NCBI RefSeq assembly: GCF_031180975.1
Contig: NZ_JAPSLI010000001.1
Span: forward strand, 239,521-303,520
Direction of reading: 5' to 3'
DNA from: Microbacterium sp.
Lineage (GTDB): Bacteria > Actinomycetota > Actinomycetes > Actinomycetales > Microbacteriaceae
DNA length: 64,000 nucleotides
Position 1 is the first letter of the stretch. The number at the start of each line of letters is the position of its first letter. This document shows, piece by piece, positions 1 to 64,000 of the stretch. A program made the translations under genes and the position numbers. The notes beneath the pieces were generated by a model, which was given only the letters and a program-made list of their open reading frames with translations, did no database searches and had not been told where the DNA came from.

Positions 1-169
1 CGACAGTTCTGTCGGGTGTGTCGACCTGAGTCGACCCGATTCCACAGCCTACTACCGCGGATCCCCCCTCCCCGTACGCGGTTTCGCGGGCGGTGCATGG
101 CGAATGGCATCCCGTCACGCGCCGTCAGGGGCCGTGTCCAGCCGATCGCCCGGCGATAGGCTCGCCGGT

Positions 170-841
170 ATGACCGAGCATGCCGAGGTGTCGCCCACGC
201 GCACCGCTGTCGTCGCCGCAGCGCTCGAACTGTTCGCGCGTCAGGGGTTCGACGCGACGTCGGTGGAGCAGATCGCCCGCGCCGCCGGCGTCTCCCGCTC
301 CACGTTCTTCCGGCAGTTCGGCGGCAAGGAGGATGTGGTCTTCGCCGACCACGAGGGGCTCATCGCCGAGCTGCGCGCGTTCCTCTCCGAGCCGCACGAC
401 GACCCGTGGGAGGCGGTGTGCGCGGCATCCGAGCGGGTCTTCTCGCACTTCGCCCGCGATCCCGAACTGGCCCGGCGCCGGTACGAGATCGTCCGAGGCG
501 TGCCCGGTCTGCGCGACCGGGAGATCGTGACGGTGTTCCGCTACGAGCGTCTGTTCGACGAGTACCTGCGCGAGTCGCTCCCTGGTCTCGCCCCCATCGA
601 CGCCGTGGGCTTCTCGGCGCTGGTGACGGCCGTCCACAACCACGTGCTGCGGCAGCTGCTGCGCGGCGAGAAGGTGCCGGTTGCGACGCTGCGCCGCGCA
701 CTCGACGACGTCCGGCGGCGGTACGGCGTCCTGCCCGGCGAGCCCGAGCCGCAGCCCGACGACGTCGTCGTCGCGGTGTTCCCGCGCGTCATGCCGATCG
801 CCGAGATGTCCCGCCGGGTGCAGGCCAAGCTGTCCGACTGA
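170..841 (+). CDS. TetR/AcrR-family transcriptional regulator
   Basis: A 223-residue protein with an N-terminal helix-turn-helix of the TetR type: the stretch LELFARQGFDATSVEQIA is followed by AGVSRSTFFRQFGGKEDV, the usual recognition-helix signature, at about residues 15-60. The remaining all-helical part would be the ligand-binding and dimer domain; the ligand cannot be read from sequence. I chose the ATG at 170 rather than the longer frame from 104 because TAGGCT at 157-162 sits 7 nt before it, giving a probable leaderless start, and because the TetR fold begins right after it. The acyl-CoA dehydrogenase follows in the same direction 81 nt later with its own promoter-like box, so regulation of that gene is possible but not shown. 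Confidence 0.85.
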   Translation: MTEHAEVSPTRTAVVAAALELFARQGFDATSVEQIARAAGVSRSTFFRQFGGKEDVVFADHEGLIAELRAFLSEPHDDPWEAVCAASERVFSHFARDPELARRRYEIVRGVPGLRDREIVTVFRYERLFDEYLRESLPGLAPIDAVGFSALVTAVHNHVLRQLLRGEKVPVATLRRALDDVRRRYGVLPGEPEPQPDDVVVAVFPRVMPIAEMSRRVQAKLSD

Positions 842-922
842 CCCGCACCGGCCCGAGGGTTCGTGAGACTCCGTTTCGGTTAGGCTGACACTCAGTACCT
901 ATCGAGTCCGCGAAGGAGCGCC

Positions 923-2173
923 ATGACCGCCGACCCCGTCTTCCCCGGTGAGAGCGTCGACCGCTACGACATCCGCTCGCGCCTGGACACCGACTACTAC
1001 GCCGTCTTCGCCGACATCCCCGACGCCGACCGGGCGGTCTGGGAGCGCGCCAGGGAGTACGTCGACGAGGTCGCGCCGATGATGACCGCCGCCTGGGACC
1101 GGGCGGAGTACCCTCTCCAGGCGGCGCGCCGACTCGGCGAGTACGACCTCATCGTGGACGGCATCGAGCACCCGGCCCTGACCCGCATGTCGCCTTTGGC
1201 TGCCGGACTCGTCAACATGGAGATCTCTCGCGGTGACGGCTCGCTGGGGACGATCGTCGCCGTCCAGGGCGGGCTGGCACTGCGCACCCTCGCGCTGTTC
1301 GGCAGCGCGCAGCAGCAGGAGCGCTGGCTGAAGCCGGTGGCGGATGCCAGTGTGCTGGCCGCCTTCGCCCTCACCGAGCCCGACCACGGGTCCGACTCGG
1401 TCTCACTGGAGACCACCGCCCGGCGGGTGCGGACGGACGGGTCGGATGCTTTCGAGTGGGTGATCCGCGGGTCGAAGAAGTGGATCGGCAACGGTGCGTC
1501 CGGTGGGATCACCCTGGTCTGGGCGCGGATCGACGACGAGGGCGCCGACGACCACGACGGGGTGCGGTGCTTCATCGTGCCGCAGGACTCCCCCGGCTAT
1601 CAGGGCACGGTCATCGAAGGGAAGGCGTCGCTGCGCGGCATCCATCAGGCGCACATCCGTCTCGACGACGTCCGGCTGCCCGCCGACGCCGTGCTGCCGG
1701 GCACGCGCACCTTCAAGGACGCCTCGACGGTGCTGTACGCCACGCGGTCCGGGGTCGCCTGGTCAGCACTCGGGCACGCCACCGCCTGCTACGAGGCGGC
1801 GCTGTCGTACGCGATGCAGCGCATGCAGTTCGGCAGGCCCCTGGCGAAGTTCCAGATGGTCCAGGAACGGCTCACGCACATGCTCGAGGACCTCACCGCG
1901 ATGCAGCTGTACTGCCGCCGGCTGGCGGACCTCGAGCTGGCCGGCGCGCTGCGGCCGACGCAGGCGTCGCTGGCGAAGTTCCACAACACGCGCGCCGCGC
2001 GCCGGATCGCGGCGACCGCGCGCGACCTGCTCGGCGGCAACGGCATCCTGCTGGAGTACGGGGTCATCCAGCACATGGCCGACATCGAGGCCATCCACAC
2101 CTACGAGGGCACCGAGAGCGTGCAGGCCCTGTTGCTGGGCCGCGACATCACCGGGATGAGCGCCTTCGTCTGA
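923..2173 (+). CDS. Acyl-CoA dehydrogenase, glutaryl-CoA dehydrogenase-like
   Basis: A 416-residue FAD flavoenzyme of the acyl-CoA dehydrogenase superfamily, expected to oxidise an acyl-CoA thioester at the alpha-beta carbons in the cytoplasm. FALTEPDHGSDS (about residue 152) and the RGSKKWIGNG stretch are the flavin/substrate loops. The C-terminal THTYEGT-like motif, here IHTYEGTESVQALLLGRDITG, supplies the catalytic base Glu in YEGT. This end is typical of the glutaryl-CoA dehydrogenase branch, but decarboxylating activity cannot be claimed from sequence. The start has a good ribosome site (GAAGGAG, 6-7 nt upstream), and TAGGCT at 881-886 is a plausible -10 box. It lies just downstream of the TetR gene. 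Confidence 0.88.
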   Translation: MTADPVFPGESVDRYDIRSRLDTDYYAVFADIPDADRAVWERAREYVDEVAPMMTAAWDRAEYPLQAARRLGEYDLIVDGIEHPALTRMSPLAAGLVNMEISRGDGSLGTIVAVQGGLALRTLALFGSAQQQERWLKPVADASVLAAFALTEPDHGSDSVSLETTARRVRTDGSDAFEWVIRGSKKWIGNGASGGITLVWARIDDEGADDHDGVRCFIVPQDSPGYQGTVIEGKASLRGIHQAHIRLDDVRLPADAVLPGTRTFKDASTVLYATRSGVAWSALGHATACYEAALSYAMQRMQFGRPLAKFQMVQERLTHMLEDLTAMQLYCRRLADLELAGALRPTQASLAKFHNTRAARRIAATARDLLGGNGILLEYGVIQHMADIEAIHTYEGTESVQALLLGRDITGMSAFV

Positions 2174-2243
2174 GCTCGCGCCCGCGCTTCGCGTTCGATC
2201 TCCGGCCCCCGCGGGCGTGCGCACCATGTCCGCGCCAGCTTGC

Positions 2244-2277
2244 GGCATCCGCGCCATCGATCAACGCAGCGGATGCC
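2244..2277. terminator. Hairpin between convergent genes
   Basis: A perfect 9-bp inverted repeat (GGCATCCGC / GCGGATGCC) with a 16-nt loop lies between the ends of the acyl-CoA dehydrogenase and the convergent gene at 2316. There is no T-run, so termination is an inference from position and symmetry. Confidence 0.4.
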
Positions 2278-2315
2278 AGAAACTACAGCCCACGCGTGAC
2301 GGCGGGCGCCCCCGC

Positions 2316-2810
2316 TCAGTCGCAGCCGCAGTTGCCCGCGGCGTTGCGCACCATGAAGCACACGTCGCACACACCGTAGTCGCGCTCGACCGACTTCGGA
2401 GCGCGCGGCGGGCGCTCGGCGGTGGCCCGGGGCGTGGCGGGCTTGCGGACTGCGGTGCGCTTGCCCACCGGCGCCGCGTCGAGGAACTCACTCGGGTGCG
2501 TCGCGTACCAGTACGGCGGGCGGCCCTCGCTGGGCTGCAGCCGCAGCGGGCCGGAGCGCAGCACGACCTGCTCCCCCTCCGCGAAGCCGTTCGTGTACGT
2601 CCTGCCGATGTGCAGCGGCGCGCCCTCCCCGCGGCGCAGCGCCTCGATGTAGCGGCCGCGGTCGATCAGCGTGGTCACGCCGACGGCGTCGAGGATCTCG
2701 GCGATGAAGGCGTGGTTCTCCTCGGGCACACGGTGGGCGCGCAGCGCGTCGGCGAGGGACTTGTAGGGACGGGACGTGCCTGCGGGCGTCGGCCCCTGAA
2801 CTTCTTTCAT
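2316..2810 (-). CDS. Hypothetical protein with Cys-rich C-terminal tail
   Basis: A 164-residue protein that I do not recognise as a named family. The N-terminal half (SLADALRAHRVPEENHAF to about residue 70) looks globular. A basic, Pro/Ala-rich linker follows, then a C-terminal tail with four cysteines spaced CDVC...CGC before the final Asp, which could bind zinc. It also contains a YWYATHPSEF segment. I chose the ATG at 2810; a longer frame to 2849 would run into the divergent oxidoreductase at 2843. The 32-nt gap to that gene means the two share a divergent promoter region. No function is proposed. Confidence 0.65.
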   Translation of the reverse strand: MKEVQGPTPAGTSRPYKSLADALRAHRVPEENHAFIAEILDAVGVTTLIDRGRYIEALRRGEGAPLHIGRTYTNGFAEGEQVVLRSGPLRLQPSEGRPPYWYATHPSEFLDAAPVGKRTAVRKPATPRATAERPPRAPKSVERDYGVCDVCFMVRNAAGNCGCD

Positions 2811-2842
2811 CACGTTCAAGGATCGCATGGAAGACTGGCGGG

Positions 2843-4294
2843 ATGGCACGGGCGACGGTGATCGGAAGCGGACCGAACGGGCTCGTCGCGGCCGTCTCCC
2901 TGGCGCGCGCCGGCTACGACGTCGAGGTGCTCGAGGCGGCCGACACGGTGGGCGGTGGCGTCCGCACGCAGCCGGGCCCGCTTCCCGGCTTCGTCACGGA
3001 TGTGTGCTCGGCGGTGCACCCGGCGGCCCCGGATTCGCCGTTCTTCCGCGCCTTCGGGCTCGCGGAGCGGATCGACTGGGTGCGCCCGGAGATCTCGTTC
3101 GCGCACCCCCTCGACGACGGCAGGGCCGGCATCGCCTGGCGCGACATCGACCGCACCGCCGAGGCCCTCGGGGTGGACGCGCGCGCCTGGTACGCGCTGC
3201 TGCGCCCGCTGTCCACGCACATCGAGGGCGTGCAGGACTTCACCGGCAACGCGCTGCTGCGCATCCCCCGGCATCCGATCACGGCGATCCGGTACGGGCT
3301 GCGGGTGCTCGAGCAGGGATCCCCGCTCGCGAAGCGCACGTTCCGCACACCGGAGGCAGCCGCCCTGCTGTCGGGCGTGATCGCGCACGCCAACGCCGCT
3401 CTGCCCGCCCCGAGCGCCGCGGCGGCGGGCCTGCTGCTGGCCGCGCACGCGCACGCCGGCGGGTGGCCCTACCCGCGAGGCGGCGCACAGCGCATCGCCG
3501 ACGTCCTGCAGGCCGACCTCGAGGGGCACGGCGGCACGATCCGCACCGGCGAGCGGGTCGACGACCTCGCGACGCTCGACTGGGGGGACCCGGCGCACGG
3601 CGACGTGCTCGTGCTCAACACGTCGCCGCGGTTGGCGCTCACGCACCCCGACATCCCGCCGCACTACGCCAGGGCGATCCGCTCGTACCGCTACGGGTCG
3701 GGGGCGGCGAAGGTGGACTTCGCCCTCGACGGTCCGGTGCCGTGGACGAATCCGCTGGTCGCGCAGTCCCCCACCGTGCACGTCGGCGGCACGCAGGCGG
3801 AGGTGTGGGCCAGCGAGAACGCGGTCGTCCGCGGGGCGGTCAGCGACCGGCCGTACGTGCTCGTCGTGCAGCCATCCGTGCTCGACGAGAGCAGGGCGCC
3901 GGAGGGCAAGAGCGTGCTGTGGACCTACATCCACGTCCCGGCGGACTCGCCGTTGGATGCCACCGAGCTGATCATCCGGCAGATCGAGCGCTTCGCGCCA
4001 GGGTTCCGCGACCGCATCCTCGCCTCGCACGCGGTGCCGGCGTCGGCCCGCGAGATGCTGAACCCGGCCGAGATCGACGGGGACATCCTGGGCGGCGCGT
4101 TCAGCATGCTGCAGGCGGTGCGCCGCCCGGTGATCTCGCCGGCGCCGTGGCGCACGCCCTTGTCCGGCGTGTACCTCGCGTCGGCGTCGACACCGCCCGG
4201 GCCGGGAGTGACGGGGATGCCGGGTTGGCACGCCGCCCGCACGGCGCTCCGCGACGCCGGCATCCGCACCACCCCCGAGGAGCTGTTCGCCTGA
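2843..4294 (+). CDS. NAD(P)/FAD-dependent oxidoreductase, phytoene-desaturase-like
   Basis: A 483-residue flavoprotein. The N-terminus ATVIGSGPNGLVAAVSLARAG followed by VEVLEAADTVGGGVRT is the dinucleotide-binding Rossmann motif (GxGxxG, acidic residue at the strand-2 end) of the phytoene desaturase/CrtI-related group. The C-terminal region with PGPGVTGMPGWHAAR is the second FAD-binding segment. Members without carotenoid neighbours are widespread in actinobacteria and their substrates are mostly unknown. No other carotenoid gene is nearby, so a carotenoid role is not supported. The ATG at 2843 follows an AAGACT box by about 7 nt, consistent with a leaderless or near-leaderless message. The gene diverges from the Cys-tail protein. 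Confidence 0.8.
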   Translation: MARATVIGSGPNGLVAAVSLARAGYDVEVLEAADTVGGGVRTQPGPLPGFVTDVCSAVHPAAPDSPFFRAFGLAERIDWVRPEISFAHPLDDGRAGIAWRDIDRTAEALGVDARAWYALLRPLSTHIEGVQDFTGNALLRIPRHPITAIRYGLRVLEQGSPLAKRTFRTPEAAALLSGVIAHANAALPAPSAAAAGLLLAAHAHAGGWPYPRGGAQRIADVLQADLEGHGGTIRTGERVDDLATLDWGDPAHGDVLVLNTSPRLALTHPDIPPHYARAIRSYRYGSGAAKVDFALDGPVPWTNPLVAQSPTVHVGGTQAEVWASENAVVRGAVSDRPYVLVVQPSVLDESRAPEGKSVLWTYIHVPADSPLDATELIIRQIERFAPGFRDRILASHAVPASAREMLNPAEIDGDILGGAFSMLQAVRRPVISPAPWRTPLSGVYLASASTPPGPGVTGMPGWHAARTALRDAGIRTTPEELFA

Positions 4295-4316
4295 GCGCCG
4301 CGCCCTGCTCGGCGCC

Positions 4317-4615
4317 CTGTAACGTGGCGCAGTTCGCCGCATCCCGCGCGCTCGCGTGCCCCGATGTGGCGCACCTTGCCGCATCCGGCGCCGTGAAGCG
4401 ACCATGCGCGCCACATCCTGGTGGGGTGACGACCATGCGCGCCACATCCTGGTGGGGGGGTGACGACCATGCGCGCCACCTCCACGGGGCGCCAGGCGAC
4501 GAACGCGCGCACGCGGGTGCCCCGATGTGGCGCACCTTGCCGCATCCCCCGCCGTGTAGCGACCATTCGGGCCACATCCTGGTGGGGGGCGACGACCATC
4601 TGCGCCACCTCAACC
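4317..4615. repeat. Cluster of short direct and inverted repeats
   Basis: The 391-nt gene-free stretch 4295-4685 holds two interleaved repeat types. Type A is a 31-nt unit present identically at 4356-4386 and 4517-4547, with a diverged copy near 4317-4344; its core is GATGTGGCGCACC. Type B is a 27-nt unit starting GACCATGCGCGCCACATCC at 4400, 4431 and (diverged) 4464, 4561 and about 4594. The type A core TGTGGCGCA is the reverse complement of the type B core TGCGCCACA, so A and B units can pair into hairpins. No reading frame runs through it. Function is unknown. Confidence 0.8.
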
Positions 4616-4685
4616 CGGAGCGCCGAGCAGGTCCACCACGCCGCGCGGGCTTCCCGCCCCGGCGCCGGGGCAGCAGGATGGGAGC

Positions 4686-5723
4686 ATGCGTTACGACATC
4701 CCCGCCCCGATGTTGGCGAAGGCCGCGGCATCCGTCCCCGACCCGACGAAGAAGCCGATGCTGTTCGAGCCGAAGTGGGACGGCTTCCGAGGGCTGGTGG
4801 CGTGGGATGGCGAGACGCTCGAGATCGGCTCCCGCGGCGCCAAGCCGCTCACGCGCTACTTCCCCGAGTTGGTCGAGGCGCTGCCCGGCATCCTTCCGGG
4901 CCCGTGCCTGCTCGACGGCGAGATCGTCGTCGCCACCGGACCCGATGGTGCTCAGCGCCTGGACTGGGAGGCGCTCAGCCAGCGCATCCACCCGGCCGCA
5001 TCTCGGGTCGCGAAGCTCGCCGTCGAGACGCCGGCGATGTTCATCGCGTTCGACCTGCTCGCCGAAGGCGATGAGGATCTGCAGCAGCATCCGTTCCGCG
5101 AGCGGCGGGCACGACTCGAGCGGATGCTGGCCGGCGCCAGGCATCCGCTGCACCTGACCCGCACGACCGAGGACGCCGACCTCGCCCGCCGCTGGCTGGC
5201 CGAGTTCGAGGGCGCCGGGCTGGACGGCGTGGTCGCCAAACCACTGGACGACCCTTACGCGCCGGGGAAGCGAACCCTGATCAAGATCAAGCACGCCCGT
5301 ACCGCGGATGTCGTCGCGCTCGGCTACCGGGTGCACAAGAGCGGTTCCGGCGTCGGTTCGCTGCTCGTCGGCCTGTACGACGACTCCGGCGCGCTCCGTC
5401 AGGTGGGCGGCGTTGCGGCGTGGAGCGACGCGATGCGCCGGAAGCTGGTCGACGAGCTCGACCCGCTCGTGGAGCGGGATGCCGGCGGCGAGGCCGTCAT
5501 GGGCGAGGGCGAACGCTCGCGCTTCAGCGGCGCGAAGGACGTGTCCTTCGTGCGCCTGCGCCCCGAGCTCGTGCTCGAGGTGCGCTACGACCAGCTCGAG
5601 GGCGCGCGCTTCCGGCACACGGTGCAGTTCGAGCGGTGGCGTCCGGACCGGGACGCCCGCTCGTGCACGTTCGACCAGCTGGACACCGTGGCCGGGTACG
5701 ACCTCGCCGACGTGCTGGAGTGA
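4686..5723 (+). CDS. ATP-dependent DNA ligase (LigC-type)
   Basis: A 345-residue ligase of the minimal actinobacterial LigC type: an adenylation domain followed by an OB-fold domain. Motif I is EPKWDGFR with the adenylated lysine at residue 30. LLDGEIV (motif III region), GLDGVVAKP (motif IV) and TLIKIKHARTADVVALG (motif V) are all visible in order. In mycobacteria LigC-type enzymes act as backup ligases in end-joining and excision repair. It faces a polymerase-domain gene end to end (3-nt gap at 5724-5726), a pairing commonly seen for NHEJ-type repair functions. No ku gene is in the window. The start is preceded by CAGGAT and GGGAG close to the ATG. Confidence 0.9.
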   Translation: MRYDIPAPMLAKAAASVPDPTKKPMLFEPKWDGFRGLVAWDGETLEIGSRGAKPLTRYFPELVEALPGILPGPCLLDGEIVVATGPDGAQRLDWEALSQRIHPAASRVAKLAVETPAMFIAFDLLAEGDEDLQQHPFRERRARLERMLAGARHPLHLTRTTEDADLARRWLAEFEGAGLDGVVAKPLDDPYAPGKRTLIKIKHARTADVVALGYRVHKSGSGVGSLLVGLYDDSGALRQVGGVAAWSDAMRRKLVDELDPLVERDAGGEAVMGEGERSRFSGAKDVSFVRLRPELVLEVRYDQLEGARFRHTVQFERWRPDRDARSCTFDQLDTVAGYDLADVLE

Positions 5724-5726
5724 CGG

Positions 5727-6797
5727 TCAGTCCTCGACGGGCGTGCCGTCGGGGTTCCAGTTCGCTGCGACCTTCTTGCTGGGCTGCACCCGCGGCGGCT
5801 CGCCCGGCATCTTCGGGAACTCCGGCGGGAACGGCATCTCGCCGAGGCCGTTCTGCACGTCGCGCTCCCACCACTCCAGAAGCGTGTCGATGCGCCCCGG
5901 GTCCTTCTGCAGCTCGGCCCACGGGTCGCCGATGTCGGCCAGGCGTTGTGGGATCGTGCGGATCGTGAACCGGCGCGGGTCGACGTCATCCACCTCGTCC
6001 CAGTGCAGCGGCGTCGACACGGGCGCTCCCGGCTTCGCCCGGGGACTGTACGCCCCGGCCATGGTGCGGTCGCGGTTGGCCTGATTGAAGTCGACGAAGA
6101 TCTTCTCGCCGCGCTCCTCCTTCCACCAGCTGGTGGTCACGCGCTCCGGCATCCGCCGCTCCAACTCGCGTCCCGCGGCGATAACTGCGTGCCGGACGGT
6201 GAGGAACTCCCATTCCGGCACGATCGGGCAGAAGACGTGCAGGCCACGGTTGCCGCTGGTCTTGATGAACGGCTCCAGGCCCGCCTCGCGCAGCACGTTG
6301 CGCAGCTCGTGCGCGGCGGGGATCGCCTGCTCGACGCCGGTGCCGGGCTGAGGGTCGAGGTCGATGCGCAGCTCGACCGGGTTGTCGGTGTTGTCAGCCA
6401 GCGACGCCCAGGGATGGAAGACGACCGTGTTCATCTGCACCGCCCACACGATCGCACTGGGGCGGTTCAGCACGATCTGCGGATGCCGTCGGCCGCTGTT
6501 GTAGGTGCACATGACGGCATCGACGAAGTCGGGGGTTCCCTTGGGCGGGTTCTTCGAGAAGAACTGCTCGCCCTGGATGCCGTCACGGAAGCGTTCCAGC
6601 GAGACCGGCCGGTTGCCGTTCGCGGCGAGGAACGGCTCGGCGACCTGCTGGGCGTACTCCGCGAACTCGGCCTTGGTGATCCCGTCGCCGGTGTCGCCCT
6701 CGGCGGGCGGCCACACCACCTTGTTCGGGCTGGAAAGCGCGACCTCGCGCTCACCGTCGGGGTCTGTCACGGTCAGGGTCACACGGTCAGCGGCCAT
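5727..6797 (-). CDS. LigD-type polymerase-domain protein (PolDom primase/polymerase)
   Basis: A 356-residue stand-alone homologue of the polymerase domain of multifunctional LigD, an archaeo-eukaryotic primase-type enzyme that adds ribo- or deoxyribonucleotides at break ends. The metal-binding DLD motif is in RIDLDPQPG. Also visible are the KTSGNRGLHVFCP segment and HPWAS, which fit the family core. There is no ligase or phosphoesterase domain in this chain; the ligase is the separate convergent gene. The ATG at 6797 lies 7 nt after TAGGGT (minus strand, 6810-6805), a typical leaderless arrangement for this genome. Confidence 0.9.
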   Translation of the reverse strand: MAADRVTLTVTDPDGEREVALSSPNKVVWPPAEGDTGDGITKAEFAEYAQQVAEPFLAANGNRPVSLERFRDGIQGEQFFSKNPPKGTPDFVDAVMCTYNSGRRHPQIVLNRPSAIVWAVQMNTVVFHPWASLADNTDNPVELRIDLDPQPGTGVEQAIPAAHELRNVLREAGLEPFIKTSGNRGLHVFCPIVPEWEFLTVRHAVIAAGRELERRMPERVTTSWWKEERGEKIFVDFNQANRDRTMAGAYSPRAKPGAPVSTPLHWDEVDDVDPRRFTIRTIPQRLADIGDPWAELQKDPGRIDTLLEWWERDVQNGLGEMPFPPEFPKMPGEPPRVQPSKKVAANWNPDGTPVED

Positions 6798-6868
6798 GAC
6801 TCCGACCCTAGAGCGAGAGACGGACGCCGCGACAGGGCTTGAACCGCGCCCGGTTGTGGCGGTATCTG

Positions 6869-8017
6869 TCAGTCGCCGATGTCGACGGCGAGTACGAGAA
6901 CGGGCGCGAGATCGGCACGTTCGAGCGCGATCGACGGTCCGCCGATGTCGACCAGCACGCCTGCGATCTCGGAGTGCGAGCTGAGCACCTTGGCGAGCTG
7001 CTCGGGCGGGAACGGCATCGGCTTGTCCTTACGGCCGAGGGCGACGACCTCGAGCGGGTGCGAGAACACCTGCAGGAAGCGGCGGCCGTCGGTGGTGCGC
7101 GCCTCGGCGATCCCGACTGGCTGGCCGTTGCCGCCCTCGTTGACCGCCACCCAGGTGCGTGTGGTGGCGAGCGCCTCGGCGACCCGTGCCGCGGAGTCGG
7201 CCTGCCGCGGGGCGGCGAGGATCGTCTTGATCGTCATGTTCTCGTCGCCCTGCTCGAGCGCCCTCTTCAACAGCTCGGTCGGGAACACGGCGCGGTGCGG
7301 CGCGGAGGCGTTGTCGATGATGAGGCCGGTGAACCCCCCTGACACCACCTGCTGGTACACCGACGTGACCGGCTGGGCGATGGCGGAGGTGGCGGCCGCC
7401 TCCTCGTCACCTTGCACCGACGCGCGCAGGGCGGCACCGGAGCTGTAGGCGAGCATGAACGAGCGTTCGCCGTCGCGGATCACGCCCACCGACAGCGGCT
7501 TGCCCTCGCTGATCTGCTGGCGGGCATCGCCGTGCACGCGGAGGTAGAGGTGGCCCTGCAGCGACTGGCGCAGCACACCGAGGAACTGCTCGTTCGTCGC
7601 CCCTTCGGCGAGCTGGGCCAGGGCCTCACGCAGCAGGACGTTGTCGTTCAGCCCCTCGACAGTGTGCGTCTGCTCCGGCGGGAGCGCCGGGGCGAGGGGC
7701 AGCTTGGGCGGCTCCTGCGTGGCCTGCTGCTGCGCGGCGGAGGGAGCGGATGCCGGCGCGCTGGGCGCCGATGCCCGCTGCGCGGGCTCGTCCTCCGAGG
7801 ACAGCGTCACCTCTGGGCCGGCGTCGGCTCCGACCCCGCGGAACGCCTGCACCGAGATGCCGACGCTGGGGACCGGCTCGGCCGGGGCGGCGGCCTCGGC
7901 GGATGCCGCGGATTCGGCGTCCGCCGGGTCGGCGTCGGCACCATCCGGGGTGCCGGTCTCGACGGCCTCGTCGATGAGTGCGTCGTCGGACTTCTTACGG
8001 CGGGAGAAAAGGCCCAT
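6869..8017 (-). CDS. SseB-like domain protein
   Basis: A 382-residue cytoplasmic protein. It starts with a basic MGLFSRRKK segment and a long acidic, Ala/Pro-rich region to about residue 120. Two related halves of the SseB N-terminal-domain type follow (about 115-240 and 245-380). The halves share similar strands, for example LKRALEQGDENMTIKTILAAPRQ in the second. SseB-like proteins were first noted near sulfurtransferase genes in enterobacteria, but the biochemical role in actinobacteria is not established. The ATG is 7 nt downstream of TAGGCT (minus strand, 8030-8025), so translation is probably leaderless. A dispersed palindromic repeat lies immediately upstream. Confidence 0.7.
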   Translation of the reverse strand: MGLFSRRKKSDDALIDEAVETGTPDGADADPADAESAASAEAAAPAEPVPSVGISVQAFRGVGADAGPEVTLSSEDEPAQRASAPSAPASAPSAAQQQATQEPPKLPLAPALPPEQTHTVEGLNDNVLLREALAQLAEGATNEQFLGVLRQSLQGHLYLRVHGDARQQISEGKPLSVGVIRDGERSFMLAYSSGAALRASVQGDEEAAATSAIAQPVTSVYQQVVSGGFTGLIIDNASAPHRAVFPTELLKRALEQGDENMTIKTILAAPRQADSAARVAEALATTRTWVAVNEGGNGQPVGIAEARTTDGRRFLQVFSHPLEVVALGRKDKPMPFPPEQLAKVLSSHSEIAGVLVDIGGPSIALERADLAPVLVLAVDIGD

Positions 8018-8047
8018 ATCTGCCAGCCTAACGCCGACGGCCTCCCC

Positions 8048-8194
8048 GGTCGTTGAGCCCTCCCCCGGTCGTTGAGCGAGGAAGCCGCAGGCGACCGAGA
8101 CGAAACGCCCCCCTCAGCGGAGCCCCCGCCACAACGGGCGCGTTTCGTCTCGCTCCGCTCGCTCAACGACCGAAGATGGGCTCGCTCAACGACC
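8048..8194. repeat. Dispersed palindromic repeat (GGTCGTTGAGCGAG family), copy 1
   Basis: Left arm GGTCGTTGAGCGAG (8067-8080) with GAGACGAAACG, and right arm CGTTTCGTCTCGC to CTCGCTCAACGACC (to 8171), form a long imperfect inverted repeat. Extra half-sites lie at 8048 and 8180-8194. The same element recurs at 19.8 kb and 57.9-58.2 kb. It sits between two minus-strand genes. Confidence 0.85.
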
Positions 8195-8203
8195 GATGGT
8201 CAC

Positions 8204-10660
8204 TCAGAGCTTGGTGATCGGGGCGATCTTGACCAGGAGCTTCTTCTGCCCCGCCGTGTCGAAGCGCACGTGCGCGATGCGCTTGGCGCCCTCGCCGGTG
8301 ATGGCCTCGACGCGCCCCTCGCCGAAGTCGTCGTGGCGGATGCGGTCGCCGGCGGCCAGCTCCAGGTCGCCGTTGTCGCGCACCTTGCCGGTGACCCTGT
8401 TCGCGAACTTGTCCATCGCGGTCGACAGCGGCTTGAGCTGGCTCTTCGGCAGCGGGCTGACCCCGAACCGGTCGCCGCCCGACGACCCGAACCCGCCGGG
8501 ACGCCGCGCGTTGAGCGCGCGCGACTGCATCCCGCCGCGGGAGTTCACGTCGCCCGGAGACTGCCGCCAGTCGATGAGGTCGGCGGGGATCTCCTGCAGG
8601 AACCGGCTCGGCATCGCGACCGAAACCTCGCCGAACTGCGCGCGGGTCATCGCCAGCGACAGGTGCAGCCGCTTGCGGGCGCGGGTGATGCCGACGTAGA
8701 ACAGCCGGCGCTCCTCTTGCGGTCCACCGGGCTCCCCCGCGGAGATGCGGTGCGGGATGAGGTCCTCCTCGACGCCAGTGACGAACACCGCGTCGTACTC
8801 GAGGCCCTTCGCTGTGTGCATGGTCATCAACGACACCGTGCCGGACTCGTCGTCGAGATCATCGGCATCCGACACCAGCGCTACCTCGGTGAGGAAGTCG
8901 ACGATGGTGCCGTCGGGGTTGTTCCGTGCGAAGTCACGGGCCACGGCGATGAACTCGTCGAGGTTCTCGAGGCGCGCCTCGTCCTGCGGGTCGCGACTGG
9001 CGCGCAGCGCGTCGAAGTAGCCACTCTTGGTCAGCAGCACCGTGAGTGCCTCGGCCACCGACGTCGGCGGAGGCACCTCGCCGGATGCCGGGGCGACGAT
9101 CTCACTGGCCTCGGCGAGCACCGCGTCCAACTGACCGATCGCCGCCTGCAGCTTCGGCCCCACGCCGAGCTCCCCCGGGTGGCGCAGCGCGTCGCGGAAG
9201 CTGAGTCCGTGCTCGTCGGCGAAGCGGGCGATCGCGGTCTCGGTGACATCGCCGATGCCGCGGCGCGGCTTGTTCAGGATGCGGCGCACCGCCATGTCGT
9301 CCGCCGGGTTGGCGACGGCGACGAGGTAGGCGAGGGCGTCCTTGATCTCGGCGCGCTCGTAGAACTTGGTGCCGCCCATGATCTTGTACGGCACGGCGGA
9401 GCGGATGAAGATCTCCTCCAGCGCACGCGACTGCGAGTTGGTGCGGTAGAAGACCGCCATCTCGGAGTACGGGATGCCGGCGAGGCGCAGCGCCTCGATC
9501 TCGTCGGCGACGAACTGCGCCTCGTCGTGCTGCGAGTAGCCGGTGAAGCCGACGATCTTCTCACCAGGCCCCTTGTCACTCCACAGGTTCTTCGCCTTGC
9601 GGTCGAAGTTGTGCCCGATGACGGCGTTCGCCGCCGACAGGATGTTCTGCGTCGACCGGTAGTTCTGCTCGAGCAGCACTACTTTCGCGCCCGGGAAGTC
9701 GCGCTCGAACTCACTGATGTTGCGGATGTCGGCGCCGCGGAACGCGTAGATGGACTGATCGGAGTCGCCCACCACGGTCAGCGAGGCGCCCCCGACCGGG
9801 GCGTCTTCACCTGGCTGAGGCGAAGGGTCCGGCTCGAAGATCATCATGCCGTTCAGGGCATACGGCTCGGACGCCGAGCCCGACACCGGCCGCGTGAGCT
9901 CGTGGATGAGCGCGTACTGGGCGTGGTTGGTGTCCTGGTACTCGTCCACGAGGATGTGCCGGAACCGGCGCCGATAGGTGTCGGCGACCTGCGGGAACGC
10001 CCGGAACAGGAAGACCGTCTGTGCGATCAGGTCGTCGAAGTCGAACGCGTTCGCCTTCTGCAGCGCGCGCTGGTAGTCGGTGAAGATGTCGACGAACACC
10101 CGCTCGGCCGGGTCGCTCATGTTGGCCTGGCGGGCATAGCCCTCGGCATCGGTCAGCTCGTTCTTCAGCTTCGAGATCCGCGACTGCACGGATGCCGGAG
10201 TGAGCCCGAACGCGTCGGCCTCGTGCTCCTTCACCAGCCGCTTCAGCAGCGCACGGGAGTCGCCCGAGTCGTAAATGGTGAACGACTTCGTGAAGCCGAA
10301 CTGCTCGGCCTCGCGACGCAGGATCCGCACGCAGGCGGAGTGGAACGTCGAGATCCACATGCCGCGGGCGGCCTGCCCCACCAGCGACTCGACGCGCTCG
10401 CGCATCTCACCGGCGGCCTTGTTGGTGAACGTGATGGCGAGGATCTGGCTCGGCCACGCCTCGCGCTGGCGCAGCAGCAGTGCGATCCTGCGGGTGAGCA
10501 CGCTCGTCTTGCCGGATCCGGCGCCCGCGACGATGAGCAGCGCGTCGCCGCGGTAGGTGACGGCCTCGAGCTGCTGCGGGTTGAGTCCGGAGAGCAGCGG
10601 GTCCGGTCCGGCGCCGGTGGATCCGGGGCCGGCGGTGGTGGTGAGAGGCGCGTCGATCAT
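8204..10660 (-). CDS. pcrA: ATP-dependent DNA helicase, UvrD/PcrA family
   Basis: An 818-residue superfamily 1A 3'-5' helicase for excision repair and removal of protein roadblocks from DNA. The Q-motif region LNPQQLEAV, Walker A AGAGSGKTSV (Lys51), Walker B VDEYQDTN, GDSDQSIYAFRGAD (motif III), QNYRSTQNIL (motif IV), TMHTAKGLEYDAVFV (motif V) and YVGITRARKRL (motif VI) are all present in order. The C-terminus carries the GDRIRHDDFGEG to VRFD Tudor-like fold that in PcrA/UvrD contacts RNA polymerase. Length is normal for actinobacterial UvrD1/PcrA. TAGACT (minus strand, 10675-10670) is 9 nt upstream of the ATG. Confidence 0.95.
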   Translation of the reverse strand: MIDAPLTTTAGPGSTGAGPDPLLSGLNPQQLEAVTYRGDALLIVAGAGSGKTSVLTRRIALLLRQREAWPSQILAITFTNKAAGEMRERVESLVGQAARGMWISTFHSACVRILRREAEQFGFTKSFTIYDSGDSRALLKRLVKEHEADAFGLTPASVQSRISKLKNELTDAEGYARQANMSDPAERVFVDIFTDYQRALQKANAFDFDDLIAQTVFLFRAFPQVADTYRRRFRHILVDEYQDTNHAQYALIHELTRPVSGSASEPYALNGMMIFEPDPSPQPGEDAPVGGASLTVVGDSDQSIYAFRGADIRNISEFERDFPGAKVVLLEQNYRSTQNILSAANAVIGHNFDRKAKNLWSDKGPGEKIVGFTGYSQHDEAQFVADEIEALRLAGIPYSEMAVFYRTNSQSRALEEIFIRSAVPYKIMGGTKFYERAEIKDALAYLVAVANPADDMAVRRILNKPRRGIGDVTETAIARFADEHGLSFRDALRHPGELGVGPKLQAAIGQLDAVLAEASEIVAPASGEVPPPTSVAEALTVLLTKSGYFDALRASRDPQDEARLENLDEFIAVARDFARNNPDGTIVDFLTEVALVSDADDLDDESGTVSLMTMHTAKGLEYDAVFVTGVEEDLIPHRISAGEPGGPQEERRLFYVGITRARKRLHLSLAMTRAQFGEVSVAMPSRFLQEIPADLIDWRQSPGDVNSRGGMQSRALNARRPGGFGSSGGDRFGVSPLPKSQLKPLSTAMDKFANRVTGKVRDNGDLELAAGDRIRHDDFGEGRVEAITGEGAKRIAHVRFDTAGQKKLLVKIAPITKL

Positions 10661-10724
10661 GGCCTTACGAGTCTAGGTGCGGCATCCGACACCCGGATCC
10701 GGGCGGGAGTGCGAGAATCAGCAC

Positions 10725-11117
10725 ATGCGCACGATCCTCAACATCATCTGGGTCATCCTGGCCGGCTGGGCACTCTTCCTGGGCTACGTCCTGGCGGGGG
10801 TTCTGCTATGCATCCCGATCGTGACGATCCCGTGGGCGATCGCGTCGTTCCGCCTGGCCAACTACGCGCTGTGGCCGTTCGGGCGCGAGGTCGTCGACCG
10901 CGGCACGGCCGGCATCGGCTCGCTGCTCGGCAACGTGGTGTGGGTGGTGCTGGCCGGATGGTGGCTGGCGATCGGGCACATCCTGTCCGGCATCGCACTG
11001 TGCATCACAATCATCGGCGTCCCGATGGGCATCGCCGACTTCAAGATGGTGCCGATCTCGCTCATGCCGCTCGGCAAGGAGATCGTGCCGGCCCGCAGCG
11101 GCGCATTCGCGCGCTGA
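10725..11117 (+). CDS. YccF-domain inner-membrane protein
   Basis: A 130-residue membrane protein made of two similar YccF halves. Each has a hydrophobic helix pair and an internal consensus: ILNIIWVILAGW / LGNVVWVVLAGWW, and IPIVTIPWAIASFRLA / ITIIGVPMGIADFKM, ending in LWPFGREVV and LMPLGKEIV. The tandem repeat suggests an ancient internal duplication. The family function is unknown. I chose the ATG at 10725 rather than the longer frame, because GAGAAT lies 6 nt upstream and the conserved MRTILNIIW start matches the family. It is convergent with the phosphodiesterase gene, with only 22 nt between. Confidence 0.85.
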   Translation: MRTILNIIWVILAGWALFLGYVLAGVLLCIPIVTIPWAIASFRLANYALWPFGREVVDRGTAGIGSLLGNVVWVVLAGWWLAIGHILSGIALCITIIGVPMGIADFKMVPISLMPLGKEIVPARSGAFAR

Positions 11118-11139
11118 TCCGGCATCCGGCCCGCGCCGC

Positions 11140-12126
11140 TCAGCCGCGGAAGAACGACACCGCCAGATCCGGGTGGTCGACGAACACGCCGTCGACCCCG
11201 GAGGCGGCGATGGCCGACCATTCCGACTCGTAGTCGCCGTATGCGGACTTGCCGCCCCCGGTGCGGTACTCCGGCGACAGGAACGCGTTCTCGGGCCGGG
11301 CCGTCCAAGTGAACACCTTCAGCCCGCGGGCGTGCGCGTCGGCCACGATCCGGTTGCCCTGCTCCAACAGCATCCGCTTGTTGACGCTGATGCCGTCCAC
11401 CTTCCCCACCAGCGCGTCGAGTCCAGCGGGGGTGACCGCGTCGCGATACGACGGTGCAGCCTTGCCGTGGGCGGCGACGAGGTCGAACGGCTTTCCCGTG
11501 GCCTCGATGAGGTAGACGAAGGATGCCGCCACGCCACGCTCCCGCAGCTGGCGCAGCACGGTCGACTCGAACGCCTCGATGATCAGCGGCAACTCGCCAT
11601 CGGCCCAACCGGATTCCCGCAGTTCCCGCTCGATCAGCGGCGCCAGAGCGAGCCCGATGCTCTCGAAGTACGTGGCGTGCTTGATCTCCAGCACCACGCC
11701 GATCTCACGGCCGTGCTCGTCGGACCCCTCCCGCACGAGGTCGAGGAGGTCACGCAGACGCAGGATGGGCTGCCCGTCGTCGAAGCTGGCGCTGGAGCGG
11801 CGGATCTTCGGCAGCCGCTCCCGCGTGCGCAGCGTCGAGAGCTCGTCCCAGGTGAAGTCCTCCGTGAACCAGCCCGTCAGCGCCACCCCGTCGATGCGCT
11901 TGGTGGTGCGACGCTCGGCGTACTCCGGGCGCTGAGCGACGTCCGTGGTGCCGGAGATCTCGTTCTCGTGCCGGATGACGAGCACGCCGTCCTTGGTAGC
12001 GACGATATCGGGTTCGACCGCGTCGACCCCCATCGCGAGGGCCAGTTCGTACGACGATCTGCTGTGCTCCGGCCGGTACCCGGGGGCGCCGCGATGACCG
12101 ATGACGAGCGGCGATTTCCTGGGCAC
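11140..12126 (-). CDS. Glycerophosphodiester phosphodiesterase family protein
   Basis: About 328 residues of TIM-barrel GDPD fold, hydrolysing glycerophosphodiesters to glycerol 3-phosphate and an alcohol. The N-terminal IGHRGAPGYRPEHS carries the catalytic His-Arg, VDAVEPDIVATKDGVLVIRHE gives the metal-binding Glu/Asp and second catalytic His, and IGVVLEIKH the later conserved Glu-Lys. No signal peptide is seen, so it is probably cytoplasmic. The open frame runs to 12378, but I place the start at GTG 12126. TACGCT (minus strand, 12138-12133) is 6 nt upstream of it and the fold begins within ten residues. ATG 12153 is an alternative. Confidence 0.85.
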   Translation of the reverse strand: MPRKSPLVIGHRGAPGYRPEHSRSSYELALAMGVDAVEPDIVATKDGVLVIRHENEISGTTDVAQRPEYAERRTTKRIDGVALTGWFTEDFTWDELSTLRTRERLPKIRRSSASFDDGQPILRLRDLLDLVREGSDEHGREIGVVLEIKHATYFESIGLALAPLIERELRESGWADGELPLIIEAFESTVLRQLRERGVAASFVYLIEATGKPFDLVAAHGKAAPSYRDAVTPAGLDALVGKVDGISVNKRMLLEQGNRIVADAHARGLKVFTWTARPENAFLSPEYRTGGGKSAYGDYESEWSAIAASGVDGVFVDHPDLAVSFFRG

Positions 12127-12213
12127 GCTCACAGCGTAAAGCACCTCTCTCATAGCCCCGCGCGGGTATCGTAAAGGAAAGCGATGACCGATCCCTCGGG
12201 AGTAGAGGCCACC

Positions 12214-13137
12214 ATGAGCAACTTCGCATTCAACAACCCGGCGTTCCAGCAGCAGGATCCGCGCAATGTCGCGACCTACCCGGGCGGGCCGCAGGCCACT
12301 CAGGGCCCGTACACTCCCCCGCCCGCGCAGACCTCCGCGTTCACGCACGCCGGAGTCGACGCCGCCACCAACGCACACCTGGAGGGCATGTACGCCGCTC
12401 CCCCGGCCGGCGCGATCGAGACCGACCGAATGACGGTCGAGGACACCGTCTGGAAGACCGCCGGCCTGTTCGGCATCCTGCTCGTCACCGCCGTCGTCGG
12501 GTGGATGTGGACCTGGTCCAGCGCCATCGCCACCGGCCAGGCGAACATGATGCCGTGGATCATCGGCGCGCTGGGCGGCTTCGTGCTGGCGATGGTCGTC
12601 ACGTTCACCTCGCGCAAGAAGGTCCGCCCCGGCCTGATCTGGGCGTACGCGGCCTTCGAGGGTCTGTTCGTCGGCGGCATCTCGGCGTTCTTCGAGCTGA
12701 TCTGGCCCGGTGTGGTCGTGCAGGCCACCCTCGCGACCGTCTCGGTGGTCGGCGTCACCCTCGCCCTGTTCGCCAGCGGCAAGATCCGGGCCTCCGCGAA
12801 GATGACCAAGATCGTCATGATCGCGATGTTCGGCTACATGGCCTTCTCGGTGCTCAACCTCATCCTGATGTGGACGAACGTCCCGATGGCCGGTGGCGCG
12901 TTCGGCCTGTACAGCATGGACGTCGCCGGCATCCCGCTCGGTCTCATCATCGGCATCCTGGTCGTGTTCATGGCCGCATACTCGCTGGTGCTCGACTTCG
13001 ACCAGATCCAGCAGGGCGTGCGCAACGGTGCTCCCCGCCAGTACGGCTGGCTGGGCGCCTTCGGCATCATGGTCACGGTCGTCTGGCTGTACGTCGAGAT
13101 CCTGCGGATCCTCGCGATCCTGCGCGGCAACGAGTGA
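12214..13137 (+). CDS. Bax inhibitor-1/YccA-family membrane protein
   Basis: A 307-residue integral membrane protein: about 80 polar Pro/Gln-rich cytosolic residues, then seven hydrophobic segments from GLFGILLVTAVVGWMW to WLGAFGIMVTVVWLYV. The acidic residue in LVLDFDQIQQGVRNG near the last helices is typical of the Bax1-I/TMBIM fold, some members of which leak calcium or protons. A physiological role here is unknown. ATG 12214 has the ribosome site GGAGTAGAGG. An in-frame ATG at 12184, 10 codons upstream, is also possible because a TATCGT box at 12167-12172 places transcription start nearby. The gene diverges from the GDPD gene and ends before a strong terminator. Confidence 0.85.
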   Translation: MSNFAFNNPAFQQQDPRNVATYPGGPQATQGPYTPPPAQTSAFTHAGVDAATNAHLEGMYAAPPAGAIETDRMTVEDTVWKTAGLFGILLVTAVVGWMWTWSSAIATGQANMMPWIIGALGGFVLAMVVTFTSRKKVRPGLIWAYAAFEGLFVGGISAFFELIWPGVVVQATLATVSVVGVTLALFASGKIRASAKMTKIVMIAMFGYMAFSVLNLILMWTNVPMAGGAFGLYSMDVAGIPLGLIIGILVVFMAAYSLVLDFDQIQQGVRNGAPRQYGWLGAFGIMVTVVWLYVEILRILAILRGNE

Positions 13138-13157
13138 GACCGATCCGACTCTGAGAG

Positions 13158-13190
13158 AGGCGGTCGTCCCGATGGGGCGACCGCCTTTTT
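13158..13190 (+). terminator. Rho-independent terminator
   Basis: Perfect 9-bp outer stem AGGCGGTCG / CGACCGCCT, extended inward by T-G and three G-C pairs to a GAT loop, followed by TTTTT. It lies 20 nt after the Bax-inhibitor-like gene and is the clearest intrinsic terminator in the window. Confidence 0.92.
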
Positions 13191-13315
13191 CGTGCGCCGA
13201 TCACGCGAATAGCGCATTCTCGCGCATCGGCGCAAGGGGGTGCGGGCTGGGAGGACACCGGGAGCATGCTGGTGGAGACGGCACCCCGTCACCTACCAAC
13301 AGAACGGAGACTCTC

Positions 13316-13588
13316 ATGGGCTTCCTCGCTTTCCTCCTCCTCGGTCTCATCGCCGGTGCGATCGCCAAGCTGATCCTCCCCGGCCGGCAGGGCGGCGGCT
13401 GGATCGTCACGCTGCTGCTCGGTGTCGTGGGCGCACTCCTCGGCGGCTGGCTGGGCTCCGTGCTCTTCAACGCTCCCCTCGAGGAGTTCTGGAGCCTGCA
13501 GACCTGGCTCCTCGCCATCGGTGGTTCGATCGTCGTGCTGCTGATCTACGGCCTCATCGTCGGCCGCGGGGACCGCACCCGCGCCTGA
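13316..13588 (+). CDS. GlsB/YeaQ/YmgE-family membrane protein
   Basis: A 90-residue hydrophobic protein with three membrane segments and the family signature GLIAGAIAKLILPGRQGGG followed by GVVGALLGGWLG. These small proteins are often called transglycosylase-associated and are stress-induced in several bacteria. No catalytic activity is established. ATG 13316 is chosen over a far longer frame because family members begin MGFL or MGI at this point, and ACGGAGA lies 9 nt upstream. It stands alone between the terminator at 13158 and the convergent sigma-factor gene (7-nt gap). Confidence 0.85.
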   Translation: MGFLAFLLLGLIAGAIAKLILPGRQGGGWIVTLLLGVVGALLGGWLGSVLFNAPLEEFWSLQTWLLAIGGSIVVLLIYGLIVGRGDRTRA

Positions 13589-13595
13589 CCGACCG

Positions 13596-14870
13596 TCAGC
13601 CTCGGGCTTTGAGCTCGAGTGCGGACCGTTCGCGGTCGTTGCCCGCCAGTCGGGCAGCGGCCGCGAACTCGTTTCTGGCCTCCTCGGTGCGCCCCAGCCG
13701 CAGCAGCAGCTCGCCGCGGGTCGCCGGCAGCAGGTGGTAGCCACGCAGCTGTCCCGATGCGACGAGACGGTCGACGATGAGCAGAGCGGATGCCGGGCCG
13801 GTGGCCATCGCGACCGCAGCGGCCCGGTTCAGTTCGATCACGGGCGAAGGCGTCAGCTGCCCGAGCGCCTCGTACAGGATCACGATGCGCTCCCAGTCGG
13901 TCTCCTCGACGGATGCCGCCACGGCATGGCACTCCGCGATCGCCGCCTGCAGCGCGTACCCGCCGCGGCCTCGCCCCAGCGCGTCGGCGCGGGCGAGCGC
14001 AGCGCGCCCCCGGGCGATCGCGGACCGATCCCATCGGGTGCGGTCCTGATCCGCCAGCAGCACCGGATCGCCGTTCGCGTCGGTGCGCGCCGGGAAGCGG
14101 GCGGCGGTCAGCTCCATGAGGGCGAGCAGCCCGTGCACCTCGGGCTCGCGCGGCACCAGTTCGGCGAGCACCCGGGCGAGCCGGATCGCCTCACGGGCGA
14201 GATCGGGGCGCATCCAGTCGGGGCCGCTGCTGGCGGCGTGCGCCTCGTTGAAGATGAGGTACAGCACACCGAGCACGGCACTGAGCCGCCCGCGGAACTC
14301 CTCGCGCGGCGGCAGCTCGAACGGCGCGTGCGCCGCGCCGAGCGTCTTCTTCGCGCGGACGATGCGCTGCTGCACGGTGGCGACCGGCACCAGGAACGCG
14401 CGGGCGATCTCCTCGCTGCTCAGACCGCCGACCACACGGAGGGTCAGCGCGACCTGTGCCTCGCGGGAGAGGACGGGGTGGCAGGCGATGAAGATCAGCC
14501 GCAGGACGTCGTCGTCGATGGCATCCGGGTCCCACGGCAGCGCATCCGTGGCCTCGTCCTGCTCGCGTTCCAGGTCGTGCGCGATCGCGGCGATGCGTTC
14601 GTCGTGGCGCTCGCGCCGCCGCCAGCCGTCGATCGCCTTCCGCTTCGCGACCGCGGTGAGCCAGGCCGCCGGGTTGCGCGGCACACCGTCTGATGGCCAC
14701 TGCTGGAGCGCCTCGGTCAGCGCATCCTGAGCGAGGTCCTCGGCGAGCGAGAAGTCGCCGACCATACGGGTGAGCGTCGCCACGATCCGGGCCGACTCGA
14801 TGCGCCAGACGGCAGCGACGGCGCGCCCCGCGTCCGATGCGGGGCGCGCCGTCACGTCTCCGGTGGCCAT
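13596..14870 (-). CDS. ECF RNA polymerase sigma factor, ECF42-like
   Basis: A 424-residue extracytoplasmic-function sigma factor with a long C-terminal extension. Sigma region 2 is near residues 20-85 (DFSLAEDLAQDALTEALQQWP, then PAAWLTAVAKRKAIDGWRRRE). Region 4 is near 120-185 (EAQVALTLRVVGGLSSEEIARAFLVPVATVQQRIVRAKK). The last ~230 residues are the helical TPR-like/DUF6596 part typical of ECF42. This group is known to sit beside YCII-domain (DGPF) genes, and one lies directly upstream with a 1-nt gap (TGA-C-ATG), implying translational coupling. No anti-sigma gene is seen, as usual for this group; the C-terminal extension is thought to regulate activity. Confidence 0.88.
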   Translation of the reverse strand: MATGDVTARPASDAGRAVAAVWRIESARIVATLTRMVGDFSLAEDLAQDALTEALQQWPSDGVPRNPAAWLTAVAKRKAIDGWRRRERHDERIAAIAHDLEREQDEATDALPWDPDAIDDDVLRLIFIACHPVLSREAQVALTLRVVGGLSSEEIARAFLVPVATVQQRIVRAKKTLGAAHAPFELPPREEFRGRLSAVLGVLYLIFNEAHAASSGPDWMRPDLAREAIRLARVLAELVPREPEVHGLLALMELTAARFPARTDANGDPVLLADQDRTRWDRSAIARGRAALARADALGRGRGGYALQAAIAECHAVAASVEETDWERIVILYEALGQLTPSPVIELNRAAAVAMATGPASALLIVDRLVASGQLRGYHLLPATRGELLLRLGRTEEARNEFAAAARLAGNDRERSALELKARG

Positions 14871-14871
14871 G

Positions 14872-15297
14872 TCAGCCCTGGGCGCGCTGCGCCTGCTCCT
14901 CGCGCCAGCCCGCTTCCTTCTCGATCCACTCGTTGTCGGCCGGGAAGTCGGACATCTCGGTGACCCGGCGCACCTCGAGGAACGCGCCCGGACCGAGCGG
15001 GGCACGGCTGGCCCACTCCACCGCCTCCTCGCGCGACGCGACTTCGATGATCCAGAAGCCGTTGAACAGCTCCTTGGTCTCACCGTAGGGGCCGTCGGTG
15101 ACGAGCGGCTTCTCAGCACTGAAGTCGACCACGAAGCCTTCGGCCGCGTCGGTCAGCCCCTCACCGGCGAGCAGCACGCCGGCCTTCATCATCGACTCGT
15201 TGTACTTGCCCATCGCTTCGATGACCTCTTCGAAGGGGATCTCCTCGTACGCCTTCACAGCCTCGTCGGTCGCGCGCATGATCAGCATGAACTTCAT
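14872..15297 (-). CDS. YciI-like (DGPF/YCII-related) protein
   Basis: A 141-residue single-domain protein of the YCII-related superfamily, a ferredoxin-like fold. KFMLIMRATDEAVKAYEEIP is the first strand-helix, and VTDGPYGETKELFNGFWIIEVASREEAVEWA contains the DGPF-family DGPY motif. These proteins are the standard genomic partners of ECF42 sigma factors and may influence their output, but the biochemical role is not settled. The ATG at 15297 has AAGGAGA about 7 nt upstream. It is the first gene of a two-gene unit with the sigma factor. Confidence 0.85.
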   Translation of the reverse strand: MKFMLIMRATDEAVKAYEEIPFEEVIEAMGKYNESMMKAGVLLAGEGLTDAAEGFVVDFSAEKPLVTDGPYGETKELFNGFWIIEVASREEAVEWASRAPLGPGAFLEVRRVTEMSDFPADNEWIEKEAGWREEQAQRAQG

Positions 15298-15405
15298 GAT
15301 TCTGTCTCCTTGTAAAGGGGCCGTCTCTCGACCCTCTCATTGAAGACGTCGAACGAGAAGACGCCGGATCGACATCGGCGGGAAACTTTTTTCGCGAATC
15401 CCGGA

Positions 15406-16896
15406 TCAGCGTCGCGGCGGCGCCGCGAGGGCCATGCGGGCGGCGTAGGCGAGGGCTGTCATCGCCGCGTCGGCACTCCAGACGGATGCCGCGGTGCGCG
15501 CCTCCCGGGCCAGGCGGCCGCGCAGCTCATGGTCGGTCAGGACGGCGCGAAGCGCCGCGGCGAGGGCCTGCTCGTCGCCGCTGGGAACCAGCACTCCCCC
15601 GCCGCCGCGGAGGATGTCGCCCGGCCCGTACCGGACGTCGTAGCTGATCACCGGGCACCCGGTCGCGAGCGCTTCGACGATCGACAGCCCCTGCCCCTCG
15701 AACGCCGTGGAGGTGACCATCACGGTGGCGCGGCGGAGCACCGCTGCCGGGTCGTCGGTCGCGCCCATCAGACGCACCCGGTCTGCGGCATCCGTCTCGG
15801 CGAGGAGAGCCGCGAGGCGGTCGCGGTCGGGACCGTCGCCCCAGATCTCCAGCACGGCGCCGTCGACGTCGGCGGCGAGGAAGGCGCGGATGCTGTGGTC
15901 GATGCGCTTCCCAGGGGCGAGGCGGGCCATGCTGACGACGAGCCCGGGCTCGCGAGCGCTGTCTTCGCGGGCGCCGTCTTCGCGGGCGCCGTCGTCGGTC
16001 GCGGTGGGCAGGTCGATGCCGTTCGGCGCGACGAGGTGCCGGGCACCGTCGCCGAAGCGCGCGACGACGTCGTCGCGCTGCGCCCGAGTGGGCCACAACA
16101 CCGCGTCGAACCGGTCGGCGATGCCGAGCCATCGCGTCCACAGCGGGTTGAGCGGCGCGTCGGGGGTGTACGGCGGTTCGAGGTGCATCGTGTGGATGGT
16201 GTGCAGGATGCGCACGCGCGGGTCGCTCCAGCCGGCGATCAGCTCGCCGAGTTGGCGGGACTCGCAGATCAGGACCACCGGTCCGTCGCTGACGGCGACG
16301 ACGTGCCGCAGCCAGGCCAGGTACAGGCCGCCGAACCCGGGGAGCGTGCCGACCTCCGCTCCGTCCGCGCCGTGCACCCGGACCGGCGCGGTACTGAGGT
16401 GCCAGTCCGGGTCACCCGTGATCACCGGCAGGGACAGGAACGCCCGCCCCTCGGCATCCGTCAACTCGCGGTAGTGCGCGGCGGGCGCCGAGTGCACGGC
16501 TTGCCGCCCACCGAACGGCTTGCCCGCGTCGGTATCCCGTGCGTTCGGCGAGATGCCGTGCACTGGGCGAGCGGATGCCGCGGTGCGTCGCAGCCACTCG
16601 GCGGCGCCGCCGGCCGGGGCCACCGCCTCGTCGAACAGGTTGCGCAGCGGGAGCCCGGCGGGCAGCATCCCCCGGCGGGTGAACTCGGCCCGGTGGGCGG
16701 CGTGCGTGACAGCATCCGCGGGGTCGAGGGTGAGCAGCTGCACGTCGGCGCCGCGCTCTGCCATCTGCCGGGCGCGGGCCAGGGTCGCGATCGTGTATCC
16801 ACCGTCGAGGTCGGGGACGAGACGGCTCGACAGCACGAGATACGCCGCCTCGGGGAACGTCCCTGAGGCGGCGTCGATCTCTGCCCTTACTCCCAC
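15406..16896 (-). CDS. Glycosyltransferase, GT4-like
   Basis: About 496 residues of GT-B-type glycosyltransferase. [31 protein letters not shown] is the N-terminal Rossmann strand with the acceptor-side loop. The C-terminal part [20 protein letters not shown], then [14 protein letters not shown], then [33 protein letters not shown], is the nucleotide-sugar site with the E(x7)E arrangement. This layout resembles the wall-teichoic or glycan-polymer GT4 enzymes; sugar and acceptor are unknown. A short acidic tandem (GARED repeated) sits at about residue 300, encoded by a 15-bp DNA repeat at 15958-16005. The start is uncertain: GTG 16896 overlaps the end of guaA by 10 nt, and GTG 16836 lies just after a large hairpin. 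Confidence 0.8.
16842..16874 (-). terminator. Strong hairpin after guaA
   Basis: A 14-bp stem (perfect ACGCCGCCTC / GAGGCGGCGT plus four inner pairs) with a 5-nt loop begins 13 nt past the guaA stop on the minus strand. There is no T-run. It lies inside, or just ahead of, the glycosyltransferase frame depending on the start used. Confidence 0.5.
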
Positions 16897-18473
16897 TCGA
16901 TGGTCGCCGGCGGCTTCGAGGTGACATCGAGCACGACGCGGTTCACCTCGCGGACCTCGTTGGTGATGCGGTTCGAGATGCGGGCGAGCACGTCGTACGG
17001 CAGGCGGGTCCAGTCGGCGGTCATGGCGTCCTCGCTGGAGACGGGGCGCAGCACGATCGGGTGGCCGTAGGTGCGGCCGTCGCCCTGCACGCCCACCGAG
17101 CGGACATCGGCGAGCAGCACCACCGGGCACTGCCAGATGGTCTGGTCGAAACCGGCCTTGGTGAGCTCCTCGCGGGCGATCGCGTCGGCCTCGCGCAGCA
17201 CCTCGAGGCGCTCCCGGGTGACCTCGCCGATGATGCGGATGCCGAGGCCGGGGCCGGGGAACGGCTGGCGGCCGACGATCGCCTCGGGGATGCCGAGTTC
17301 GCGGCCGATGGCGCGGACCTCGTCCTTGAACAGCGCGCGCAGCGGCTCGACGAGCTCGAAGTCCAGGTCCTCGGGCAGCCCGCCGACGTTGTGGTGCGAC
17401 TTGATGTTCGCGGTGCCCGCGCCGCCGCCGGACTCGACGACGTCGGGGTACAGCGTGCCCTGGACGAGGAACTTGACCGGAGCGCCGCCCTCGGCCTTGG
17501 CCTCTTCGACGAGGTCGCGCTGCACCTGCTCGAACGCGCGGATGAACTCGCGGCCGATGATCTTGCGCTTGGTCTCGGGGTCGGTGACGCCGGCCAGATG
17601 CGCGAGGAAGGTGTCGGCGGCGTCGACGGTGATGAGGCGCACGCCGGTGGATTCGACGTAGTCCTTCTCGACCTGCTCGCGCTCCCCCTTGCGGAGGAGC
17701 CCGTGGTCGACGAACACGGCGGTGAGCTGGTCGCCGATCGCCTTGTGCACGAGGGCGGTGGAGACGGCGGAGTCGACGCCGCCGGACAGTGCGGAGATGA
17801 CGCGGGCGTCGCCGACCTGGGCGCGGATGCGCTCGATCTGCTCGGCGATGACGTTGCCACTGTTCCAGTCGGCGGGAAGGCCAGCGCCACGGTGCAGGAA
17901 GTTCTCGATGATCGCCTGGCCGTGGTCCGAGTGCTTCACCTCGGGGTGCCACTGCACGCCGTAGAGCTTGCGCTCCTCGTTCGCGAACGCGGCGACCTTG
18001 GTGGCGTCGGTGGTGGCGAGCACGTCGAAGCCCTCGGGGGCACGGGAGACCTGGTCGCCGTGGCTCATCCACACGTTCTGCTCGGCGGGCTGGCCGGCGA
18101 GCAGGGTGCTGGAGGTGTCGGCGATGTGGGCGTCGGTGGCGCCGTACTCACGCAGGCCTGTGTTGGCGACCTCGCCGCCGAGGGTCTGCGCCATGTACTG
18201 GAAGCCGTAGCAGATGCCGAGGGTGGGCACGCCGAGGTCGAACACCTTCGGGTCGAGCTTGGGTGCGCCGTCCTCGTAGACCGAGGAGGGGCCGCCGGAC
18301 AGGATCAGCGCCACCGGGTTCTTCGCCGCGATCTCCTCAGCGGATGCCGTGTGCGGCACGATCTCGCTGTAGACGCCCGCTTCGCGGACGCGGCGGGCGA
18401 TCAGCTGCGCGTACTGCGCGCCGAAGTCGACGACGAGCGCCGGGCGCTGCTGGGTCTCGGTCTGTTCGGTCAA
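16887..18473 (-). CDS. guaA: GMP synthase (glutamine-hydrolysing)
   Basis: A 528-residue enzyme converting XMP to GMP with ATP and glutamine. The class I amidotransferase domain (about 10-205) has the nucleophile in [12 protein letters not shown] and the His-Glu pair in [12 protein letters not shown]. The ATP-pyrophosphatase domain shows the PP-loop [11 protein letters not shown]. The dimerisation domain ends with the conserved [27 protein letters not shown]. The start is TTG 18473, which overlaps the stop of the upstream membrane-protein gene as TTGA and has GGAAGG upstream. guaB3 and guaB are in the same window on the same strand but not contiguous. Confidence 0.97.
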
Positions 18474-18940
18474 CGGGCACCTTCCGTGGCGGGAACGGAG
18501 GCGGCGGCCGCCTCTCGGGAGTCGAGGTAGGTCTTCACGTCGCGCGCGACGCGCGTCTCCATGAAGAAGGACAGGAACGGGATGACGCCGCCCAGGGCGA
18601 GCAGGATGAAGCGCAGGAACGGCCAGCGCATCAGGCTCCACATCCGGAAGCAGGCGAACAGATACACGACGTAGAACCAGCCGTGTGCGATGAGGATGCC
18701 GAGCGAGAGGTTCGCTCCGTCACCGGTGGATTCGAGGCCCTCCGGACCCTCGACGACCTTCGCGAACCAGAGCGGTCCGCCGGAGCCGCCGGCGAACAGT
18801 TCGAGGTGGATCGGCGTGTACTTCAGCACCATCTCGGCCACGAGCAGCAGCAGCATGACGCCGGTGATGATCGATGCGATCTGGTAGAACTTCAGCGCTC
18901 CGCGGATCGCCGGGAAGCTGGCGACTTTGGGCTCGGGCAT
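18470..18940 (-). CDS. DUF3817-family membrane protein
   Basis: A 156-residue protein with about four membrane segments: [40 protein letters not shown], then [21 protein letters not shown]. The [10 protein letters not shown] stretch and the preceding Leu-Gly-Ile are typical of DUF3817 (YdzA-type) proteins. Function is unknown. It is the first gene of a unit with guaA (4-nt TTGA overlap), a frequent actinobacterial neighbourhood. The ATG at 18940 lies 6 nt after TAGACT (minus strand, 18952-18947), so guaA is probably transcribed from this leaderless promoter. Confidence 0.85.
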
Positions 18941-19025
18941 GGGTCCAGTCTAGTCGCGGCGGCGCTGGTGGTATGCCGGGCCGCGGGGCCGGTGCGGGTG
19001 CGGTCAGCGCTGTCGGTGGGTGGCG

Positions 19026-19805
19026 TCAGTCGGTAGACGAGAAGAAGTTGTCGACCTTCCACTCGCCGTCGATCTGGACGACGAAGTAGTCCCACGCTTC
19101 GTCGACGTCGACGGGTTCCTCCTGCTGGACGCCCTCCTCATCGAAGTAGCTGCTGTAGTGCTCGACGACGGAGACCTCGATGGCGTTGCCGACAGACGTC
19201 GTCGCGACGGTCTCGAGGCTGAACGTGACGTTTCCTTCACGGTAGGTGCGTGAGGAGAGGTAGAACGTCTCGCAGTCGGTGGTCTCAGTGATCTCCCGAT
19301 ATCCCTCGGTGGTGGTGGCGAAGTACGCGTCGCAGTCGGATCGCCACCACGCCTGGGTGAAGGCCTCGACGCCGGCGGCCGCTGCGGCCAGCTCCTCCTC
19401 GGTGTGCTCGCGCGCGGGAGGAGCACCGTCCTCACCCGAGGACGTGGCCGTGGTCGGGGCGTCCGACCCGAGCATGTCGCGCAGCGGGCCGAGGAGGATG
19501 AGCGCGCTCACGACGACCGCGGTGACCAGACCGGCGGTGACGCCGATCAGGATGGCGGGAAGCCAGCCGCGCACCGTGCGACGCGGGATGGGGGCGGATG
19601 CCGGTGTCGAGGGCGATCGGTGCGTGACGACGCCTGCCGGGAACGGCGAAGTGTTCTCCGGCCCGCCCGTCGGCGCGGCAGCGCCGACGTGGATGGCGCC
19701 GTCCGGCGGCACCCACGCTTGGACGTCCGCCGTCCACTGCGTGCCGTCCCACCACCGGGTGGTTCCGGTTCCGTCGTCGTACCATCCGGGGCTCGCCGAT
19801 GCCAT
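19026..19805 (-). CDS. DUF2510-containing single-pass membrane protein
   Basis: A 259-residue protein. Residues 5-33 (PGWYDDGTGTTRWWDGTQWT) are the DUF2510 motif found at the N-terminus of many actinobacterial membrane proteins. A Pro-rich linker, one transmembrane helix (WLPAILIGVTAGLVTAVVVSALILL, about 100-125) and an acidic spacer follow. The extracytoplasmic C-terminal domain (about 155-259) contains conserved-looking Tyr/Trp and ends in GEWKVDNFFSS, reminiscent of NTF2/lumazine-binding-like folds. Function is unknown. TAGCAT (minus strand, 19816-19811) is 5 nt before the ATG, suggesting a leaderless start. Confidence 0.75.
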   Translation of the reverse strand: MASASPGWYDDGTGTTRWWDGTQWTADVQAWVPPDGAIHVGAAAPTGGPENTSPFPAGVVTHRSPSTPASAPIPRRTVRGWLPAILIGVTAGLVTAVVVSALILLGPLRDMLGSDAPTTATSSGEDGAPPAREHTEEELAAAAAGVEAFTQAWWRSDCDAYFATTTEGYREITETTDCETFYLSSRTYREGNVTFSLETVATTSVGNAIEVSVVEHYSSYFDEEGVQQEEPVDVDEAWDYFVVQIDGEWKVDNFFSSTD

Positions 19806-19841
19806 GGTTGATGCTACTGCGACTCGAGCGCCGGCAGCGCG

Positions 19842-19960
19842 GCGTTTCGTCTCTCGCTCCGAGGAGCCGGGGCTCCGGTGGAACGCCGGGGCGTTTCGTC
19901 TCGTCGCTGCGCTCCTCGCTCAACGACCGGGGAGGGAGGGCGTCCTCGCTCAACGACCGG
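19842..19960. repeat. Dispersed palindromic repeat (GGTCGTTGAGCGAG family), degenerate copy
   Basis: Only right-arm sequences are present: CGTTTCGTCTC at 19843, a fuller CGTTTCGTCTCG to CTCGCTCAACGACC at 19892-19928, and another CTCGCTCAACGACC ending near 19958. It appears to be a decayed or truncated form of the element at 8.05 kb. Confidence 0.75.
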
Positions 19961-19968
19961 GGGACGAC

Positions 19969-19999
19969 GGAGGCCGCCGGGAGTCTCCCGGCGGCCTCC
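19969..19999 (-). terminator. Hairpin terminator of the nuclease gene
   Basis: Perfect 14-bp arms (GGAGGCCGCCGGGA and its complement) with a GTC loop, 14 nt past the stop of the large secreted nuclease gene. No T-run follows on the minus strand, so it is of the U-less hairpin type. Confidence 0.65.
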
Positions 20000-20012
20000 A
20001 CCACGACCAGAC

Positions 20013-23000
20013 CTAACGGCGGGCGCGGTTCACGATGACCTTTCTGGTGGCCTCATCGCCGTCGGCCTGCGACACCGCCAGGGTGTGCTTGCCGGGCTTG
20101 GTGCCCTGCGGAACGGCGAGCGTGGCCGAGAACGAACCGTCCTCACCCACCACGACTGTTCCGAGCTCGATCGGCTCGGTCTTCTTCCTGCGCAGCTCGA
20201 CCGTCACGGTCTCCCCCGCCCGGTATCCGTCGCCGCTGATCGAGACCTCTCCGCCGGCCGCGACCGTCGACGACTCCAGCTCGACGCTTCCGTCGAACTC
20301 CGCCTCTTCCGCGAACGTCACCGGCACCTGAACGGTGGTGCCCGTCCCGGCGACCGTCACGGTGAGCGCCTGCGGCCCGTGCACGCCCTCGGGGACGACG
20401 AAGCCGAGCGTCGCACGACCGACCTCGTCACTGGCATCCACCACCGTCGTGTCGATCGTCGAGGTCGCGAGCTCGCGATCCCCGAGCGACAGCGACACCG
20501 ACGTCGGTGCCGGCTCCCCGGCGCTGAACGCGAGCGACGACAGCGCGACCGACACCTGGTCACCGGCGCTGTAGCCGTCGGCATCCTCCGGGCTCAGCAC
20601 CACGCCGACCGCGCGCTGCGCGTAGTCGGGCGACGCCGTCTGGTTCGCGGCGAACCAGTCGACCATGGACTGCAGATCCACCTTGCCGGTGTCGCGCTTG
20701 TTCGTGCCTTCCTTGAAGGTGACGAAGTTGTCGCCTCCCGCCGCCAGGAACGAGTTCGCCGCGACCGTGTAGCTCGCCGCGAGGTCGATCGGCACCCCAT
20801 CCAGCGTGATGGTGGTGATCCGCGACCCCTGCGCCGCCGTCGGGTCGTAGGTGTACTGCAGACCCTTCGACACGCCCAGCTTCAGGAACGGACGGCTCGC
20901 GCCGGCCGGCTGCCACTGCTCCTCGAGTACGGCCTTCAGCTGCGCCCCGGTCAGCTCCAGCGTCACCAGCGTGTTGGCGAACGGCTGCACGGTCGCCGCC
21001 TCGCGATAGGTGACGTTGCCGTCGGGGTCGCTCGCGCCGGTCGACGCGAACGTCAGGTTGGCACGGATGCCGCCCGGGTTCATCAGCGCGATCTCCGCGC
21101 CCGTCGACCACTTCTGCACGTCGGCGACGAAGTTGCCGATCGTCGACTCTCCGCCGCGATTCTCGGTCTTGCCGTCGCTCTGACGCGCCCGGTTGAAGTC
21201 CGCGGTCACGTCGCCGACCTTGACCGAGCCGAGCTTGTCGGCCTCGACCTCGGCGGCGTCGACGATCGCCTGCACCTCGGGCACCGCCGGGTACAGCGCG
21301 TTCGTGCCGTCGGTGAGCGGCTTGATCTCGTTGACGATGGAGATGAGCTCCTTCGTCTCGCGGTCGACCTTGACGTTCATCAGACCGATGTTCTCGCCGT
21401 ACTGACCGGCCGACACCACGGGGCGTCCGTCGATCACGTGGTTGTACGCCAGGTGCGTGTGCGCCGACACGATGGCATCCACGTCGCCGTCCACGCCGTA
21501 CACGATCTCGCCGACCGGCGAATCCGGCGTGATGCTGGACAGTTCGACCGTCGCCGCGCCCTCGTGCACGAGCAGGATGACGACATCCGCCTCACCGTTG
21601 GCGGCGTCGCCGTCGCGCAGGTCGTCGGCCACGGCGTTCACCGAATCGACGATGCTGCGCACCTCGAGCTCCTTGATGCCGTCTGGCGACACCAGCGTGG
21701 GCAGGTCCTCGGTGACGGCGCCGACGAAACCGACCCGCACGCCCTCGAGCTCCTTCACCCAGGCCGGAGCGAGCGCCGGCTCCCCGGTCTCGGTGAGGAA
21801 CACGTTCGACGAGATGTACTCCCACTCTGCGCGGTCCTGCACGCGGTCACGCAGATCCGCCCAACCCTGGTCGAACTCGTGGTTGCCCGCGGCGCTCACG
21901 TCCAGCCCCGCGAGGTTCAGCGCGTCGATCGTCGGATTGTCGTCCTGGATGAACGACGTGAAGGTCGACGCCCCGATCAGGTCGCCCGCTGCGGCGAAGA
22001 TCAGGTTCGGGTTCGCCGCGCGGAACTGCTGCACGGCACCTGCCATCACCGCCGCGCCCGCGGAGGCGCGATCGGCCTCGATGCGGCCGTGGAAGTCGTT
22101 GATCGTGGCGATGTCGATGCTGACCGGCGGCTCGGTCGCCGAGACGCCCACCAGGATCGGGTCGTGGTCGCTGGACCGGAACGGCGTGCCCGACTCGGTG
22201 GCCGGGTACGCGAAGCCGCGGTCGCCCCACTCCGGCGAGTTGATCGCCCAGATCCCGGCGCCGGTGATCGAGCGCGCCAGCGACGGGGACGCGATCACGT
22301 GGTCGAGCGAGCCCACCTCTCCGTTGAACGTGTAGCTGTACTGACCCTTCGCCTTCTCGGCCGCGATGTCGCTCCACCCCTGCGAGGTGAAGACGTGGAT
22401 CGGGTCCTCCTGCCCGTACGCGTTGAAGTCGCCGATCAGCAGCATGTCGTCGCTGCCGCTGTCCGCGGCGAGCTGCTCGGTGAACGCGAGCAGCGACTCG
22501 GCCTGCTTGACGCGGTCGGCGTTGAAGTGCCCCTGCCCGTCAGCCGGCTCTGCGCCGTCGCCGGACTTGGACTTGAAGTGGTTCGCGACCACCGTCACGG
22601 TGCGCCCGTCGACGTCGAACGCCTGCGCGATCGGCTCGCGCGCGTTGCCCCACACGCTCTCGTCGACGATCGTGGCACTGTCGCCTTTCGGGGTGACCTC
22701 GCCCTTCTTGTAGATGATCGCGTTGGTGATGTAGTCGGTGGTGGCGGCGTCCGTCAGTTCGTCCGGCGTCGGGACGAACTCCCACACCTCGCTGCCGGCG
22801 GCGGCGTTGAGCCCGTCGACCAGGTCGGCGAGCGCGGTGTCGACGGGCTTCCCGAGCTTGACCGAGTTCTCGATCTCCATCAGCGAGACGATCTCGGCGT
22901 CGAGTCCGTTGATCGCCGCGACGATCTTCGACTTCTGGATCGCGAACTGCGCCGCGGTCGCCGCGCCCCTGGCATCCGGGTTCTCCGACTTCAGCGTCGT

Positions 23001-24557
23001 GAAGTAGTTGTAGACGTTGAACGAGGCGACCTGCACGTCGCCGCCGACCGACGGCACCGCCGGCCGCAGGTTGTTCGTCGTGAACGTCACCTTCTCGGCG
23101 GCCGGGCTGGCGGAGTCGAGCGGCGTCACCGGCTGCAGGCGCCACTCGTCGAAGCCGTACTGCAGCACGAAGCCCTTGCCGCCGAAGTCGACCGCGTCAC
23201 CGTTGCGAACCACGACGTCCTTGGTGAAGTAGGGCTGGTCGTCGACATGCTCAGCGCTGCTGGCACGGATCGAGAAGCCGTCGTCGAGGAGGAGCCGCTC
23301 GGCCCTGTTCGCCTGCGCGATGGCATCCGCTTCTGCGCCGGGGCGGGTCGTCTCGGTGCTCTTCACGTTCAGCTCGCCGGGGTTCAGCCACAGCGAGCCG
23401 AAGCTGTACAGCTCGTGGCTGGATGCCACCAGGTACGAGCCGGTGGGAGCGACGAGCATGTTCTCGTACGCCTCCCGTGCCGAACCGACGACGGACGTCG
23501 CCAGCGGCGCGGGCTGCGGCACACCCGCACCGGCCGTCACGAGGGTGACCTCGTCGGGGGATGCCGGGGTGATCTGCGTCTGGCCGAAGTGCTCGCCCAC
23601 GGTTCCGGTGACCGACACGAGGTCGCCGATCTCGCCGGGGACGGTCTTGCCGTTCAAGTACACGAACACGCCGTCGGAGGCGCCGGGCGTGGCATCCGCC
23701 GCGCCACCCGAACCCGGCGTCTGGATCACCACACCCGCATAGCTGCCGGCTCGGCGGTGGTCGGCGGTGATCACGCCCTCGACCGTCACCCGAGTGCCGT
23801 TCAGCGGCGACACGTCGCCGGTGCCCTGCACCTCGGCGATGGTCGCCTTCTGCGCCTCGCCGCTGCCAGGGTCGGTCGCGCCGGAGTTCTGCGGGGTGAT
23901 GGATGCCGAAAGGTCGAAGTCCGCGGCGTTGCTGTCGGTGTCCGATCCCTCGGCGCGGTTCAACGACTTCACGTCGGTGTTGCCGGCCGGGGCCGTCGCC
24001 GGGGCGGTCTCGAACGTGTTCGAGGTGCCGTAGCCGAGCACGTCGATGACGCCGTCCGCCCCCGCCACCGAACCGGTCTGGAGCGTGACCGCGGTGGTGC
24101 CCTCGACCAGCGCGATCGTGCCCGCGCTGCCGCTCGGGTTCAGGCTGCCGGTGGCGTCGGGGGCGGGCAGTGCCGCGCCGTTGGCGCCGTTGCTGCCGCC
24201 CTGCACGAGGAAGTGGCCGCCCGCGGGGATCTGCCCCTTCAGCGGCACGACGCCGGTGAACGCGGCCGTCCCCGATGCCGAGCGGTACTGCAACGACATG
24301 CCGTCCAGCGTGATCGGTGCGTCGGTGGGGTTGTACAACTCCACGAACTTGTGGGTGAACGCGGCGCCGCTGCTGCCTCCGGAGAGGTAGGCCTCGTTGA
24401 TCACGACGGCGTCGCCGGCGGGCGTGGCGTAGGCGGGGGCCGCCGCGAGGCAGCCCAACGACAGGGTGACCACGGTGGTCGCGGAGAGGGCGATGGTGCG
24501 CCCCCGGTTTCGGTGCGAAGCGAGAACGCGGCGGTTCTCGTCGGGGGCGGACATCAT
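20013..24557 (-). CDS. Secreted ExeM/NucH-type nuclease fused to 5'-nucleotidase
   Basis: A 1514-residue exported protein. The signal peptide is about 1-44 (TTVVTLSLGCLAAAPAYA). A lamin-tail-like domain (about 48-160, VVINEAYLSGG...FVELYNP) and OB-like ExeM region follow. The endonuclease/exonuclease/phosphatase domain (about 505-800) has VQVASFNVYNYF, GDFNAYGQEDP and DHDPILVG. Next is a UshA-type calcineurin-like metallophosphoesterase (about 815-1140: DFHGRIE, GNHEFDQG, SAHTHLAYNH) and a 5'-nucleotidase C-terminal domain (to about 1330). Two or more Ig-like repeats end the chain. No LPXTG anchor is present. The chain could cut extracellular DNA and dephosphorylate the nucleotides. ATG 24557 (GAGGAG upstream) precedes a second ATG at 24554. 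Confidence 0.92.
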   Translation of the reverse strand: MMSAPDENRRVLASHRNRGRTIALSATTVVTLSLGCLAAAPAYATPAGDAVVINEAYLSGGSSGAAFTHKFVELYNPTDAPITLDGMSLQYRSASGTAAFTGVVPLKGQIPAGGHFLVQGGSNGANGAALPAPDATGSLNPSGSAGTIALVEGTTAVTLQTGSVAGADGVIDVLGYGTSNTFETAPATAPAGNTDVKSLNRAEGSDTDSNAADFDLSASITPQNSGATDPGSGEAQKATIAEVQGTGDVSPLNGTRVTVEGVITADHRRAGSYAGVVIQTPGSGGAADATPGASDGVFVYLNGKTVPGEIGDLVSVTGTVGEHFGQTQITPASPDEVTLVTAGAGVPQPAPLATSVVGSAREAYENMLVAPTGSYLVASSHELYSFGSLWLNPGELNVKSTETTRPGAEADAIAQANRAERLLLDDGFSIRASSAEHVDDQPYFTKDVVVRNGDAVDFGGKGFVLQYGFDEWRLQPVTPLDSASPAAEKVTFTTNNLRPAVPSVGGDVQVASFNVYNYFTTLKSENPDARGAATAAQFAIQKSKIVAAINGLDAEIVSLMEIENSVKLGKPVDTALADLVDGLNAAAGSEVWEFVPTPDELTDAATTDYITNAIIYKKGEVTPKGDSATIVDESVWGNAREPIAQAFDVDGRTVTVVANHFKSKSGDGAEPADGQGHFNADRVKQAESLLAFTEQLAADSGSDDMLLIGDFNAYGQEDPIHVFTSQGWSDIAAEKAKGQYSYTFNGEVGSLDHVIASPSLARSITGAGIWAINSPEWGDRGFAYPATESGTPFRSSDHDPILVGVSATEPPVSIDIATINDFHGRIEADRASAGAAVMAGAVQQFRAANPNLIFAAAGDLIGASTFTSFIQDDNPTIDALNLAGLDVSAAGNHEFDQGWADLRDRVQDRAEWEYISSNVFLTETGEPALAPAWVKELEGVRVGFVGAVTEDLPTLVSPDGIKELEVRSIVDSVNAVADDLRDGDAANGEADVVILLVHEGAATVELSSITPDSPVGEIVYGVDGDVDAIVSAHTHLAYNHVIDGRPVVSAGQYGENIGLMNVKVDRETKELISIVNEIKPLTDGTNALYPAVPEVQAIVDAAEVEADKLGSVKVGDVTADFNRARQSDGKTENRGGESTIGNFVADVQKWSTGAEIALMNPGGIRANLTFASTGASDPDGNVTYREAATVQPFANTLVTLELTGAQLKAVLEEQWQPAGASRPFLKLGVSKGLQYTYDPTAAQGSRITTITLDGVPIDLAASYTVAANSFLAAGGDNFVTFKEGTNKRDTGKVDLQSMVDWFAANQTASPDYAQRAVGVVLSPEDADGYSAGDQVSVALSSLAFSAGEPAPTSVSLSLGDRELATSTIDTTVVDASDEVGRATLGFVVPEGVHGPQALTVTVAGTGTTVQVPVTFAEEAEFDGSVELESSTVAAGGEVSISGDGYRAGETVTVELRRKKTEPIELGTVVVGEDGSFSATLAVPQGTKPGKHTLAVSQADGDEATRKVIVNRARR

Positions 24558-24721
24558 CGGTGCTGTCTCCTCGGTGGTGTGGGCGGCGGATCTCGTGAAG
24601 CCGCCGTCGCGCGAACGCGCGGGTGCGCGCACGTACGAGTGTGACCCTAGAGCGGTCCTCCAACATCGGGCAAGAGCGTTCCCGATCCGGTCACCGGATC
24701 GTCACCGGGCGGAGGCCTCGG

Positions 24722-25528
24722 TCAGGCCGTGGCGTCCTCGAAGTCCTCGACTTCGCGCTCCCACTGGTCCTTCGCGAGCCGGTACCAGAGGTAGAACGCG
24801 AACCCGGCGAACACCGCCCACTCCGCCGCGTAGAAGATGTTCAGCCAGTTGATCGGGGATTTCTCGACCGGCGCCGGCGAGGAGATGTCGGTGAGTCCGG
24901 CGGGCGCCTCGACGGATGCCAGATACGGCCGGTACACGTCGAGCTGCTCCACGTCGTGCCAGCGGCTGAGCAGCGCCGCCGGCGACATGCGGCTCAGCTC
25001 CCACGGATCGTCGCGCGGAGGGACGGTGACGCCCTCGTCGTCGATCACGCGACCGACCACCTCGGTCTGTGCGGCGCCGGCCTGCGACAGAGCGGATGCC
25101 GCGGCATCCGCCTCCTCCCGCGTCGGAGCCCACCCGAGCGCGACGGCGATCGAGGTGCGCTCGGCGACCCGCAGCTGCCCGGTCACCCAGTACCCCTTCA
25201 CGCCGTCGTTGAAGCGCGACGAGACGACGATGAAGTCCTCCGGCACCCAGGTGCCGGAGGTGTGCACCCGCTGACCTCCGCGCGCCTCCGGCAGGTACTC
25301 GCCGGGTTCGACCACGTCGGTCAGCGGCACGACCTTCTCCGTGGCGCCGGGCTCCGGCGGGTCGGTGTCGATGGCGCGGCCGAGCTGCCATTGGCCGAGC
25401 CAGGCGAACACGCCGGCGACGACCAGGCACAGTGCGAGCGTGCCGAGCCAACGGGCGCGCAGCATGACCTCGCGCAGCGTCGGCGGGAACTCCGGCAGAG
25501 CCGCGGGATCGGGGGTCGGTGCGGTCAT
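24722..25528 (-). CDS. SURF1-family cytochrome c oxidase assembly protein
   Basis: A 268-residue membrane protein with the SURF1 layout: an N-terminal helix (LGTLALCLVVAGVFAWLGQWQLGRA, where WQLGR is the family hallmark), a large extracytoplasmic domain, and a C-terminal helix (FYAAEWAVFAGFAFYLWYRL). SURF1 proteins help insert haem into terminal oxidase subunit I. The extracytoplasmic part contains the usual VLPxxF-like VPEDFIVVSSR segment and YRPYLASVE. The ATG overlaps the stop of guaB3 as ATGA, so the two are co-translated, although they have no obvious functional link. Confidence 0.9.
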   Translation of the reverse strand: MTAPTPDPAALPEFPPTLREVMLRARWLGTLALCLVVAGVFAWLGQWQLGRAIDTDPPEPGATEKVVPLTDVVEPGEYLPEARGGQRVHTSGTWVPEDFIVVSSRFNDGVKGYWVTGQLRVAERTSIAVALGWAPTREEADAAASALSQAGAAQTEVVGRVIDDEGVTVPPRDDPWELSRMSPAALLSRWHDVEQLDVYRPYLASVEAPAGLTDISSPAPVEKSPINWLNIFYAAEWAVFAGFAFYLWYRLAKDQWEREVEDFEDATA

Positions 25529-26649
25529 CCCAGCTCGTAGGGCGCGAGCACGACCTCGACCCGCTGGAACTCCTTCAGGTCGGAGTAGCCGGTCGTCGCC
25601 ATCGACTTGCGCAGCGCGCCGATGAGGTTCGCGGTGCCGTCCGCGACAGGGGCGGGACCGTACAGGATCTCCTCGAGCGTCGCGATGCCCTGCACAGCGA
25701 CGCGACGGCCGCGGGGAAGCTGCGGGTGGTGCGCCTCGGCGCCCCAGTGGTACCCGCGGCCCGGCGCGTCGGTGGCGCGGGCGAGGGCGACGCCGAGCAT
25801 GACGGCATCCGCTCCCATCGCGAGAGCCTTGACGATGTCGCCGGAGGTGCCCACGCCGCCGTCCGCGATCACGTGCACGTATCGTCCGCCGGACTCGTCG
25901 AGGTAGTCGCGGCGCGCCGCGGCGACGTCGGAGACGGCGGTCGCCATCGGGGCGTGGATGCCGAGGGTGGCGCGGGTGGTGGATGCCGCTCCCCCGCCGA
26001 AACCGACGAGCACGCCGGCCGCGCCGGTGCGCATCAGGTGCAGCGCCGCGGTGTAGGTGCCCGCGCCGCCGACGATGACGGGCACGTCGAGGTCGTAGAT
26101 GAACTTCTTCAGGTTCAGTGGCTCGGCGACGCTGGAGACGTGCTCAGCGGACACGGTGGTTCCGCGGATCACGAACAGGTCGACACCGGCGGCGACGACG
26201 GTCTCGTACAGCTCCTGTGTGCGCTGCGGGGTGAGCGAGCCCGCGACGGTCACGCCGCCCTCGCGGATCTCGGCCAGTCGCTGCTTGATGAGCTCGGGCC
26301 GGATCGGCTCGGAGTACAGCTGCTGCATGCGCACGGTCGCCTGGTCCTCGGGCAGCGATGCGATCTCGTCGAGCAGCGGCTCCGGGTCGTCGTAGCGCGT
26401 CCACAGGCCCTCGAGGTCGAGCACGCCGAGGCCACCGAGCTTGCCGAGCATGATGGCGGTGCGCGGGCTCACGACGGAATCCATCGGCGCGCCGAGCACC
26501 GGGATGTCGAACGGGAACGCGTCGATCGACCAGGCGGTCGAGACGTCCTCGGGGTTGCGGGTGCGCCGCGACGGCACGACCGCGATGTCGTCGAACGTGT
26601 ACGCGCGGCGGGCGCGCTTGCCCCGGCCGATCTCGATGTCCATGCTCAC
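25525..26649 (-). CDS. guaB3: GuaB3-family IMP dehydrogenase paralogue
   Basis: A 374-residue TIM-barrel protein of the GuaB3 branch, which lacks CBS domains. RAYTFDDIAVVPSRRTRNPEDV at the N-terminus and the SVVSPRTAIMLGKLGGLGVL segment are typical. VIVGGAGTYTAALHLMRTGAAGVLVGFGGGA and [27 protein letters not shown] form the phosphate-binding loops. At the position where true IMP dehydrogenases carry the GSxCxTR catalytic loop I see no cysteine, so the reaction is uncertain. GTG 26649 (TAGGGT 6 nt upstream, leaderless) and ATG 26643 (GGAAGG 6 nt upstream) are both possible starts. Its stop overlaps the SURF1 start. Confidence 0.88.
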   Translation of the reverse strand: MSMDIEIGRGKRARRAYTFDDIAVVPSRRTRNPEDVSTAWSIDAFPFDIPVLGAPMDSVVSPRTAIMLGKLGGLGVLDLEGLWTRYDDPEPLLDEIASLPEDQATVRMQQLYSEPIRPELIKQRLAEIREGGVTVAGSLTPQRTQELYETVVAAGVDLFVIRGTTVSAEHVSSVAEPLNLKKFIYDLDVPVIVGGAGTYTAALHLMRTGAAGVLVGFGGGAASTTRATLGIHAPMATAVSDVAAARRDYLDESGGRYVHVIADGGVGTSGDIVKALAMGADAVMLGVALARATDAPGRGYHWGAEAHHPQLPRGRRVAVQGIATLEEILYGPAPVADGTANLIGALRKSMATTGYSDLKEFQRVEVVLAPYELG

Positions 26650-26733
26650 CCTTCCACCCTAGCGGGCGCCCCGGACGGCGTCCGGGTGGGATCGCGAGCC
26701 TGCGGGACGCGCGGCGCGGGCGCGGGGCGCATG

Positions 26734-28188
26734 TCAGCGCGGCTGGGACAGCCGGGCCAGCAGTTCCGACAGCAGCGCCTCCGCCACCGGGGCGGGCAGT
26801 GCCTCCACCAACGCCATGAGCGTCGCCATCGGCCGGTCGGCGGTGTCGCGGCCGACCCCGGCCAGGCGCAGCAGCGTCCACGCCGCCCGTGGACCGGGCA
26901 CGCGGCCGCCCTCACGGTAGCCGAGCGCGGCCAGCATCCCGACCAGTGCCCCGGCATCGGCGGGCGGGCGACCGCGCACCTGATCGGATGCCGCCGCGAG
27001 CGCCCCGAGGAACTCCGGCAGCGACCGCTCCAGCACGGGCGTCAGGGTGAGGTGCGCGGTGCGCGGCAGCCGGATGCCGTTCGGCTGCCGTAGTCCGGGC
27101 TGGTGCTGCACGCGCCAGCCGAGCCGGGTGAGCGCGTCGGCGAGGTGGTGCGGGTCGACGCGCCCGGCGGCGGGGACCGTCGCGTCGGCGGCGAGCGCCA
27201 GCGCCGGGCCGACCGGGTCGCCGAGCATGACCAGACCCGGGATGGCATCGACGGCCGAGCGGATGCCGGATGCCGTCCGCACGATCGCCGCGGTGAGTTC
27301 CGCGTACCCGGCACGGCCGAGGTGCTGGGTGATCGCCCACGCGGCGGCGAGCGGCGAAGCCGACCGGGAGCCCAGCAGCGTCGGGTTCACGACCGGGTAC
27401 CCTGGCCATCGGGTGGTGGCGAAGAACTGGGCGCGCTGGCGGTGCCGGCCGCGGTGCAGCAGCACCGAGATGCCCTTCGGTGCGTAGCCGAACTTGTGCA
27501 GATCGGCGGACACGCTCGTCACGCCCGCCACGCGGAAGTCCCACGCCGGAAGCTCCGGCCACCACGGCAGCGCGAACCCGCCGAAGCAGGCGTCGACGTG
27601 ACAGGCGATGCCCCGCGCCCGCGCCGCTCCGGCCACCGCGCGCACCGGGTCGAGCGCACCGGTCGGATAGGCCGGCGCCGACACGACGACGAGCGCCACG
27701 TCCGGTCCCAACCGCGCCACGACGTCTTCGAGGCGCACCGCGCCGTCGGGCCCGCACGGCACCGGGTCCCAATCCAGGTCGAACAGCCGCGCCGCCTTCT
27801 GGAACGCCGCATGCGCGGTGACCGGCGCCACCAGCCGTGGCCGCCCGTCCCCGCCCGCGGCGCGCCACAGGTCGCGTGCGGTCTTCACCGCCAGCAGGCA
27901 GCTCTCCGTCCCGCCGCTGGTGACCGAGCCCACCACGCATCGGCCGGCGTGCAGCATCCGCTTGGTGAAGCCGACCAGGTCGCGCTCCATCGCCGCGACG
28001 GAGGGGAACACGGTGGGGTCGAGCGCGTTCACGGGCCGCGCCAGCGACGCAGCTGCGTCGGCGAGCGCGTCGAGGTCGTCGCGGCCCGGGTCGTACACGT
28101 ACGACAGCACCCTGCCGCCGTGGGTGGGGGCGTCGGCGGCGCGCAGTCGCCGCAGCCGGTCGAGGACGCCGCCGGCCTCCGCGTTCAT
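26734..28188 (-). CDS. Pyridoxal-phosphate-dependent decarboxylase (group II-like)
   Basis: A 484-residue fold-type I PLP enzyme related to group II amino acid decarboxylases and sphingosine-1-phosphate lyase. VGSVTSGGTESCLLAVKTARD is the cofactor phosphate loop, CHVDACFGGFALPWW gives the Asp contacting the pyridine nitrogen, and SVSADLHKFGYAPKG holds the Schiff-base lysine (Lys232). The C-terminal ~130 residues are less conserved. The substrate is unknown; lyase activity on a phosphorylated long-chain base or decarboxylation of an amino acid are both possible. The ATG overlaps the stop of the upstream symporter gene as ATGA, which ties it to a transported substrate. Confidence 0.82.
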   Translation of the reverse strand: MNAEAGGVLDRLRRLRAADAPTHGGRVLSYVYDPGRDDLDALADAAASLARPVNALDPTVFPSVAAMERDLVGFTKRMLHAGRCVVGSVTSGGTESCLLAVKTARDLWRAAGGDGRPRLVAPVTAHAAFQKAARLFDLDWDPVPCGPDGAVRLEDVVARLGPDVALVVVSAPAYPTGALDPVRAVAGAARARGIACHVDACFGGFALPWWPELPAWDFRVAGVTSVSADLHKFGYAPKGISVLLHRGRHRQRAQFFATTRWPGYPVVNPTLLGSRSASPLAAAWAITQHLGRAGYAELTAAIVRTASGIRSAVDAIPGLVMLGDPVGPALALAADATVPAAGRVDPHHLADALTRLGWRVQHQPGLRQPNGIRLPRTAHLTLTPVLERSLPEFLGALAAASDQVRGRPPADAGALVGMLAALGYREGGRVPGPRAAWTLLRLAGVGRDTADRPMATLMALVEALPAPVAEALLSELLARLSQPR

Positions 28189-29555
28189 ACCGGGATGCGC
28201 AACGTCGACGTGCCGATGATGTCCTGCTCGCGCAGCCGGTAACGGGCGAGCGAGACCAGGCTCAGCGCCAGCAGAACGGCGGGGACGAGGCTGAACGACA
28301 CCGCGATCCCGGTCAGGGCGGCGGCCGGCTGCACCGCCTCGACGTCGGCGGTGGTCTCGATGTAGCCGGTCAGCGCGAGCACGATCGACAGCACCGTCGC
28401 GCCGAGGGCCATGCCGGCGGTCTCGCCCGCCGTCCACACGCCGCTGAACACCCCGGAACGGTTCTGGCCGCCGGTGGTGCTGTGGTCGTGTGCGATGACG
28501 TCGGGCAGCATCGCCATGGGGAGGGTCTGCATGCCGGCGTAGGCGGCGCCGGCGAGTCCGACCGGCGCGAGGATCCACCAGCCGGGCGCCCACACCATGA
28601 TCGCGAGCACCATCGTGGCGAGCAGGAACAGCGCGGTGGCGAGACGGAAGCCGCGCTCCTTGCCGACGCGGTCGGCGATCAGCTTCCACACCGGGGCCAT
28701 CAGCAGGGCCGGAGCGATCAGCGCGAGGAACAGGGCCGTCACCGCGGTCTCGTCGTTCAGGATCCAGCGGGCCACGAACTGGGCGGCCGCGAGCATCAGC
28801 CCGGTCGCGAGTCCCTGGAGCATGAAGGTGACGAGCAGCGCCCGGAACGGACGGCTCTCCCGCAGCACGAGGATGCCGTTGCGGTAGTGCGTGGCGATCG
28901 ACGCACCGGCGCGTACCGGCAGCAGCGGGCGCTGCGGGGCGACCGTGCAGGCGACCAGCAGCCCGATCGCGAGCACCGCCGCGGCCCCGATCGCCATCAC
29001 GAGGTAGCCGAGCAGCGGGTCGTCGGGGAACAGGGCGCGCAGTTCGGGCCCGCCGGCGCCGAACAGCAGGATGGCGACGGTCAGCAGCACCACCCGCCAG
29101 CTGAGGATGCGGGTCCGCTCCCGGTAGTCGTCGGTCAGCTCGGCGGGCAGGGCGATGTACGGCACCTGGAACATGCTGAAGAACGTGGCGGCGAGCATGA
29201 ACGCCACGAGCACCCAGACGCCCGACGCCACCGGGCCGAGGCCGCCGGGAACCGCGAAGGTGAGCACGAACGCGACCGGCAGCCCGAGCGCGCCGATCAG
29301 CATGAGCCGCCGTCGGCTGCCGGTGCGGGCGAGCACGCGGTCGCTGACCCCGCCGATGACCGGGTCGATGAGCACGTCCCACACCTTCGCGGCGGTGACG
29401 ATCGCGCCGGCGGCGAGCGCGGCGACACCGAGGGAGTCGGTGAGGTAGTACACCAGCACGAGTCCCGGGAGCGTGGCGAACCCGCCCGTGCCGAGTGACC
29501 CGATCGCGTACCGTGCGACCTGGCCCCGCGGCATCCGATTCACCCCTGAACCCAT
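28185..29555 (-). CDS. GPH-family (MelB-like) MFS cation symporter
   Basis: A 456-residue transporter with 12 predicted helices of the glycoside-pentoside-hexuronide:cation symporter family. YAIGSLGTGGFATLPGLVLVYYLTDSLG is helix 1. KVWDVLIDPVIGGVSDR carries the family signature, including the Asp that in MelB helps couple the cation. FSMFQVPYIALPAELTDDYRERTRI is the second family motif. The likely substrate class is a sugar or similar polar organic compound, but the coupled PLP enzyme leaves this open. The ATG is 6 nt after TAGAGT (minus strand, 29567-29562), so it probably heads a leaderless two-gene operon. Confidence 0.88.
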   Translation of the reverse strand: MGSGVNRMPRGQVARYAIGSLGTGGFATLPGLVLVYYLTDSLGVAALAAGAIVTAAKVWDVLIDPVIGGVSDRVLARTGSRRRLMLIGALGLPVAFVLTFAVPGGLGPVASGVWVLVAFMLAATFFSMFQVPYIALPAELTDDYRERTRILSWRVVLLTVAILLFGAGGPELRALFPDDPLLGYLVMAIGAAAVLAIGLLVACTVAPQRPLLPVRAGASIATHYRNGILVLRESRPFRALLVTFMLQGLATGLMLAAAQFVARWILNDETAVTALFLALIAPALLMAPVWKLIADRVGKERGFRLATALFLLATMVLAIMVWAPGWWILAPVGLAGAAYAGMQTLPMAMLPDVIAHDHSTTGGQNRSGVFSGVWTAGETAGMALGATVLSIVLALTGYIETTADVEAVQPAAALTGIAVSFSLVPAVLLALSLVSLARYRLREQDIIGTSTLRIPV

Positions 29556-29586
29556 GCCGTCACTCTAGTGCGATGCCGCTCTGAGC

Positions 29587-29657
29587 CGTTTGGGGCGGAT
29601 CTTCGCGTTTGGGGCGGGTCTCCCCCGCCCCAAACGCGAGAATCCGCCCCAAACCCG
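29587..29657. repeat. Nested palindromic repeat (GTTTGGGGCGG family), copy 1
   Basis: A 56-bp segment (29602-29657) is identical to 30668-30723. Its core is CGCGTTTGGGGCGGG and its complement, around a TCTCC centre, and it is flanked by further GGGGCGGAT / ATCCGCCCC arms, so it folds into a nested stem. It lies between the symporter promoter and the OsmC gene end. Confidence 0.85.
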
Positions 29658-29678
29658 AATGGGGGCCGGTGAGGGAGG

Positions 29679-30230
29679 TCAGGCCAGGCGGCCCGAGGTG
29701 GGGACGGGGTTGGCGAACAGGTCGAGCACCGGGCAGTGCTCCTCCACGACGGCGCGCAGCCGGTCGTACTCCTCGACGGTGTTCGGTCCGGTGATCTCGA
29801 CGGCCACGCGCACGTCGTGGAAGCCCGCACGGCCGGACTCGTCGATGCCGAACAGCTTGCGCACGTCGAGGTCGCCCTGGGCGGTCACCTCGATGTCGTC
29901 GATGGTCAGGCCGAGCGCCTGCGCATACAGCCGGAAGACGACCACCTGACACGAGATCAGCGCACCGAGCGCATACTCGACGGGGCTCGCGGCCGCGTCA
30001 TCCCCGGCGAGGCCGGCCGGCTCGTCGACGAGGAAGCGGTGCCGTCCCGCGCGGATCTCGGTGCCCACGGCGCCGACGCCGCGACCGGTCACGGTGTACG
30101 TGAGCTGCGCGTTGCCGGCATTCTTCGCGATGCGCTCGTTCCACGCCGCGCCGGCCGCAGCGAGGCGCTCGGCGCGCTCCTCGGCGGTCACGTCGGGAAG
30201 GGCTGCGGTCTGGTCCTGGAGAAGAGTCAT
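29679..30230 (-). CDS. OsmC-family peroxiredoxin-like protein
   Basis: A 183-residue OsmC-fold protein, expected to reduce organic hydroperoxides in the cytoplasm. The two redox cysteines are visible: GALISCQVVVFRLYAQALGL and VVEEHCPVLDLFANP. The DVRKLFGIDESGRAGFHDVRV segment between them is typical of the YhfA/OsmC-like subgroup. ATG 30230 is preferred over a 12-codon longer frame because TACGGT (minus strand, 30242-30237) is 6 nt upstream. It stands alone between two copies of the GTTTGGGGCGG repeat family. Confidence 0.88.
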   Translation of the reverse strand: MTLLQDQTAALPDVTAEERAERLAAAGAAWNERIAKNAGNAQLTYTVTGRGVGAVGTEIRAGRHRFLVDEPAGLAGDDAAASPVEYALGALISCQVVVFRLYAQALGLTIDDIEVTAQGDLDVRKLFGIDESGRAGFHDVRVAVEITGPNTVEEYDRLRAVVEEHCPVLDLFANPVPTSGRLA

Positions 30231-30315
30231 GTCGCGACCGTAGCGAGACGAGCGGATGCCGTGCACGCGGCGTCGTCATGACGAGAAACGTCCCGTCACA
30301 CGGTGAAACCGAATG

Positions 30316-30591
30316 TCACGCGGCGTAACGGCCCGAGGCCTCTGCGCGGGCCCTGGCCTTCGCCGCCTCCTCCTCGCGGTTCTTCGGAGGACGCGTGGCG
30401 ACCAGATCGTTCAGCAGGTGCTGCGTGGCGTGCGCGATCTCTGCGACGGCGCGATCGAAGGCCTCCTGGTTGGCCTTCGACGGCTTGGTCGTCCCGGCGA
30501 TCTTGCGCACGTACTGCAGTGCGGCGGCGTGCACCTCTTCGGAGGTCGCGGCCGGCTCGAAGTTGTGGAGGGTGTGGATGCTGCGGCACAT
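30316..30591 (-). CDS. DUF2277-family protein
   Basis: A 91-residue protein matching the small DUF2277 family: MCRSIHTLHNFEPAATSEEV, then AALQYVRKIAGTTKPSKANQEAFDRAV, then a basic tail. The N-terminal MCR and HNFEP are family hallmarks. The function is unknown, although it occurs widely in actinobacteria and proteobacteria. ATG 30591 is chosen because TAGCGT (minus strand, 30604-30599) is 7 nt upstream and the family starts exactly here. Confidence 0.85.
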   Translation of the reverse strand: MCRSIHTLHNFEPAATSEEVHAAALQYVRKIAGTTKPSKANQEAFDRAVAEIAHATQHLLNDLVATRPPKNREEEAAKARARAEASGRYAA

Positions 30592-30657
30592 ACCCCGCAC
30601 GCTACCCCCGGCTCCCGTCCTCCAAAACCCCTCCCTCACTCCCGACACGGGCCGTCC

Positions 30658-30723
30658 GGGGCGGGTTTTCGCGTTTGGGGCGGGTCTCCCCCGCCCCAAA
30701 CGCGAGAATCCGCCCCAAACCCG
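30658..30723. repeat. Nested palindromic repeat (GTTTGGGGCGG family), copy 2
   Basis: Contains the same 56-bp sequence as 29602-29657, here at 30668-30723, ending 23 nt before the stop of guaB. It could serve as a guaB terminator hairpin, or be a mobile palindromic element that inserted twice about 1.07 kb apart. Confidence 0.85.
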
Positions 30724-30745
30724 GGGAAAGAGGAGAACGCGGGGG

Positions 30746-33821
<3,076 letters not shown>

Positions 33822-33826
33822 TCGCC

Positions 33827-34804
33827 ATGGACTTCGGAACCATCTTCTCCAACACCGCCGTCTACCTGTTCAGCCCGGTCACCCTGGCGTACGCCCTCGC
33901 CGCGACCGGCCTGGCCGTGCACTTCGGGTACGCCGGCCTGCTGAACTTCGGCATGGCGGCGTTCATGGCGCTCGGCGGCTACGGCTACGCGATCTCGGTA
34001 CTCACGTTCGGCGCGCCCTGGTGGGTCGGCATGCTCATCGGGCTCGCCGCCGGCGCCCTGTTCGCAGTGCTGCTCGGCATCCCGACCCTTCGATTGCGCG
34101 CGGACTACCTCGCGATCGCGACCATCGCGGCCGGCGAGATCGTGCGGCTGCTGTTCACCACGCAGCTGTTCGACGAGTGGACGAACTCCGCCGACGGCCT
34201 CGCCCAGTACAACGGCGGCTTCCGCGACGCCAATCCGTTCCCGCAGGGCACCTACGGCTTCGGGCCGTGGACGTACAACGCCAACGACCTGTGGAACCGG
34301 GTGTTCGGGCTCATCGTGCTCGTCGTCGCGGTCCTGCTGGTGTGGGCGCTGATGCGCAGCCCGTGGGGGCGAGTGCTCAAGGGCATCCGCGAGGACGAGG
34401 ACGCGGTGCGGTCGCTCGGCAAGAACGTGTTCGCGTACAAGATGCAGGCGCTGATCGTGGGCGGCGTCATCGGCGCCGCCGGCGGCATCGTCTTCGTACT
34501 GCCCAGTGCCGTGGTGCCGAGCAGCTACACCACGTCGCTGACGTTCTTCCTGTGGACGATCCTGCTGCTCGGCGGCGCCGCGACCGTCCTCGGACCCACG
34601 CTGGGCGCCGTGCTGTTCTGGCTGGTGTTCGCGTTCATGGCCAACCTGCTGCCCCAGATGGCCAAGGCCGGATACCTGCCGATGTCCGACAGCCAGGCGG
34701 CCACCCTGGTCAACATCTTCATCGGCATCGCGCTGATGCTTCTCGTGATCTTCCGCCCGCAGGGCATCCTCGGCGACAAGAGGGAGATGACCTTTGTCAA
34801 GTGA
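33827..34804 (+). CDS. livM: Branched-chain amino acid ABC transporter permease LivM
   Basis: A 325-residue permease. LAYALAATGLAVHFGYAGLLNFGMAAFMALGGYGYA is the LivM signature, and the cytoplasmic coupling loop is near MRSPWGRVLKGIREDEDAVRSLGKNVFAYKMQALIVGG. The ending IFRPQGILG is characteristic. It forms a heterodimer with LivH. The ATG at 33827 lies 5 nt after the livH stop. Its end overlaps the start of livG. Confidence 0.93.
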   Translation: MDFGTIFSNTAVYLFSPVTLAYALAATGLAVHFGYAGLLNFGMAAFMALGGYGYAISVLTFGAPWWVGMLIGLAAGALFAVLLGIPTLRLRADYLAIATIAAGEIVRLLFTTQLFDEWTNSADGLAQYNGGFRDANPFPQGTYGFGPWTYNANDLWNRVFGLIVLVVAVLLVWALMRSPWGRVLKGIREDEDAVRSLGKNVFAYKMQALIVGGVIGAAGGIVFVLPSAVVPSSYTTSLTFFLWTILLLGGAATVLGPTLGAVLFWLVFAFMANLLPQMAKAGYLPMSDSQAATLVNIFIGIALMLLVIFRPQGILGDKREMTFVK

Positions 34805-35771
34805 GAACACCCCGACCGGCAGCATCCGCCGGCCGAAGACGACCGGGCTGGCGAAGGGACCCGCCGCCCCTGGCGTGGCCAAAGTCGACCCGATCCTCGT
34901 GATCGACGGTGTCGAGCGCCGCTTCGGCGGTCTCACCGCGGTCGACGTCGACCACCTCGAGATCCCGCGCGGCGCGATCACCGCACTGATCGGCCCGAAC
35001 GGCGCCGGCAAGACCACGCTGTTCAACCTGCTGTGCGGGTTCGACCGCCCCAACAGCGGAACGTGGAGCTTCGACGGCACCGAGCTGGCCGGCATCCCCT
35101 CGTTCAAGGTGGCCCGGATGGGTCAGGTGCGCACCTTCCAGCTGACCAAGTCGCTGTCGCTGCTCACCGTGCTGGAGAACATGAAGCTCGGCGCGAAGGA
35201 CCAGCTCGGCGAGAAGTTCTGGCCCAGCCTGTTCCCGTTCCTGTGGCGCAAGCGGGAGGCCGCGATCGAGGAGCGCGCCCGCGAGCTGCTCACGCGGTTC
35301 AAGCTCGACGCCAAGGAGAAGGACTTCGCGGCGTCGCTGTCCGGCGGCCAGCGCAAGCTGCTCGAGATGGCGCGCGCGCTGATGAGCGAGCCCACCCTGG
35401 TGATGCTCGACGAGCCGATGGCCGGCGTGAACCCGGCGCTGACGCAGTCGCTGCTGGATCACATCCTGGACCTCAAGGACCTGGGCATGACGGTGCTGTT
35501 CGTCGAACACGATATGCACATGGTGCGTCACATCGCGGACTGGGTCGTGGTGATGGCCGAGGGCCGCGTCGTCGCCGAGGGTCCCGCCGAGGAGGTCATG
35601 GACGATCCGGCCGTGGTCGACGCGTACCTCGGCGCGCACCAGGACGTCGACCTGGGTGCGGTCACCGGGCGACTGCCGGTGATCGAGGACGCTGACGCGC
35701 GTCGACTGCGCGAGAAGATCGAGACCGAGGCCGAGGCCGAGCTCGAGAGTCCGAAGGAGGACGAATCATGA
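34794..35771 (+). CDS. livG: Branched-chain amino acid ABC transporter ATP-binding protein LivG
   Basis: A 325-residue ABC ATPase: Walker A GPNGAGKTT, Q-loop FQLTKSLSLLTVLENM, signature LSGGQRKLLEMARAL, Walker B LVMLDEPMAGVNP, and the switch His in LFVEHDMH. It is longer than typical LivG (about 255). There are about 38 N-terminal polar residues and a ~55-residue acidic C-terminal tail (EKIETEAEAELESPKEDES). The start is TTG 34794, overlapping the livM end, with GGGAG 7 nt upstream; the first 35 residues are therefore less certain. It partners LivF. Confidence 0.9.
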   Translation: MSSENTPTGSIRRPKTTGLAKGPAAPGVAKVDPILVIDGVERRFGGLTAVDVDHLEIPRGAITALIGPNGAGKTTLFNLLCGFDRPNSGTWSFDGTELAGIPSFKVARMGQVRTFQLTKSLSLLTVLENMKLGAKDQLGEKFWPSLFPFLWRKREAAIEERARELLTRFKLDAKEKDFAASLSGGQRKLLEMARALMSEPTLVMLDEPMAGVNPALTQSLLDHILDLKDLGMTVLFVEHDMHMVRHIADWVVVMAEGRVVAEGPAEEVMDDPAVVDAYLGAHQDVDLGAVTGRLPVIEDADARRLREKIETEAEAELESPKEDES

Positions 35772-36529
35772 CGGATGCCGCTTCGCCGGCCAGGTCCGAC
35801 CACGAGGTCGTGGTCGAGCTGACCGACGTGCACGCCGGTTACCTGCCCGGAGTCAACATCCTCAACGGTGCGAACCTCGTCGCCCGCAAGGGCGAGCTGA
35901 TCGGCATCATCGGCCCGAACGGGGCCGGCAAGTCGACGCTGCTGAAGGCGATCTTCGGCCTGGTCAATGTCCGCAGCGGCGAGATCACCGTGAACGGCCA
36001 CAGCATCGTTGGGCTGAAGGCCGACAAGCTGGTCCGCCGTGGCGTCGCGTTCGTGCCGCAGACCAACAACGTGTTCCCGTCGTTGACGATCGCCGAGAAC
36101 CTGCAGATGGGCCTGTACCAGAACCCGAAGATCTATGACGAGCGGCTGGAGTTCGTCACCGGCATCTTCGCCGAACTCGGCAAACGTCTCAACCAGCGCG
36201 CGGGCTCACTGTCGGGCGGCGAGCGCCAGATGGTGGCGATGTCGCGCGCGCTGATGATGGACCCGTCGGTGCTGCTGCTCGACGAGCCGTCCGCGGGCCT
36301 CTCGCCCGTCCGTCAGGACGACGCGTTCATCCGCGTCTCCGACATCAACAAGGCGGGCGTGACGACCATCATGGTGGAGCAGAACGCCCGCCGCTGCCTG
36401 CAGATCTGCGACCGCGGGTACGTGCTCGACCAGGGCAGGGACGCATACGAGGGCAGCGGGCGCGATCTGCTGAACGATCCGAAGGTGATCGGGCTCTACC
36501 TCGGCACGCTCGGCACCGACGCCGCCTGA
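35768..36529 (+). CDS. livF: Branched-chain amino acid ABC transporter ATP-binding protein LivF
   Basis: A 253-residue ABC ATPase: Walker [19 protein letters not shown]-loop VPQTNNVFPSLTIAENLQMGL, signature LSGGERQMVAMSRALM, Walker B VLLLDEPSAGLSP, and a Gln in MVEQNARRC where other ABC proteins have the switch His. That last feature is normal for LivF. The C-terminal DLLNDPKVIGLYLG is the LivF ending. The ATG overlaps the livG stop as ATGA. The operon ends in a perfect hairpin shared with the convergent livK. Confidence 0.93.
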   Translation: MTDAASPARSDHEVVVELTDVHAGYLPGVNILNGANLVARKGELIGIIGPNGAGKSTLLKAIFGLVNVRSGEITVNGHSIVGLKADKLVRRGVAFVPQTNNVFPSLTIAENLQMGLYQNPKIYDERLEFVTGIFAELGKRLNQRAGSLSGGERQMVAMSRALMMDPSVLLLDEPSAGLSPVRQDDAFIRVSDINKAGVTTIMVEQNARRCLQICDRGYVLDQGRDAYEGSGRDLLNDPKVIGLYLGTLGTDAA

Positions 36530-36547
36530 TCGCTCCGCGCATACGAC

Positions 36548-36580
36548 GAGGGCCTCCGGATGCAGCATCCGGAGGCCCTC
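36548..36580. terminator. Bidirectional hairpin between livF and livK
   Basis: Perfect 15-bp arms (GAGGGCCTCCGGATG and its complement) with a CAG loop, lying in the 64-nt gap between the convergent livF and livK stops. No T-run is present on either side. Position and symmetry make it the terminator for both. Confidence 0.75.
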
Positions 36581-36593
36581 GCTGTGAGTCGGA

Positions 36594-37862
36594 TCAGTTG
36601 ATCCGCTCGTAGGTGTTGTCGGCGCCGTACTGGAAGACGCCGATGGCGGCACCCTTCGGGTCGCCGTTCTCGTCGAACGTGATGTCGCCGGAGTAGCCGT
36701 CGTAGTCGGCGACGTCCCCGTTGTTGATGATCTCCGCGCACTCCTTGAAGCTGGTGCACTTCTCACCGTCGCCGGAGCCGCCCGAGACCTCCTGCATCTT
36801 CTCGGCGATGTCGACACCCTCGGTGGAGCCTGCCGCGAGCGACGCGAGCGCCATCAGCACGACCGCGTCGTATGCCTCGGCCGCGTAGGTGAAGTCCTCG
36901 ACCTCGCTGTTGCCCTCGCCGGTCCAGTACGCCTGGAGACGGTCGGTGAAGTCGTCCTCGAGTGCGGGACCGGGCTTGGTGCCCTTCGCGCCCTCGAGCT
37001 TGACCGCCGGCAGTTCCGTGTCGTACGTGTTCGACAGGTTGCCGTCGACCAGGTAGAACTTGCTCGGGTCGAAGCCGGCGTTCACCAACAGCGGCGCGAT
37101 CGTCTTGAACTCGTCGTAGGAGACCACCGCGATCGCGTCGGGGTTGGCCGCCATGACCTCGGAGACCTGCGCGTCGAACTGCGCGTCACCGATGTTGAAG
37201 GACGCGTCGGCGACGACCTCACCGCCGGTGCCCTCGAACGTCGTCTTGATGGCATCGAACAGGCCGGTGCCGTAGGCGTTGTTCTGGTAGATGATGCCGA
37301 GCGACTTGTGGCCGTCCTCGGCGATCACGCTTCCCAGGACCTCGCCCTGCAGCAGGTCGCTCGGTGCGGTGCGGAAGTACAGGCCGTTGTCATCCCACTC
37401 GGTGAAGTCCGGCGAGGTGTTCGACGGCGAGATGGTGATGATGCCGGCGCCGATGTTGCCATCCAGGATCAGCTTGGACACGGCAGAGGACGCGGCGCCG
37501 ACGATGCCGGCCACACCCTCGCTCTGCAGCTTCGTGATCGAGGTCTCGTACGCCTTGGTGTCAGTGTCGCCCTCGTCCTCGCTGGTCATCTCGATCGTGA
37601 CGCCCGCCTCGGCCTCGTTGATCTCCTGCACGGCCAGGCCGACGCCCGACTCCATGGGCGGACCGAGGAAGGCCAGCGAACCGGTCTGCGGAAGCAGCGA
37701 TCCGAGCTTCAGCGTCAGGTCGGCCGCTGGCTTGTTGTCGCCGTCTCCGCTCGGCTCTTCGGACGGCGTGCTGCTGCAGCCGGCGATGACGAGTGCGGAG
37801 ACGCCGATCATCGCCGCCGCGGAGAAGATCCTCGCGGGTCGCGAGCCCCTCAATGCGTTCAT
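36594..37862 (-). CDS. livK: ABC transporter substrate-binding lipoprotein, Leu/Ile/Val type
   Basis: A 422-residue periplasmic-binding-fold lipoprotein. The signal peptide ends at the lipobox LVIAGC (Cys at about 27), followed by a Ser/Asp-rich tether. LKLGSLLPQTGSLAFLGPPMESGVGLAVQEINEA is the start of the type I binding fold, and GIVGAASSAVSKLILDGNIGAGIITISPSNTSPDF the ligand-loop region. The ligand is a branched-chain amino acid or another amide/short acid; the family is broad. ATG 37862 has GGGAG 6 nt upstream; the longer frame is discarded because it lacks a signal peptide. It is transcribed toward livF, separately from the rest of the transporter. Confidence 0.9.
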   Translation of the reverse strand: MNALRGSRPARIFSAAAMIGVSALVIAGCSSTPSEEPSGDGDNKPAADLTLKLGSLLPQTGSLAFLGPPMESGVGLAVQEINEAEAGVTIEMTSEDEGDTDTKAYETSITKLQSEGVAGIVGAASSAVSKLILDGNIGAGIITISPSNTSPDFTEWDDNGLYFRTAPSDLLQGEVLGSVIAEDGHKSLGIIYQNNAYGTGLFDAIKTTFEGTGGEVVADASFNIGDAQFDAQVSEVMAANPDAIAVVSYDEFKTIAPLLVNAGFDPSKFYLVDGNLSNTYDTELPAVKLEGAKGTKPGPALEDDFTDRLQAYWTGEGNSEVEDFTYAAEAYDAVVLMALASLAAGSTEGVDIAEKMQEVSGGSGDGEKCTSFKECAEIINNGDVADYDGYSGDITFDENGDPKGAAIGVFQYGADNTYERIN

Positions 37863-38000
37863 GTTGCTCCCTTGCCTGAATGAACGTGGGTCCCGGTGTC
37901 GGGTGGTTCTTACCCTATGCGCTGGACTGCATACAGGCTCGCCCATTCTGTCTCGGTCGCCTAACGATCGAGCCGCGCGGCGTCGGCATCGGGTGGCGGC

Positions 38001-38972
38001 TCAGATCAGCTCGGCGGGCTTGTCGTGCGAGGCCGGCTTCTGGTGTTCGGCGACGGCCCGGCGGTGCCGCTCGCGGCGGGAGGCGAGCAGGATGTCCACG
38101 ACGAAGACGGCGATCGCCACCCACACGATGAAGAACCCCGCCCACCGCTCCGGCGGCATCGGCTCGCCGCGCACCCCGGCGCCGATGACGAACTGCATCA
38201 CCGGGGTGATGAACTGCAGGATGCCGACTGCGGCGAGGCTGATGCGGCGCGTGCCCGCCGCGAACAGCAGCAGCGGCACGGCGGTGGCGACGCCCGCGAA
38301 GGCCAGCAGGGCCGCGTGCAGGACGCCCTCCCCGCCGAACGTGATGCCGGTGTCCTGCTCGACGAGGACCAGTTGCACCACGGCGATCGGGATGAGCCAG
38401 AACGACTCGAGCGTCAGCCCGCTGACAGCGTCGACCGCCGGTCCGATCTTCTTCTTCACCAGTCCGTAGAGCCCGAAGGATGCTGTGAGGGTGAGCGCGA
38501 TCCACGGGACGGTTCCGAGCGCCGCGACGATGACGATCACGGCGAGCGCCGCGATCGAGATCGCAGCCCACTGCAGCCTGCGGATCCGCTCCCGCAGCAC
38601 GAACACGCCCAGCAGCACCGTGGTGATCGGGTTGATGAAGTAACCCAGGCTGGTCTCGACGATGTGGTCGCTGAGGGCGGCCAGCACGAAGACCTGCCAG
38701 TTGACGTAGATCAGCACGCCCGCGAGGGCTGTGAGCGCCAGCAGTCGCGGCTGGCGGACGACGGTGAGCAGCGGACCCCATCCGCGCGTGATCGCGAGCA
38801 GCAGCATGCAGAACACCAACGACAGCAGCACCCGCCAGGCGACGAGCTCCCACGGTCCGGTCGGCGTGAGCAGCAGGAAGTACAGCGGCAGGACGCCCCA
38901 GATGAGGTACGCGCCGATCGTGTAGGCCACACCGGCGCCGTTGTCGGCGCGCCGCGGCGCGTAGGTGATCAC
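38001..38972 (-). CDS. rarD: EamA-family transporter RarD
   Basis: A 323-residue, ten-helix drug/metabolite-superfamily protein of the RarD type: AYTIGAYLIWGVLPLYFLLLTP, WELVAWRVLLSLVFCMLLLA, then LIYVNWQVFVLAALSDHIVETSLGYFINPIT, which is the RarD signature. The export substrate is not established for most RarD proteins. The start is GTG 38972, 6 nt after TAGGGT (minus strand, 38984-38979), so it is leaderless. The tail after about residue 295 is cytoplasmic and basic. Confidence 0.9.
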   Translation of the reverse strand: MITYAPRRADNGAGVAYTIGAYLIWGVLPLYFLLLTPTGPWELVAWRVLLSLVFCMLLLAITRGWGPLLTVVRQPRLLALTALAGVLIYVNWQVFVLAALSDHIVETSLGYFINPITTVLLGVFVLRERIRRLQWAAISIAALAVIVIVAALGTVPWIALTLTASFGLYGLVKKKIGPAVDAVSGLTLESFWLIPIAVVQLVLVEQDTGITFGGEGVLHAALLAFAGVATAVPLLLFAAGTRRISLAAVGILQFITPVMQFVIGAGVRGEPMPPERWAGFFIVWVAIAVFVVDILLASRRERHRRAVAEHQKPASHDKPAELI

Positions 38973-39032
38973 TGAACAACCCTAATCCGGCGTGGTGAGT
39001 CGACAGTGCCGGAAGGCGGAACGCGTCCCGGG

Positions 39033-40139
39033 TCATCGCAACGGCAACAACGCCTCCTGTCGGTAACCGGTGATCACTCTTACCCGACCTCGGAAGCGTT
39101 CGTTGAGTGCTGCGGTGGGTGCGTCGATGAGCAGGCCACGCCCCGCGAACGACGCGAGCTTGCGCGGCGAGGAGACGACCAGGAGGTCCTCGCGATGAAG
39201 GTGCTGCAGAAGCGACTCGTCGATCTGCTGGTTGCCACGGCCCAGCAGCACGCCCTGCCCGCCTATCGGTGAGAGCAGCACCTGGAAGCGTCGGGCCCCC
39301 ACTGCGCGACGAAGACCAGCGGCATCCAGGTTCTCACCCGAGATCCTGCCGTCTTCGAGCACGTCCACGCCGAGAAGACTGGCCTGCACTCCCAACTGAG
39401 CGGCGACCTCCCGCACCGTGGTTCCGGGACCGAGCAGGCAGGGGACGCCGGGTGCCAGTCGCTCGGCGACCTCGCGTGCGATACCCCCGAGTGACGACGG
39501 ATCGGCTGTTGAGCCGACTTTGCCGCGTTGAATCGCCTCCGGGGCTTCCGGTACCCGGAGATATCCATAGAGCCGTGCGCCGAGGACACCTCGGCGACGC
39601 GCCTCCTCATCGATGTCGACCACCTCCGCCAATGTCTCGCCTGTGGTTCCCGCCAGGAGACCGGACAACAACGGTCCGGCGTGCTCTGGCGTCACGGCGT
39701 AGACGCCCGAATGCATCTTCACGCCGGACGGGATGCCGAGCACGAGTGTTTCCGTTCCCACCGCCTCGCACACGTCCCGTGCTGTCCCGTCACCGCCGGC
39801 GAACAGGAGCACCTCGACACCGGCGTCCCGCAGGATCATCGCCAGGCGACGAGTGTCATCGGCCGTCGTGTGTTCGGACGCCCGATGCACCACGGTGTGG
39901 GGGATGCCCGCCCTGCGGCACGCCTCCTCGCCCATGGCGCCACCACCGGTGAGGACGTGGACCTCTGGTGTCAGTGCTACAACCGCACGGAGAGCACGCT
40001 CCGCACGTGCACCTGAGCGAGGACGGGCGCCGCGTGCCAGGGCCTGCTGTTGCACGTCCTCACCGTCGCTGCCGGCGAGTGCGGCCTCGCCGCCGATCCC
40101 CGCGACCGGGTTGACGATGAGGCCGCACACCCCGGTCAT
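39033..40139 (-). CDS. ATP-NAD kinase-like protein
   Basis: A 368-residue protein of the diacylglycerol kinase/NAD kinase-like fold. LIVNPVAGIGGEAAL at the N-terminus and LLFAGGDGTARDV (GGDGT at 115-119) are the nucleotide-binding motifs. GIPSGVKMHSGVYAV and LSPIGGQGVLLGRGNQQI continue the family core. It matches the PpnK-related group that includes AcoX of acetoin operons, whose biochemical role is unresolved, rather than housekeeping NAD kinase (about 300 residues). The ATG overlaps the stop of the gcvPB-like gene as ATGA, so it is the third gene of that operon. A role in supplying NADP or phosphorylating a pathway intermediate is speculation. Confidence 0.8.
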   Translation of the reverse strand: MTGVCGLIVNPVAGIGGEAALAGSDGEDVQQQALARGARPRSGARAERALRAVVALTPEVHVLTGGGAMGEEACRRAGIPHTVVHRASEHTTADDTRRLAMILRDAGVEVLLFAGGDGTARDVCEAVGTETLVLGIPSGVKMHSGVYAVTPEHAGPLLSGLLAGTTGETLAEVVDIDEEARRRGVLGARLYGYLRVPEAPEAIQRGKVGSTADPSSLGGIAREVAERLAPGVPCLLGPGTTVREVAAQLGVQASLLGVDVLEDGRISGENLDAAGLRRAVGARRFQVLLSPIGGQGVLLGRGNQQIDESLLQHLHREDLLVVSSPRKLASFAGRGLLIDAPTAALNERFRGRVRVITGYRQEALLPLR

Positions 40140-41803
40140 CTGTGGAACAGCTTCTCGCGCCGCTCACGCACCGGCGCGTCCTCGGCCGCCTGCCAATGCT
40201 GCGGAACCGTCGGACCGATGCCCAGGTACTTGCGCCGGTACGCGCGCCATGACGTGGCCCAGGTCTCGGGGTCGGTCACGGGATCCGGATCGACGTGGTG
40301 GATGCTCGACCGATGCGGGGCCGACCGGATGAAGTCGGGGTCTTCACGCGCCTCCGCCGCGACGGTGTGCAACGCGTCGATGTACTCGTCGAGCTCCCGC
40401 CGGGAATACGCCTCGGTGGGCTCGATCGTGGTGGGGTCGGGGACGACGTACGGGTGGTGGCTGGTCCACAGGTGCATGCCGAAGTCGGCCAGGCGTTGTC
40501 CCAATTCCCCCGAGCTGACGCCCGTGTCGCGGGCGAGTTCCGCCCAGCTGTAACGCACCTGCTCGATCGGAGGCGGCGCGCCTTCGAGATACGCCGCCTC
40601 GACGCCTTCCGCCGCCGTGAGCCGCGCCATGACGTAGTTGTTGTTGATCACGGCGATTTCGGCGACCTCGCGCAGCCCCTCAGGTCCCAGTGCCCTGATC
40701 CAGGCGTACGCGCGGATCAGGTTGGGGATCACACCCCAGAACGGGCGGATGGGAGCGGTGCTGAGCGGCCCGCGGTCCCGCAGGACGTACTCGCCGCCGT
40801 CGAGCACGACCCGCGGACCGGGCAGGAAGGGTTCGAGTTCGGCTGTGGCGCCGATCGCACCGGCGGCTGGGCCGCCGCAGGCGTGCGGTGTCGAGAACGT
40901 CTTGTGCAGGTTGAAGTGGCACAGGTCGAACCCGGCCTCACGGGCGCGGGTGATACCCAGGATGCCGTTGGCGTTGGCTTGGTCGTAGACGCAGAGCGCG
41001 CCGACTTCGTGAGCCATCTGGACGATCTCGGCGATGTGCGGGTTGAAGATCCCGGTGTCCTCGGGATTGGTGATCATAAGCGCAGCCGTGCGCTCAGACA
41101 GCGATGCCCGCAATGTCCCGACGTCGATCAGCCCGTCCTCCCCCGGATAGAGGGTGATCACCCGGTAGCCGGCGGTCTTCGCCGCAGCGGCGTTCGAGGG
41201 GTGCGAGAAGATGGTCGTGACCACCTCGTCGCGGGTCTCCCCCGCTCCGCGGCTCGCATGGTACGCGCGCACGATCTGCACATTCCCCCAGATAGCGGCG
41301 GACCCGGCCCCCGCCTGGAGGGATATCGCATCCATCCCCGACACCGCGCGGATGCAGCTCTCGAGGTCATGGATGATCTGCAGCGTCCCTTGCACGGTGG
41401 ACGAATGCTGCAGGGGGTGCGTCTCCACGCTCTGCGGCGACCCGGCGAACTCCTCGTTGATCTTCGGGCTGTACTTCATCGTGCACGTGCCCTGACCGAT
41501 GTCGACATTGAGGTCGGCGCCGAGCGTCTCCTGAGACAGCCGCAGGAAGTGCCGCAGCACCTGCGCCTGCCCGATCTCGGGCAGACTGCTGACGTCGTCG
41601 CGCCGCACGCCGGACTCCGGCGAGTTCCGTAACGCTGCCTCCACGGCATCGTCCGGCCTCGGGACGTGGATTCCGCGCTCGCCCGGCGAACCGAGACCGA
41701 AGATCAGCGGCTCGCTCCACCGCGCAGCGTGGTAGTCGCGCTGCGCGGTGGGACGCGAGCCGTCGGCGGCGACGAGAAGGGTTCGGGTCAATGCATCCGT
41801 CAT
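40136..41803 (-). CDS. gcvPB: Glycine dehydrogenase (decarboxylating) subunit 2-like
   Basis: A 555-residue fold-type I PLP protein homologous to GcvPB, the catalytic half of split P-protein. RHFLRLSQETLGADLNVDIGQGTCTMKYSPKINEE matches the GcvPB N-terminal core. HNLHKTF-type sequence (CHFNLHKTFSTPHACGGPA) carries the PLP lysine, Lys301. It is about 60 residues longer than usual GcvPB, and its first 70 residues (GLGSPGERGIHVP region) do not look like the standard enzyme. It is encoded with a GcvPA-like partner (ATGA overlap) and the NAD-kinase-like gene. No gcvT, gcvH or lipoamide dehydrogenase gene is nearby, so the substrate may be glycine or a related amino acid. Confidence 0.82.
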   Translation of the reverse strand: MTDALTRTLLVAADGSRPTAQRDYHAARWSEPLIFGLGSPGERGIHVPRPDDAVEAALRNSPESGVRRDDVSSLPEIGQAQVLRHFLRLSQETLGADLNVDIGQGTCTMKYSPKINEEFAGSPQSVETHPLQHSSTVQGTLQIIHDLESCIRAVSGMDAISLQAGAGSAAIWGNVQIVRAYHASRGAGETRDEVVTTIFSHPSNAAAAKTAGYRVITLYPGEDGLIDVGTLRASLSERTAALMITNPEDTGIFNPHIAEIVQMAHEVGALCVYDQANANGILGITRAREAGFDLCHFNLHKTFSTPHACGGPAAGAIGATAELEPFLPGPRVVLDGGEYVLRDRGPLSTAPIRPFWGVIPNLIRAYAWIRALGPEGLREVAEIAVINNNYVMARLTAAEGVEAAYLEGAPPPIEQVRYSWAELARDTGVSSGELGQRLADFGMHLWTSHHPYVVPDPTTIEPTEAYSRRELDEYIDALHTVAAEAREDPDFIRSAPHRSSIHHVDPDPVTDPETWATSWRAYRRKYLGIGPTVPQHWQAAEDAPVRERREKLFHR

Positions 41804-43191
41804 CGGAGTACCTCCTGCAGTGCGAGTGCGAGCCTGTCGATGTCGGCAGCGGTGTGCATCTCGGTGACGGCGACGAGCACCACCTGTCCGAGTTCGGGGA
41901 ACTCCCGAGTCAGTGGCACGCCACCGAAGATGCCGCGCCCGCGGAGGTCTGCGAGGATGTCCGCGGCGTCCCGCCCGGTGAACCGCACACCGAACTCGCG
42001 CCAGTGCGCCGCGTCCGCTGCCACCACCTCTACGCCATCGACCGCGCGTAGTCGTTCAATCGCGTAGCGGGTGGTCGCCGCCACGTAGTCGCCGATCTCC
42101 CGGAGACCCTGAGGACCGAGGAGCGAGAGGTAGACGCCGGCCGTGATGCCCCACAGTGCTGCAGCCGTGCCTACCCACTCGATTCCGTCCTCCCGCATGG
42201 CGAGCGACGTGCGTTCGTAGGCGACGTCGGTGAATCCGAGTTCGCCGTCGACGGAGGTGGGAGCGAGGCCGAACAGGCGGGAGGGGAACTCGTAGACGAA
42301 CGCCTCCTCATCGTGCGTGGCGATGAATCCGCCGTGAGCGCCGCCGAAATGCATCCCGAGGCCGAGCGACTGGATGTCTCCGCACAGGATGTCGGCGCCG
42401 TATCGCGCCGGGCTTGCGATGAACCCCAACGCGAGCGGCTCCACACCGCAGATCAGAAGTGCCCCCCGCTCGTGCGCCAGGGAGGCGATCTCCGCAATCT
42501 CGGTCTCGATGACGCCGATGGCATTCGGCGTCTCGATGTAGATCGCGGCCGTGGAGTCGTCCAACATTTCCCGCACGGCTGCCAGGTCAGTGCGACCGGT
42601 GGACCGGTCGAGTGGAACGGACTCGGTCTCCGCGACGCCGGCGAGGTACGAGTCCACCTTTCGCCGCTTGTCGGCCAGCATCGCCTCGGTGACGAGCACG
42701 CGGGAGCGGCCGGTCATCCGCAGTGCCATCCGTAGCGAGGTCGCCGCGGCCTGGTAGCCGTCATAGTTCGGGACGTTCACGACGTCCATCTCCACGAGCT
42801 CCGCCATCAGGCTGGTGTACTCGAAGATGGCCTGCCATTTGCCGTGGTCCTCGTACGGCTCTCCGGCGTAGGCGGTCAGGAACTCGGCTCTGGAGTTGAT
42901 CTCACCGCATACCGATGGGACGTGGTGGTGGTAGCACCCGGCCCCGAGGAACGACAGCGCACGAGAGACCGGCACGTTCTGGTCGAGCAGCCCTGTCATG
43001 TGGCGCCGCAGCTCCACCTCTGACGAGAGAGCGGGCGGGATGTCGAGGGGTGCGTTCAAGCGCAGTGCGGCAGGGATCGACGCGTACAGGTCTTCGACAT
43101 CATCCACGCCGATGGCCTCGAGCATCTGTGCCTTGGCCATGGGGGCGGAGTTCGGGATATAGGGATGCGCATCCGGCGCGTCTTCGCGCAT
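41800..43191 (-). CDS. gcvPA: Glycine dehydrogenase (decarboxylating) subunit 1-like
   Basis: A 463-residue homologue of GcvPA, the non-catalytic half of split P-protein. HPYIPNSAPMAKAQMLEAIGVDDVEDLYASIP and SFLGAGCYHHHVPSVCGEINSRAEFLTAYAGEPYEDHGKWQAIFEYTSLMAEL are highly characteristic of the family, as is SLGLGMHFGGAHGGFIA. The start ATG 43191 has AAGGAGGAG upstream, and TAGTCT (minus strand, 43224-43219) is a likely -10. The promoter is flanked by a perfect inverted repeat that may be the operator of the divergent PucR regulator. It heads a three-gene operon with the gcvPB-like and NAD-kinase-like genes. Confidence 0.85.
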   Translation of the reverse strand: MREDAPDAHPYIPNSAPMAKAQMLEAIGVDDVEDLYASIPAALRLNAPLDIPPALSSEVELRRHMTGLLDQNVPVSRALSFLGAGCYHHHVPSVCGEINSRAEFLTAYAGEPYEDHGKWQAIFEYTSLMAELVEMDVVNVPNYDGYQAAATSLRMALRMTGRSRVLVTEAMLADKRRKVDSYLAGVAETESVPLDRSTGRTDLAAVREMLDDSTAAIYIETPNAIGVIETEIAEIASLAHERGALLICGVEPLALGFIASPARYGADILCGDIQSLGLGMHFGGAHGGFIATHDEEAFVYEFPSRLFGLAPTSVDGELGFTDVAYERTSLAMREDGIEWVGTAAALWGITAGVYLSLLGPQGLREIGDYVAATTRYAIERLRAVDGVEVVAADAAHWREFGVRFTGRDAADILADLRGRGIFGGVPLTREFPELGQVVLVAVTEMHTAADIDRLALALQEVLR

Positions 43192-43203
43192 GTGCTCCTC
43201 CTT

Positions 43204-43240
43204 GGTCTGGTTGTCCCAAGACTAGAAAGGGAACCAGACC
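43204..43240. promoter_or_regulatory. Inverted repeat over the gcvPA promoter
   Basis: Perfect 9-bp arms GGTCTGGTT (43204-43212) and AACCAGACC (43232-43240), separated by 19 nt that contain the likely gcvPA -10 (TAGTCT on the minus strand). It sits in the divergent gcvPA-pucR gap and is the best candidate operator for the PucR-family protein. Confidence 0.6.
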
Positions 43241-43338
43241 GTGGCAGCGTCCAACATGTACATCTTGCGTCGGGGGAGCGCCGATGTGGAGAGTCCTGAT
43301 TGTTTGCGACCGGCTCCCGGGTGAGACAAGGTGAGGGA

Positions 43339-44859
43339 ATGGTTCCTCTTCATTCGCTGCTCGTGCTCCCTGGTCTCGGGCTGCGGCTCGTGGTCGGCGT
43401 CGACTCCCCGGAAGTGGAGATCCGCTGGGCGCATGTCAGCGAGCTCAACGACCCCACGCCTTGGCTCGAGGGCGGCGAGCTGTTGCTGACCACGGGACTC
43501 AGCGCGTCGTGGGAGGGCGAGGACGCGTTGCGGTACTGTCAGCGGCTCGTCGATCGCGGTGTCGTGGCGCTCGGTGTCAGCACAGGCTCGGACCTCACCC
43601 ACCAGGCCATTCCCGCAGACCTGCTCTCGGCCGCGGAGCGCACGGGACTGCGCCTCGTGCACGTACCGCATCTGACGCCGCTTCAGGCGGTAGTGCGCGC
43701 GGTGGCCGACGAGATCAGTTCCGCCAGCGAACGACCGTTGCGGTCACAGGTGGAACTGCAGCAGAAGCTGATGCTGGAAGCGGCGTCCGGGAGCGGGCTC
43801 AGCGGAGCGACCGAACGCATCCGCACGGCCAGCGGTCTCTGGGTCTCGGTGCACGATGCACGGCTCCGCAAGCTGGCAGGGCCCGCCGACTCCGTGCTGG
43901 GCGAAGAGCTCAGGCGTCGCATCCGGCGCCAGCTGATGCGGGACAGGCAGGGCTCGATCTCGATCCAGGAGGATGCCGACCGCTCGGCCTTCATACTCCC
44001 GCTGGTTGGCGATGGCCGGGTACGCGGTTATGCGGTCGCCACGAAGGACGCTCCTTTCACCGTCGAAGAGCGGTCTCTGCTGAAGGTCGCGGCTCCCATC
44101 CTCGGCCTGCTCCTCGATCTCAGGGAGGCAGCGGAGAGTCCGCTGCGCCAGGCCCGGGGCGCGGCGGCCGCATCCCTGATCAGCGCCCGTGAGGGAGCGG
44201 AGCACCTGCAGCAGATGCTTCGTGCGGCGAGGCTGGCACCCAGCCGCACTCAAGTCGCGCGGGTTCGCACCCGTTCCGTCGCCCAGCGACGGGCGCTGAT
44301 GGCGGGTCTCATCGAACTCGCTGACGACGCTCTCGCACTCAACGACCAGGATCAGACGGCACTCGTGCTCTGCGACCCTGTGCCGGATCTGCCGGAGCGC
44401 TTCCTGGCGTTGGCTGAAGAGATCGAGCTCGAGGACGTGGGCTTGGGTGAGCCGGGTTCGATCGAGCGGACGCCGGAGAGCCACATCGAGGCCATGCGTG
44501 CACAAGGCGCGGCGCGGATGATGGGTATGCGCGTCGCCACCGCCCCGCAGCAAGGGTGTCAGTTGAGCCGGATCCTCTCTGACGCGGAGCGGCTGGCCGA
44601 GTTCTCCCGCAGCGTCCTCGCCCCGCTGGAGAGCCACGACCGTGACAACCCGCGGCTCGAACTGCTGCCGACGCTTCGGGCGTACTTCGATGCGATCGCC
44701 AGTATCGAGACAGCGGCGGGCGTACTCGGCATCCACCGGCACACGATGCGCGCACGGCTCCGGAAGATCGGCGAGGTCAGCGGATACGACCTGACTCAGC
44801 CGGGCCAGTATCTCGAACTGTGGCTCGCTGTCGAGCTGCGGGGCCGTCTGCCGGGCTGA
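43339..44859 (+). CDS. PucR-family transcriptional regulator
   Basis: A 506-residue regulator. The N-terminal PucR domain (about 1-125) shows WAHVSELNDPTPWLEGGELLLTTG, the family hallmark. The middle region is GAF/GGDEF-like and probably senses a metabolite. The C-terminal helix-turn-helix (about 450-506) is IETAAGVLGIHRHTMRARLRKIGEVSGYDL, typical of the PucR/CdaR C-terminal domain. The founder regulates purine catabolism, but relatives control varied catabolic operons. ATG 43339 is preferred over 43300 because AAGGTGAGGG lies directly upstream. It diverges from the gcvPA operon and probably controls it. Confidence 0.88.
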   Translation: MVPLHSLLVLPGLGLRLVVGVDSPEVEIRWAHVSELNDPTPWLEGGELLLTTGLSASWEGEDALRYCQRLVDRGVVALGVSTGSDLTHQAIPADLLSAAERTGLRLVHVPHLTPLQAVVRAVADEISSASERPLRSQVELQQKLMLEAASGSGLSGATERIRTASGLWVSVHDARLRKLAGPADSVLGEELRRRIRRQLMRDRQGSISIQEDADRSAFILPLVGDGRVRGYAVATKDAPFTVEERSLLKVAAPILGLLLDLREAAESPLRQARGAAAASLISAREGAEHLQQMLRAARLAPSRTQVARVRTRSVAQRRALMAGLIELADDALALNDQDQTALVLCDPVPDLPERFLALAEEIELEDVGLGEPGSIERTPESHIEAMRAQGAARMMGMRVATAPQQGCQLSRILSDAERLAEFSRSVLAPLESHDRDNPRLELLPTLRAYFDAIASIETAAGVLGIHRHTMRARLRKIGEVSGYDLTQPGQYLELWLAVELRGRLPG

Positions 44860-44862
44860 ACC

Positions 44863-44921
44863 CAGCCCGCCATCGGGCTGTCCACGATGGACAGGGCGAA
44901 CCGCCGGATCGTCCGATCCGG
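44863..44921. promoter_or_regulatory. Three adjacent inverted repeats after pucR
   Basis: Within 59 nt lie CAGCCCG-CCAT-CGGGCTG (44863-44880), CTGTCCA-CGA-TGGACAG (44878-44894) and CCGGATC-GTCC-GATCCGG (44904-44921), all with perfect 7-bp arms. The first may terminate pucR; the other two precede the probable VOC-gene promoter (TAGCCT at 44949-44954) and could be operators. No T-run follows any of them. Confidence 0.5.
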
Positions 44922-44993
44922 ACATTCCGCTTCGCAGGGGAGCCCGGGTAGCCTGCCGCGGAAGCCGCCGCAAGCCGGCATGGAGGGAGCGCC

Positions 44994-45428
44994 GTGGACT
45001 GGGATCGGGTATACCAGGTCGGGATCGTTGTGGCGGACATCGGGCGCGCCGCAGCGCATTACGCCCTAGCGGGAATAGGGCCGTTCGAGGCCGGTCCGTC
45101 CGAGAACGTGACGGCGCGGCGCGTGCACGGCGCGCCGTCGGATGCGGTGGTGCGCGGCGCCTGTGCACAGATGGGGCCGATCGAGCTGGAGCTGCTCCAG
45201 CCGGTCAGCGGCGCGAGCGTGCAGGCGGAGGCGTTGGCTGAGCGCGGGGAGCACACGTTGCACATCTGCGCCTACACCGACGACTTGGATGCCGACATCG
45301 CGGAGATGGCGGAGGCCGGATTCCCCGTCATCTCGGAGGGCACCCTTGCCGACGGCGGGCGTTTCGCATACTTCGACACCCGCGCCATCGGCGGACTCGT
45401 CCTCGAGCGTCATCAGCTCCCGCGGTGA
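44994..45428 (+). CDS. VOC-family (glyoxalase-fold) protein
   Basis: A 144-residue vicinal-oxygen-chelate protein. [29 protein letters not shown] is the first beta-alpha-beta-beta-beta module and [18 protein letters not shown] with [27 protein letters not shown] the second. The pattern of an H/Q near the start, Glu in ELLQ and His in LHIC resembles methylmalonyl-CoA epimerase and related hydrolases/lyases. The reaction is unknown. GTG 44994 has GGAGGGA 5 nt upstream. Its 3' end overlaps the convergent FGD gene by 16 nt. Confidence 0.8.
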
Positions 45429-46450
45429 GCGCCTGCCAGCGCACGTAGACGTGGCGCGAGTTGCGTCTGGAACTGCGCCATGAAGCGCCGCTGATCGTTG
45501 CCCGGAGCGTGGAAGACGAGGTGATCGAACCCGGCTTCGACGTACTCCATGATGCGTGCGACCGCGTCGTCAGGGTCTGCGCTGACGATCCAACGCGATG
45601 CGATTCGCTCGATCGGGAGCGCATCCGCGGCGCGCTCCATCTCCAGGGGGTCGGTGATGTCGTGCTTCTGCTCCTTCGACAGCGACAGCGGTGACCAGAA
45701 TCGGGTGTTCTCGTACGCCTCGTCGATCGTGTCGGCGAATGAGAGTTTGATCTCGATCATCCTGTCGATGGACCCGGACTCGCGGCGTGACAGCGCCGCG
45801 CCCTCGGCGACCGCCGGCAGCAACTGCTCGGTGTACAGCTCCATTCCTTTGCCGGATGTGCAGATGAACCCGTCGCCGGCCCGGCCGGCGTAGCGCGCCA
45901 CCGTCGGACCGCCCGCGGCGATGTACACCGGGATGGGTCGATCGGGGCGGTCGTAGATGCTGGCGTCGTGTGTCGAGTAATACTCGCCGTCGAAGGTCAC
46001 CCGTTCCTCGCGCCAAAGCGCACGCATGAGCCGCACCGCTTCGCGCAGCCGCGCGAAGCGCTCGCGGAACTCCGGCCAGGTCTGGGCGCCTGGGCCCTGA
46101 AACCCGGTGGCGATCTCGTTCAGCGCCTCCCCCGAACCGACGCCGAGGAAGACGCGCTCAGGGTAGAGGCAGCCCAGCGTCGCGAACGCCTGAGCGAGCA
46201 CGGCGGGGTTGTAGCGGAACGTCGGGGTCATCACCGAAGTGCCGAGCAGGATCCGCTCGGTCCTCTCGCCCGCCGCGGTGAGCCAGGAAAGCGCGAAGGG
46301 CGCATGCCCCCCGTTGTGCCGCCACGGTTGGAAGTGGTCGCTGACGGTGGCGGAATCGAATCCGTGGGCTTCGGCCTCCACTGCGAGCTCGACCAGTTCC
46401 CGGGGACCGAACTGCTCCGCCGACGCCTTGTACCCGAATCTCAATGCCAT
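45413..46450 (-). CDS. fgd: F420-dependent glucose-6-phosphate dehydrogenase
   Basis: A 345-residue LLM-class enzyme closely matching mycobacterial FGD1 from memory: [102 protein letters not shown] and [14 protein letters not shown]. Catalytic positions fit: His39 (His40 of FGD1), Trp43 (Trp44) and Glu108 (Glu109), with the phosphate-binding lysine in TSGKG. A 5-residue insertion follows EIATGFQ. The enzyme oxidises glucose 6-phosphate to 6-phosphogluconolactone and makes F420H2. The gene is last in the operon from 52395, with a TGA-C-ATG junction to the gene before it. Confidence 0.95.
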
Positions 46451-46451
46451 G

Positions 46452-47408
46452 TCATGTCTCCGCTCTCGTCATGCCACCGGGCTCGATCACCGCTCGCATC
46501 CGCGGCAGCACCTCCGCCACCACCGACTCGAGCTGGTCGGCCTCGTCGTACACCGGATTCAGGATGAGCAGGTCCGGACGTCCGGCCGCGACGAGCTCGT
46601 CGAGCGCCGCGGCGCACTGCTGGGGATTCCCGAACACCGCCACCTCCGCCGCGAGTTCCTGGGGCTCGCGAATCGTTCCCCAGTGTGCTGCGAACCAGTC
46701 GACGATGCGCGATCTGGCCCGGCCCGTGTCGTCTTCGACCGCCAGGTATACCTTCTTAGCGATGGTGAAGCCGTCGCGGTCGGCGCCGAGTTGGCGCAAC
46801 CGCCGTGCCGCTCTCGCGAAGGACGCCGGTGAGCTGCCGCCCGCGCCGACCCACCCGCTGCCACGGCGTGCGGCGCGCGCCAGCGCTCCGGGCGATGCGC
46901 CTCCGAACCACAGCGGCGGGTGAGGCCGCTGCAGAGTCGAGGGACTCATCCGCGCGCCGTCCAGCTGTCGCTCGGTGTCGGCGTAGTGGACGGGTTCGCT
47001 CGACCACAACGCCGTCATGAGATCCAGCATCGCGTCCAGCCGCTGACCTCGGTGGCGGTGATCGACACCGGACGCGTCGAACAGCTGGGGCATGTCCCCG
47101 ATACCGAATCCGGCGATGAGCCGACCTTCGCTGAGACGGTCAAGACTGCCCAGCTGCTTCGCGAGGACGATCGGGTTGCGAGCGGGGGCGATCACTGCTG
47201 CGGTGCCGAGACGCACTCGCCGCGTGACCGCTGACACGAACGCGAGATTGATGAGCGGTTCGATACTGGAATCCACGCCGAGCAGCTGCTCCTGCACCCA
47301 CAGGCTGTCGAGTCCCAGTTCCTCGGCTCGGCATGCGAACCGCTCGGTGAACCCCGCGAAGCCCGGCTCACCGGCACTGCTCTGCGGGAGCGCGACGCCG
47401 ATGCGCAT
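46452..47408 (-). CDS. LLM-class flavin/F420-dependent oxidoreductase
   Basis: A 318-residue bacterial-luciferase-like TIM barrel. [73 protein letters not shown] and [27 protein letters not shown] are the usual LLM landmarks: the first strand, the strand-2 acidic/aromatic position, the cofactor phosphate region and the Gly-rich strand 7-8. FMN and F420 users share these, so the cofactor is inferred from the FGD gene 1 nt downstream. ATG 47408 follows the previous stop as TGA-G-ATG, so it is coupled. The substrate is unknown. Confidence 0.85.
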
Positions 47409-47409
47409 C

Positions 47410-48411
47410 TCAGTCCCCGTCGCTCTGGCAGGACCGGATGAAGGCGAGCACGCCGTCCAGGTCGCCACCGGAGTCGAAGGCGATCTCCGTGATGCCGGCG
47501 TCCGAGAACGCCTCCACCGTGCGCCGACACTCGTCGGGTGTTCCTGCGACGCAGTACTGATCGACCAGCTCGTCGGGAATCAGCTCGTCGAGGGGGCGCC
47601 CTGCGTCGAACTCGGTGCGGATCCGCTTCATCCGTTCCTCATCGAGATCGCTCCAGTCCAGGAAGAGCCGCGACAGGAAGGCGACCTGTGACCACCTCGC
47701 GATGAAGTACCCGAGAACTCCCCGCATGCGCGACCGCGCCCGCGCGCCGTCGGCGTCGACCGCGATGGGGATGTAGGCCACCACGGGCACCGCTTCCCTG
47801 CCGGCATCCCGCGCCGCCGCTTGCACCTCCTGCGCTGCCCACCGTGCGTGCTCCTGCGAGCACATCATCGTCAGCACCGCACCGTCCATGCGCCTGCCCG
47901 CCTGCGCGAGTGCCTTGGGGCCGACGGCGGCGACGTACACCGGCGGAACCTCCATATGCTCCGCCGGGGACAGCCGCAGCCCATTCGCCGAGTGCAGCAC
48001 CCCCTGTTGTGTCAGTGCGTCGCCGCTCAGCAGAGTGCGCAACGCCGTCACCGCCTCGTCGACGATCCGCAGCGGCGGCGAGGCGGGCTTGTCGATCAGC
48101 GCGCCGCGTTCGGCCACGCCGGCACCGAGTCCGACGATCACCCGTCCATGCCCGAGTTCGCAGAGGCTGCGGATGTCCATGGCGAGCGATGCCGGATGCC
48201 GGTGCTGCGACGCGAGCACGCCGAACGCGATTTCGATGTCGCGTGTCCGTGCCAGTGCCGCTGCCGCCGTCGGCATCGCCCCCCGGTGGAACAGGTCCTC
48301 CGACAGCCAGGCCCGCCGCACTCCTGCCGCCTCGGCGCGCACCACGTCATCGACCACGCGGGCAGCATCGCCGTGGTTGGAGAGCTGGATGCTCAGCGCG
48401 GGCAGTGTCAT
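47410..48411 (-). CDS. LLM-class oxidoreductase, Mer-like
   Basis: A 333-residue LLM-class TIM barrel closer to the methylenetetrahydromethanopterin reductase (Mer)-like, F420-using subgroup than to luciferases. ARVVDDVVRAEAAGVRRAWLSEDLFHRGAMPTAAA, IEIAFGVLASQHRHPASLAMDI, GRVIVGLGAGV and VPPVYVAAVGPKALAQAGRRMDGAVLT are the landmarks. The last part, YCVAGTPDECRRTVEAFSDAGITEIAFDS, is a common LLM ending. It lies 4 nt after the M24 gene and 1 nt before the next LLM gene. The substrate is unknown. Confidence 0.83.
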   Translation of the reverse strand: MTLPALSIQLSNHGDAARVVDDVVRAEAAGVRRAWLSEDLFHRGAMPTAAAALARTRDIEIAFGVLASQHRHPASLAMDIRSLCELGHGRVIVGLGAGVAERGALIDKPASPPLRIVDEAVTALRTLLSGDALTQQGVLHSANGLRLSPAEHMEVPPVYVAAVGPKALAQAGRRMDGAVLTMMCSQEHARWAAQEVQAAARDAGREAVPVVAYIPIAVDADGARARSRMRGVLGYFIARWSQVAFLSRLFLDWSDLDEERMKRIRTEFDAGRPLDELIPDELVDQYCVAGTPDECRRTVEAFSDAGITEIAFDSGGDLDGVLAFIRSCQSDGD

Positions 48412-48415
48412 CGCC

Positions 48416-49681
48416 TCAACGGACCTCGAGCAGCTCGTCGCGGGGAATCGACGACAGCATCTCCGGAGCGTCGTCGGTGACGATGACGTGCTCCTCGAGG
48501 GCGAAGACGCCGAGTCCGCTGGGGTCGTAGAGCCACGGCTCGACCGAGAGCACCATGCCCTCCTGGAGGACTTCGTCGTTGTAGGGCGTCAGCATGATGG
48601 GCTCGTGCAGGTCCATCCCGATGCCGTGTCCTATCATGTCGAGCGTCGGCAGTCCGGACTCTTCGATGATCCGTGCGGCGGCGAAGAACACCTCCTTGGC
48701 TGGCACGCCGGGGCGGCACATCGACACGGCGGCGTCCTGAGCGCGGACCGTGATGTCATACACCTCGTGGTGCCGGTCGGTCGCCTTGCCCAGCAGGGTG
48801 GTGTACGCCACGTCGGTGCCGTACTGGCCGTACTTGGCGCCGGTATCGATGATGAGCAGGTCGCCTTCCTCGAAGGGCCGGGCCTGCGGCAGCGAGTCGC
48901 TGCAGTGGTACCGGTCGCTACCCGCGCGGATGTTGCGGAACGAGGTGTCATCACCGCCACGCTTCATGATCTCGAAAGCGATGCGGTTGCCGATCTCGCG
49001 TTCGGTCTGCCCGAGCGCCAGATCGTCGCGCACCGCGGTGATCGCCTCGTCGGTGATCCTGGTCAGCCATCGCATGCGATCCAGCTCGCGCGGAGACTTG
49101 ATCATCCGCACACCCCAGATCACACGGGCGGCGCTGCGCATCTCGCCGGAGACGAGCTGTTCGGTGACGTACAGCAGGTCGTCGAGGTTCCAGCCTGGCG
49201 ACATGTGCGTGCCGCGCTCGAAACCAACGACTGCCGTCCGTCCGCCGAGCCGGTGTACGGCTTCGACGAGGACCCGGCCGAAGTCGCGAGGCGCTGCATG
49301 CGGTTCGGGGAAGATGGCGAGCTCGTCCACCCACGACGTCGACCACGCCGTGCCCGAGAAGAATCGCGGGATCAGCAGCACCGGATCCTTCGAACGGTGC
49401 AGCAGGAGGGCGCCGGTCGGGAACGACTTGGAATTCCAGTGTCCATTCTGGAACCCGGAGAAGTACTCGACGTTCTCCCCCGACGTGATCACGACGACGT
49501 CCAGCCCGTCTTCACGCATGATCTCCTGCGCTCGGCGGACTCGTGACTCGTACTCGTCACGCGGGAAGTCTTCCCAGTTCAGCCGGTACGCTTCGGGAAA
49601 TCCCATCTCTTCCTGCTTCCTCTTCTTCGAGCTTCCTGATGGTCGCGCCGGGGCGCCGTTACTGAGATCCGGGTCATTCAC
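48416..49681 (-). CDS. M24-family metallopeptidase / creatinase-fold hydrolase
   Basis: A 421-residue protein with a creatinase N-terminal domain (DEYESRVRRAQEIMREDGLDVVVITSGENVEYFSGF) and a pita-bread M24 catalytic domain. All five metal ligands are visible: Asp279 (IIDTG), Asp290 (GTDVAYT), His352 (GHGIGMD), Glu381 (SVEPW) and Glu396 (LEEHVIVT). It is therefore probably a dinuclear-metal peptidase such as an Xaa-Pro dipeptidase relative; true creatinase lacks the full metal set. In an operon with a transporter and F420 enzymes, a C-N bond hydrolase is plausible. GTG 49681 (GGGAG 7 nt upstream) overlaps the end of the binding-protein gene; ATG 49606 is an alternative. Confidence 0.85.
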   Translation of the reverse strand: MNDPDLSNGAPARPSGSSKKRKQEEMGFPEAYRLNWEDFPRDEYESRVRRAQEIMREDGLDVVVITSGENVEYFSGFQNGHWNSKSFPTGALLLHRSKDPVLLIPRFFSGTAWSTSWVDELAIFPEPHAAPRDFGRVLVEAVHRLGGRTAVVGFERGTHMSPGWNLDDLLYVTEQLVSGEMRSAARVIWGVRMIKSPRELDRMRWLTRITDEAITAVRDDLALGQTEREIGNRIAFEIMKRGGDDTSFRNIRAGSDRYHCSDSLPQARPFEEGDLLIIDTGAKYGQYGTDVAYTTLLGKATDRHHEVYDITVRAQDAAVSMCRPGVPAKEVFFAAARIIEESGLPTLDMIGHGIGMDLHEPIMLTPYNDEVLQEGMVLSVEPWLYDPSGLGVFALEEHVIVTDDAPEMLSSIPRDELLEVR

Positions 49682-50732
49682 GGATGAACTCCCGATCGGC
49701 AAGGTCGACCTTCTCGACGAACTCGTTGGTGTAGTTCTTCGTGGGGTCCGTCTCAGGAAGCTCGCCCAGCGTCGTGAGCATCTCCGCCTGGAGGGCCCAG
49801 GCCTCCTCGTTGTGCAGGCCCAGCCCGTTCTCGTCCGTCCACTCCGTGGCGAGGAAGCGGCTGTCCATCTCGAAGGTGGCGGCCAGGGATTCGGCGTTCA
49901 CGTTCGCGTACATGCCGGCCATCGCCTCGGCGGTCCCCTTCGGGTCTTCCAGAGCCGCCTTCAGACCTTTGAGGGACGCACGCACGAAGCGCTCGACGAG
50001 GTCCGGATCCTTCTCGATCAATTCGGGCGTGGTGAACAGGACGGTCGACGGGGTGATGTAGCCGGCATCCGAAACGGTAAGGATGTTCACCTCGTCTTTG
50101 AGGTCGGGCAAGCCGGCGAGGTTGCCGAGGAACGTTCCGGCCGCGTCCACCTGCCCTTCGGAGAGGGCTGCGAACTGGGCGCCGGGGCTGAGATTGATGA
50201 AGTCAATCTCGTTCTTGTCGATTCCGGCGAGTTGGAGGGCCGCCAGCGTGGCGAGGTGTCCCGACGAGGTCACCGAGCCGCCGATGGACTTGCCGCGCAG
50301 GTCCTCCCATGTCTCGATCCCCGAGTCCTTCAGGGCGATGACGGCGTTCGGGTTCTCCTGGTACTGCTGCATCACCGAGACCATGTCGATACCCTTGGTC
50401 TGCGCCGAGAGCAGGTGCGAGGCCTCGCCCGTGCCGAACATCACTTCTCCGTTCGCGACCAGCTGCACGGCGGTTGCACCTCCGTTGCCGGGCTGGTCGA
50501 CCAGTTGGATGCCCTCCTCCTCATAGAAGCCGAGCGCCTTCGCCGCGGCGTACGGCAAGGTGATCTGGTCGGGAACCCAGGAGTGGCGGAGGGTGACGAG
50601 GTCGAGACCGTCCTCGCTTTTGGCCGCTTGGCCACCGCCCTGGTCGGCTGCGGCGCAGCCGCCGAGGGCGAGGGCGAGAGCAGCGGATGCTGCCGCGGCG
50701 CTGATCACACGGGACTTCGTTGTGCTGTGCAT
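49674..50732 (-). CDS. ABC transporter substrate-binding lipoprotein, NMT1/THI5-like
   Basis: A 352-residue exported lipoprotein. The signal peptide ends in the lipobox LALGGC (about Cys25), with an acidic tether. TLRHSWVPDQITLPYAAAKALGFYEEEGIQL and VQLVANGEVMFGTGEASHLL start the type II binding fold of the nitrate/sulfonate/pyrimidine-precursor (NMT1/THI5, SsuA, TauA) group. LRGKSIGGSVTSSGHLATLAALQLAGIDKNEIDFINL is the second typical stretch. The ligand cannot be inferred. ATG 50732 has GGAG 6 nt upstream. It lies between the permease and the M24 gene in one operon. Confidence 0.88.
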   Translation of the reverse strand: MHSTTKSRVISAAAASAALALALGGCAAADQGGGQAAKSEDGLDLVTLRHSWVPDQITLPYAAAKALGFYEEEGIQLVDQPGNGGATAVQLVANGEVMFGTGEASHLLSAQTKGIDMVSVMQQYQENPNAVIALKDSGIETWEDLRGKSIGGSVTSSGHLATLAALQLAGIDKNEIDFINLSPGAQFAALSEGQVDAAGTFLGNLAGLPDLKDEVNILTVSDAGYITPSTVLFTTPELIEKDPDLVERFVRASLKGLKAALEDPKGTAEAMAGMYANVNAESLAATFEMDSRFLATEWTDENGLGLHNEEAWALQAEMLTTLGELPETDPTKNYTNEFVEKVDLADREFIRE

Positions 50733-50774
50733 GAGGGGCTCCAAACGGGTGGGGTGGATGGTGCAGGGATGAGG

Positions 50775-51620
50775 TCAGCCGGATTCCCGGGCGAGTCGGG
50801 TGTTGGCCCGCGTGCCGACCATGAGGCGACCGAGAAGCCGGACGCCGAAGTAGAACAGCATTCCGATCGCGGAGATGAAGACGATGGCCGCGAACACCTC
50901 CGCGGTGTCGATACGGCTGTTGGCCATGAGGATCTGGTAGCCGAGTCCCGCTCTTGCCCCGATGAACTCGCCGACGATCGCACCGACGACGGCCAGCGAC
51001 ATGCCGACCTCGAGGCCGGCGAAGATCTCCGGAAGGCTGGAGGGCAGGTAGATCATGCGGAACTTCTGCCAACCGTTGGCCGACACGGAGTGCATCAGCT
51101 CGAGCAGGTTCACGTCGACGCCCTCGAAGCCCACCACCGTGTTGACCAGAACCGGGAAGAGGCAGATCAGCGCCGTGATCGCGATGATCGATGTCTCGCC
51201 GACGCCGAACCAGATGAGGAAGAGCGGAGCGAGAGCGACCTTCGGCACGGTCTGCAGGAAGACGACACCGGGATAGATGATGGTGCGCAGCGGCTTGGAG
51301 TAGAAAATGCCGAGGGCGAGCAGGAACCCGAGCAACGACCCGATGACGAAACCGATCACGATCTCACGAGCGGTGACGATGGTGTTCGACCACAGCGACG
51401 AGGAGTTCAGCTGCATGGACTGGATGATCATCGACGGGCCGGGCAGGATGAAGGCGCGCACCCACCCCAGCTGCGAGGCGATCTCCCAGAGGATGAAGAG
51501 CGCACCATAGAACAGCACTGCCGGCAGGCTGGTGAAGTGCCGCTTCCACGCGCCGCTCCGTGTGTTCGTCGCGATGATCGTCGCCGTACGCGGGCCGTCC
51601 GTGGCGATGGTGTCAGTCAT
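50775..51620 (-). CDS. ABC transporter permease, SsuC/TauC type
   Basis: A 281-residue permease with about six helices. The cytoplasmic EAA-like loop is IYLPSSLPEIFAGLEVGMSLAVVGAIVGEFIGARAGLGYQI, characteristic of nitrate/sulfonate/taurine-type permeases. LWEIASQLGWVRAFILPGPSMII is the first membrane region. The ATG at 51620 lies 8 nt inside the end of the ATPase gene, giving translational coupling. A 42-nt gap separates it from the binding protein. Confidence 0.9.
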   Translation of the reverse strand: MTDTIATDGPRTATIIATNTRSGAWKRHFTSLPAVLFYGALFILWEIASQLGWVRAFILPGPSMIIQSMQLNSSSLWSNTIVTAREIVIGFVIGSLLGFLLALGIFYSKPLRTIIYPGVVFLQTVPKVALAPLFLIWFGVGETSIIAITALICLFPVLVNTVVGFEGVDVNLLELMHSVSANGWQKFRMIYLPSSLPEIFAGLEVGMSLAVVGAIVGEFIGARAGLGYQILMANSRIDTAEVFAAIVFISAIGMLFYFGVRLLGRLMVGTRANTRLARESG

Positions 51621-52395
51621 GGGGTTCCAGCATCTGTCGGAGCTCATGGGAGAGCGCGATGAACGTCGGGTCTTCACGGTGGTCGGGCGTCCGGGGGCGG
51701 GGCAGCTGCACCCGCTCGTACTTCTGCACGACGGTGGGCCGCGGCCCCATCACCAGCACCTTGTCGGATAACAGAACCGCCTCATCGATGCTGTGTGTGA
51801 CGAAGAGGATGGTTTTGCCCGCCTCCTCATGGATCCGGAGCAGTTCGAAGCCCATCCGGTCCCGTGTGATCAGGTCGAGAGCGCCGAACGGCTCGTCCAT
51901 GATCAGCACGCCCGGGTCGTACGACAATGCGCGCGCAATCGCCACGCGCTGCTGCATGCCGCCGGAGATCTGATCGGGGCGGTGATCGGCGAAGTCCTCA
52001 AGACCGACGAGAGCGAGCAGTTCTCTGCCGCGGTCCTCCTTCGCCTTCTTCGACCAGCCGAGAACGTCCAGCGGCAGGGTGACGTTACGGAGCACCGAAC
52101 GCCACTCCACCAGGGTGGGCCGCTGGAAGACGAATCCGAACTGCCGGGACGCGCGGGCTGCGGCCGGGGGCTGGTCATCGATGAGGATCTGGCCGGATGT
52201 GGGTGCAAGCAGGTCGCCGACCATTCGGACCACCGTGGTCTTCCCGCACCCCGATGGGCCGATCACGGACACGAAGCTGCCGGCTTCAATGCCGACGCTC
52301 ACGGAATCCACGACCTGCATCGGTCCGGCCGCCGTGTGGAACGTCTTTGTGACGTCCCGCAGCGTCACTGCGGCGCCTCCTCCACCAGAGTTCAT
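51613..52395 (-). CDS. ABC transporter ATP-binding protein, SsuB/TauB type
   Basis: A 260-residue ABC ATPase: Walker A GPSGCGKTTVVRMVGDL, Q-loop FVFQRPTLVEWRSVLRNVTLPL, signature ISGGMQQRVAIARALSY, Walker B VLIMDEPFGALD and the switch His in LFVTHSIDEAVLL. This set is typical of the nitrate/sulfonate/taurine group. It is the first gene of the seven-gene minus-strand operon to 45413. ATG 52395 has AGAGG about 8 nt upstream. A promoter with TTGAGG and TAGTTT boxes lies about 75-100 nt upstream. Confidence 0.92.
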   Translation of the reverse strand: MNSGGGGAAVTLRDVTKTFHTAAGPMQVVDSVSVGIEAGSFVSVIGPSGCGKTTVVRMVGDLLAPTSGQILIDDQPPAAARASRQFGFVFQRPTLVEWRSVLRNVTLPLDVLGWSKKAKEDRGRELLALVGLEDFADHRPDQISGGMQQRVAIARALSYDPGVLIMDEPFGALDLITRDRMGFELLRIHEEAGKTILFVTHSIDEAVLLSDKVLVMGPRPTVVQKYERVQLPRPRTPDHREDPTFIALSHELRQMLEPHD

Positions 52396-52467
52396 CAAAG
52401 AAACCTCTCCGTCGTTCGGATCGCCGCCCGTGCTCCGGGGAGATGGTCGACGATGACCGTTGTCTGA

Positions 52468-52497
52468 AAACTAGCCAGGCACTCCCGTAGCCCTCAA
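52468..52497 (-). promoter_or_regulatory. Probable promoter of the ABC-M24-LLM-fgd operon
   Basis: On the minus strand, TTGAGG (52497-52492) and TAGTTT (52473-52468) are separated by 18 nt, upstream of the ATPase gene by about 72 nt. It is a conventional -35/-10 pair, unlike the leaderless promoters elsewhere. Confidence 0.5.
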
Positions 52498-52565
52498 TCG
52501 ACAATTCGTACATTCCCGATCGTCCGCTGGACGCTTCGGAGCGTGAGGGGTGCAAACGGCTCCGA

Positions 52566-52571
52566 TACTAT
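52566..52571 (+). promoter_or_regulatory. Probable -10 box of the F420-0 transporter operon
   Basis: TACTAT on the plus strand, with a ~100-nt leader to the GTG start at 52680. The leader contains an 8-bp inverted repeat CTCGCCGA / TCGGCGAG (52642-52659) shortly before the start codon. Confidence 0.4.
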
Positions 52572-52679
52572 CGACGCATCCCGTCGACGCTGCGGGACCA
52601 GCGGTCCTGATCTGGATCGTGCGCCGGACGCATCCCGTGACCTCGCCGACATCGGCGAGACCCAGCCTTGGGAACCACC

Positions 52680-53663
52680 GTGACCTCTCGCACCCTCCGC
52701 GCCGGCATCCCGGCTCTACTCCTGATCGTGTTTCTCGGCGGCTGCGCTCCCTCCCCGGGAGCCGCCCCTTCCTCGGAGCCCGGCGCCTCGACCGGCTTCC
52801 CCGTCCAACTGGAGAACTGCGGGACTGAGCTCGAGATCGCAGCACCGCCCGAGCGCGTGCTCGCCATCAAATCGACCTCAACCGAGATGCTGCTCGCCCT
52901 GGGGCTGGAGGACCGCATCGTCGCGACGGCTTTCCCCGACGGTCCCGTCCCCGAGCAGTGGCGTGAACGCGCCGACGGGCTCGTCGTGATCTCTGAACGC
53001 CTGCCCGGTCAAGAGAGTGTGCTCGAGCTCGCACCCGACTTCATCTATGCCGGGTGGGAGTCCAACGTCACCGCCGAGGGCGTGGGCGAGCGCGACAGCC
53101 TGGCCCAGCTCGGGATCGGGACGTATGTCGCGCCTGCCGCCTGCACCGGACCCGAGCGGCCGGATCGTCTGACATTCGAGGACGTCTTCGACTCGATCGA
53201 GGAGGTGGCGCAGATCTTCGACGTCTCCGACCGCGCGGCGCAGCTCATCGCCGATCAGCGCGCCCGGCTCGAAGCCGTCGCGCCTTCCGAGCTCGGCCTG
53301 CGGGCGCTCTGGTACAGCTCGGGCAGCGACACCCCGTTCGTGGGAGGCGGCACGGGTGCCCCTCAGATGATCATGGACGCCGTCGGTCTGGAGAACATCG
53401 CCGCTGACATCCCCGAACCGTGGGGTTCGCTGTCCTGGGAGGCGGCCGTCGCCGCCGACCCGGATGTCATCGTCCTCGTCGACTCTGCCTGGGGCAGCGC
53501 CGAGAAGAAGAAGTCTGTGCTCGCCTCCCATCCGGCCGCGTCATCGATGCGGGCCGTCGCCGAAGGCCGGTATCTGGTGGTGCCCTTCCCTGCCGGCGAG
53601 GCCGGCGTGCGCAACGTCGACGCGGTGGAGACCCTGCGAGCGCAGATCGACGATCTGCCATGA
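52680..53663 (+). CDS. ABC transporter substrate-binding lipoprotein, probable F420-0 binding protein
   Basis: A 327-residue lipoprotein of the BtuF/FhuD-like (helical-backbone) binding family. The lipobox is LGGC (about Cys22). VLAIKSTSTEMLLALGLEDRIVATAF and VLELAPDFIYAGWESNVTAEG are the two typical cores, and PDVIVLVDSAWGSAEKKKSVLASHPA is near the C-terminus. Such proteins normally bind metal chelates. A specific actinobacterial clade, found with a matching permease and ATPase and with cofE, has been proposed to bind coenzyme F420-0 (TIGRFAMs models TIGR03868/TIGR03869/TIGR03873, from memory). The neighbouring cofE and fgd genes support that reading. GTG 52680 is chosen; TTG 52668 is an alternative. 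Confidence 0.8.
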   Translation: MTSRTLRAGIPALLLIVFLGGCAPSPGAAPSSEPGASTGFPVQLENCGTELEIAAPPERVLAIKSTSTEMLLALGLEDRIVATAFPDGPVPEQWRERADGLVVISERLPGQESVLELAPDFIYAGWESNVTAEGVGERDSLAQLGIGTYVAPAACTGPERPDRLTFEDVFDSIEEVAQIFDVSDRAAQLIADQRARLEAVAPSELGLRALWYSSGSDTPFVGGGTGAPQMIMDAVGLENIAADIPEPWGSLSWEAAVAADPDVIVLVDSAWGSAEKKKSVLASHPAASSMRAVAEGRYLVVPFPAGEAGVRNVDAVETLRAQIDDLP

Positions 53664-54742
53664 CCGATGCGACGAGGTCCCTCGCCCGGCCGGTGGCCTG
53701 GTCGCCGGCATCCGCACTGCTGCGCGACGCCGCGATGATGAGCGCGCTGGCGGTCCTCGTCCCCGCGTCGATCGTCGCAGCCGTGACGATCGGTCCCGCC
53801 GAGATCTCTCCCGCCGCGACATGGGGCACCGTGCTCGCCCATGTGAGCGGAGGACCCGCCGTCCTCCCCCCGACTCTCGACGCGATCGTCTGGCAGATCC
53901 GCCTGCCTCGCGCGCTCACCGCGGCCGCCGTGGGCGCCGGCCTGGCTCTGTGCGGGGCGGTGCTGCAGTCCACCACCCGAAACTCGCTTGCAGACCCGTT
54001 CCTGCTGGGTATTTCCGCAGGGGCCTCCCTCGGGGCCGCCTGCGTCATCCTTCTCAGCGCGGCGATCGCCCTGCCGCTGGCGGCGTTCGCCGGAGCGTCG
54101 CTCGCGCTTGCGATGACCCTGGCGCTCGCACGTGACGGCACCACCGTCGTGCCCGGCCGGGCGATTCTGGCAGGAGTGGCCGTGTCGGCGTTCTTCGGGT
54201 CCCTGACGAGTCTCGGGATCTTCTGGTTCGCGAACGGCGACAGCTACCGAGAGATCCTCGGCTGGCTGCTCGGATCTCTCGCCGGTTCCTCCTGGACCGG
54301 CACGGCACTCGTCGCTGCGGCGCTGCTGCTCACGGCGCCCTTGCTGATGGGAAGCGCACGAACCCTGGACGCGTTCCTGCTCGGCGACCACGCGGCGGCG
54401 TCCCTCGGCGTCTCGGTCGTCCGCGCACGCTGGATGCTGCTGGTCGTCGCGACGCTGCTCACCGCAATCATGGTCAGCGTCAGCGGGTCCATCGGCTTCG
54501 TCGGGCTGGTCGTTCCTCATGCCGTCCGGCTGCTCGGCGCCGTCAGGCATAGGCTGCTTCTGCCCTGCTCCGCGTTGGGCGGAGCGGTGCTGATGGTCTG
54601 GGCTGACACCGCGGCGCGGTCGCTCTTCGAACCCCGGGAGCTGCCGGTCGGGGTCGTGACCGCGTTGCTGGGTGCGCCCGCCTTCGGACTGCTGCTTCTG
54701 CGGAGAGGCTCCGTGAGAGCGCGACGGGAGCAGCGGGCATGA
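53660..54742 (+). CDS. FecCD-family ABC transporter permease, probable F420-0 transporter
   Basis: A 360-residue permease of the FecCD/BtuC fold, about ten helices. IVWQIRLPRALTAAAVGAGLALCGAVLQSTTRNSLADPFLLGISAGASLGA is the strongest family signature. GSIGFVGLVVPHAVRLL is the second. In this family the permease forms a homodimer. The ATG at 53660 overlaps the binding-protein stop as ATGA, and its own stop overlaps the ATPase start. Substrate assignment to F420-0 rests on the gene neighbourhood. Confidence 0.85.
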   Translation: MTDATRSLARPVAWSPASALLRDAAMMSALAVLVPASIVAAVTIGPAEISPAATWGTVLAHVSGGPAVLPPTLDAIVWQIRLPRALTAAAVGAGLALCGAVLQSTTRNSLADPFLLGISAGASLGAACVILLSAAIALPLAAFAGASLALAMTLALARDGTTVVPGRAILAGVAVSAFFGSLTSLGIFWFANGDSYREILGWLLGSLAGSSWTGTALVAAALLLTAPLLMGSARTLDAFLLGDHAAASLGVSVVRARWMLLVVATLLTAIMVSVSGSIGFVGLVVPHAVRLLGAVRHRLLLPCSALGGAVLMVWADTAARSLFEPRELPVGVVTALLGAPAFGLLLLRRGSVRARREQRA

Positions 54743-55575
54743 ACAGCCCTCCCGCATCCGATGGTTTCGCAGTCCGGCTCGAGGCGAAGGGGATCGTCGC
54801 CGTCACAGGCGGGCGCGCCGTACTCGCCGGAGTCACGATCACGGCGAATGGCGGCTGCGTGACGGCGGTGGTCGGTCCGAACGGCGCGGGCAAGTCGACG
54901 TTGCTGCGCATCCTGGCGGGAATCGAGCGGCCGGGCGAGGGGAGCGTCCTCCTCGGCGGAGCGGACCTGAAGGGCGTCCCCGGCAGGCAGCGCGCTCGAC
55001 TCGTCGCGTTCGTCGAGCAGGAGCCGGCGACGGACCTTGACCTCCGCGCGCTCGACGTCGTGCTGCTCGGCCGCATCCCCTACCTCGGAGTCATGGGAGC
55101 CCCGGGCGCCCGGGACACCGACATGGCGCGTGCCGCGATGGACAGCATGGGCGTCGGGCATCTCGAGGATCGCAGCTTCGCCCACCTATCCGGCGGCGAG
55201 CGGCGCCGCGTGCTCCTGGCCCGTGCCATCGCCCAGCAACCGTCGGTGCTCGTCCTCGACGAGCCGACCAATCACCTCGACATCGGCGCGCAGCTGACCG
55301 TGCTTGAGTTCGCGCGGCGCGTCGCCCGCGGCGGCATGTGCGTGGTGCTCGCCCTGCACGATCTGACCCTCGCGGCCGCCTTCGCCGATCGGGTCGTGGT
55401 GCTCGCCGACGGCGTCGCCGCGGCCGCCGGCCCCCCGGATGAGGTTCTCACCCCGGACCTGATCGCCCGAGTGTTCGATGTCACGGCGAGCGTGTTGCGC
55501 CGCGCCGAGGACGATGCGCCGGTGTTCGCCTACTCGCGGTCGCCGCGGCTGCCGTCCGCCAGCCCGCGGCGGTAG
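54739..55575 (+). CDS. ABC transporter ATP-binding protein, probable F420-0 transporter
   Basis: A 278-residue ATPase of the FepC/BtuD type: Walker [18 protein letters not shown]-loop region [28 protein letters not shown], signature [15 protein letters not shown], Walker [14 protein letters not shown] and switch His ALHDLTLA. The last 15 codons overlap the convergent cofE gene by 46 nt (55530-55575), so each message would be antisense to the other at its 3' end. It completes the three-gene importer. Confidence 0.88.
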
Positions 55576-56306
55576 GCCTCGGCGGTTCCCTCACGGAAGA
55601 GATCGTCTTCGCCTGTGCGCACGATGGTGGCGGCTCCGGGAAGGTCGAGTTCGCCGACGGCATGACCCAGCCCGCGCAGCACCGCGACGGGGGTGCCGTT
55701 CACCTTCCCCTTTACGAGGTCGCCTGCACCGGCGATCTCGTCGGCAAGGCACGGCCTGGTGACCCGAAGCTCCCGCCCTGTGGAGTCGCGCATTCCGTGC
55801 ATCTCGTCGAACACCCGCACGCCGGCAGCGCCGATCGCGATGTCCGTCTGCCCACCCCGCCACGGACGCCCGAGCGTGTCGGTGATGACCACACCGATCC
55901 GAACGTTCCACCGCCGCCGCAGCGCTGCGCCGATCCGCCGGGCGGAATCGTCGGGATCGATCGGGAGCAGAAGCACCGTGCCCGCCTCGGTGTTCGAGGC
56001 GTCGACGCCGGCGGCGGCGCCGACGATTCCGAGCCGGTTCTCGACGATCCGCAGTGACGTGCCGTCGGTGCGTTCACGGGTGGCGACGACGCGCACTGTC
56101 TCAGAGGTGATCGCCGCCTCCCGGTCTTCCGCGCGAATGATGCGGCCTTCGGCCTTCGAGATGATCTTCGACGTGATGACCAGGATGTCACCGTCGATGA
56201 GGGGTTCGCCCGTGGCATCCACGGCCGTTGCGATGACCCCTGCGACGTCAGCGCCCGGCGCGATCTCCCCGATACCCGGCAGTGCCCAGACGCAGATCCT
56301 CTGCAT
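55530..56306 (-). CDS. cofE: Coenzyme F420-0:L-glutamate ligase
   Basis: A 258-residue enzyme adding glutamate to F420-0 with GTP. The CofE landmarks are in order: [89 protein letters not shown], and [25 protein letters not shown]. This is the stand-alone form; mycobacterial FbiB has an extra C-terminal nitroreductase-like domain that is absent here. ATG 56306 shares a TGATG junction with the upstream FGD-family gene, with GAAGGA 5 nt before it; GTG 56309 is the alternative. Its 3' end overlaps the transporter ATPase. Confidence 0.93.
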
Positions 56307-57340
56307 CACGATCCTTCCTCACCGTCGGAGCCGCGGCTCGCCTGATCCACGACGCCAGGCCTGATCGCCGCCGCGAAGACGGCAGCCCAGTCGCGCTGAT
56401 CGCGCAAGACATTGTGCACGAAGAATCGGCGGAACCCGAGTCCGGCGAGCCGGCGCAGTTCAGCCGTGATCACTGCGGGATCCGCTGTGACCGGCATCCG
56501 CGCTCGGATGTCGTCCACCGTGACATGCCTGGCCAGCCTGGCCACATCGAACGGAGAGCGGATGTCCCCTCCGGGGAACTGCAGGCCGCTCATGGGCCAG
56601 TCGGTCAGCACGCCGCGCAGGGCGTCGTTCTCCTCAGGTGCCCACGCGATCTGGACATAGGCGGCCGCCGTCACCGACTCCGGCGTCTTGCCGGCCTCGC
56701 GGGCGCCATCCCGTGCAGCGCGGATCAGAGCGGTCATGCGTTCTGAGGGGCCGGCGGAGGCGACGAACCCGTCCGCCACTCGTGACGCACGTCTCGCGGT
56801 CACCGGCCCGCCCGCCCAGACGAGCGTCTGCGGGGGACTCTGCGGTGCCGTCCAGAGACGAGCGGACTCCATCCTGGTCGATCGCCCCTCGTACCGGGTG
56901 TCGGCACCGCGCGCGCCGGTGTGGAATAACTTGCGGATGAGTTCGGCGGACTCGAGCATGCGTGACATGCGTTCGTGGCTCTCGGGCCAGTAACCACCCA
57001 CGACGTGCTCGTCGATCGCGTTCCCGGCCGAGAGCACCAGGGTGTGGCGGCCGGGAAAGAGGTGACTCGTCGTCGCGCTGGCCTGCGCCACTGCGGCCGC
57101 GTGCATCCGGTACCCCGCCACGGCCGCCACCGTCACTCCGCCGGCGGTCTGTGCACCGAGCGCACCGGCGACTGTCCACGCGAAGGAAGCGTTGCCCTGC
57201 GTGGGCAGCCACGGCTGGAACCGATCCGACACGAACGTCCCGTCAAAACCATGCCGCTGGGCGGCGACGGCCGCCGAGACGGCCTCAGCAGGCGAGAGCT
57301 GTTCCAGCGAGGCGACATGGTCGAAGACGAGATTCGTCAC
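56306..57340 (-). CDS. F420-dependent LLM oxidoreductase, FGD family
   Basis: A 344-residue LLM-class protein of the FGD-related family (TIGR03557-like, from memory). [40 protein letters not shown] lines up with the FGD1 segment [23 protein letters not shown]. The catalytic His of FGD1 is replaced by Arg in SDRFQPW, and the phosphate-lysine motif TSGKG becomes SAGPS. It is therefore not a second glucose-6-phosphate dehydrogenase but probably uses F420 on another substrate. Start GTG 57340 has GAGGAG upstream. It is coupled to cofE by TGATG. Confidence 0.85.
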
Positions 57341-57421
57341 AGCGCTCCTCTGGGCTGTCCGGCTCCGGCCGACTCGGCACGGCGCTTCCAGAGTAACGGG
57401 CGGAGGCCGCCCGCAGACGCA

Positions 57422-57455
57422 CGAGGGCCCGGATGCCGAAGCACCCGGACCCTCG
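57422..57455 (-). terminator. Hairpin downstream of groES
   Basis: Arms CGAGGGCCCGG and CCGGACCCTCG pair with one internal mismatch around an 11-12-nt loop, 21 nt past the groES stop on the minus strand and before the next minus-strand start at 57340. No T-run. Confidence 0.6.
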
Positions 57456-57475
57456 CAGGTCTCGTCGGACCCGAA

Positions 57476-57772
57476 TCAGCGGACGACGACCGCCAGAACG
57501 TCGCGAGCCGACAGCACGAGGTACTCCTCGGCGCCGAACTTCACCTCGGTTCCGCCGTACTTGCTGTAGAGCACGCGGTCGCCGACGGCGACGTCCAGCG
57601 GAACACGGTTGCCGTTGTCGTCGATGCGGCCGGGGCCCACGGCCACGACCTCGCCGTCCTGGGGCTTCTCCTTGGCGGTGTCGGGGATGACCAGACCGCT
57701 TGCGGTGGTCTGCTCGGCCTCGACCTGCTTGATGACGATGCGGTCCTCGAGCGGCTTGATGGAAACCGACAC
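57476..57772 (-). CDS. groS: Co-chaperonin GroES
   Basis: A 98-residue Gro[50 protein letters not shown] holds the mobile loop (about 18-34), and [31 protein letters not shown] is the C-terminal beta core. It forms the heptameric lid for GroEL. No groEL follows; a terminator does, so groEL must be elsewhere. AGGT precedes the ATG, and the upstream region has two CIRCE-type operators and a -10/-35 pair. Confidence 0.97.
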
Positions 57773-57811
57773 GGTGTACCTCTGCTTTCTTGACTGAGAT
57801 CAGAAGACTCG

Positions 57812-57838
57812 TTAGCACTCTCATACCGAGGGTGCTAA
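57812..57838. promoter_or_regulatory. CIRCE operator (HrcA site) of groES
   Basis: TTAGCACTC-N9-GGGTGCTAA, one mismatch from the consensus TTAGCACTC-N9-GAGTGCTAA, lying 40 nt before the groES ATG and just downstream of the probable transcription start. Confidence 0.93.
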
Positions 57839-57842
57839 CGCC

Positions 57843-57872
57843 AGTCTATGACGACCGCTGGCACTCACGCAA
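57843..57872 (-). promoter_or_regulatory. Probable groES promoter
   Basis: On the minus strand, TTGCGT (57872-57867) and TAGACT (57848-57843) are spaced by 18 nt. The -35 box lies within the spacer of the upstream inverted repeat at 57858-57884, so HrcA binding there would mask it. Confidence 0.6.
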
Positions 57873-57884
57873 TGCGAGTGCCAG
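57858..57884. promoter_or_regulatory. Second CIRCE-like operator of groES
   Basis: CTGGCACTC-N9-GAGTGCCAG: a perfect 9-bp inverted repeat with the CIRCE spacing and the inner GCACTC/GAGTGC core, but CTG/CAG in place of the outer TTA/TAA. It overlaps the -35 region. Confidence 0.75.
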
Positions 57885-57889
57885 CCCTC

Positions 57890-57992
57890 GGTCGTTGAGC
57901 GAGCACCGCCGCAGGCGGCGCGAGACGAAACGCCCCCACACCAACGGATCGTTTCGTCTCCGTCGCCCTCCGGGCTCCCTCGCTCAACGACC
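57890..57992. repeat. Dispersed palindromic repeat (GGTCGTTGAGCGAG family), copy 3
   Basis: Left arm GGTCGTTGAGCGAGCACC, then GCCGCAGGCGGC, GAGACGAAACG and a variable centre, then CGTTTCGTCTC and the right arm CCCTCGCTCAACGACC. It starts 6 nt beyond the second CIRCE-like site. Confidence 0.9.
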
Positions 57993-58020
57993 GGGGGAAA
58001 CTCCCGCCGCCACCGTTCCC

Positions 58021-58123
58021 GGTCGTTGAGCGAGCACCGCCGCAGGCGGCGCGAGACGAAACGCACCCACATCAACGAACCGTTTCGTCTCGGTCGCCCT
58101 CCGGGCTCCCTCGCTCAACGACC
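58021..58123. repeat. Dispersed palindromic repeat (GGTCGTTGAGCGAG family), copy 4
   Basis: Nearly identical to the copy at 57890-57992 and in the same orientation; differences cluster in the centre between the two CGTTTCGTCT-type arms. A further half-copy of the right arm (TCCGGGCTCCCTCGCTCAAC, ending at 58157) follows at 58134. Together these fill most of the 417-nt gap between groES and the methyltransferase gene. Confidence 0.9.
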
Positions 58124-58189
58124 GGCGGGAAGGTCCGGGCTCCCTCGCTCAACGACCGGGGAGGTCCGCCCGCGCCATAGGCTTACCGG

Positions 58190-59392
58190 GTGGAGATGAC
58201 CCAGCTCAGCGCCCTGCTCACCCGCGAGGGCCTCGTCCTGCTCGACGAGCTCGGCACCATCGAATCCACCGCCGACGTCGCCGCGGCCGTCTCCCGGCTG
58301 CGCGCGGCCGGGCACTCCCCCGACCTCGTCTCCGCCGTCGTCGGCCAGGCGCACCTGCGGGCGAAGGGGCGGGCCAAGTTCGGCGAGTTCGCCGACCGGA
58401 TGCTGTTCACCCGCGCCGGGCTCGAGCAGGCGACCCGTCTGCCGGTCGCGACCCTGCATGCCGTGCGGATGCGCCAGTCCGACATCACCGCGGTGTCCGA
58501 CCTGGGCTGCGGCATCGGCGGCGACAGCCTGGCCTTCGCGGGCGCCGGGCTGACCGTGACCGCCGTCGACGCCGATCCGGTCACCGCGGCCCTGGCCGCG
58601 TACAACCTCGCGCCGTTCGGCGAAGCAGCCTCCGTCCGACAGGGCACCGCCGAGCAGGACCCCTCCGCCACCGCACCCGCCGACCCGTCTCACGCCATCT
58701 GGCTCGACCCTGCTCGCCGGACCGCAGGACACAGCGAGACGCGCCGCGTGACGGCATCCGACTACTCGCCGTCGCTGGACTGGAGCTTCGACGTCGCGCG
58801 ACGGCATCCGACCGGCATCAAGCTCGGCCCCGGCCTCGATCGCGATCTCCTGCCCGACGACGTCGAGGCGCAGTGGATCAGCGTCGACGGAAGCGTCGTC
58901 GAGCTGGTGCCGTGGAGCGGGTCGCTCGCCAGGGACGGCATCCGCCGCGCCGCGCTGGTGATGCGCGGCGGCAGCACCCACGAGCTGACGGCGAGAGCGG
59001 ATGCCGAGGACGCGCCGGTCCGCGAGCTCGGCGCGTTCCTGCACGAGCCGGACGGCGCCGTGATCCGCGCCCGACTCATCGGCGACGCGGCACGGATGCT
59101 GGATGCCGGGATGCTGGATCCGCAGATCGCGTACCTCACCGGTGACGCGGCGGTCACGAGCCCGTTCGTGCAGTCCTTCCGGGTGCGCGAGACGATGCCG
59201 GCGCACGTCAAGACGATCAACGCCGCGCTGCGCGCGCACGATGTCGGCCGGCTGGAGATCAAGAAGCGCGGGATGGATGTCGACCCGGCGGCGTTCCGGA
59301 AGAAGCTGGCGCTGCGTGGTTCGGGCGAGGCGACGCTGATCCTCACGCGCACACCGGCCGGACGGGTCGCGATTCTCGCCGACCGGGTCTGA
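58190..59392 (+). CDS. SAM-dependent methyltransferase with THUMP-like domain
   Basis: A 400-residue class I methyltransferase. VSDLGCGIGGDSLAFAGAGLTVTAVDADPVTAALAAYN is motif I and the acidic loop, and HAIWLDPARRTAGH is a DPAR/DPPR-type motif IV. The C-terminal ~80 residues (AHVKTINAALRAHDVGRLEIKKRGMDVDPAAFRKKLALRGSGEATLILTR) match the THUMP-like domain, which suggests an RNA target. The N-terminal helical region (1-100) is family-specific. The start is GTG 58190, 6 nt after TAGGCT (58178-58183), so it is leaderless. A repeat half-copy ends 20 nt upstream of that box. Confidence 0.85.
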   Translation: MEMTQLSALLTREGLVLLDELGTIESTADVAAAVSRLRAAGHSPDLVSAVVGQAHLRAKGRAKFGEFADRMLFTRAGLEQATRLPVATLHAVRMRQSDITAVSDLGCGIGGDSLAFAGAGLTVTAVDADPVTAALAAYNLAPFGEAASVRQGTAEQDPSATAPADPSHAIWLDPARRTAGHSETRRVTASDYSPSLDWSFDVARRHPTGIKLGPGLDRDLLPDDVEAQWISVDGSVVELVPWSGSLARDGIRRAALVMRGGSTHELTARADAEDAPVRELGAFLHEPDGAVIRARLIGDAARMLDAGMLDPQIAYLTGDAAVTSPFVQSFRVRETMPAHVKTINAALRAHDVGRLEIKKRGMDVDPAAFRKKLALRGSGEATLILTRTPAGRVAILADRV

Positions 59393-59401
59393 CCGCGGCG
59401 T

Positions 59402-60544
59402 TCAGCGGGTCTCGCCGGTCTTGTCGTCCACCGCGCACTCACCGGAATCGGGGTCGCAGACCCCGTCCGACGGGGCGTCGCCGCGAATGATCGTCAGCTG
59501 ATTGCCGCGCCTCGTCGAGGACTGAAGACTGTAGGTCGTGCCGTCGACGGCGAGGTCGAGGCTCTCTCCCGTGTCGTAGAGGATGTCGGTGCATTCCTGG
59601 CCGAGGATCCTGGTGCTGTCCGCGACGATCAGGCACGTATCGCTGCTCTCGCTCACCCAGATCGGGGTGTCGCCGTCGTGCCCCACGATGCTGAGCGAAG
59701 CGCCCGAGTATCCGGCATCCTGGAGCACGCCTACGATGGCGAGCTCTTCCGGCGAGTACTGGTCCTGCCACCCGTTGCCACCGTCGACGGTATGCCGCTG
59801 CACGATGACGGTGCGTTCGCCGCCGATGTCGTCGGTCATGAAGGCCCAGATCATCACGCGCTCGCCGTCGTCGACGAGCTCGAGGTTGGTGCTCGGCGGC
59901 TGATTCTGGATGTCCTCGACCAGGCGGCAGTCGGCCGCTTGGTCCTCGCCGTGCACGAGGATGATGCAGCGCTGGGCGGCGGCCTCCCTGGTCGCCTCCC
60001 ACACCGTCACCCCGTACTTCTCTCCGTGCACGAGGATCGAGCCCGGGTCGTAGTCGTCGGACGACTCCAGCGCGGTCAGCGCATCGCGCTGGGCACTCGA
60101 CATCTGCAGCGGTCCGGGCGGGCGCGTCGCCATGTACATTCCCCCGCCGAACCCGATCAGGGCCGCCACGGCGAGCGCCACCGGGAGCAGCAGCCTTCGG
60201 CGCTTCGCCGTGACCTCGGTCGCAGAGGTCTCCGGCTGGGTCCCTGAGCTTGTCGAAGGGCCCGACGTCGCTTCGCCCGACGTCGCTTCGACAGGCTGAG
60301 CGACCCAAGAGTGGTCGCCCCCGTGATGGGTCCCTGAGCTTGTCGAAGGGCCCGACGTCGCTTGGACAGTCGCCTCCCCCGGCTCGACGACCCGCTGATG
60401 CGCGCCCCCGTGCCGGCTCCACCCCGCCACCTCTTCGTTCAGCCGTTGCAGTTCGTCGGCCTCGGCCGGGTTCAGTCCCCCACCCGGAGCGAAGGCCCGC
60501 CGCTGCAGGTCACGTCGTCGTGCACGCTGCTCGGCGTCCGGCAT
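59402..60544 (-). CDS. Hypothetical single-pass membrane protein with repeat-derived linker
   Basis: A 380-residue protein I do not recognise. N-terminal residues 1-45 are charged (ARRRDLQRRAFAPGGGLNPAEADELQRLNEE). Residues about 55-112 form a Ser/Thr/Gly-rich linker in which GPSTSSGT occurs twice. One transmembrane helix follows at about 116-138 (LLLPVALAVAALIGFGGGMYMATRP), then a Cys-containing extracytoplasmic domain with EATREAAAQRCIILVHGE. The linker is encoded by two 36-bp copies of a dispersed DNA repeat (60238-60273, 60328-60363), so it probably arose by repeat insertion in frame. It is 3 nt after the preceding gene, at the end of the tsa operon. Confidence 0.7.
   Translation of the reverse strand: MPDAEQRARRRDLQRRAFAPGGGLNPAEADELQRLNEEVAGWSRHGGAHQRVVEPGEATVQATSGPSTSSGTHHGGDHSWVAQPVEATSGEATSGPSTSSGTQPETSATEVTAKRRRLLLPVALAVAALIGFGGGMYMATRPPGPLQMSSAQRDALTALESSDDYDPGSILVHGEKYGVTVWEATREAAAQRCIILVHGEDQAADCRLVEDIQNQPPSTNLELVDDGERVMIWAFMTDDIGGERTVIVQRHTVDGGNGWQDQYSPEELAIVGVLQDAGYSGASLSIVGHDGDTPIWVSESSDTCLIVADSTRILGQECTDILYDTGESLDLAVDGTTYSLQSSTRRGNQLTIIRGDAPSDGVCDPDSGECAVDDKTGETR
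60238..60363. repeat. Two in-frame copies of a CCTGAGCTTGTCGAAGGG repeat
   Basis: A 36-bp unit containing CCCTGAGCTTGTCGAAGGG occurs at 60238-60273 and 60328-60363, identical. Between them (60287-60307) is TTCGACAGGCTGAGCGACCC, the other arm of the palindromic element. All lie inside a coding sequence without breaking the frame. Confidence 0.88.
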
Positions 60545-60547
60545 CCG

Positions 60548-60988
60548 TCAGCCCCCGCTTTCGAACTGCATGCCGGCCCAGATCAGCCAGCCTGAGCTGT
60601 ACACGGTCGCGACGATCCCGAGCACGAGCGCCCACCGCGCCATGGCGCGGCTCTCGACCGGACGCCGCAGCGACATGATCGCGGCGATCACCGACACGAT
60701 CGCGACCGGGATCCCCCACCCCACGAACAGCGACGTGGCGAGCGCGACGATCGCCGCGAACAGCGCCCACGGGGCGAGCCGGGCGTCGTCGACCGCCTCC
60801 GGCTCCTCGTGCGGCTCCCACGCCGCCGCGAACGCCTCGCCGTCGGCATCCGGTCCGCTCAGCGCCGGTTCGATGTCGACCGGATCCTTCGGCAGCGTGC
60901 CGTACCCGGCCGTCGCACCGGGGACGACCGGCGGGCTCTCGGGGCGCTCGACCTCGGGGGTCGGGCCTTCGATCTTGGGATCGCTCAT
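60548..60988 (-). CDS. DUF4190-like small membrane protein
   Basis: A 146-residue protein: about 70 acidic, Pro-rich cytosolic residues, then two membrane segments ([37 protein letters not shown] and [26 protein letters not shown]). It fits the DUF4190 pattern, with a short basic RRPVESR loop between the helices. Function is unknown. The ATG overlaps the tsaD stop as ATGA. Confidence 0.7.
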
Positions 60989-62043
60989 GCCGGGCTCACC
61001 TGGATCTCGGTGACCGGCAGCGTCGAGTCCGCGCCGAAGGCGAACGTGGACGGGCCGCGTCCGCTCATGATGAGCTCGGCGGCGAGGGCGGCGATCATGG
61101 CGCCATTATCCGTGCACAGCGACAGCGGCGGAATACGTACGCTCACACCGGCGGCCTCCGCGCGCTCGATCACGACCTCGCGCAGCCGTCGGTTGGCGAT
61201 CACACCGCCGCCGAGGAGCAGCCGCGGCACCCCCAGGTCGGCGCACGCCGCCAGCGCCTTGGTGGCGAGCACGTCGACGACGGCCTCGCGGAAGCTCGCC
61301 GCCACGTCGGCGACAGGCACCTCCACACCTTCCGCCTCGGCGCGTTCGATCCACCGGGCGACGGCGGTCTTCAGCCCCGAGAACGAGAAGTCGTACCGGT
61401 GCTTGACCAGATCGGACGCCTTCGACAGCCCGCGCGGGAACCGGATCGCCTTCGGGTCGCCGTCCGCCGCCGCGCGGTCGATCTGCGGGCCTCCCGGATA
61501 CGGCAGCCCCAGGATGCGCGCCACCTTGTCGAACGCCTCGCCGGCCGCGTCGTCGACCGTCTCACCGAGAAGTTCGACATCGGTGGTGAGGTCGCGCACG
61601 TGCAGCAGCGACGTGTGCCCGCCGCTGACCAGCAGCGCGATGGTCGGGTACTCCAGCGGGGGCGCGTCGGCGTCGAGGATGTCCGCGGCGATATGCCCGA
61701 CCAGGTGGTTCACCGCGTACAGCGGCTTGCCCAGCGACACGGCCAGACCCTTGGCCGCGCCGACGCCCACCATGAGCGCACCGGCAAGGCCCGGACCGCT
61801 GGTGACCGCGACCGCGTCGAGGTCGTCCAGGCGCACCTGCGCCTCGTCGAGGGCACGCTCGATCGACGGCTGCAGCGCCTCGAGGTGGGCGCGCGCGGCG
61901 ACCTCGGGCACGACGCCGCCGTAGCGGGCGTGCTCGTCCATGCTCGACGCGATCGTGTTGGACAGCAGCGTGCGACCGCGGACGATGCCGATGCCGGTCT
62001 CGTCGCAGCTCGTCTCAATGCCGAGCACCAGGGGTCCACTCAT
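60985..62043 (-). CDS. tsaD: tRNA N6-adenosine threonylcarbamoyltransferase TsaD
   Basis: A 352-residue ASKHA-fold enzyme that transfers threonylcarbamoyl to A37 of ANN-decoding tRNAs. [12 protein letters not shown] is the nucleotide-binding start, [11 protein letters not shown] and [13 protein letters not shown] give the iron/zinc His residues, and [24 protein letters not shown] and [15 protein letters not shown] are further signatures. ATG 62043 overlaps the rimI stop as ATGA. It belongs to the operon alr-tsaE-tsaB-rimI-tsaD. Confidence 0.97.
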
Positions 62044-62516
62044 GCCGTTGCCTCCGCCGTCGGCGTCCACCGCGCAAGATCCAAGCGCATCACGATGGCG
62101 TCCACCCCGTCCGGCTGGTAGTACCGGGGCCGGCGCACCAGCTCGACGAAACCCTCGGACAGGTAGAGCCCTTCGGCGACCGGGTTGTCGGCGCGCACGT
62201 CCAGGAACAGCTCCCGCGCGCCACGGCGCTTCGCCTCGGCTATGAGCGCCTCGAGCAGCGCACGCCCGCGCCCCTTTCCGCGGTGGGCGGCATCCAGCGC
62301 GATGGTCTGGATGTCGGCATCCGCTGCACCCGGCAGGGCGCGCAGCCCGCCGTAGCCGACGACGGCGCCGTCCTCCTCGTCGACGAGGTAGAAGTTGTGG
62401 ATGCTGGAGACCTCGGTGCCCATGGTCTCCTCGCTCCAGGCATCCGTCGGGAAGCTGCGGCGCTCGAGGTCCATGATCGCGGGCAGGTCGTCGATCGTGG
62501 CCGGTCGAAGGGTCAT
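62040..62516 (-). CDS. rimI: Ribosomal-protein-alanine N-acetyltransferase RimI
   Basis: A 158-residue GNAT acetyltransferase for the N-terminus of ribosomal protein S18. [19 protein letters not shown] is the RimI N-terminus, [32 protein letters not shown] the acetyl-CoA loop (RGKGRG), and [30 protein letters not shown] the C-terminal motif. Both ends overlap neighbours by 4 nt, between tsaB and tsaD. Confidence 0.93.
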
Positions 62517-63109
62517 CCGCTCACCCGCTTCGGAGCGCCGGGTTGCACGACGTCGGGCGAGCGCAGGTAGAGCGGTTCGCCGTCGGCGAGGGTGCGGCCG
62601 GCGGCGATGGCACGCGCGGCGACTCGCGCGAGGTCGGCGGCCGACAGCCGCCCCGTCTCGATCACGGGCACCTCGAGCGGGGTGCCCTGCTTCTCGAGGC
62701 GGGTGGGTTGGACGAGGTTCGGGATGCCGTCGGCGTCCGTCCCGTCGAAGACGCTGACCGCGATCTCGCGGCGGCGGGCGTCGGTGACGATCGCGAAGGT
62801 GCCTTCGATGCCGTCGTCGAGTGCGGCGAGGGCGGCGGCGTAGTGGCTGGGCACCGGCACGACCGGGATGCCGCGGCCGAGCGCGAAGGCGCGAGCGGCG
62901 GCGATCCCGATGCGCAGTCCGGTGAACGGACCCGGCCCCATGCCGGCGACGGCATACGCGATGCCGGGTCGAGCGACGCGGGCCAGCAGGTCCCCGATCA
63001 CCTCGGCGTGGCCGAGCGGGTCGGGGCTGGACGCTTCCGCGACGACACGGCCGTCGAGGCCGGTCACGGCGACGGCCGTTCCGAGCGAGGTGTCGACGGC
63101 GAGGATCAC
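62513..63109 (-). CDS. tsaB: tRNA threonylcarbamoyladenosine biosynthesis protein TsaB
   Basis: A 198-residue ASKHA-fold scaffold that pairs with Tsa[15 protein letters not shown] is the N-terminal nucleotide-type motif and [36 protein letters not shown] the most conserved segment. It is shorter than the E. coli protein (231), as in many actinobacteria. GTG 63109 lies 6 nt after TACCCT (minus strand, 63121-63116), so although it follows tsaE in order it probably has its own leaderless promoter. Confidence 0.93.
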
Positions 63110-63185
63110 CCCTCCAGGGTAGTCGGGCTCCGCCCTGCCCCGCCCCAGCGCCGGTCGCGGCCGCCCCCGGCGCCCCGGACCCCAG

Positions 63186-63239
63186 CGTGGGAGCCGAACG
63201 CAGGTCCCAGCGCCTCCGGACCGGACTTAGGCTCCCACG
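63186..63239. repeat. Nested inverted repeat between tsaE and tsaB
   Basis: Perfect 10-bp arms CGTGGGAGCC (63186-63195) and GGCTCCCACG (63230-63239) enclose a second stem GGTCC/GGACC (63203-63222). It lies in the 149-nt gap between tsaE and tsaB and could end the alr-tsaE message ahead of the tsaB promoter. Confidence 0.6.
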
Positions 63240-63258
63240 ACGCCCGCCGCGCCGGCGT

Positions 63259-63744
63259 TCAGCGCTGCACGCGGGCGATGGTCACCACCCGTGGGGCGTC
63301 CGCATCCAGGTCCTCATCGTCCAGGCCCTGCGCGTCGCCGCCGACCGGACGCTCCAGCTCGATGTCCCACCACGCGTCGGCGACGGCATCCGCCATCGGC
63401 CGACCCCACTCGATGACGACCACCGACCGCGCGAAGTCGATGTCGAGGTCGTCGAGCTCCGCGGCCGAGCCGAGCCGGTATGCGTCGACGTGCACCAGCG
63501 GCGCCCCGCCGACGAGCGACGGGTGCGTCCGGGCGATGACGAACGTCGGGCTCTGCACGGGTCCGCGCACGCCGAGCCCTTCGGCAAGACCACGGGTGAA
63601 CGTGGTCTTGCCTGCGCCGAGAGGACCCGTGAGCACGAGCAGATCTCCCGCGTCGAGCGAGGCGCCGATGGACCGGCCCAGTTCCTCCATCTGCTCCGCC
63701 GTGGCTATCTCGTGGCGTCCCGCCATCGCATCGAGCACACTCAC
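63259..63744 (-). CDS. tsaE: tRNA threonylcarbamoyladenosine biosynthesis ATPase TsaE
   Basis: A 161-residue P-loop ATPase of the TsaBDE complex. LLVLTGPLGAGKTTFTRGLAEGLG carries Walker A; VQSPTFVIARTHPSL and LVHVDAYRLGSAAELDDLDID are the following signatures; VVVIEWGRP is the Walker-B-like strand. The start is GTG 63744, overlapping the alr stop as GTGA; ATG 63726 is possible. It is separated from tsaB by a palindromic stretch. Confidence 0.94.
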   Translation of the reverse strand: MSVLDAMAGRHEIATAEQMEELGRSIGASLDAGDLLVLTGPLGAGKTTFTRGLAEGLGVRGPVQSPTFVIARTHPSLVGGAPLVHVDAYRLGSAAELDDLDIDFARSVVVIEWGRPMADAVADAWWDIELERPVGGDAQGLDDEDLDADAPRVVTIARVQR

Positions 63745-64000
63745 GAGATCGCCCTCCGCGGCACGCGTGCGCCGATGCGCGTCACGATCTCGTAGTTGAT
63801 GGTGCCGGCGGCATCCGCCCAGTCGTCCGCCGACGGGTGACCGAGCGTCGGGTCGCCGAACACGATCACCTCGTCGCCGACCGCGACCTCCTGGTCGCCG
63901 ACGTCGACGACGAACTGGTCCATCGCCACCCGCCCGGCCACGGCGTGCGTGCGCCCGCCGATCAGCACCGGCCCGCGCGACGACGCCTGCCGCGGGATGC
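63741..64000 (-). CDS. alr: Alanine racemase, C-terminal part (cut by window edge)
   Basis: The last ~86 residues of a PLP-dependent alanine racemase, supplying D-alanine for peptidoglycan. VLIGGRTHAVAGRVAMDQFVVDVG and the EVIVFGDPTLGHPSADDWADAAGTINYEIVTRIGARVPR segment are the conserved C-terminal beta domain, including the CGRVAMDQ-type motif and the Asn-Tyr of TINYEI. The gene continues beyond 64000. It overlaps tsaE by 4 nt. Confidence 0.93.
   Translation of the reverse strand, partial: IPRQASSRGPVLIGGRTHAVAGRVAMDQFVVDVGDQEVAVGDEVIVFGDPTLGHPSADDWADAAGTINYEIVTRIGARVPRRAIS

Follow-up and report, generated by a model that had tools for sequence, protein, structure and literature searches.

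The seven-gene operon recognised in the preliminary description is probably the front half of a catabolic island that comprises 12 genes, with a PucR-type regulator over the whole. The island lies in the window, by which we mean the whole 64,000-nt stretch of the Microbacterium genome (G000) analysed here, and it was compared with its counterpart in a second species of the same genus (G004). Collinearity of all 12 genes, a clean insertion, a recurring non-coding site and the FGD itself support the earlier reading of a single catabolic unit that includes an F420H2 generator; the unit is conserved and probably co-regulated. To the model of a catabolic island as a whole, including a scavenged F420 cofactor, we assign a probability of roughly 0.5.

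The island extends from 39033 to 52395, lies between rarD and groES, and reads NADK-like, GcvPB-like, GcvPA-like, PucR, VOC, FGD, LLM2, LLM1, M24, binding protein, permease and ATPase. All seven genes described earlier were found in place on the minus strand, from 52395 to 45413, at the stated coordinates, and the family models agreed with the families claimed for them. The seven do belong to a conserved unit, but five of its members had been missed (VOC, PucR, GcvPA-like, GcvPB-like and NADK-like). They had been reported as nearly all joined by overlaps or 1-4-nt gaps, which holds for four of the six junctions (an 8-nt overlap and gaps of 4, 1 and 1 nt) but not for permease/binding protein (42 nt) or binding protein/M24 (67 nt, assuming that M24 starts at the ATG at 49606, the start favoured by alignment with the G004 relative). 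A consensus scan of the minus strand between 43000 and 53000 found no terminator-like site.

Table 1. Features of the island and of the adjoining F420-0 block (positions in the window)
Feature	Position	Strand	Remarks
ATP-NAD-kinase-like (NADK-like) protein	39033..40139	-	PF01513 + PF20143
GcvPB-like PLP enzyme	40136..41803	-	NF003346 534 bits, cut-off 441; PLP-lysine motif kept
GcvPA-like protein	41800..43191	-	NF001696 467 bits, cut-off 364; divergent from canonical glycine-cleavage P protein
ATGTAC-type palindromic site, GcvPA/PucR divergent region	43252..43267	.	conserved in G004
PucR-type transcriptional regulator	43339..44859	+	PF07905, PF13556; start uncertain, 43300 to 43363
VOC (glyoxalase-fold) protein	44994..45428	+	PF13669; 77% identity in G004
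FGD	45413..46450	-	TIGR03554 606.6 bits; sole one above cut-off in G000
LLM2, luciferase-like oxidoreductase	46452..47408	-	TIGR03619 172.4 bits; cofactor F420 or FMN
LLM1, Mer-like, probably F420H2-dependent oxidoreductase	47410..48411	-	nearest solved sequence Mer 1z69
M24 metallohydrolase	48416..49606	-	Peptidase_M24 152.3 bits; 5 metal ligands kept; Ala369 at prolidase Arg position
NMT1/THI5-type substrate-binding lipoprotein	49674..50732	-	PF09084 6.6e-45, 154.1 bits; 80% identity in G004
ABC permease, BPD_transp_1, SsuC-like	50775..51620	-	below SsuC cut-off; 82% identity to G004 copy
ABC transporter ATPase, Ssu/Tau/nitrate-like	51613..52395	-	88% identity to G004 copy
ATGTAC-type site upstream of ATPase gene	52502..52513	-	conserved in G004
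Putative F420-0 ABC importer, binding protein	52680..53663	+	TIGR03868 432.9 bits, cut-off 392.4
Putative F420-0 ABC importer, permease	53660..54742	+	TIGR03869 403.2 bits; cut-off 437.35 not reached
Putative F420-0 ABC importer, ATPase	54739..55575	+	TIGR03873 291.5 bits, below cut-off 372.4
CofE, F420-0:L-glutamate ligase	55530..56306	-	TIGR01916 217.6 bits, cut-off 180.65
LLM, FGD-like group	56306..57340	-	TIGR03885 205.2 and TIGR03557 192.8 bits, neither reaching its cut-off; overlaps CofE start

Judged by its sequence, the FGD is genuine: it scores well over the TIGR03554 cut-off of 420 bits, and K197, K258 and R282, the phosphate-site residues named for Rh-FGD1 in an excerpt of PMC5352752, were aligned and identical. 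G004 retains the operon FGD despite a second FGD elsewhere in its genome. An F420H2 generator within the operon, as had been proposed, is supported. Searches for CofH and CofD found no match in G000, which is listed as 100% complete, or in G004; elsewhere the same searches returned CofH-type matches in G010 and G020, and CofD in G002, G010 and G020. Since neither was found while a putative F420-0 importer and CofE lie beside the operon, F420 is probably salvaged, a question of cofactor supply that the preliminary description had missed. G000 apparently cannot make F420, and the cofactor would probably be taken from neighbours through the putative importer. A cassette of this kind with cofE (TIGR03868/03869/03873) is proposed, in its family description, for uptake in organisms without F420 synthesis. 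The present block resembles it in a binding protein above cut-off in both G000 and G004, an adjacent CofE, a nearby FGD and the failure to find CofH or CofD; it differs in standing divergently beside a catabolic operon and in its permease and ATPase, so that one of the three importer models exceeds its cut-off in G000. The block was rejected as a fixed part of the island, because in G004 it is not beside the operon but sits elsewhere.

The two LLM enzymes gave different pictures. The solved sequence nearest to LLM1 was Mer 1z69 (9.5e-27), and of its 12 solved matches the first eight bear the names of F420 or methylene-H4MPT reductase enzymes, Mer accounting for six; it stayed below cut-off in all 23 NCBIfam models matched (best 144.9 vs 276 bits). 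LLM1 is probably an F420/Mer-like, F420H2-dependent oxidoreductase. LLM2 exceeded the TIGR03619 cut-off of 166.9 bits by 5.5 bits. Its first three solved sequences were monooxygenases and the fourth an F420 enzyme, and its best folds were also monooxygenases, RslO1, MsuD and SfnG among them, with Mer appearing from rank 15 and FGD at rank 28. The cofactor of LLM2 is ambiguous, its nearest structures being FMN-type monooxygenases, and for this enzyme, whose nearest solved relatives are mostly monooxygenases, the proposed role as an F420H2 reductase alongside LLM1 was not upheld.

These folds bear on an organosulfur or sulfonate-type catabolism, in which an SsuABC/TauABC-like importer would feed an FMNH2-dependent LLM2 while FGD and LLM1 served general F420 metabolism. 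The permease and binding protein also score best with the SsuC (121.2 bits, cut-off 347) and SsuA-family (SsuA_fam, 96.4 bits, cut-off 163.5) models. However, every Ssu/Tau score is below its curated cut-off, on which ground the sulfonate route was rejected as first choice; none of the 12 island genes was recognisable as a flavin reductase, and in both species an FGD sits tightly within the operon though G004 has another. M24 and GcvP-like genes are not known to take part in sulfonate routes. We regard a sulfonate route as unlikely.

All 12 genes are collinear at the same site in G004, with 63-88% identity, and the rarD-groES gap measures 18,507 nt in the window and about 13.9 kb in G004. Because the second species keeps these seven genes and five others in the same order, the seven-gene set exceeds what chance would be expected to produce. 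An M24 orthologue was found in two of 366 congeners, and the conservation in relatives on which the preliminary description had staked its proposal is accordingly divided: the order is kept where the set is present, but the set is very rare. A tree of the flanks groups G000 with G004 (support 0.963), and the two may be sister lineages; everything from IMPDH through TsaD is likewise collinear between them, so the shared gene order is partly inheritance. It could be argued from this grouping and collinearity that the genes are neighbours without a common pathway, held together by vertical descent. We consider this quite unlikely, since the 12 genes are absent and the homologous site is nearly empty (91-203 nt) in nine of the 12 other congeners examined, the operon gaps are near zero, and the ATGTAC site recurs in the non-coding regions. 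Plasmid searches with M24, LLM1, the binding protein and PucR returned nothing at or above 60% identity, and a contig search with the M24 alignment, which used poor peptide patterns, returned a single distant M24, from a Dadabacterium. An LLM gene lies beside a distant M24 gene at two of the 28 M24 loci L003-L030 (L003 of G010 and L010 of G013) and 2 kb from M24 in locus L033; LLM with distant M24 was rejected as a recurring module, the instances being too few.

ATGTAC-type sites occur in two of the three island non-coding regions of the window and in all three of G004. Across the six regions ATGTAC was the top hexamer, with a score of 8.69, whereas 300 shuffled sets reached at most 6.03; the result is overstated since it counts both genomes as independent. 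In G004 alone ATGTAC scored 5.29 and AATGTA 6.11 (null maximum 4.97), which is significant, and in the window alone the hexamer score of 3.41 was below the null 95% value of 4.01 and not significant. The pattern WTGTACR has 16 matches in the whole window vs 4.13 expected, mostly outside the island. The recurrence of the site within the island suggests that its genes form a single regulon, and the PucR-type protein is its likely regulator.

No paper on the gene set, on the trio of GcvPA-like, GcvPB-like and NADK-like genes or on F420 salvage was found in open-licence PubMed Central. F420 has few known catabolic roles, those named in excerpts of PMC8498797 being picrate and related nitroaromatics. 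According to the same excerpts, picrate degradation in Rhodococcus and Nocardioides uses F420H2-dependent hydride transferases (PMC8498797), and such LLM-type reductases in a catabolic route are what is proposed here. To these the island adds M24, the NMT1 importer and GcvP-like genes. It further differs in that no F420:NADPH oxidoreductase (as NpdG is) was recognised among the genes scanned, FGD being found instead. The island would give a host seemingly without F420 synthesis a catabolic system that supplies its own F420H2. The excerpts also tie F420-dependent enzymes to xenobiotic breakdown and detoxification (PMC8498797), in line with an operon whose F420 chemistry would confer tolerance by reducing and cleaving an antibiotic-like compound after import. 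Such a role appears improbable to us, as the importer, the PucR regulator and the GcvP-like enzymes would fit use of a compound better than defence.

The M24 enzyme (396 aa) has all five metal ligands, as had been noted (D254, D265, H327, E356 and E371). Its closest sequences and folds are Xaa-Pro dipeptidases; in searches with its predicted model (pLDDT 85) prolidases came nearest, ectoine hydrolase ranking 22 and creatinase 31. Its Ala369, two positions ahead of the final metal-binding Glu, replaces an Arg that 15 of the 18 other aligned M24 proteins have, and this position is apparently that of the residue mutated in PDB 5cde R372A. Since Ala stands where prolidases have Arg, dipeptide cleavage by M24 is doubtful; a strict prolidase was rejected on this ground, and the peptide-bond hydrolysis suggested earlier loses support. 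Ectoine hydrolase (DoeA/EutD) and creatinase are M24 enzymes that act on non-peptide C-N bonds. The island M24 shares their fold and N-terminal creatinase domain, but it is far below the DoeA cut-offs (107.4 and 58.4 bits; cut-offs 575 and 613), and no other ectoine gene was recognised among the genes scanned. Import of a proline-type dipeptide, in which case M24 would be a genuine Xaa-Pro dipeptidase while dehydro-proline-like parts went to the LLM enzymes, would suit its closest relatives but is very improbable given Ala369, scores far below the PepQ (144.2 bits, cut-off 630), ectoine hydrolase and other equivalog cut-offs, and a binding protein that is not of Opp/Dpp type.

The earlier scheme of import, reduction and hydrolysis is plausible. 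In the catabolic island that we favour, the NMT1-type importer would take up a small nitrogenous compound, probably cyclic or imine-like, and LLM1 would reduce it with F420H2; LLM2 could then perform a second reduction, or an oxygenation with FMNH2. FGD would regenerate F420H2 at the expense of glucose 6-phosphate, the F420-0 being imported from other organisms and polyglutamylated by CofE. M24 would cleave the activated product hydrolytically at a C-N bond, like ectoine hydrolase rather than a prolidase, and VOC and the GcvPA/GcvPB/NADK-like trio would handle an amino-containing product. We put forward, more tentatively, that this is a whole pathway on a borrowed cofactor, joining imported F420-0 released by neighbours, CofE, one dedicated FGD through which a scavenged compound is reduced, a non-peptidase M24 and an undescribed PLP-enzyme/kinase module. 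If true, it would make nutrient use by this species dependent on microbial company. The island would also allow two questions to be tested in one genus, namely the roles of most F420-linked LLM enzymes and the sharing of F420 between bacteria.

The trio is tied to the operon only through position and the common ATGTAC site. Like the glycine cleavage P protein, its GcvPA-like and GcvPB-like members both pass NCBIfam equivalog cut-offs, and the PLP lysine motif is retained in the GcvPB-like one. They differ in an NADK-like partner and in altered motifs, the island copy reading HPSN and HACGGPA where the one-chain GcvP of G000 and 1wyt_B have HGxN and HGGGGPG; family-model scans found no GcvT or GcvH among the island genes. 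Simple glycine cleavage was rejected, because the one-chain GcvP and a GcvH are coded elsewhere in G000. No description of the trio's reaction was found in open-licence PubMed Central, and the idea of a role in ephedrine- or pyrazine-type aminoketone catabolism gained no support there. The trio recurs in other loci, and the annotated records examined label it "glycine dehydrogenase".

All seven genes that the preliminary description placed in one operon were found there (45413-52395), on the minus strand. Its view that nearly all are tightly joined holds for four of the six junctions, which run, from ATPase to FGD, -8, 42, 67, 4, 1 and 1 nt; it does not hold for those of 42 and 67 nt. The conserved unit exceeds these seven genes and comprises 12, lying in the same order in G004, a second species of the genus: groES, ATPase, permease, binding protein, M24, LLM1, LLM2, FGD, VOC, PucR, trio, rarD. 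There, VOC and PucR are on the opposite strand, and the trio reads GcvPA-like, GcvPB-like and NADK-like up to rarD. The 12 proteins are 63-88% identical between the window and G004.

Locations of the operon genes, CofE and the trio copies (window coordinates unless a locus is named)
Feature	Position	Strand	Start
ATPase	52395-51613	minus	best start
Permease	51620-50775	minus	best start
Binding protein	50732-49674	minus	best start
M24	49606-48416	minus	best start
LLM1	48411-47410	minus	best start
LLM2	47408-46452	minus	best start
FGD	46450-45413	minus	best start
CofE	55530-56306		
Second trio copy in the window's genome	L052 9011-15322, contig C4		
Plasmid trio loci	L038, L039, L041, L042, L049, L050, L091		

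Among 366 genomes of the genus, G004 alone shares an M24 orthologue with the window's genome (G000); G010 also passed the threshold of this search, but with paralogues at 32-36%. At E 1e-60, matches were confined to G000 among 398 genomes of the family and 394 of the class, both even draws from larger groups in which G004 was possibly not included. For 12 of 13 other congeners (all but G008), we examined the stretch surrounding the gene at 58190. The groES-rarD distance was 91-203 nt in nine of these, 1,298 nt in G032 and 4,112 nt in G007, and within the stretch examined in G013 neither gene was matched; at thresholds of 45% identity and E 1e-20, none of the 12 regions contained a match to an island protein. 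The gap measures 18,507 nt in the window (F420-0 block included) and about 13.9 kb in G004 (from coordinates), so that the 12 genes form a single insert. A tree of five flanking proteins from 11 genomes grouped G000 with G004 (support 0.963); one ancient acquisition, or loss from the other genomes, is therefore just as likely as two separate arrivals. The groES-like gene at the island border (57476-57772) is 97% identical in G004, where a CIRCE-like repeat precedes it.

We propose, with a probability of about one half, that the importer would bring a compound into the cell, LLM1 and perhaps also LLM2 would reduce it with F420H2, M24 would then hydrolyse a C-N bond, VOC and the trio would handle the product further, and FGD would regenerate F420H2 from scavenged F420; substrate, reaction order and salvage are what we infer here, whereas the genes present, their order, the site and the distribution of cofactor genes were observed directly. 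By its sequence, the operon FGD is a genuine family member (606.6 bits): it matches Rh-FGD1 over the full length, and the alignment shows conservation of the three phosphate-site residues named for Rh-FGD1 in PMC5352752. It is the sole FGD over the cut-off in G000; G004 has a second, adjoining its CofE. LLM1 falls below every NCBIfam cut-off, and its nearest solved sequence is Mer (9.5e-27); F420 enzymes, including six Mer sequences, make up the first eight of its 12 solved matches. LLM2 passes the TIGR03619 cut-off by a narrow margin. Its best solved relatives by sequence are RslO1 (7bip), two luciferase-type proteins, in fourth place the F420 enzyme 9fp4 and, fifth, MsuD. The best folds for its AlphaFold2 model (pLDDT 83) are RslO1, MsuD, 2i7g, 3rao and SfnG; Mer structures appear from rank 15 onwards, and FGD ranks 28th.

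The five metal ligands claimed for M24 (D254, D265, H327, E356, E371) are all kept. Its structural model is of good quality (pLDDT 85) and most closely resembles Xaa-Pro dipeptidases; ectoine hydrolase ranks 22nd and creatinase 31st. Position 369 is Ala in M24 and its G004 orthologue and Arg in 15 of 18 other aligned M24 proteins; numbered through the alignment, it apparently corresponds to the residue exchanged in the R372A mutant 5cde. Because Ala replaces the common Arg, we expect a substrate other than a dipeptide. The import-reduce-hydrolyse reading first put forward is partly supported: C-N hydrolysis and F420H2 reduction by LLM1 are plausible, and dipeptide cleavage is doubtful. Distant M24 genes directly adjoin LLM genes in G010 (L063 8076-10282) and in G013 (L086 9343-11605), in both cases in surroundings unlike the island. 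Judged by eye, the neighbours in G010 are an amino-acid-oxidase-like gene and an ABC transporter of the Opp type.

FGD was over the cut-off in five of eight congeners, three having the F420-0 binding protein over the cut-off and no CofH match, and two the reverse. The biosynthesis survey covered CofH and CofD. In G000 and G004 the binding protein exceeds the cut-off, and neither CofH nor CofD was matched (for CofH in G000, none at E 0.001). G002 combines the binding protein with CofD but lacks a CofH match, a gene set that reads as though Fo were taken up. G010 and G020 carry CofD and a CofH-type sequence under the curated cut-off (262 and 269 vs 374.1 bits), without a binding protein over the cut-off. 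CofE relatives in G004 (69%) and G002 (59%) each lie a few kilobases from the importer. The distribution of these genes fits salvage of F420-0 in both G000 and G004; uptake of F420-0 is a proposal of the TIGR03868 family description. In open-licence PubMed Central we found no paper on F420 salvage, and the words salvage, uptake and auxotroph are absent from the body of the review PMC8498797.

When 356 genomes of the order were searched, seven (G000 among them) had a match to the NADK-like protein, and the trio genes are adjacent in six other genomes (L053-L058) and in the second G000 copy. Neighbours of these loci, grouped by BLAST and given the Pfam names of L053, include SDR (7/7), GntR-type (6/7) and GH42 beta-galactosidase homologue (5/7) genes; the locus is conserved and perhaps sugar-linked. 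Among 72,556 plasmid records 13 matched, and of 12 inspected (H23 left out) seven carry the trio, which was not found in the examined flanks of five. The hosts are Rhodococcus (two), Gemmobacter, Paracoccus, Sphingomonas, Roseicitreum and Antarctobacter. Six of these seven trios are annotated 'glycine dehydrogenase' (L049 is without annotation), and no GcvT or GcvH is listed around them within the stretches shown. The PLP lysine motif is kept in the GcvPB-like proteins. The motifs HGxN and HGGGGPG of the one-chain GcvP of G000 and of solved 1wyt_B read HPSN and HACGGPA in the window's copy. Because of these altered motifs and the separate GcvP and GcvH elsewhere in G000, the name glycine dehydrogenase is doubtful, although the window GcvPA-like and GcvPB-like proteins pass curated NCBIfam cut-offs.

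The core ATGTAC is common to the island non-coding regions of both species (three regions each compared), occurring in two of three in the window, where it is absent between PucR and VOC, and in all three in G004. Exact matches to ATGTACRNNTTG lie in the window only at 43252-43267 (one palindrome, both strands) and 52502-52513, an exclusivity that is by itself weak proof as the sequence was derived from those same sites. The looser pattern WTGTACR is over-represented across the whole window (16 vs 4.13 expected), mostly outside the island. In a hexamer test corrected for hexamer choice (null of 300 shuffled sets), ATGTAC was the top hexamer with both species pooled and homologous genomes treated as independent (8.69 vs null maximum 6.03). 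G004 alone gave 5.29 for ATGTAC and 6.11 for AATGTA (null maximum 4.97), and in the window alone ATGTAC was not significant (3.41 vs null 95% 4.01). These sequence data give fair, not strong, support for one candidate regulon, whose regulator is probably the PucR protein. This protein (43300-44859) is weakly similar to PmfR, an activator of nicotine catabolism (73.3 bits vs a cut-off of 800).
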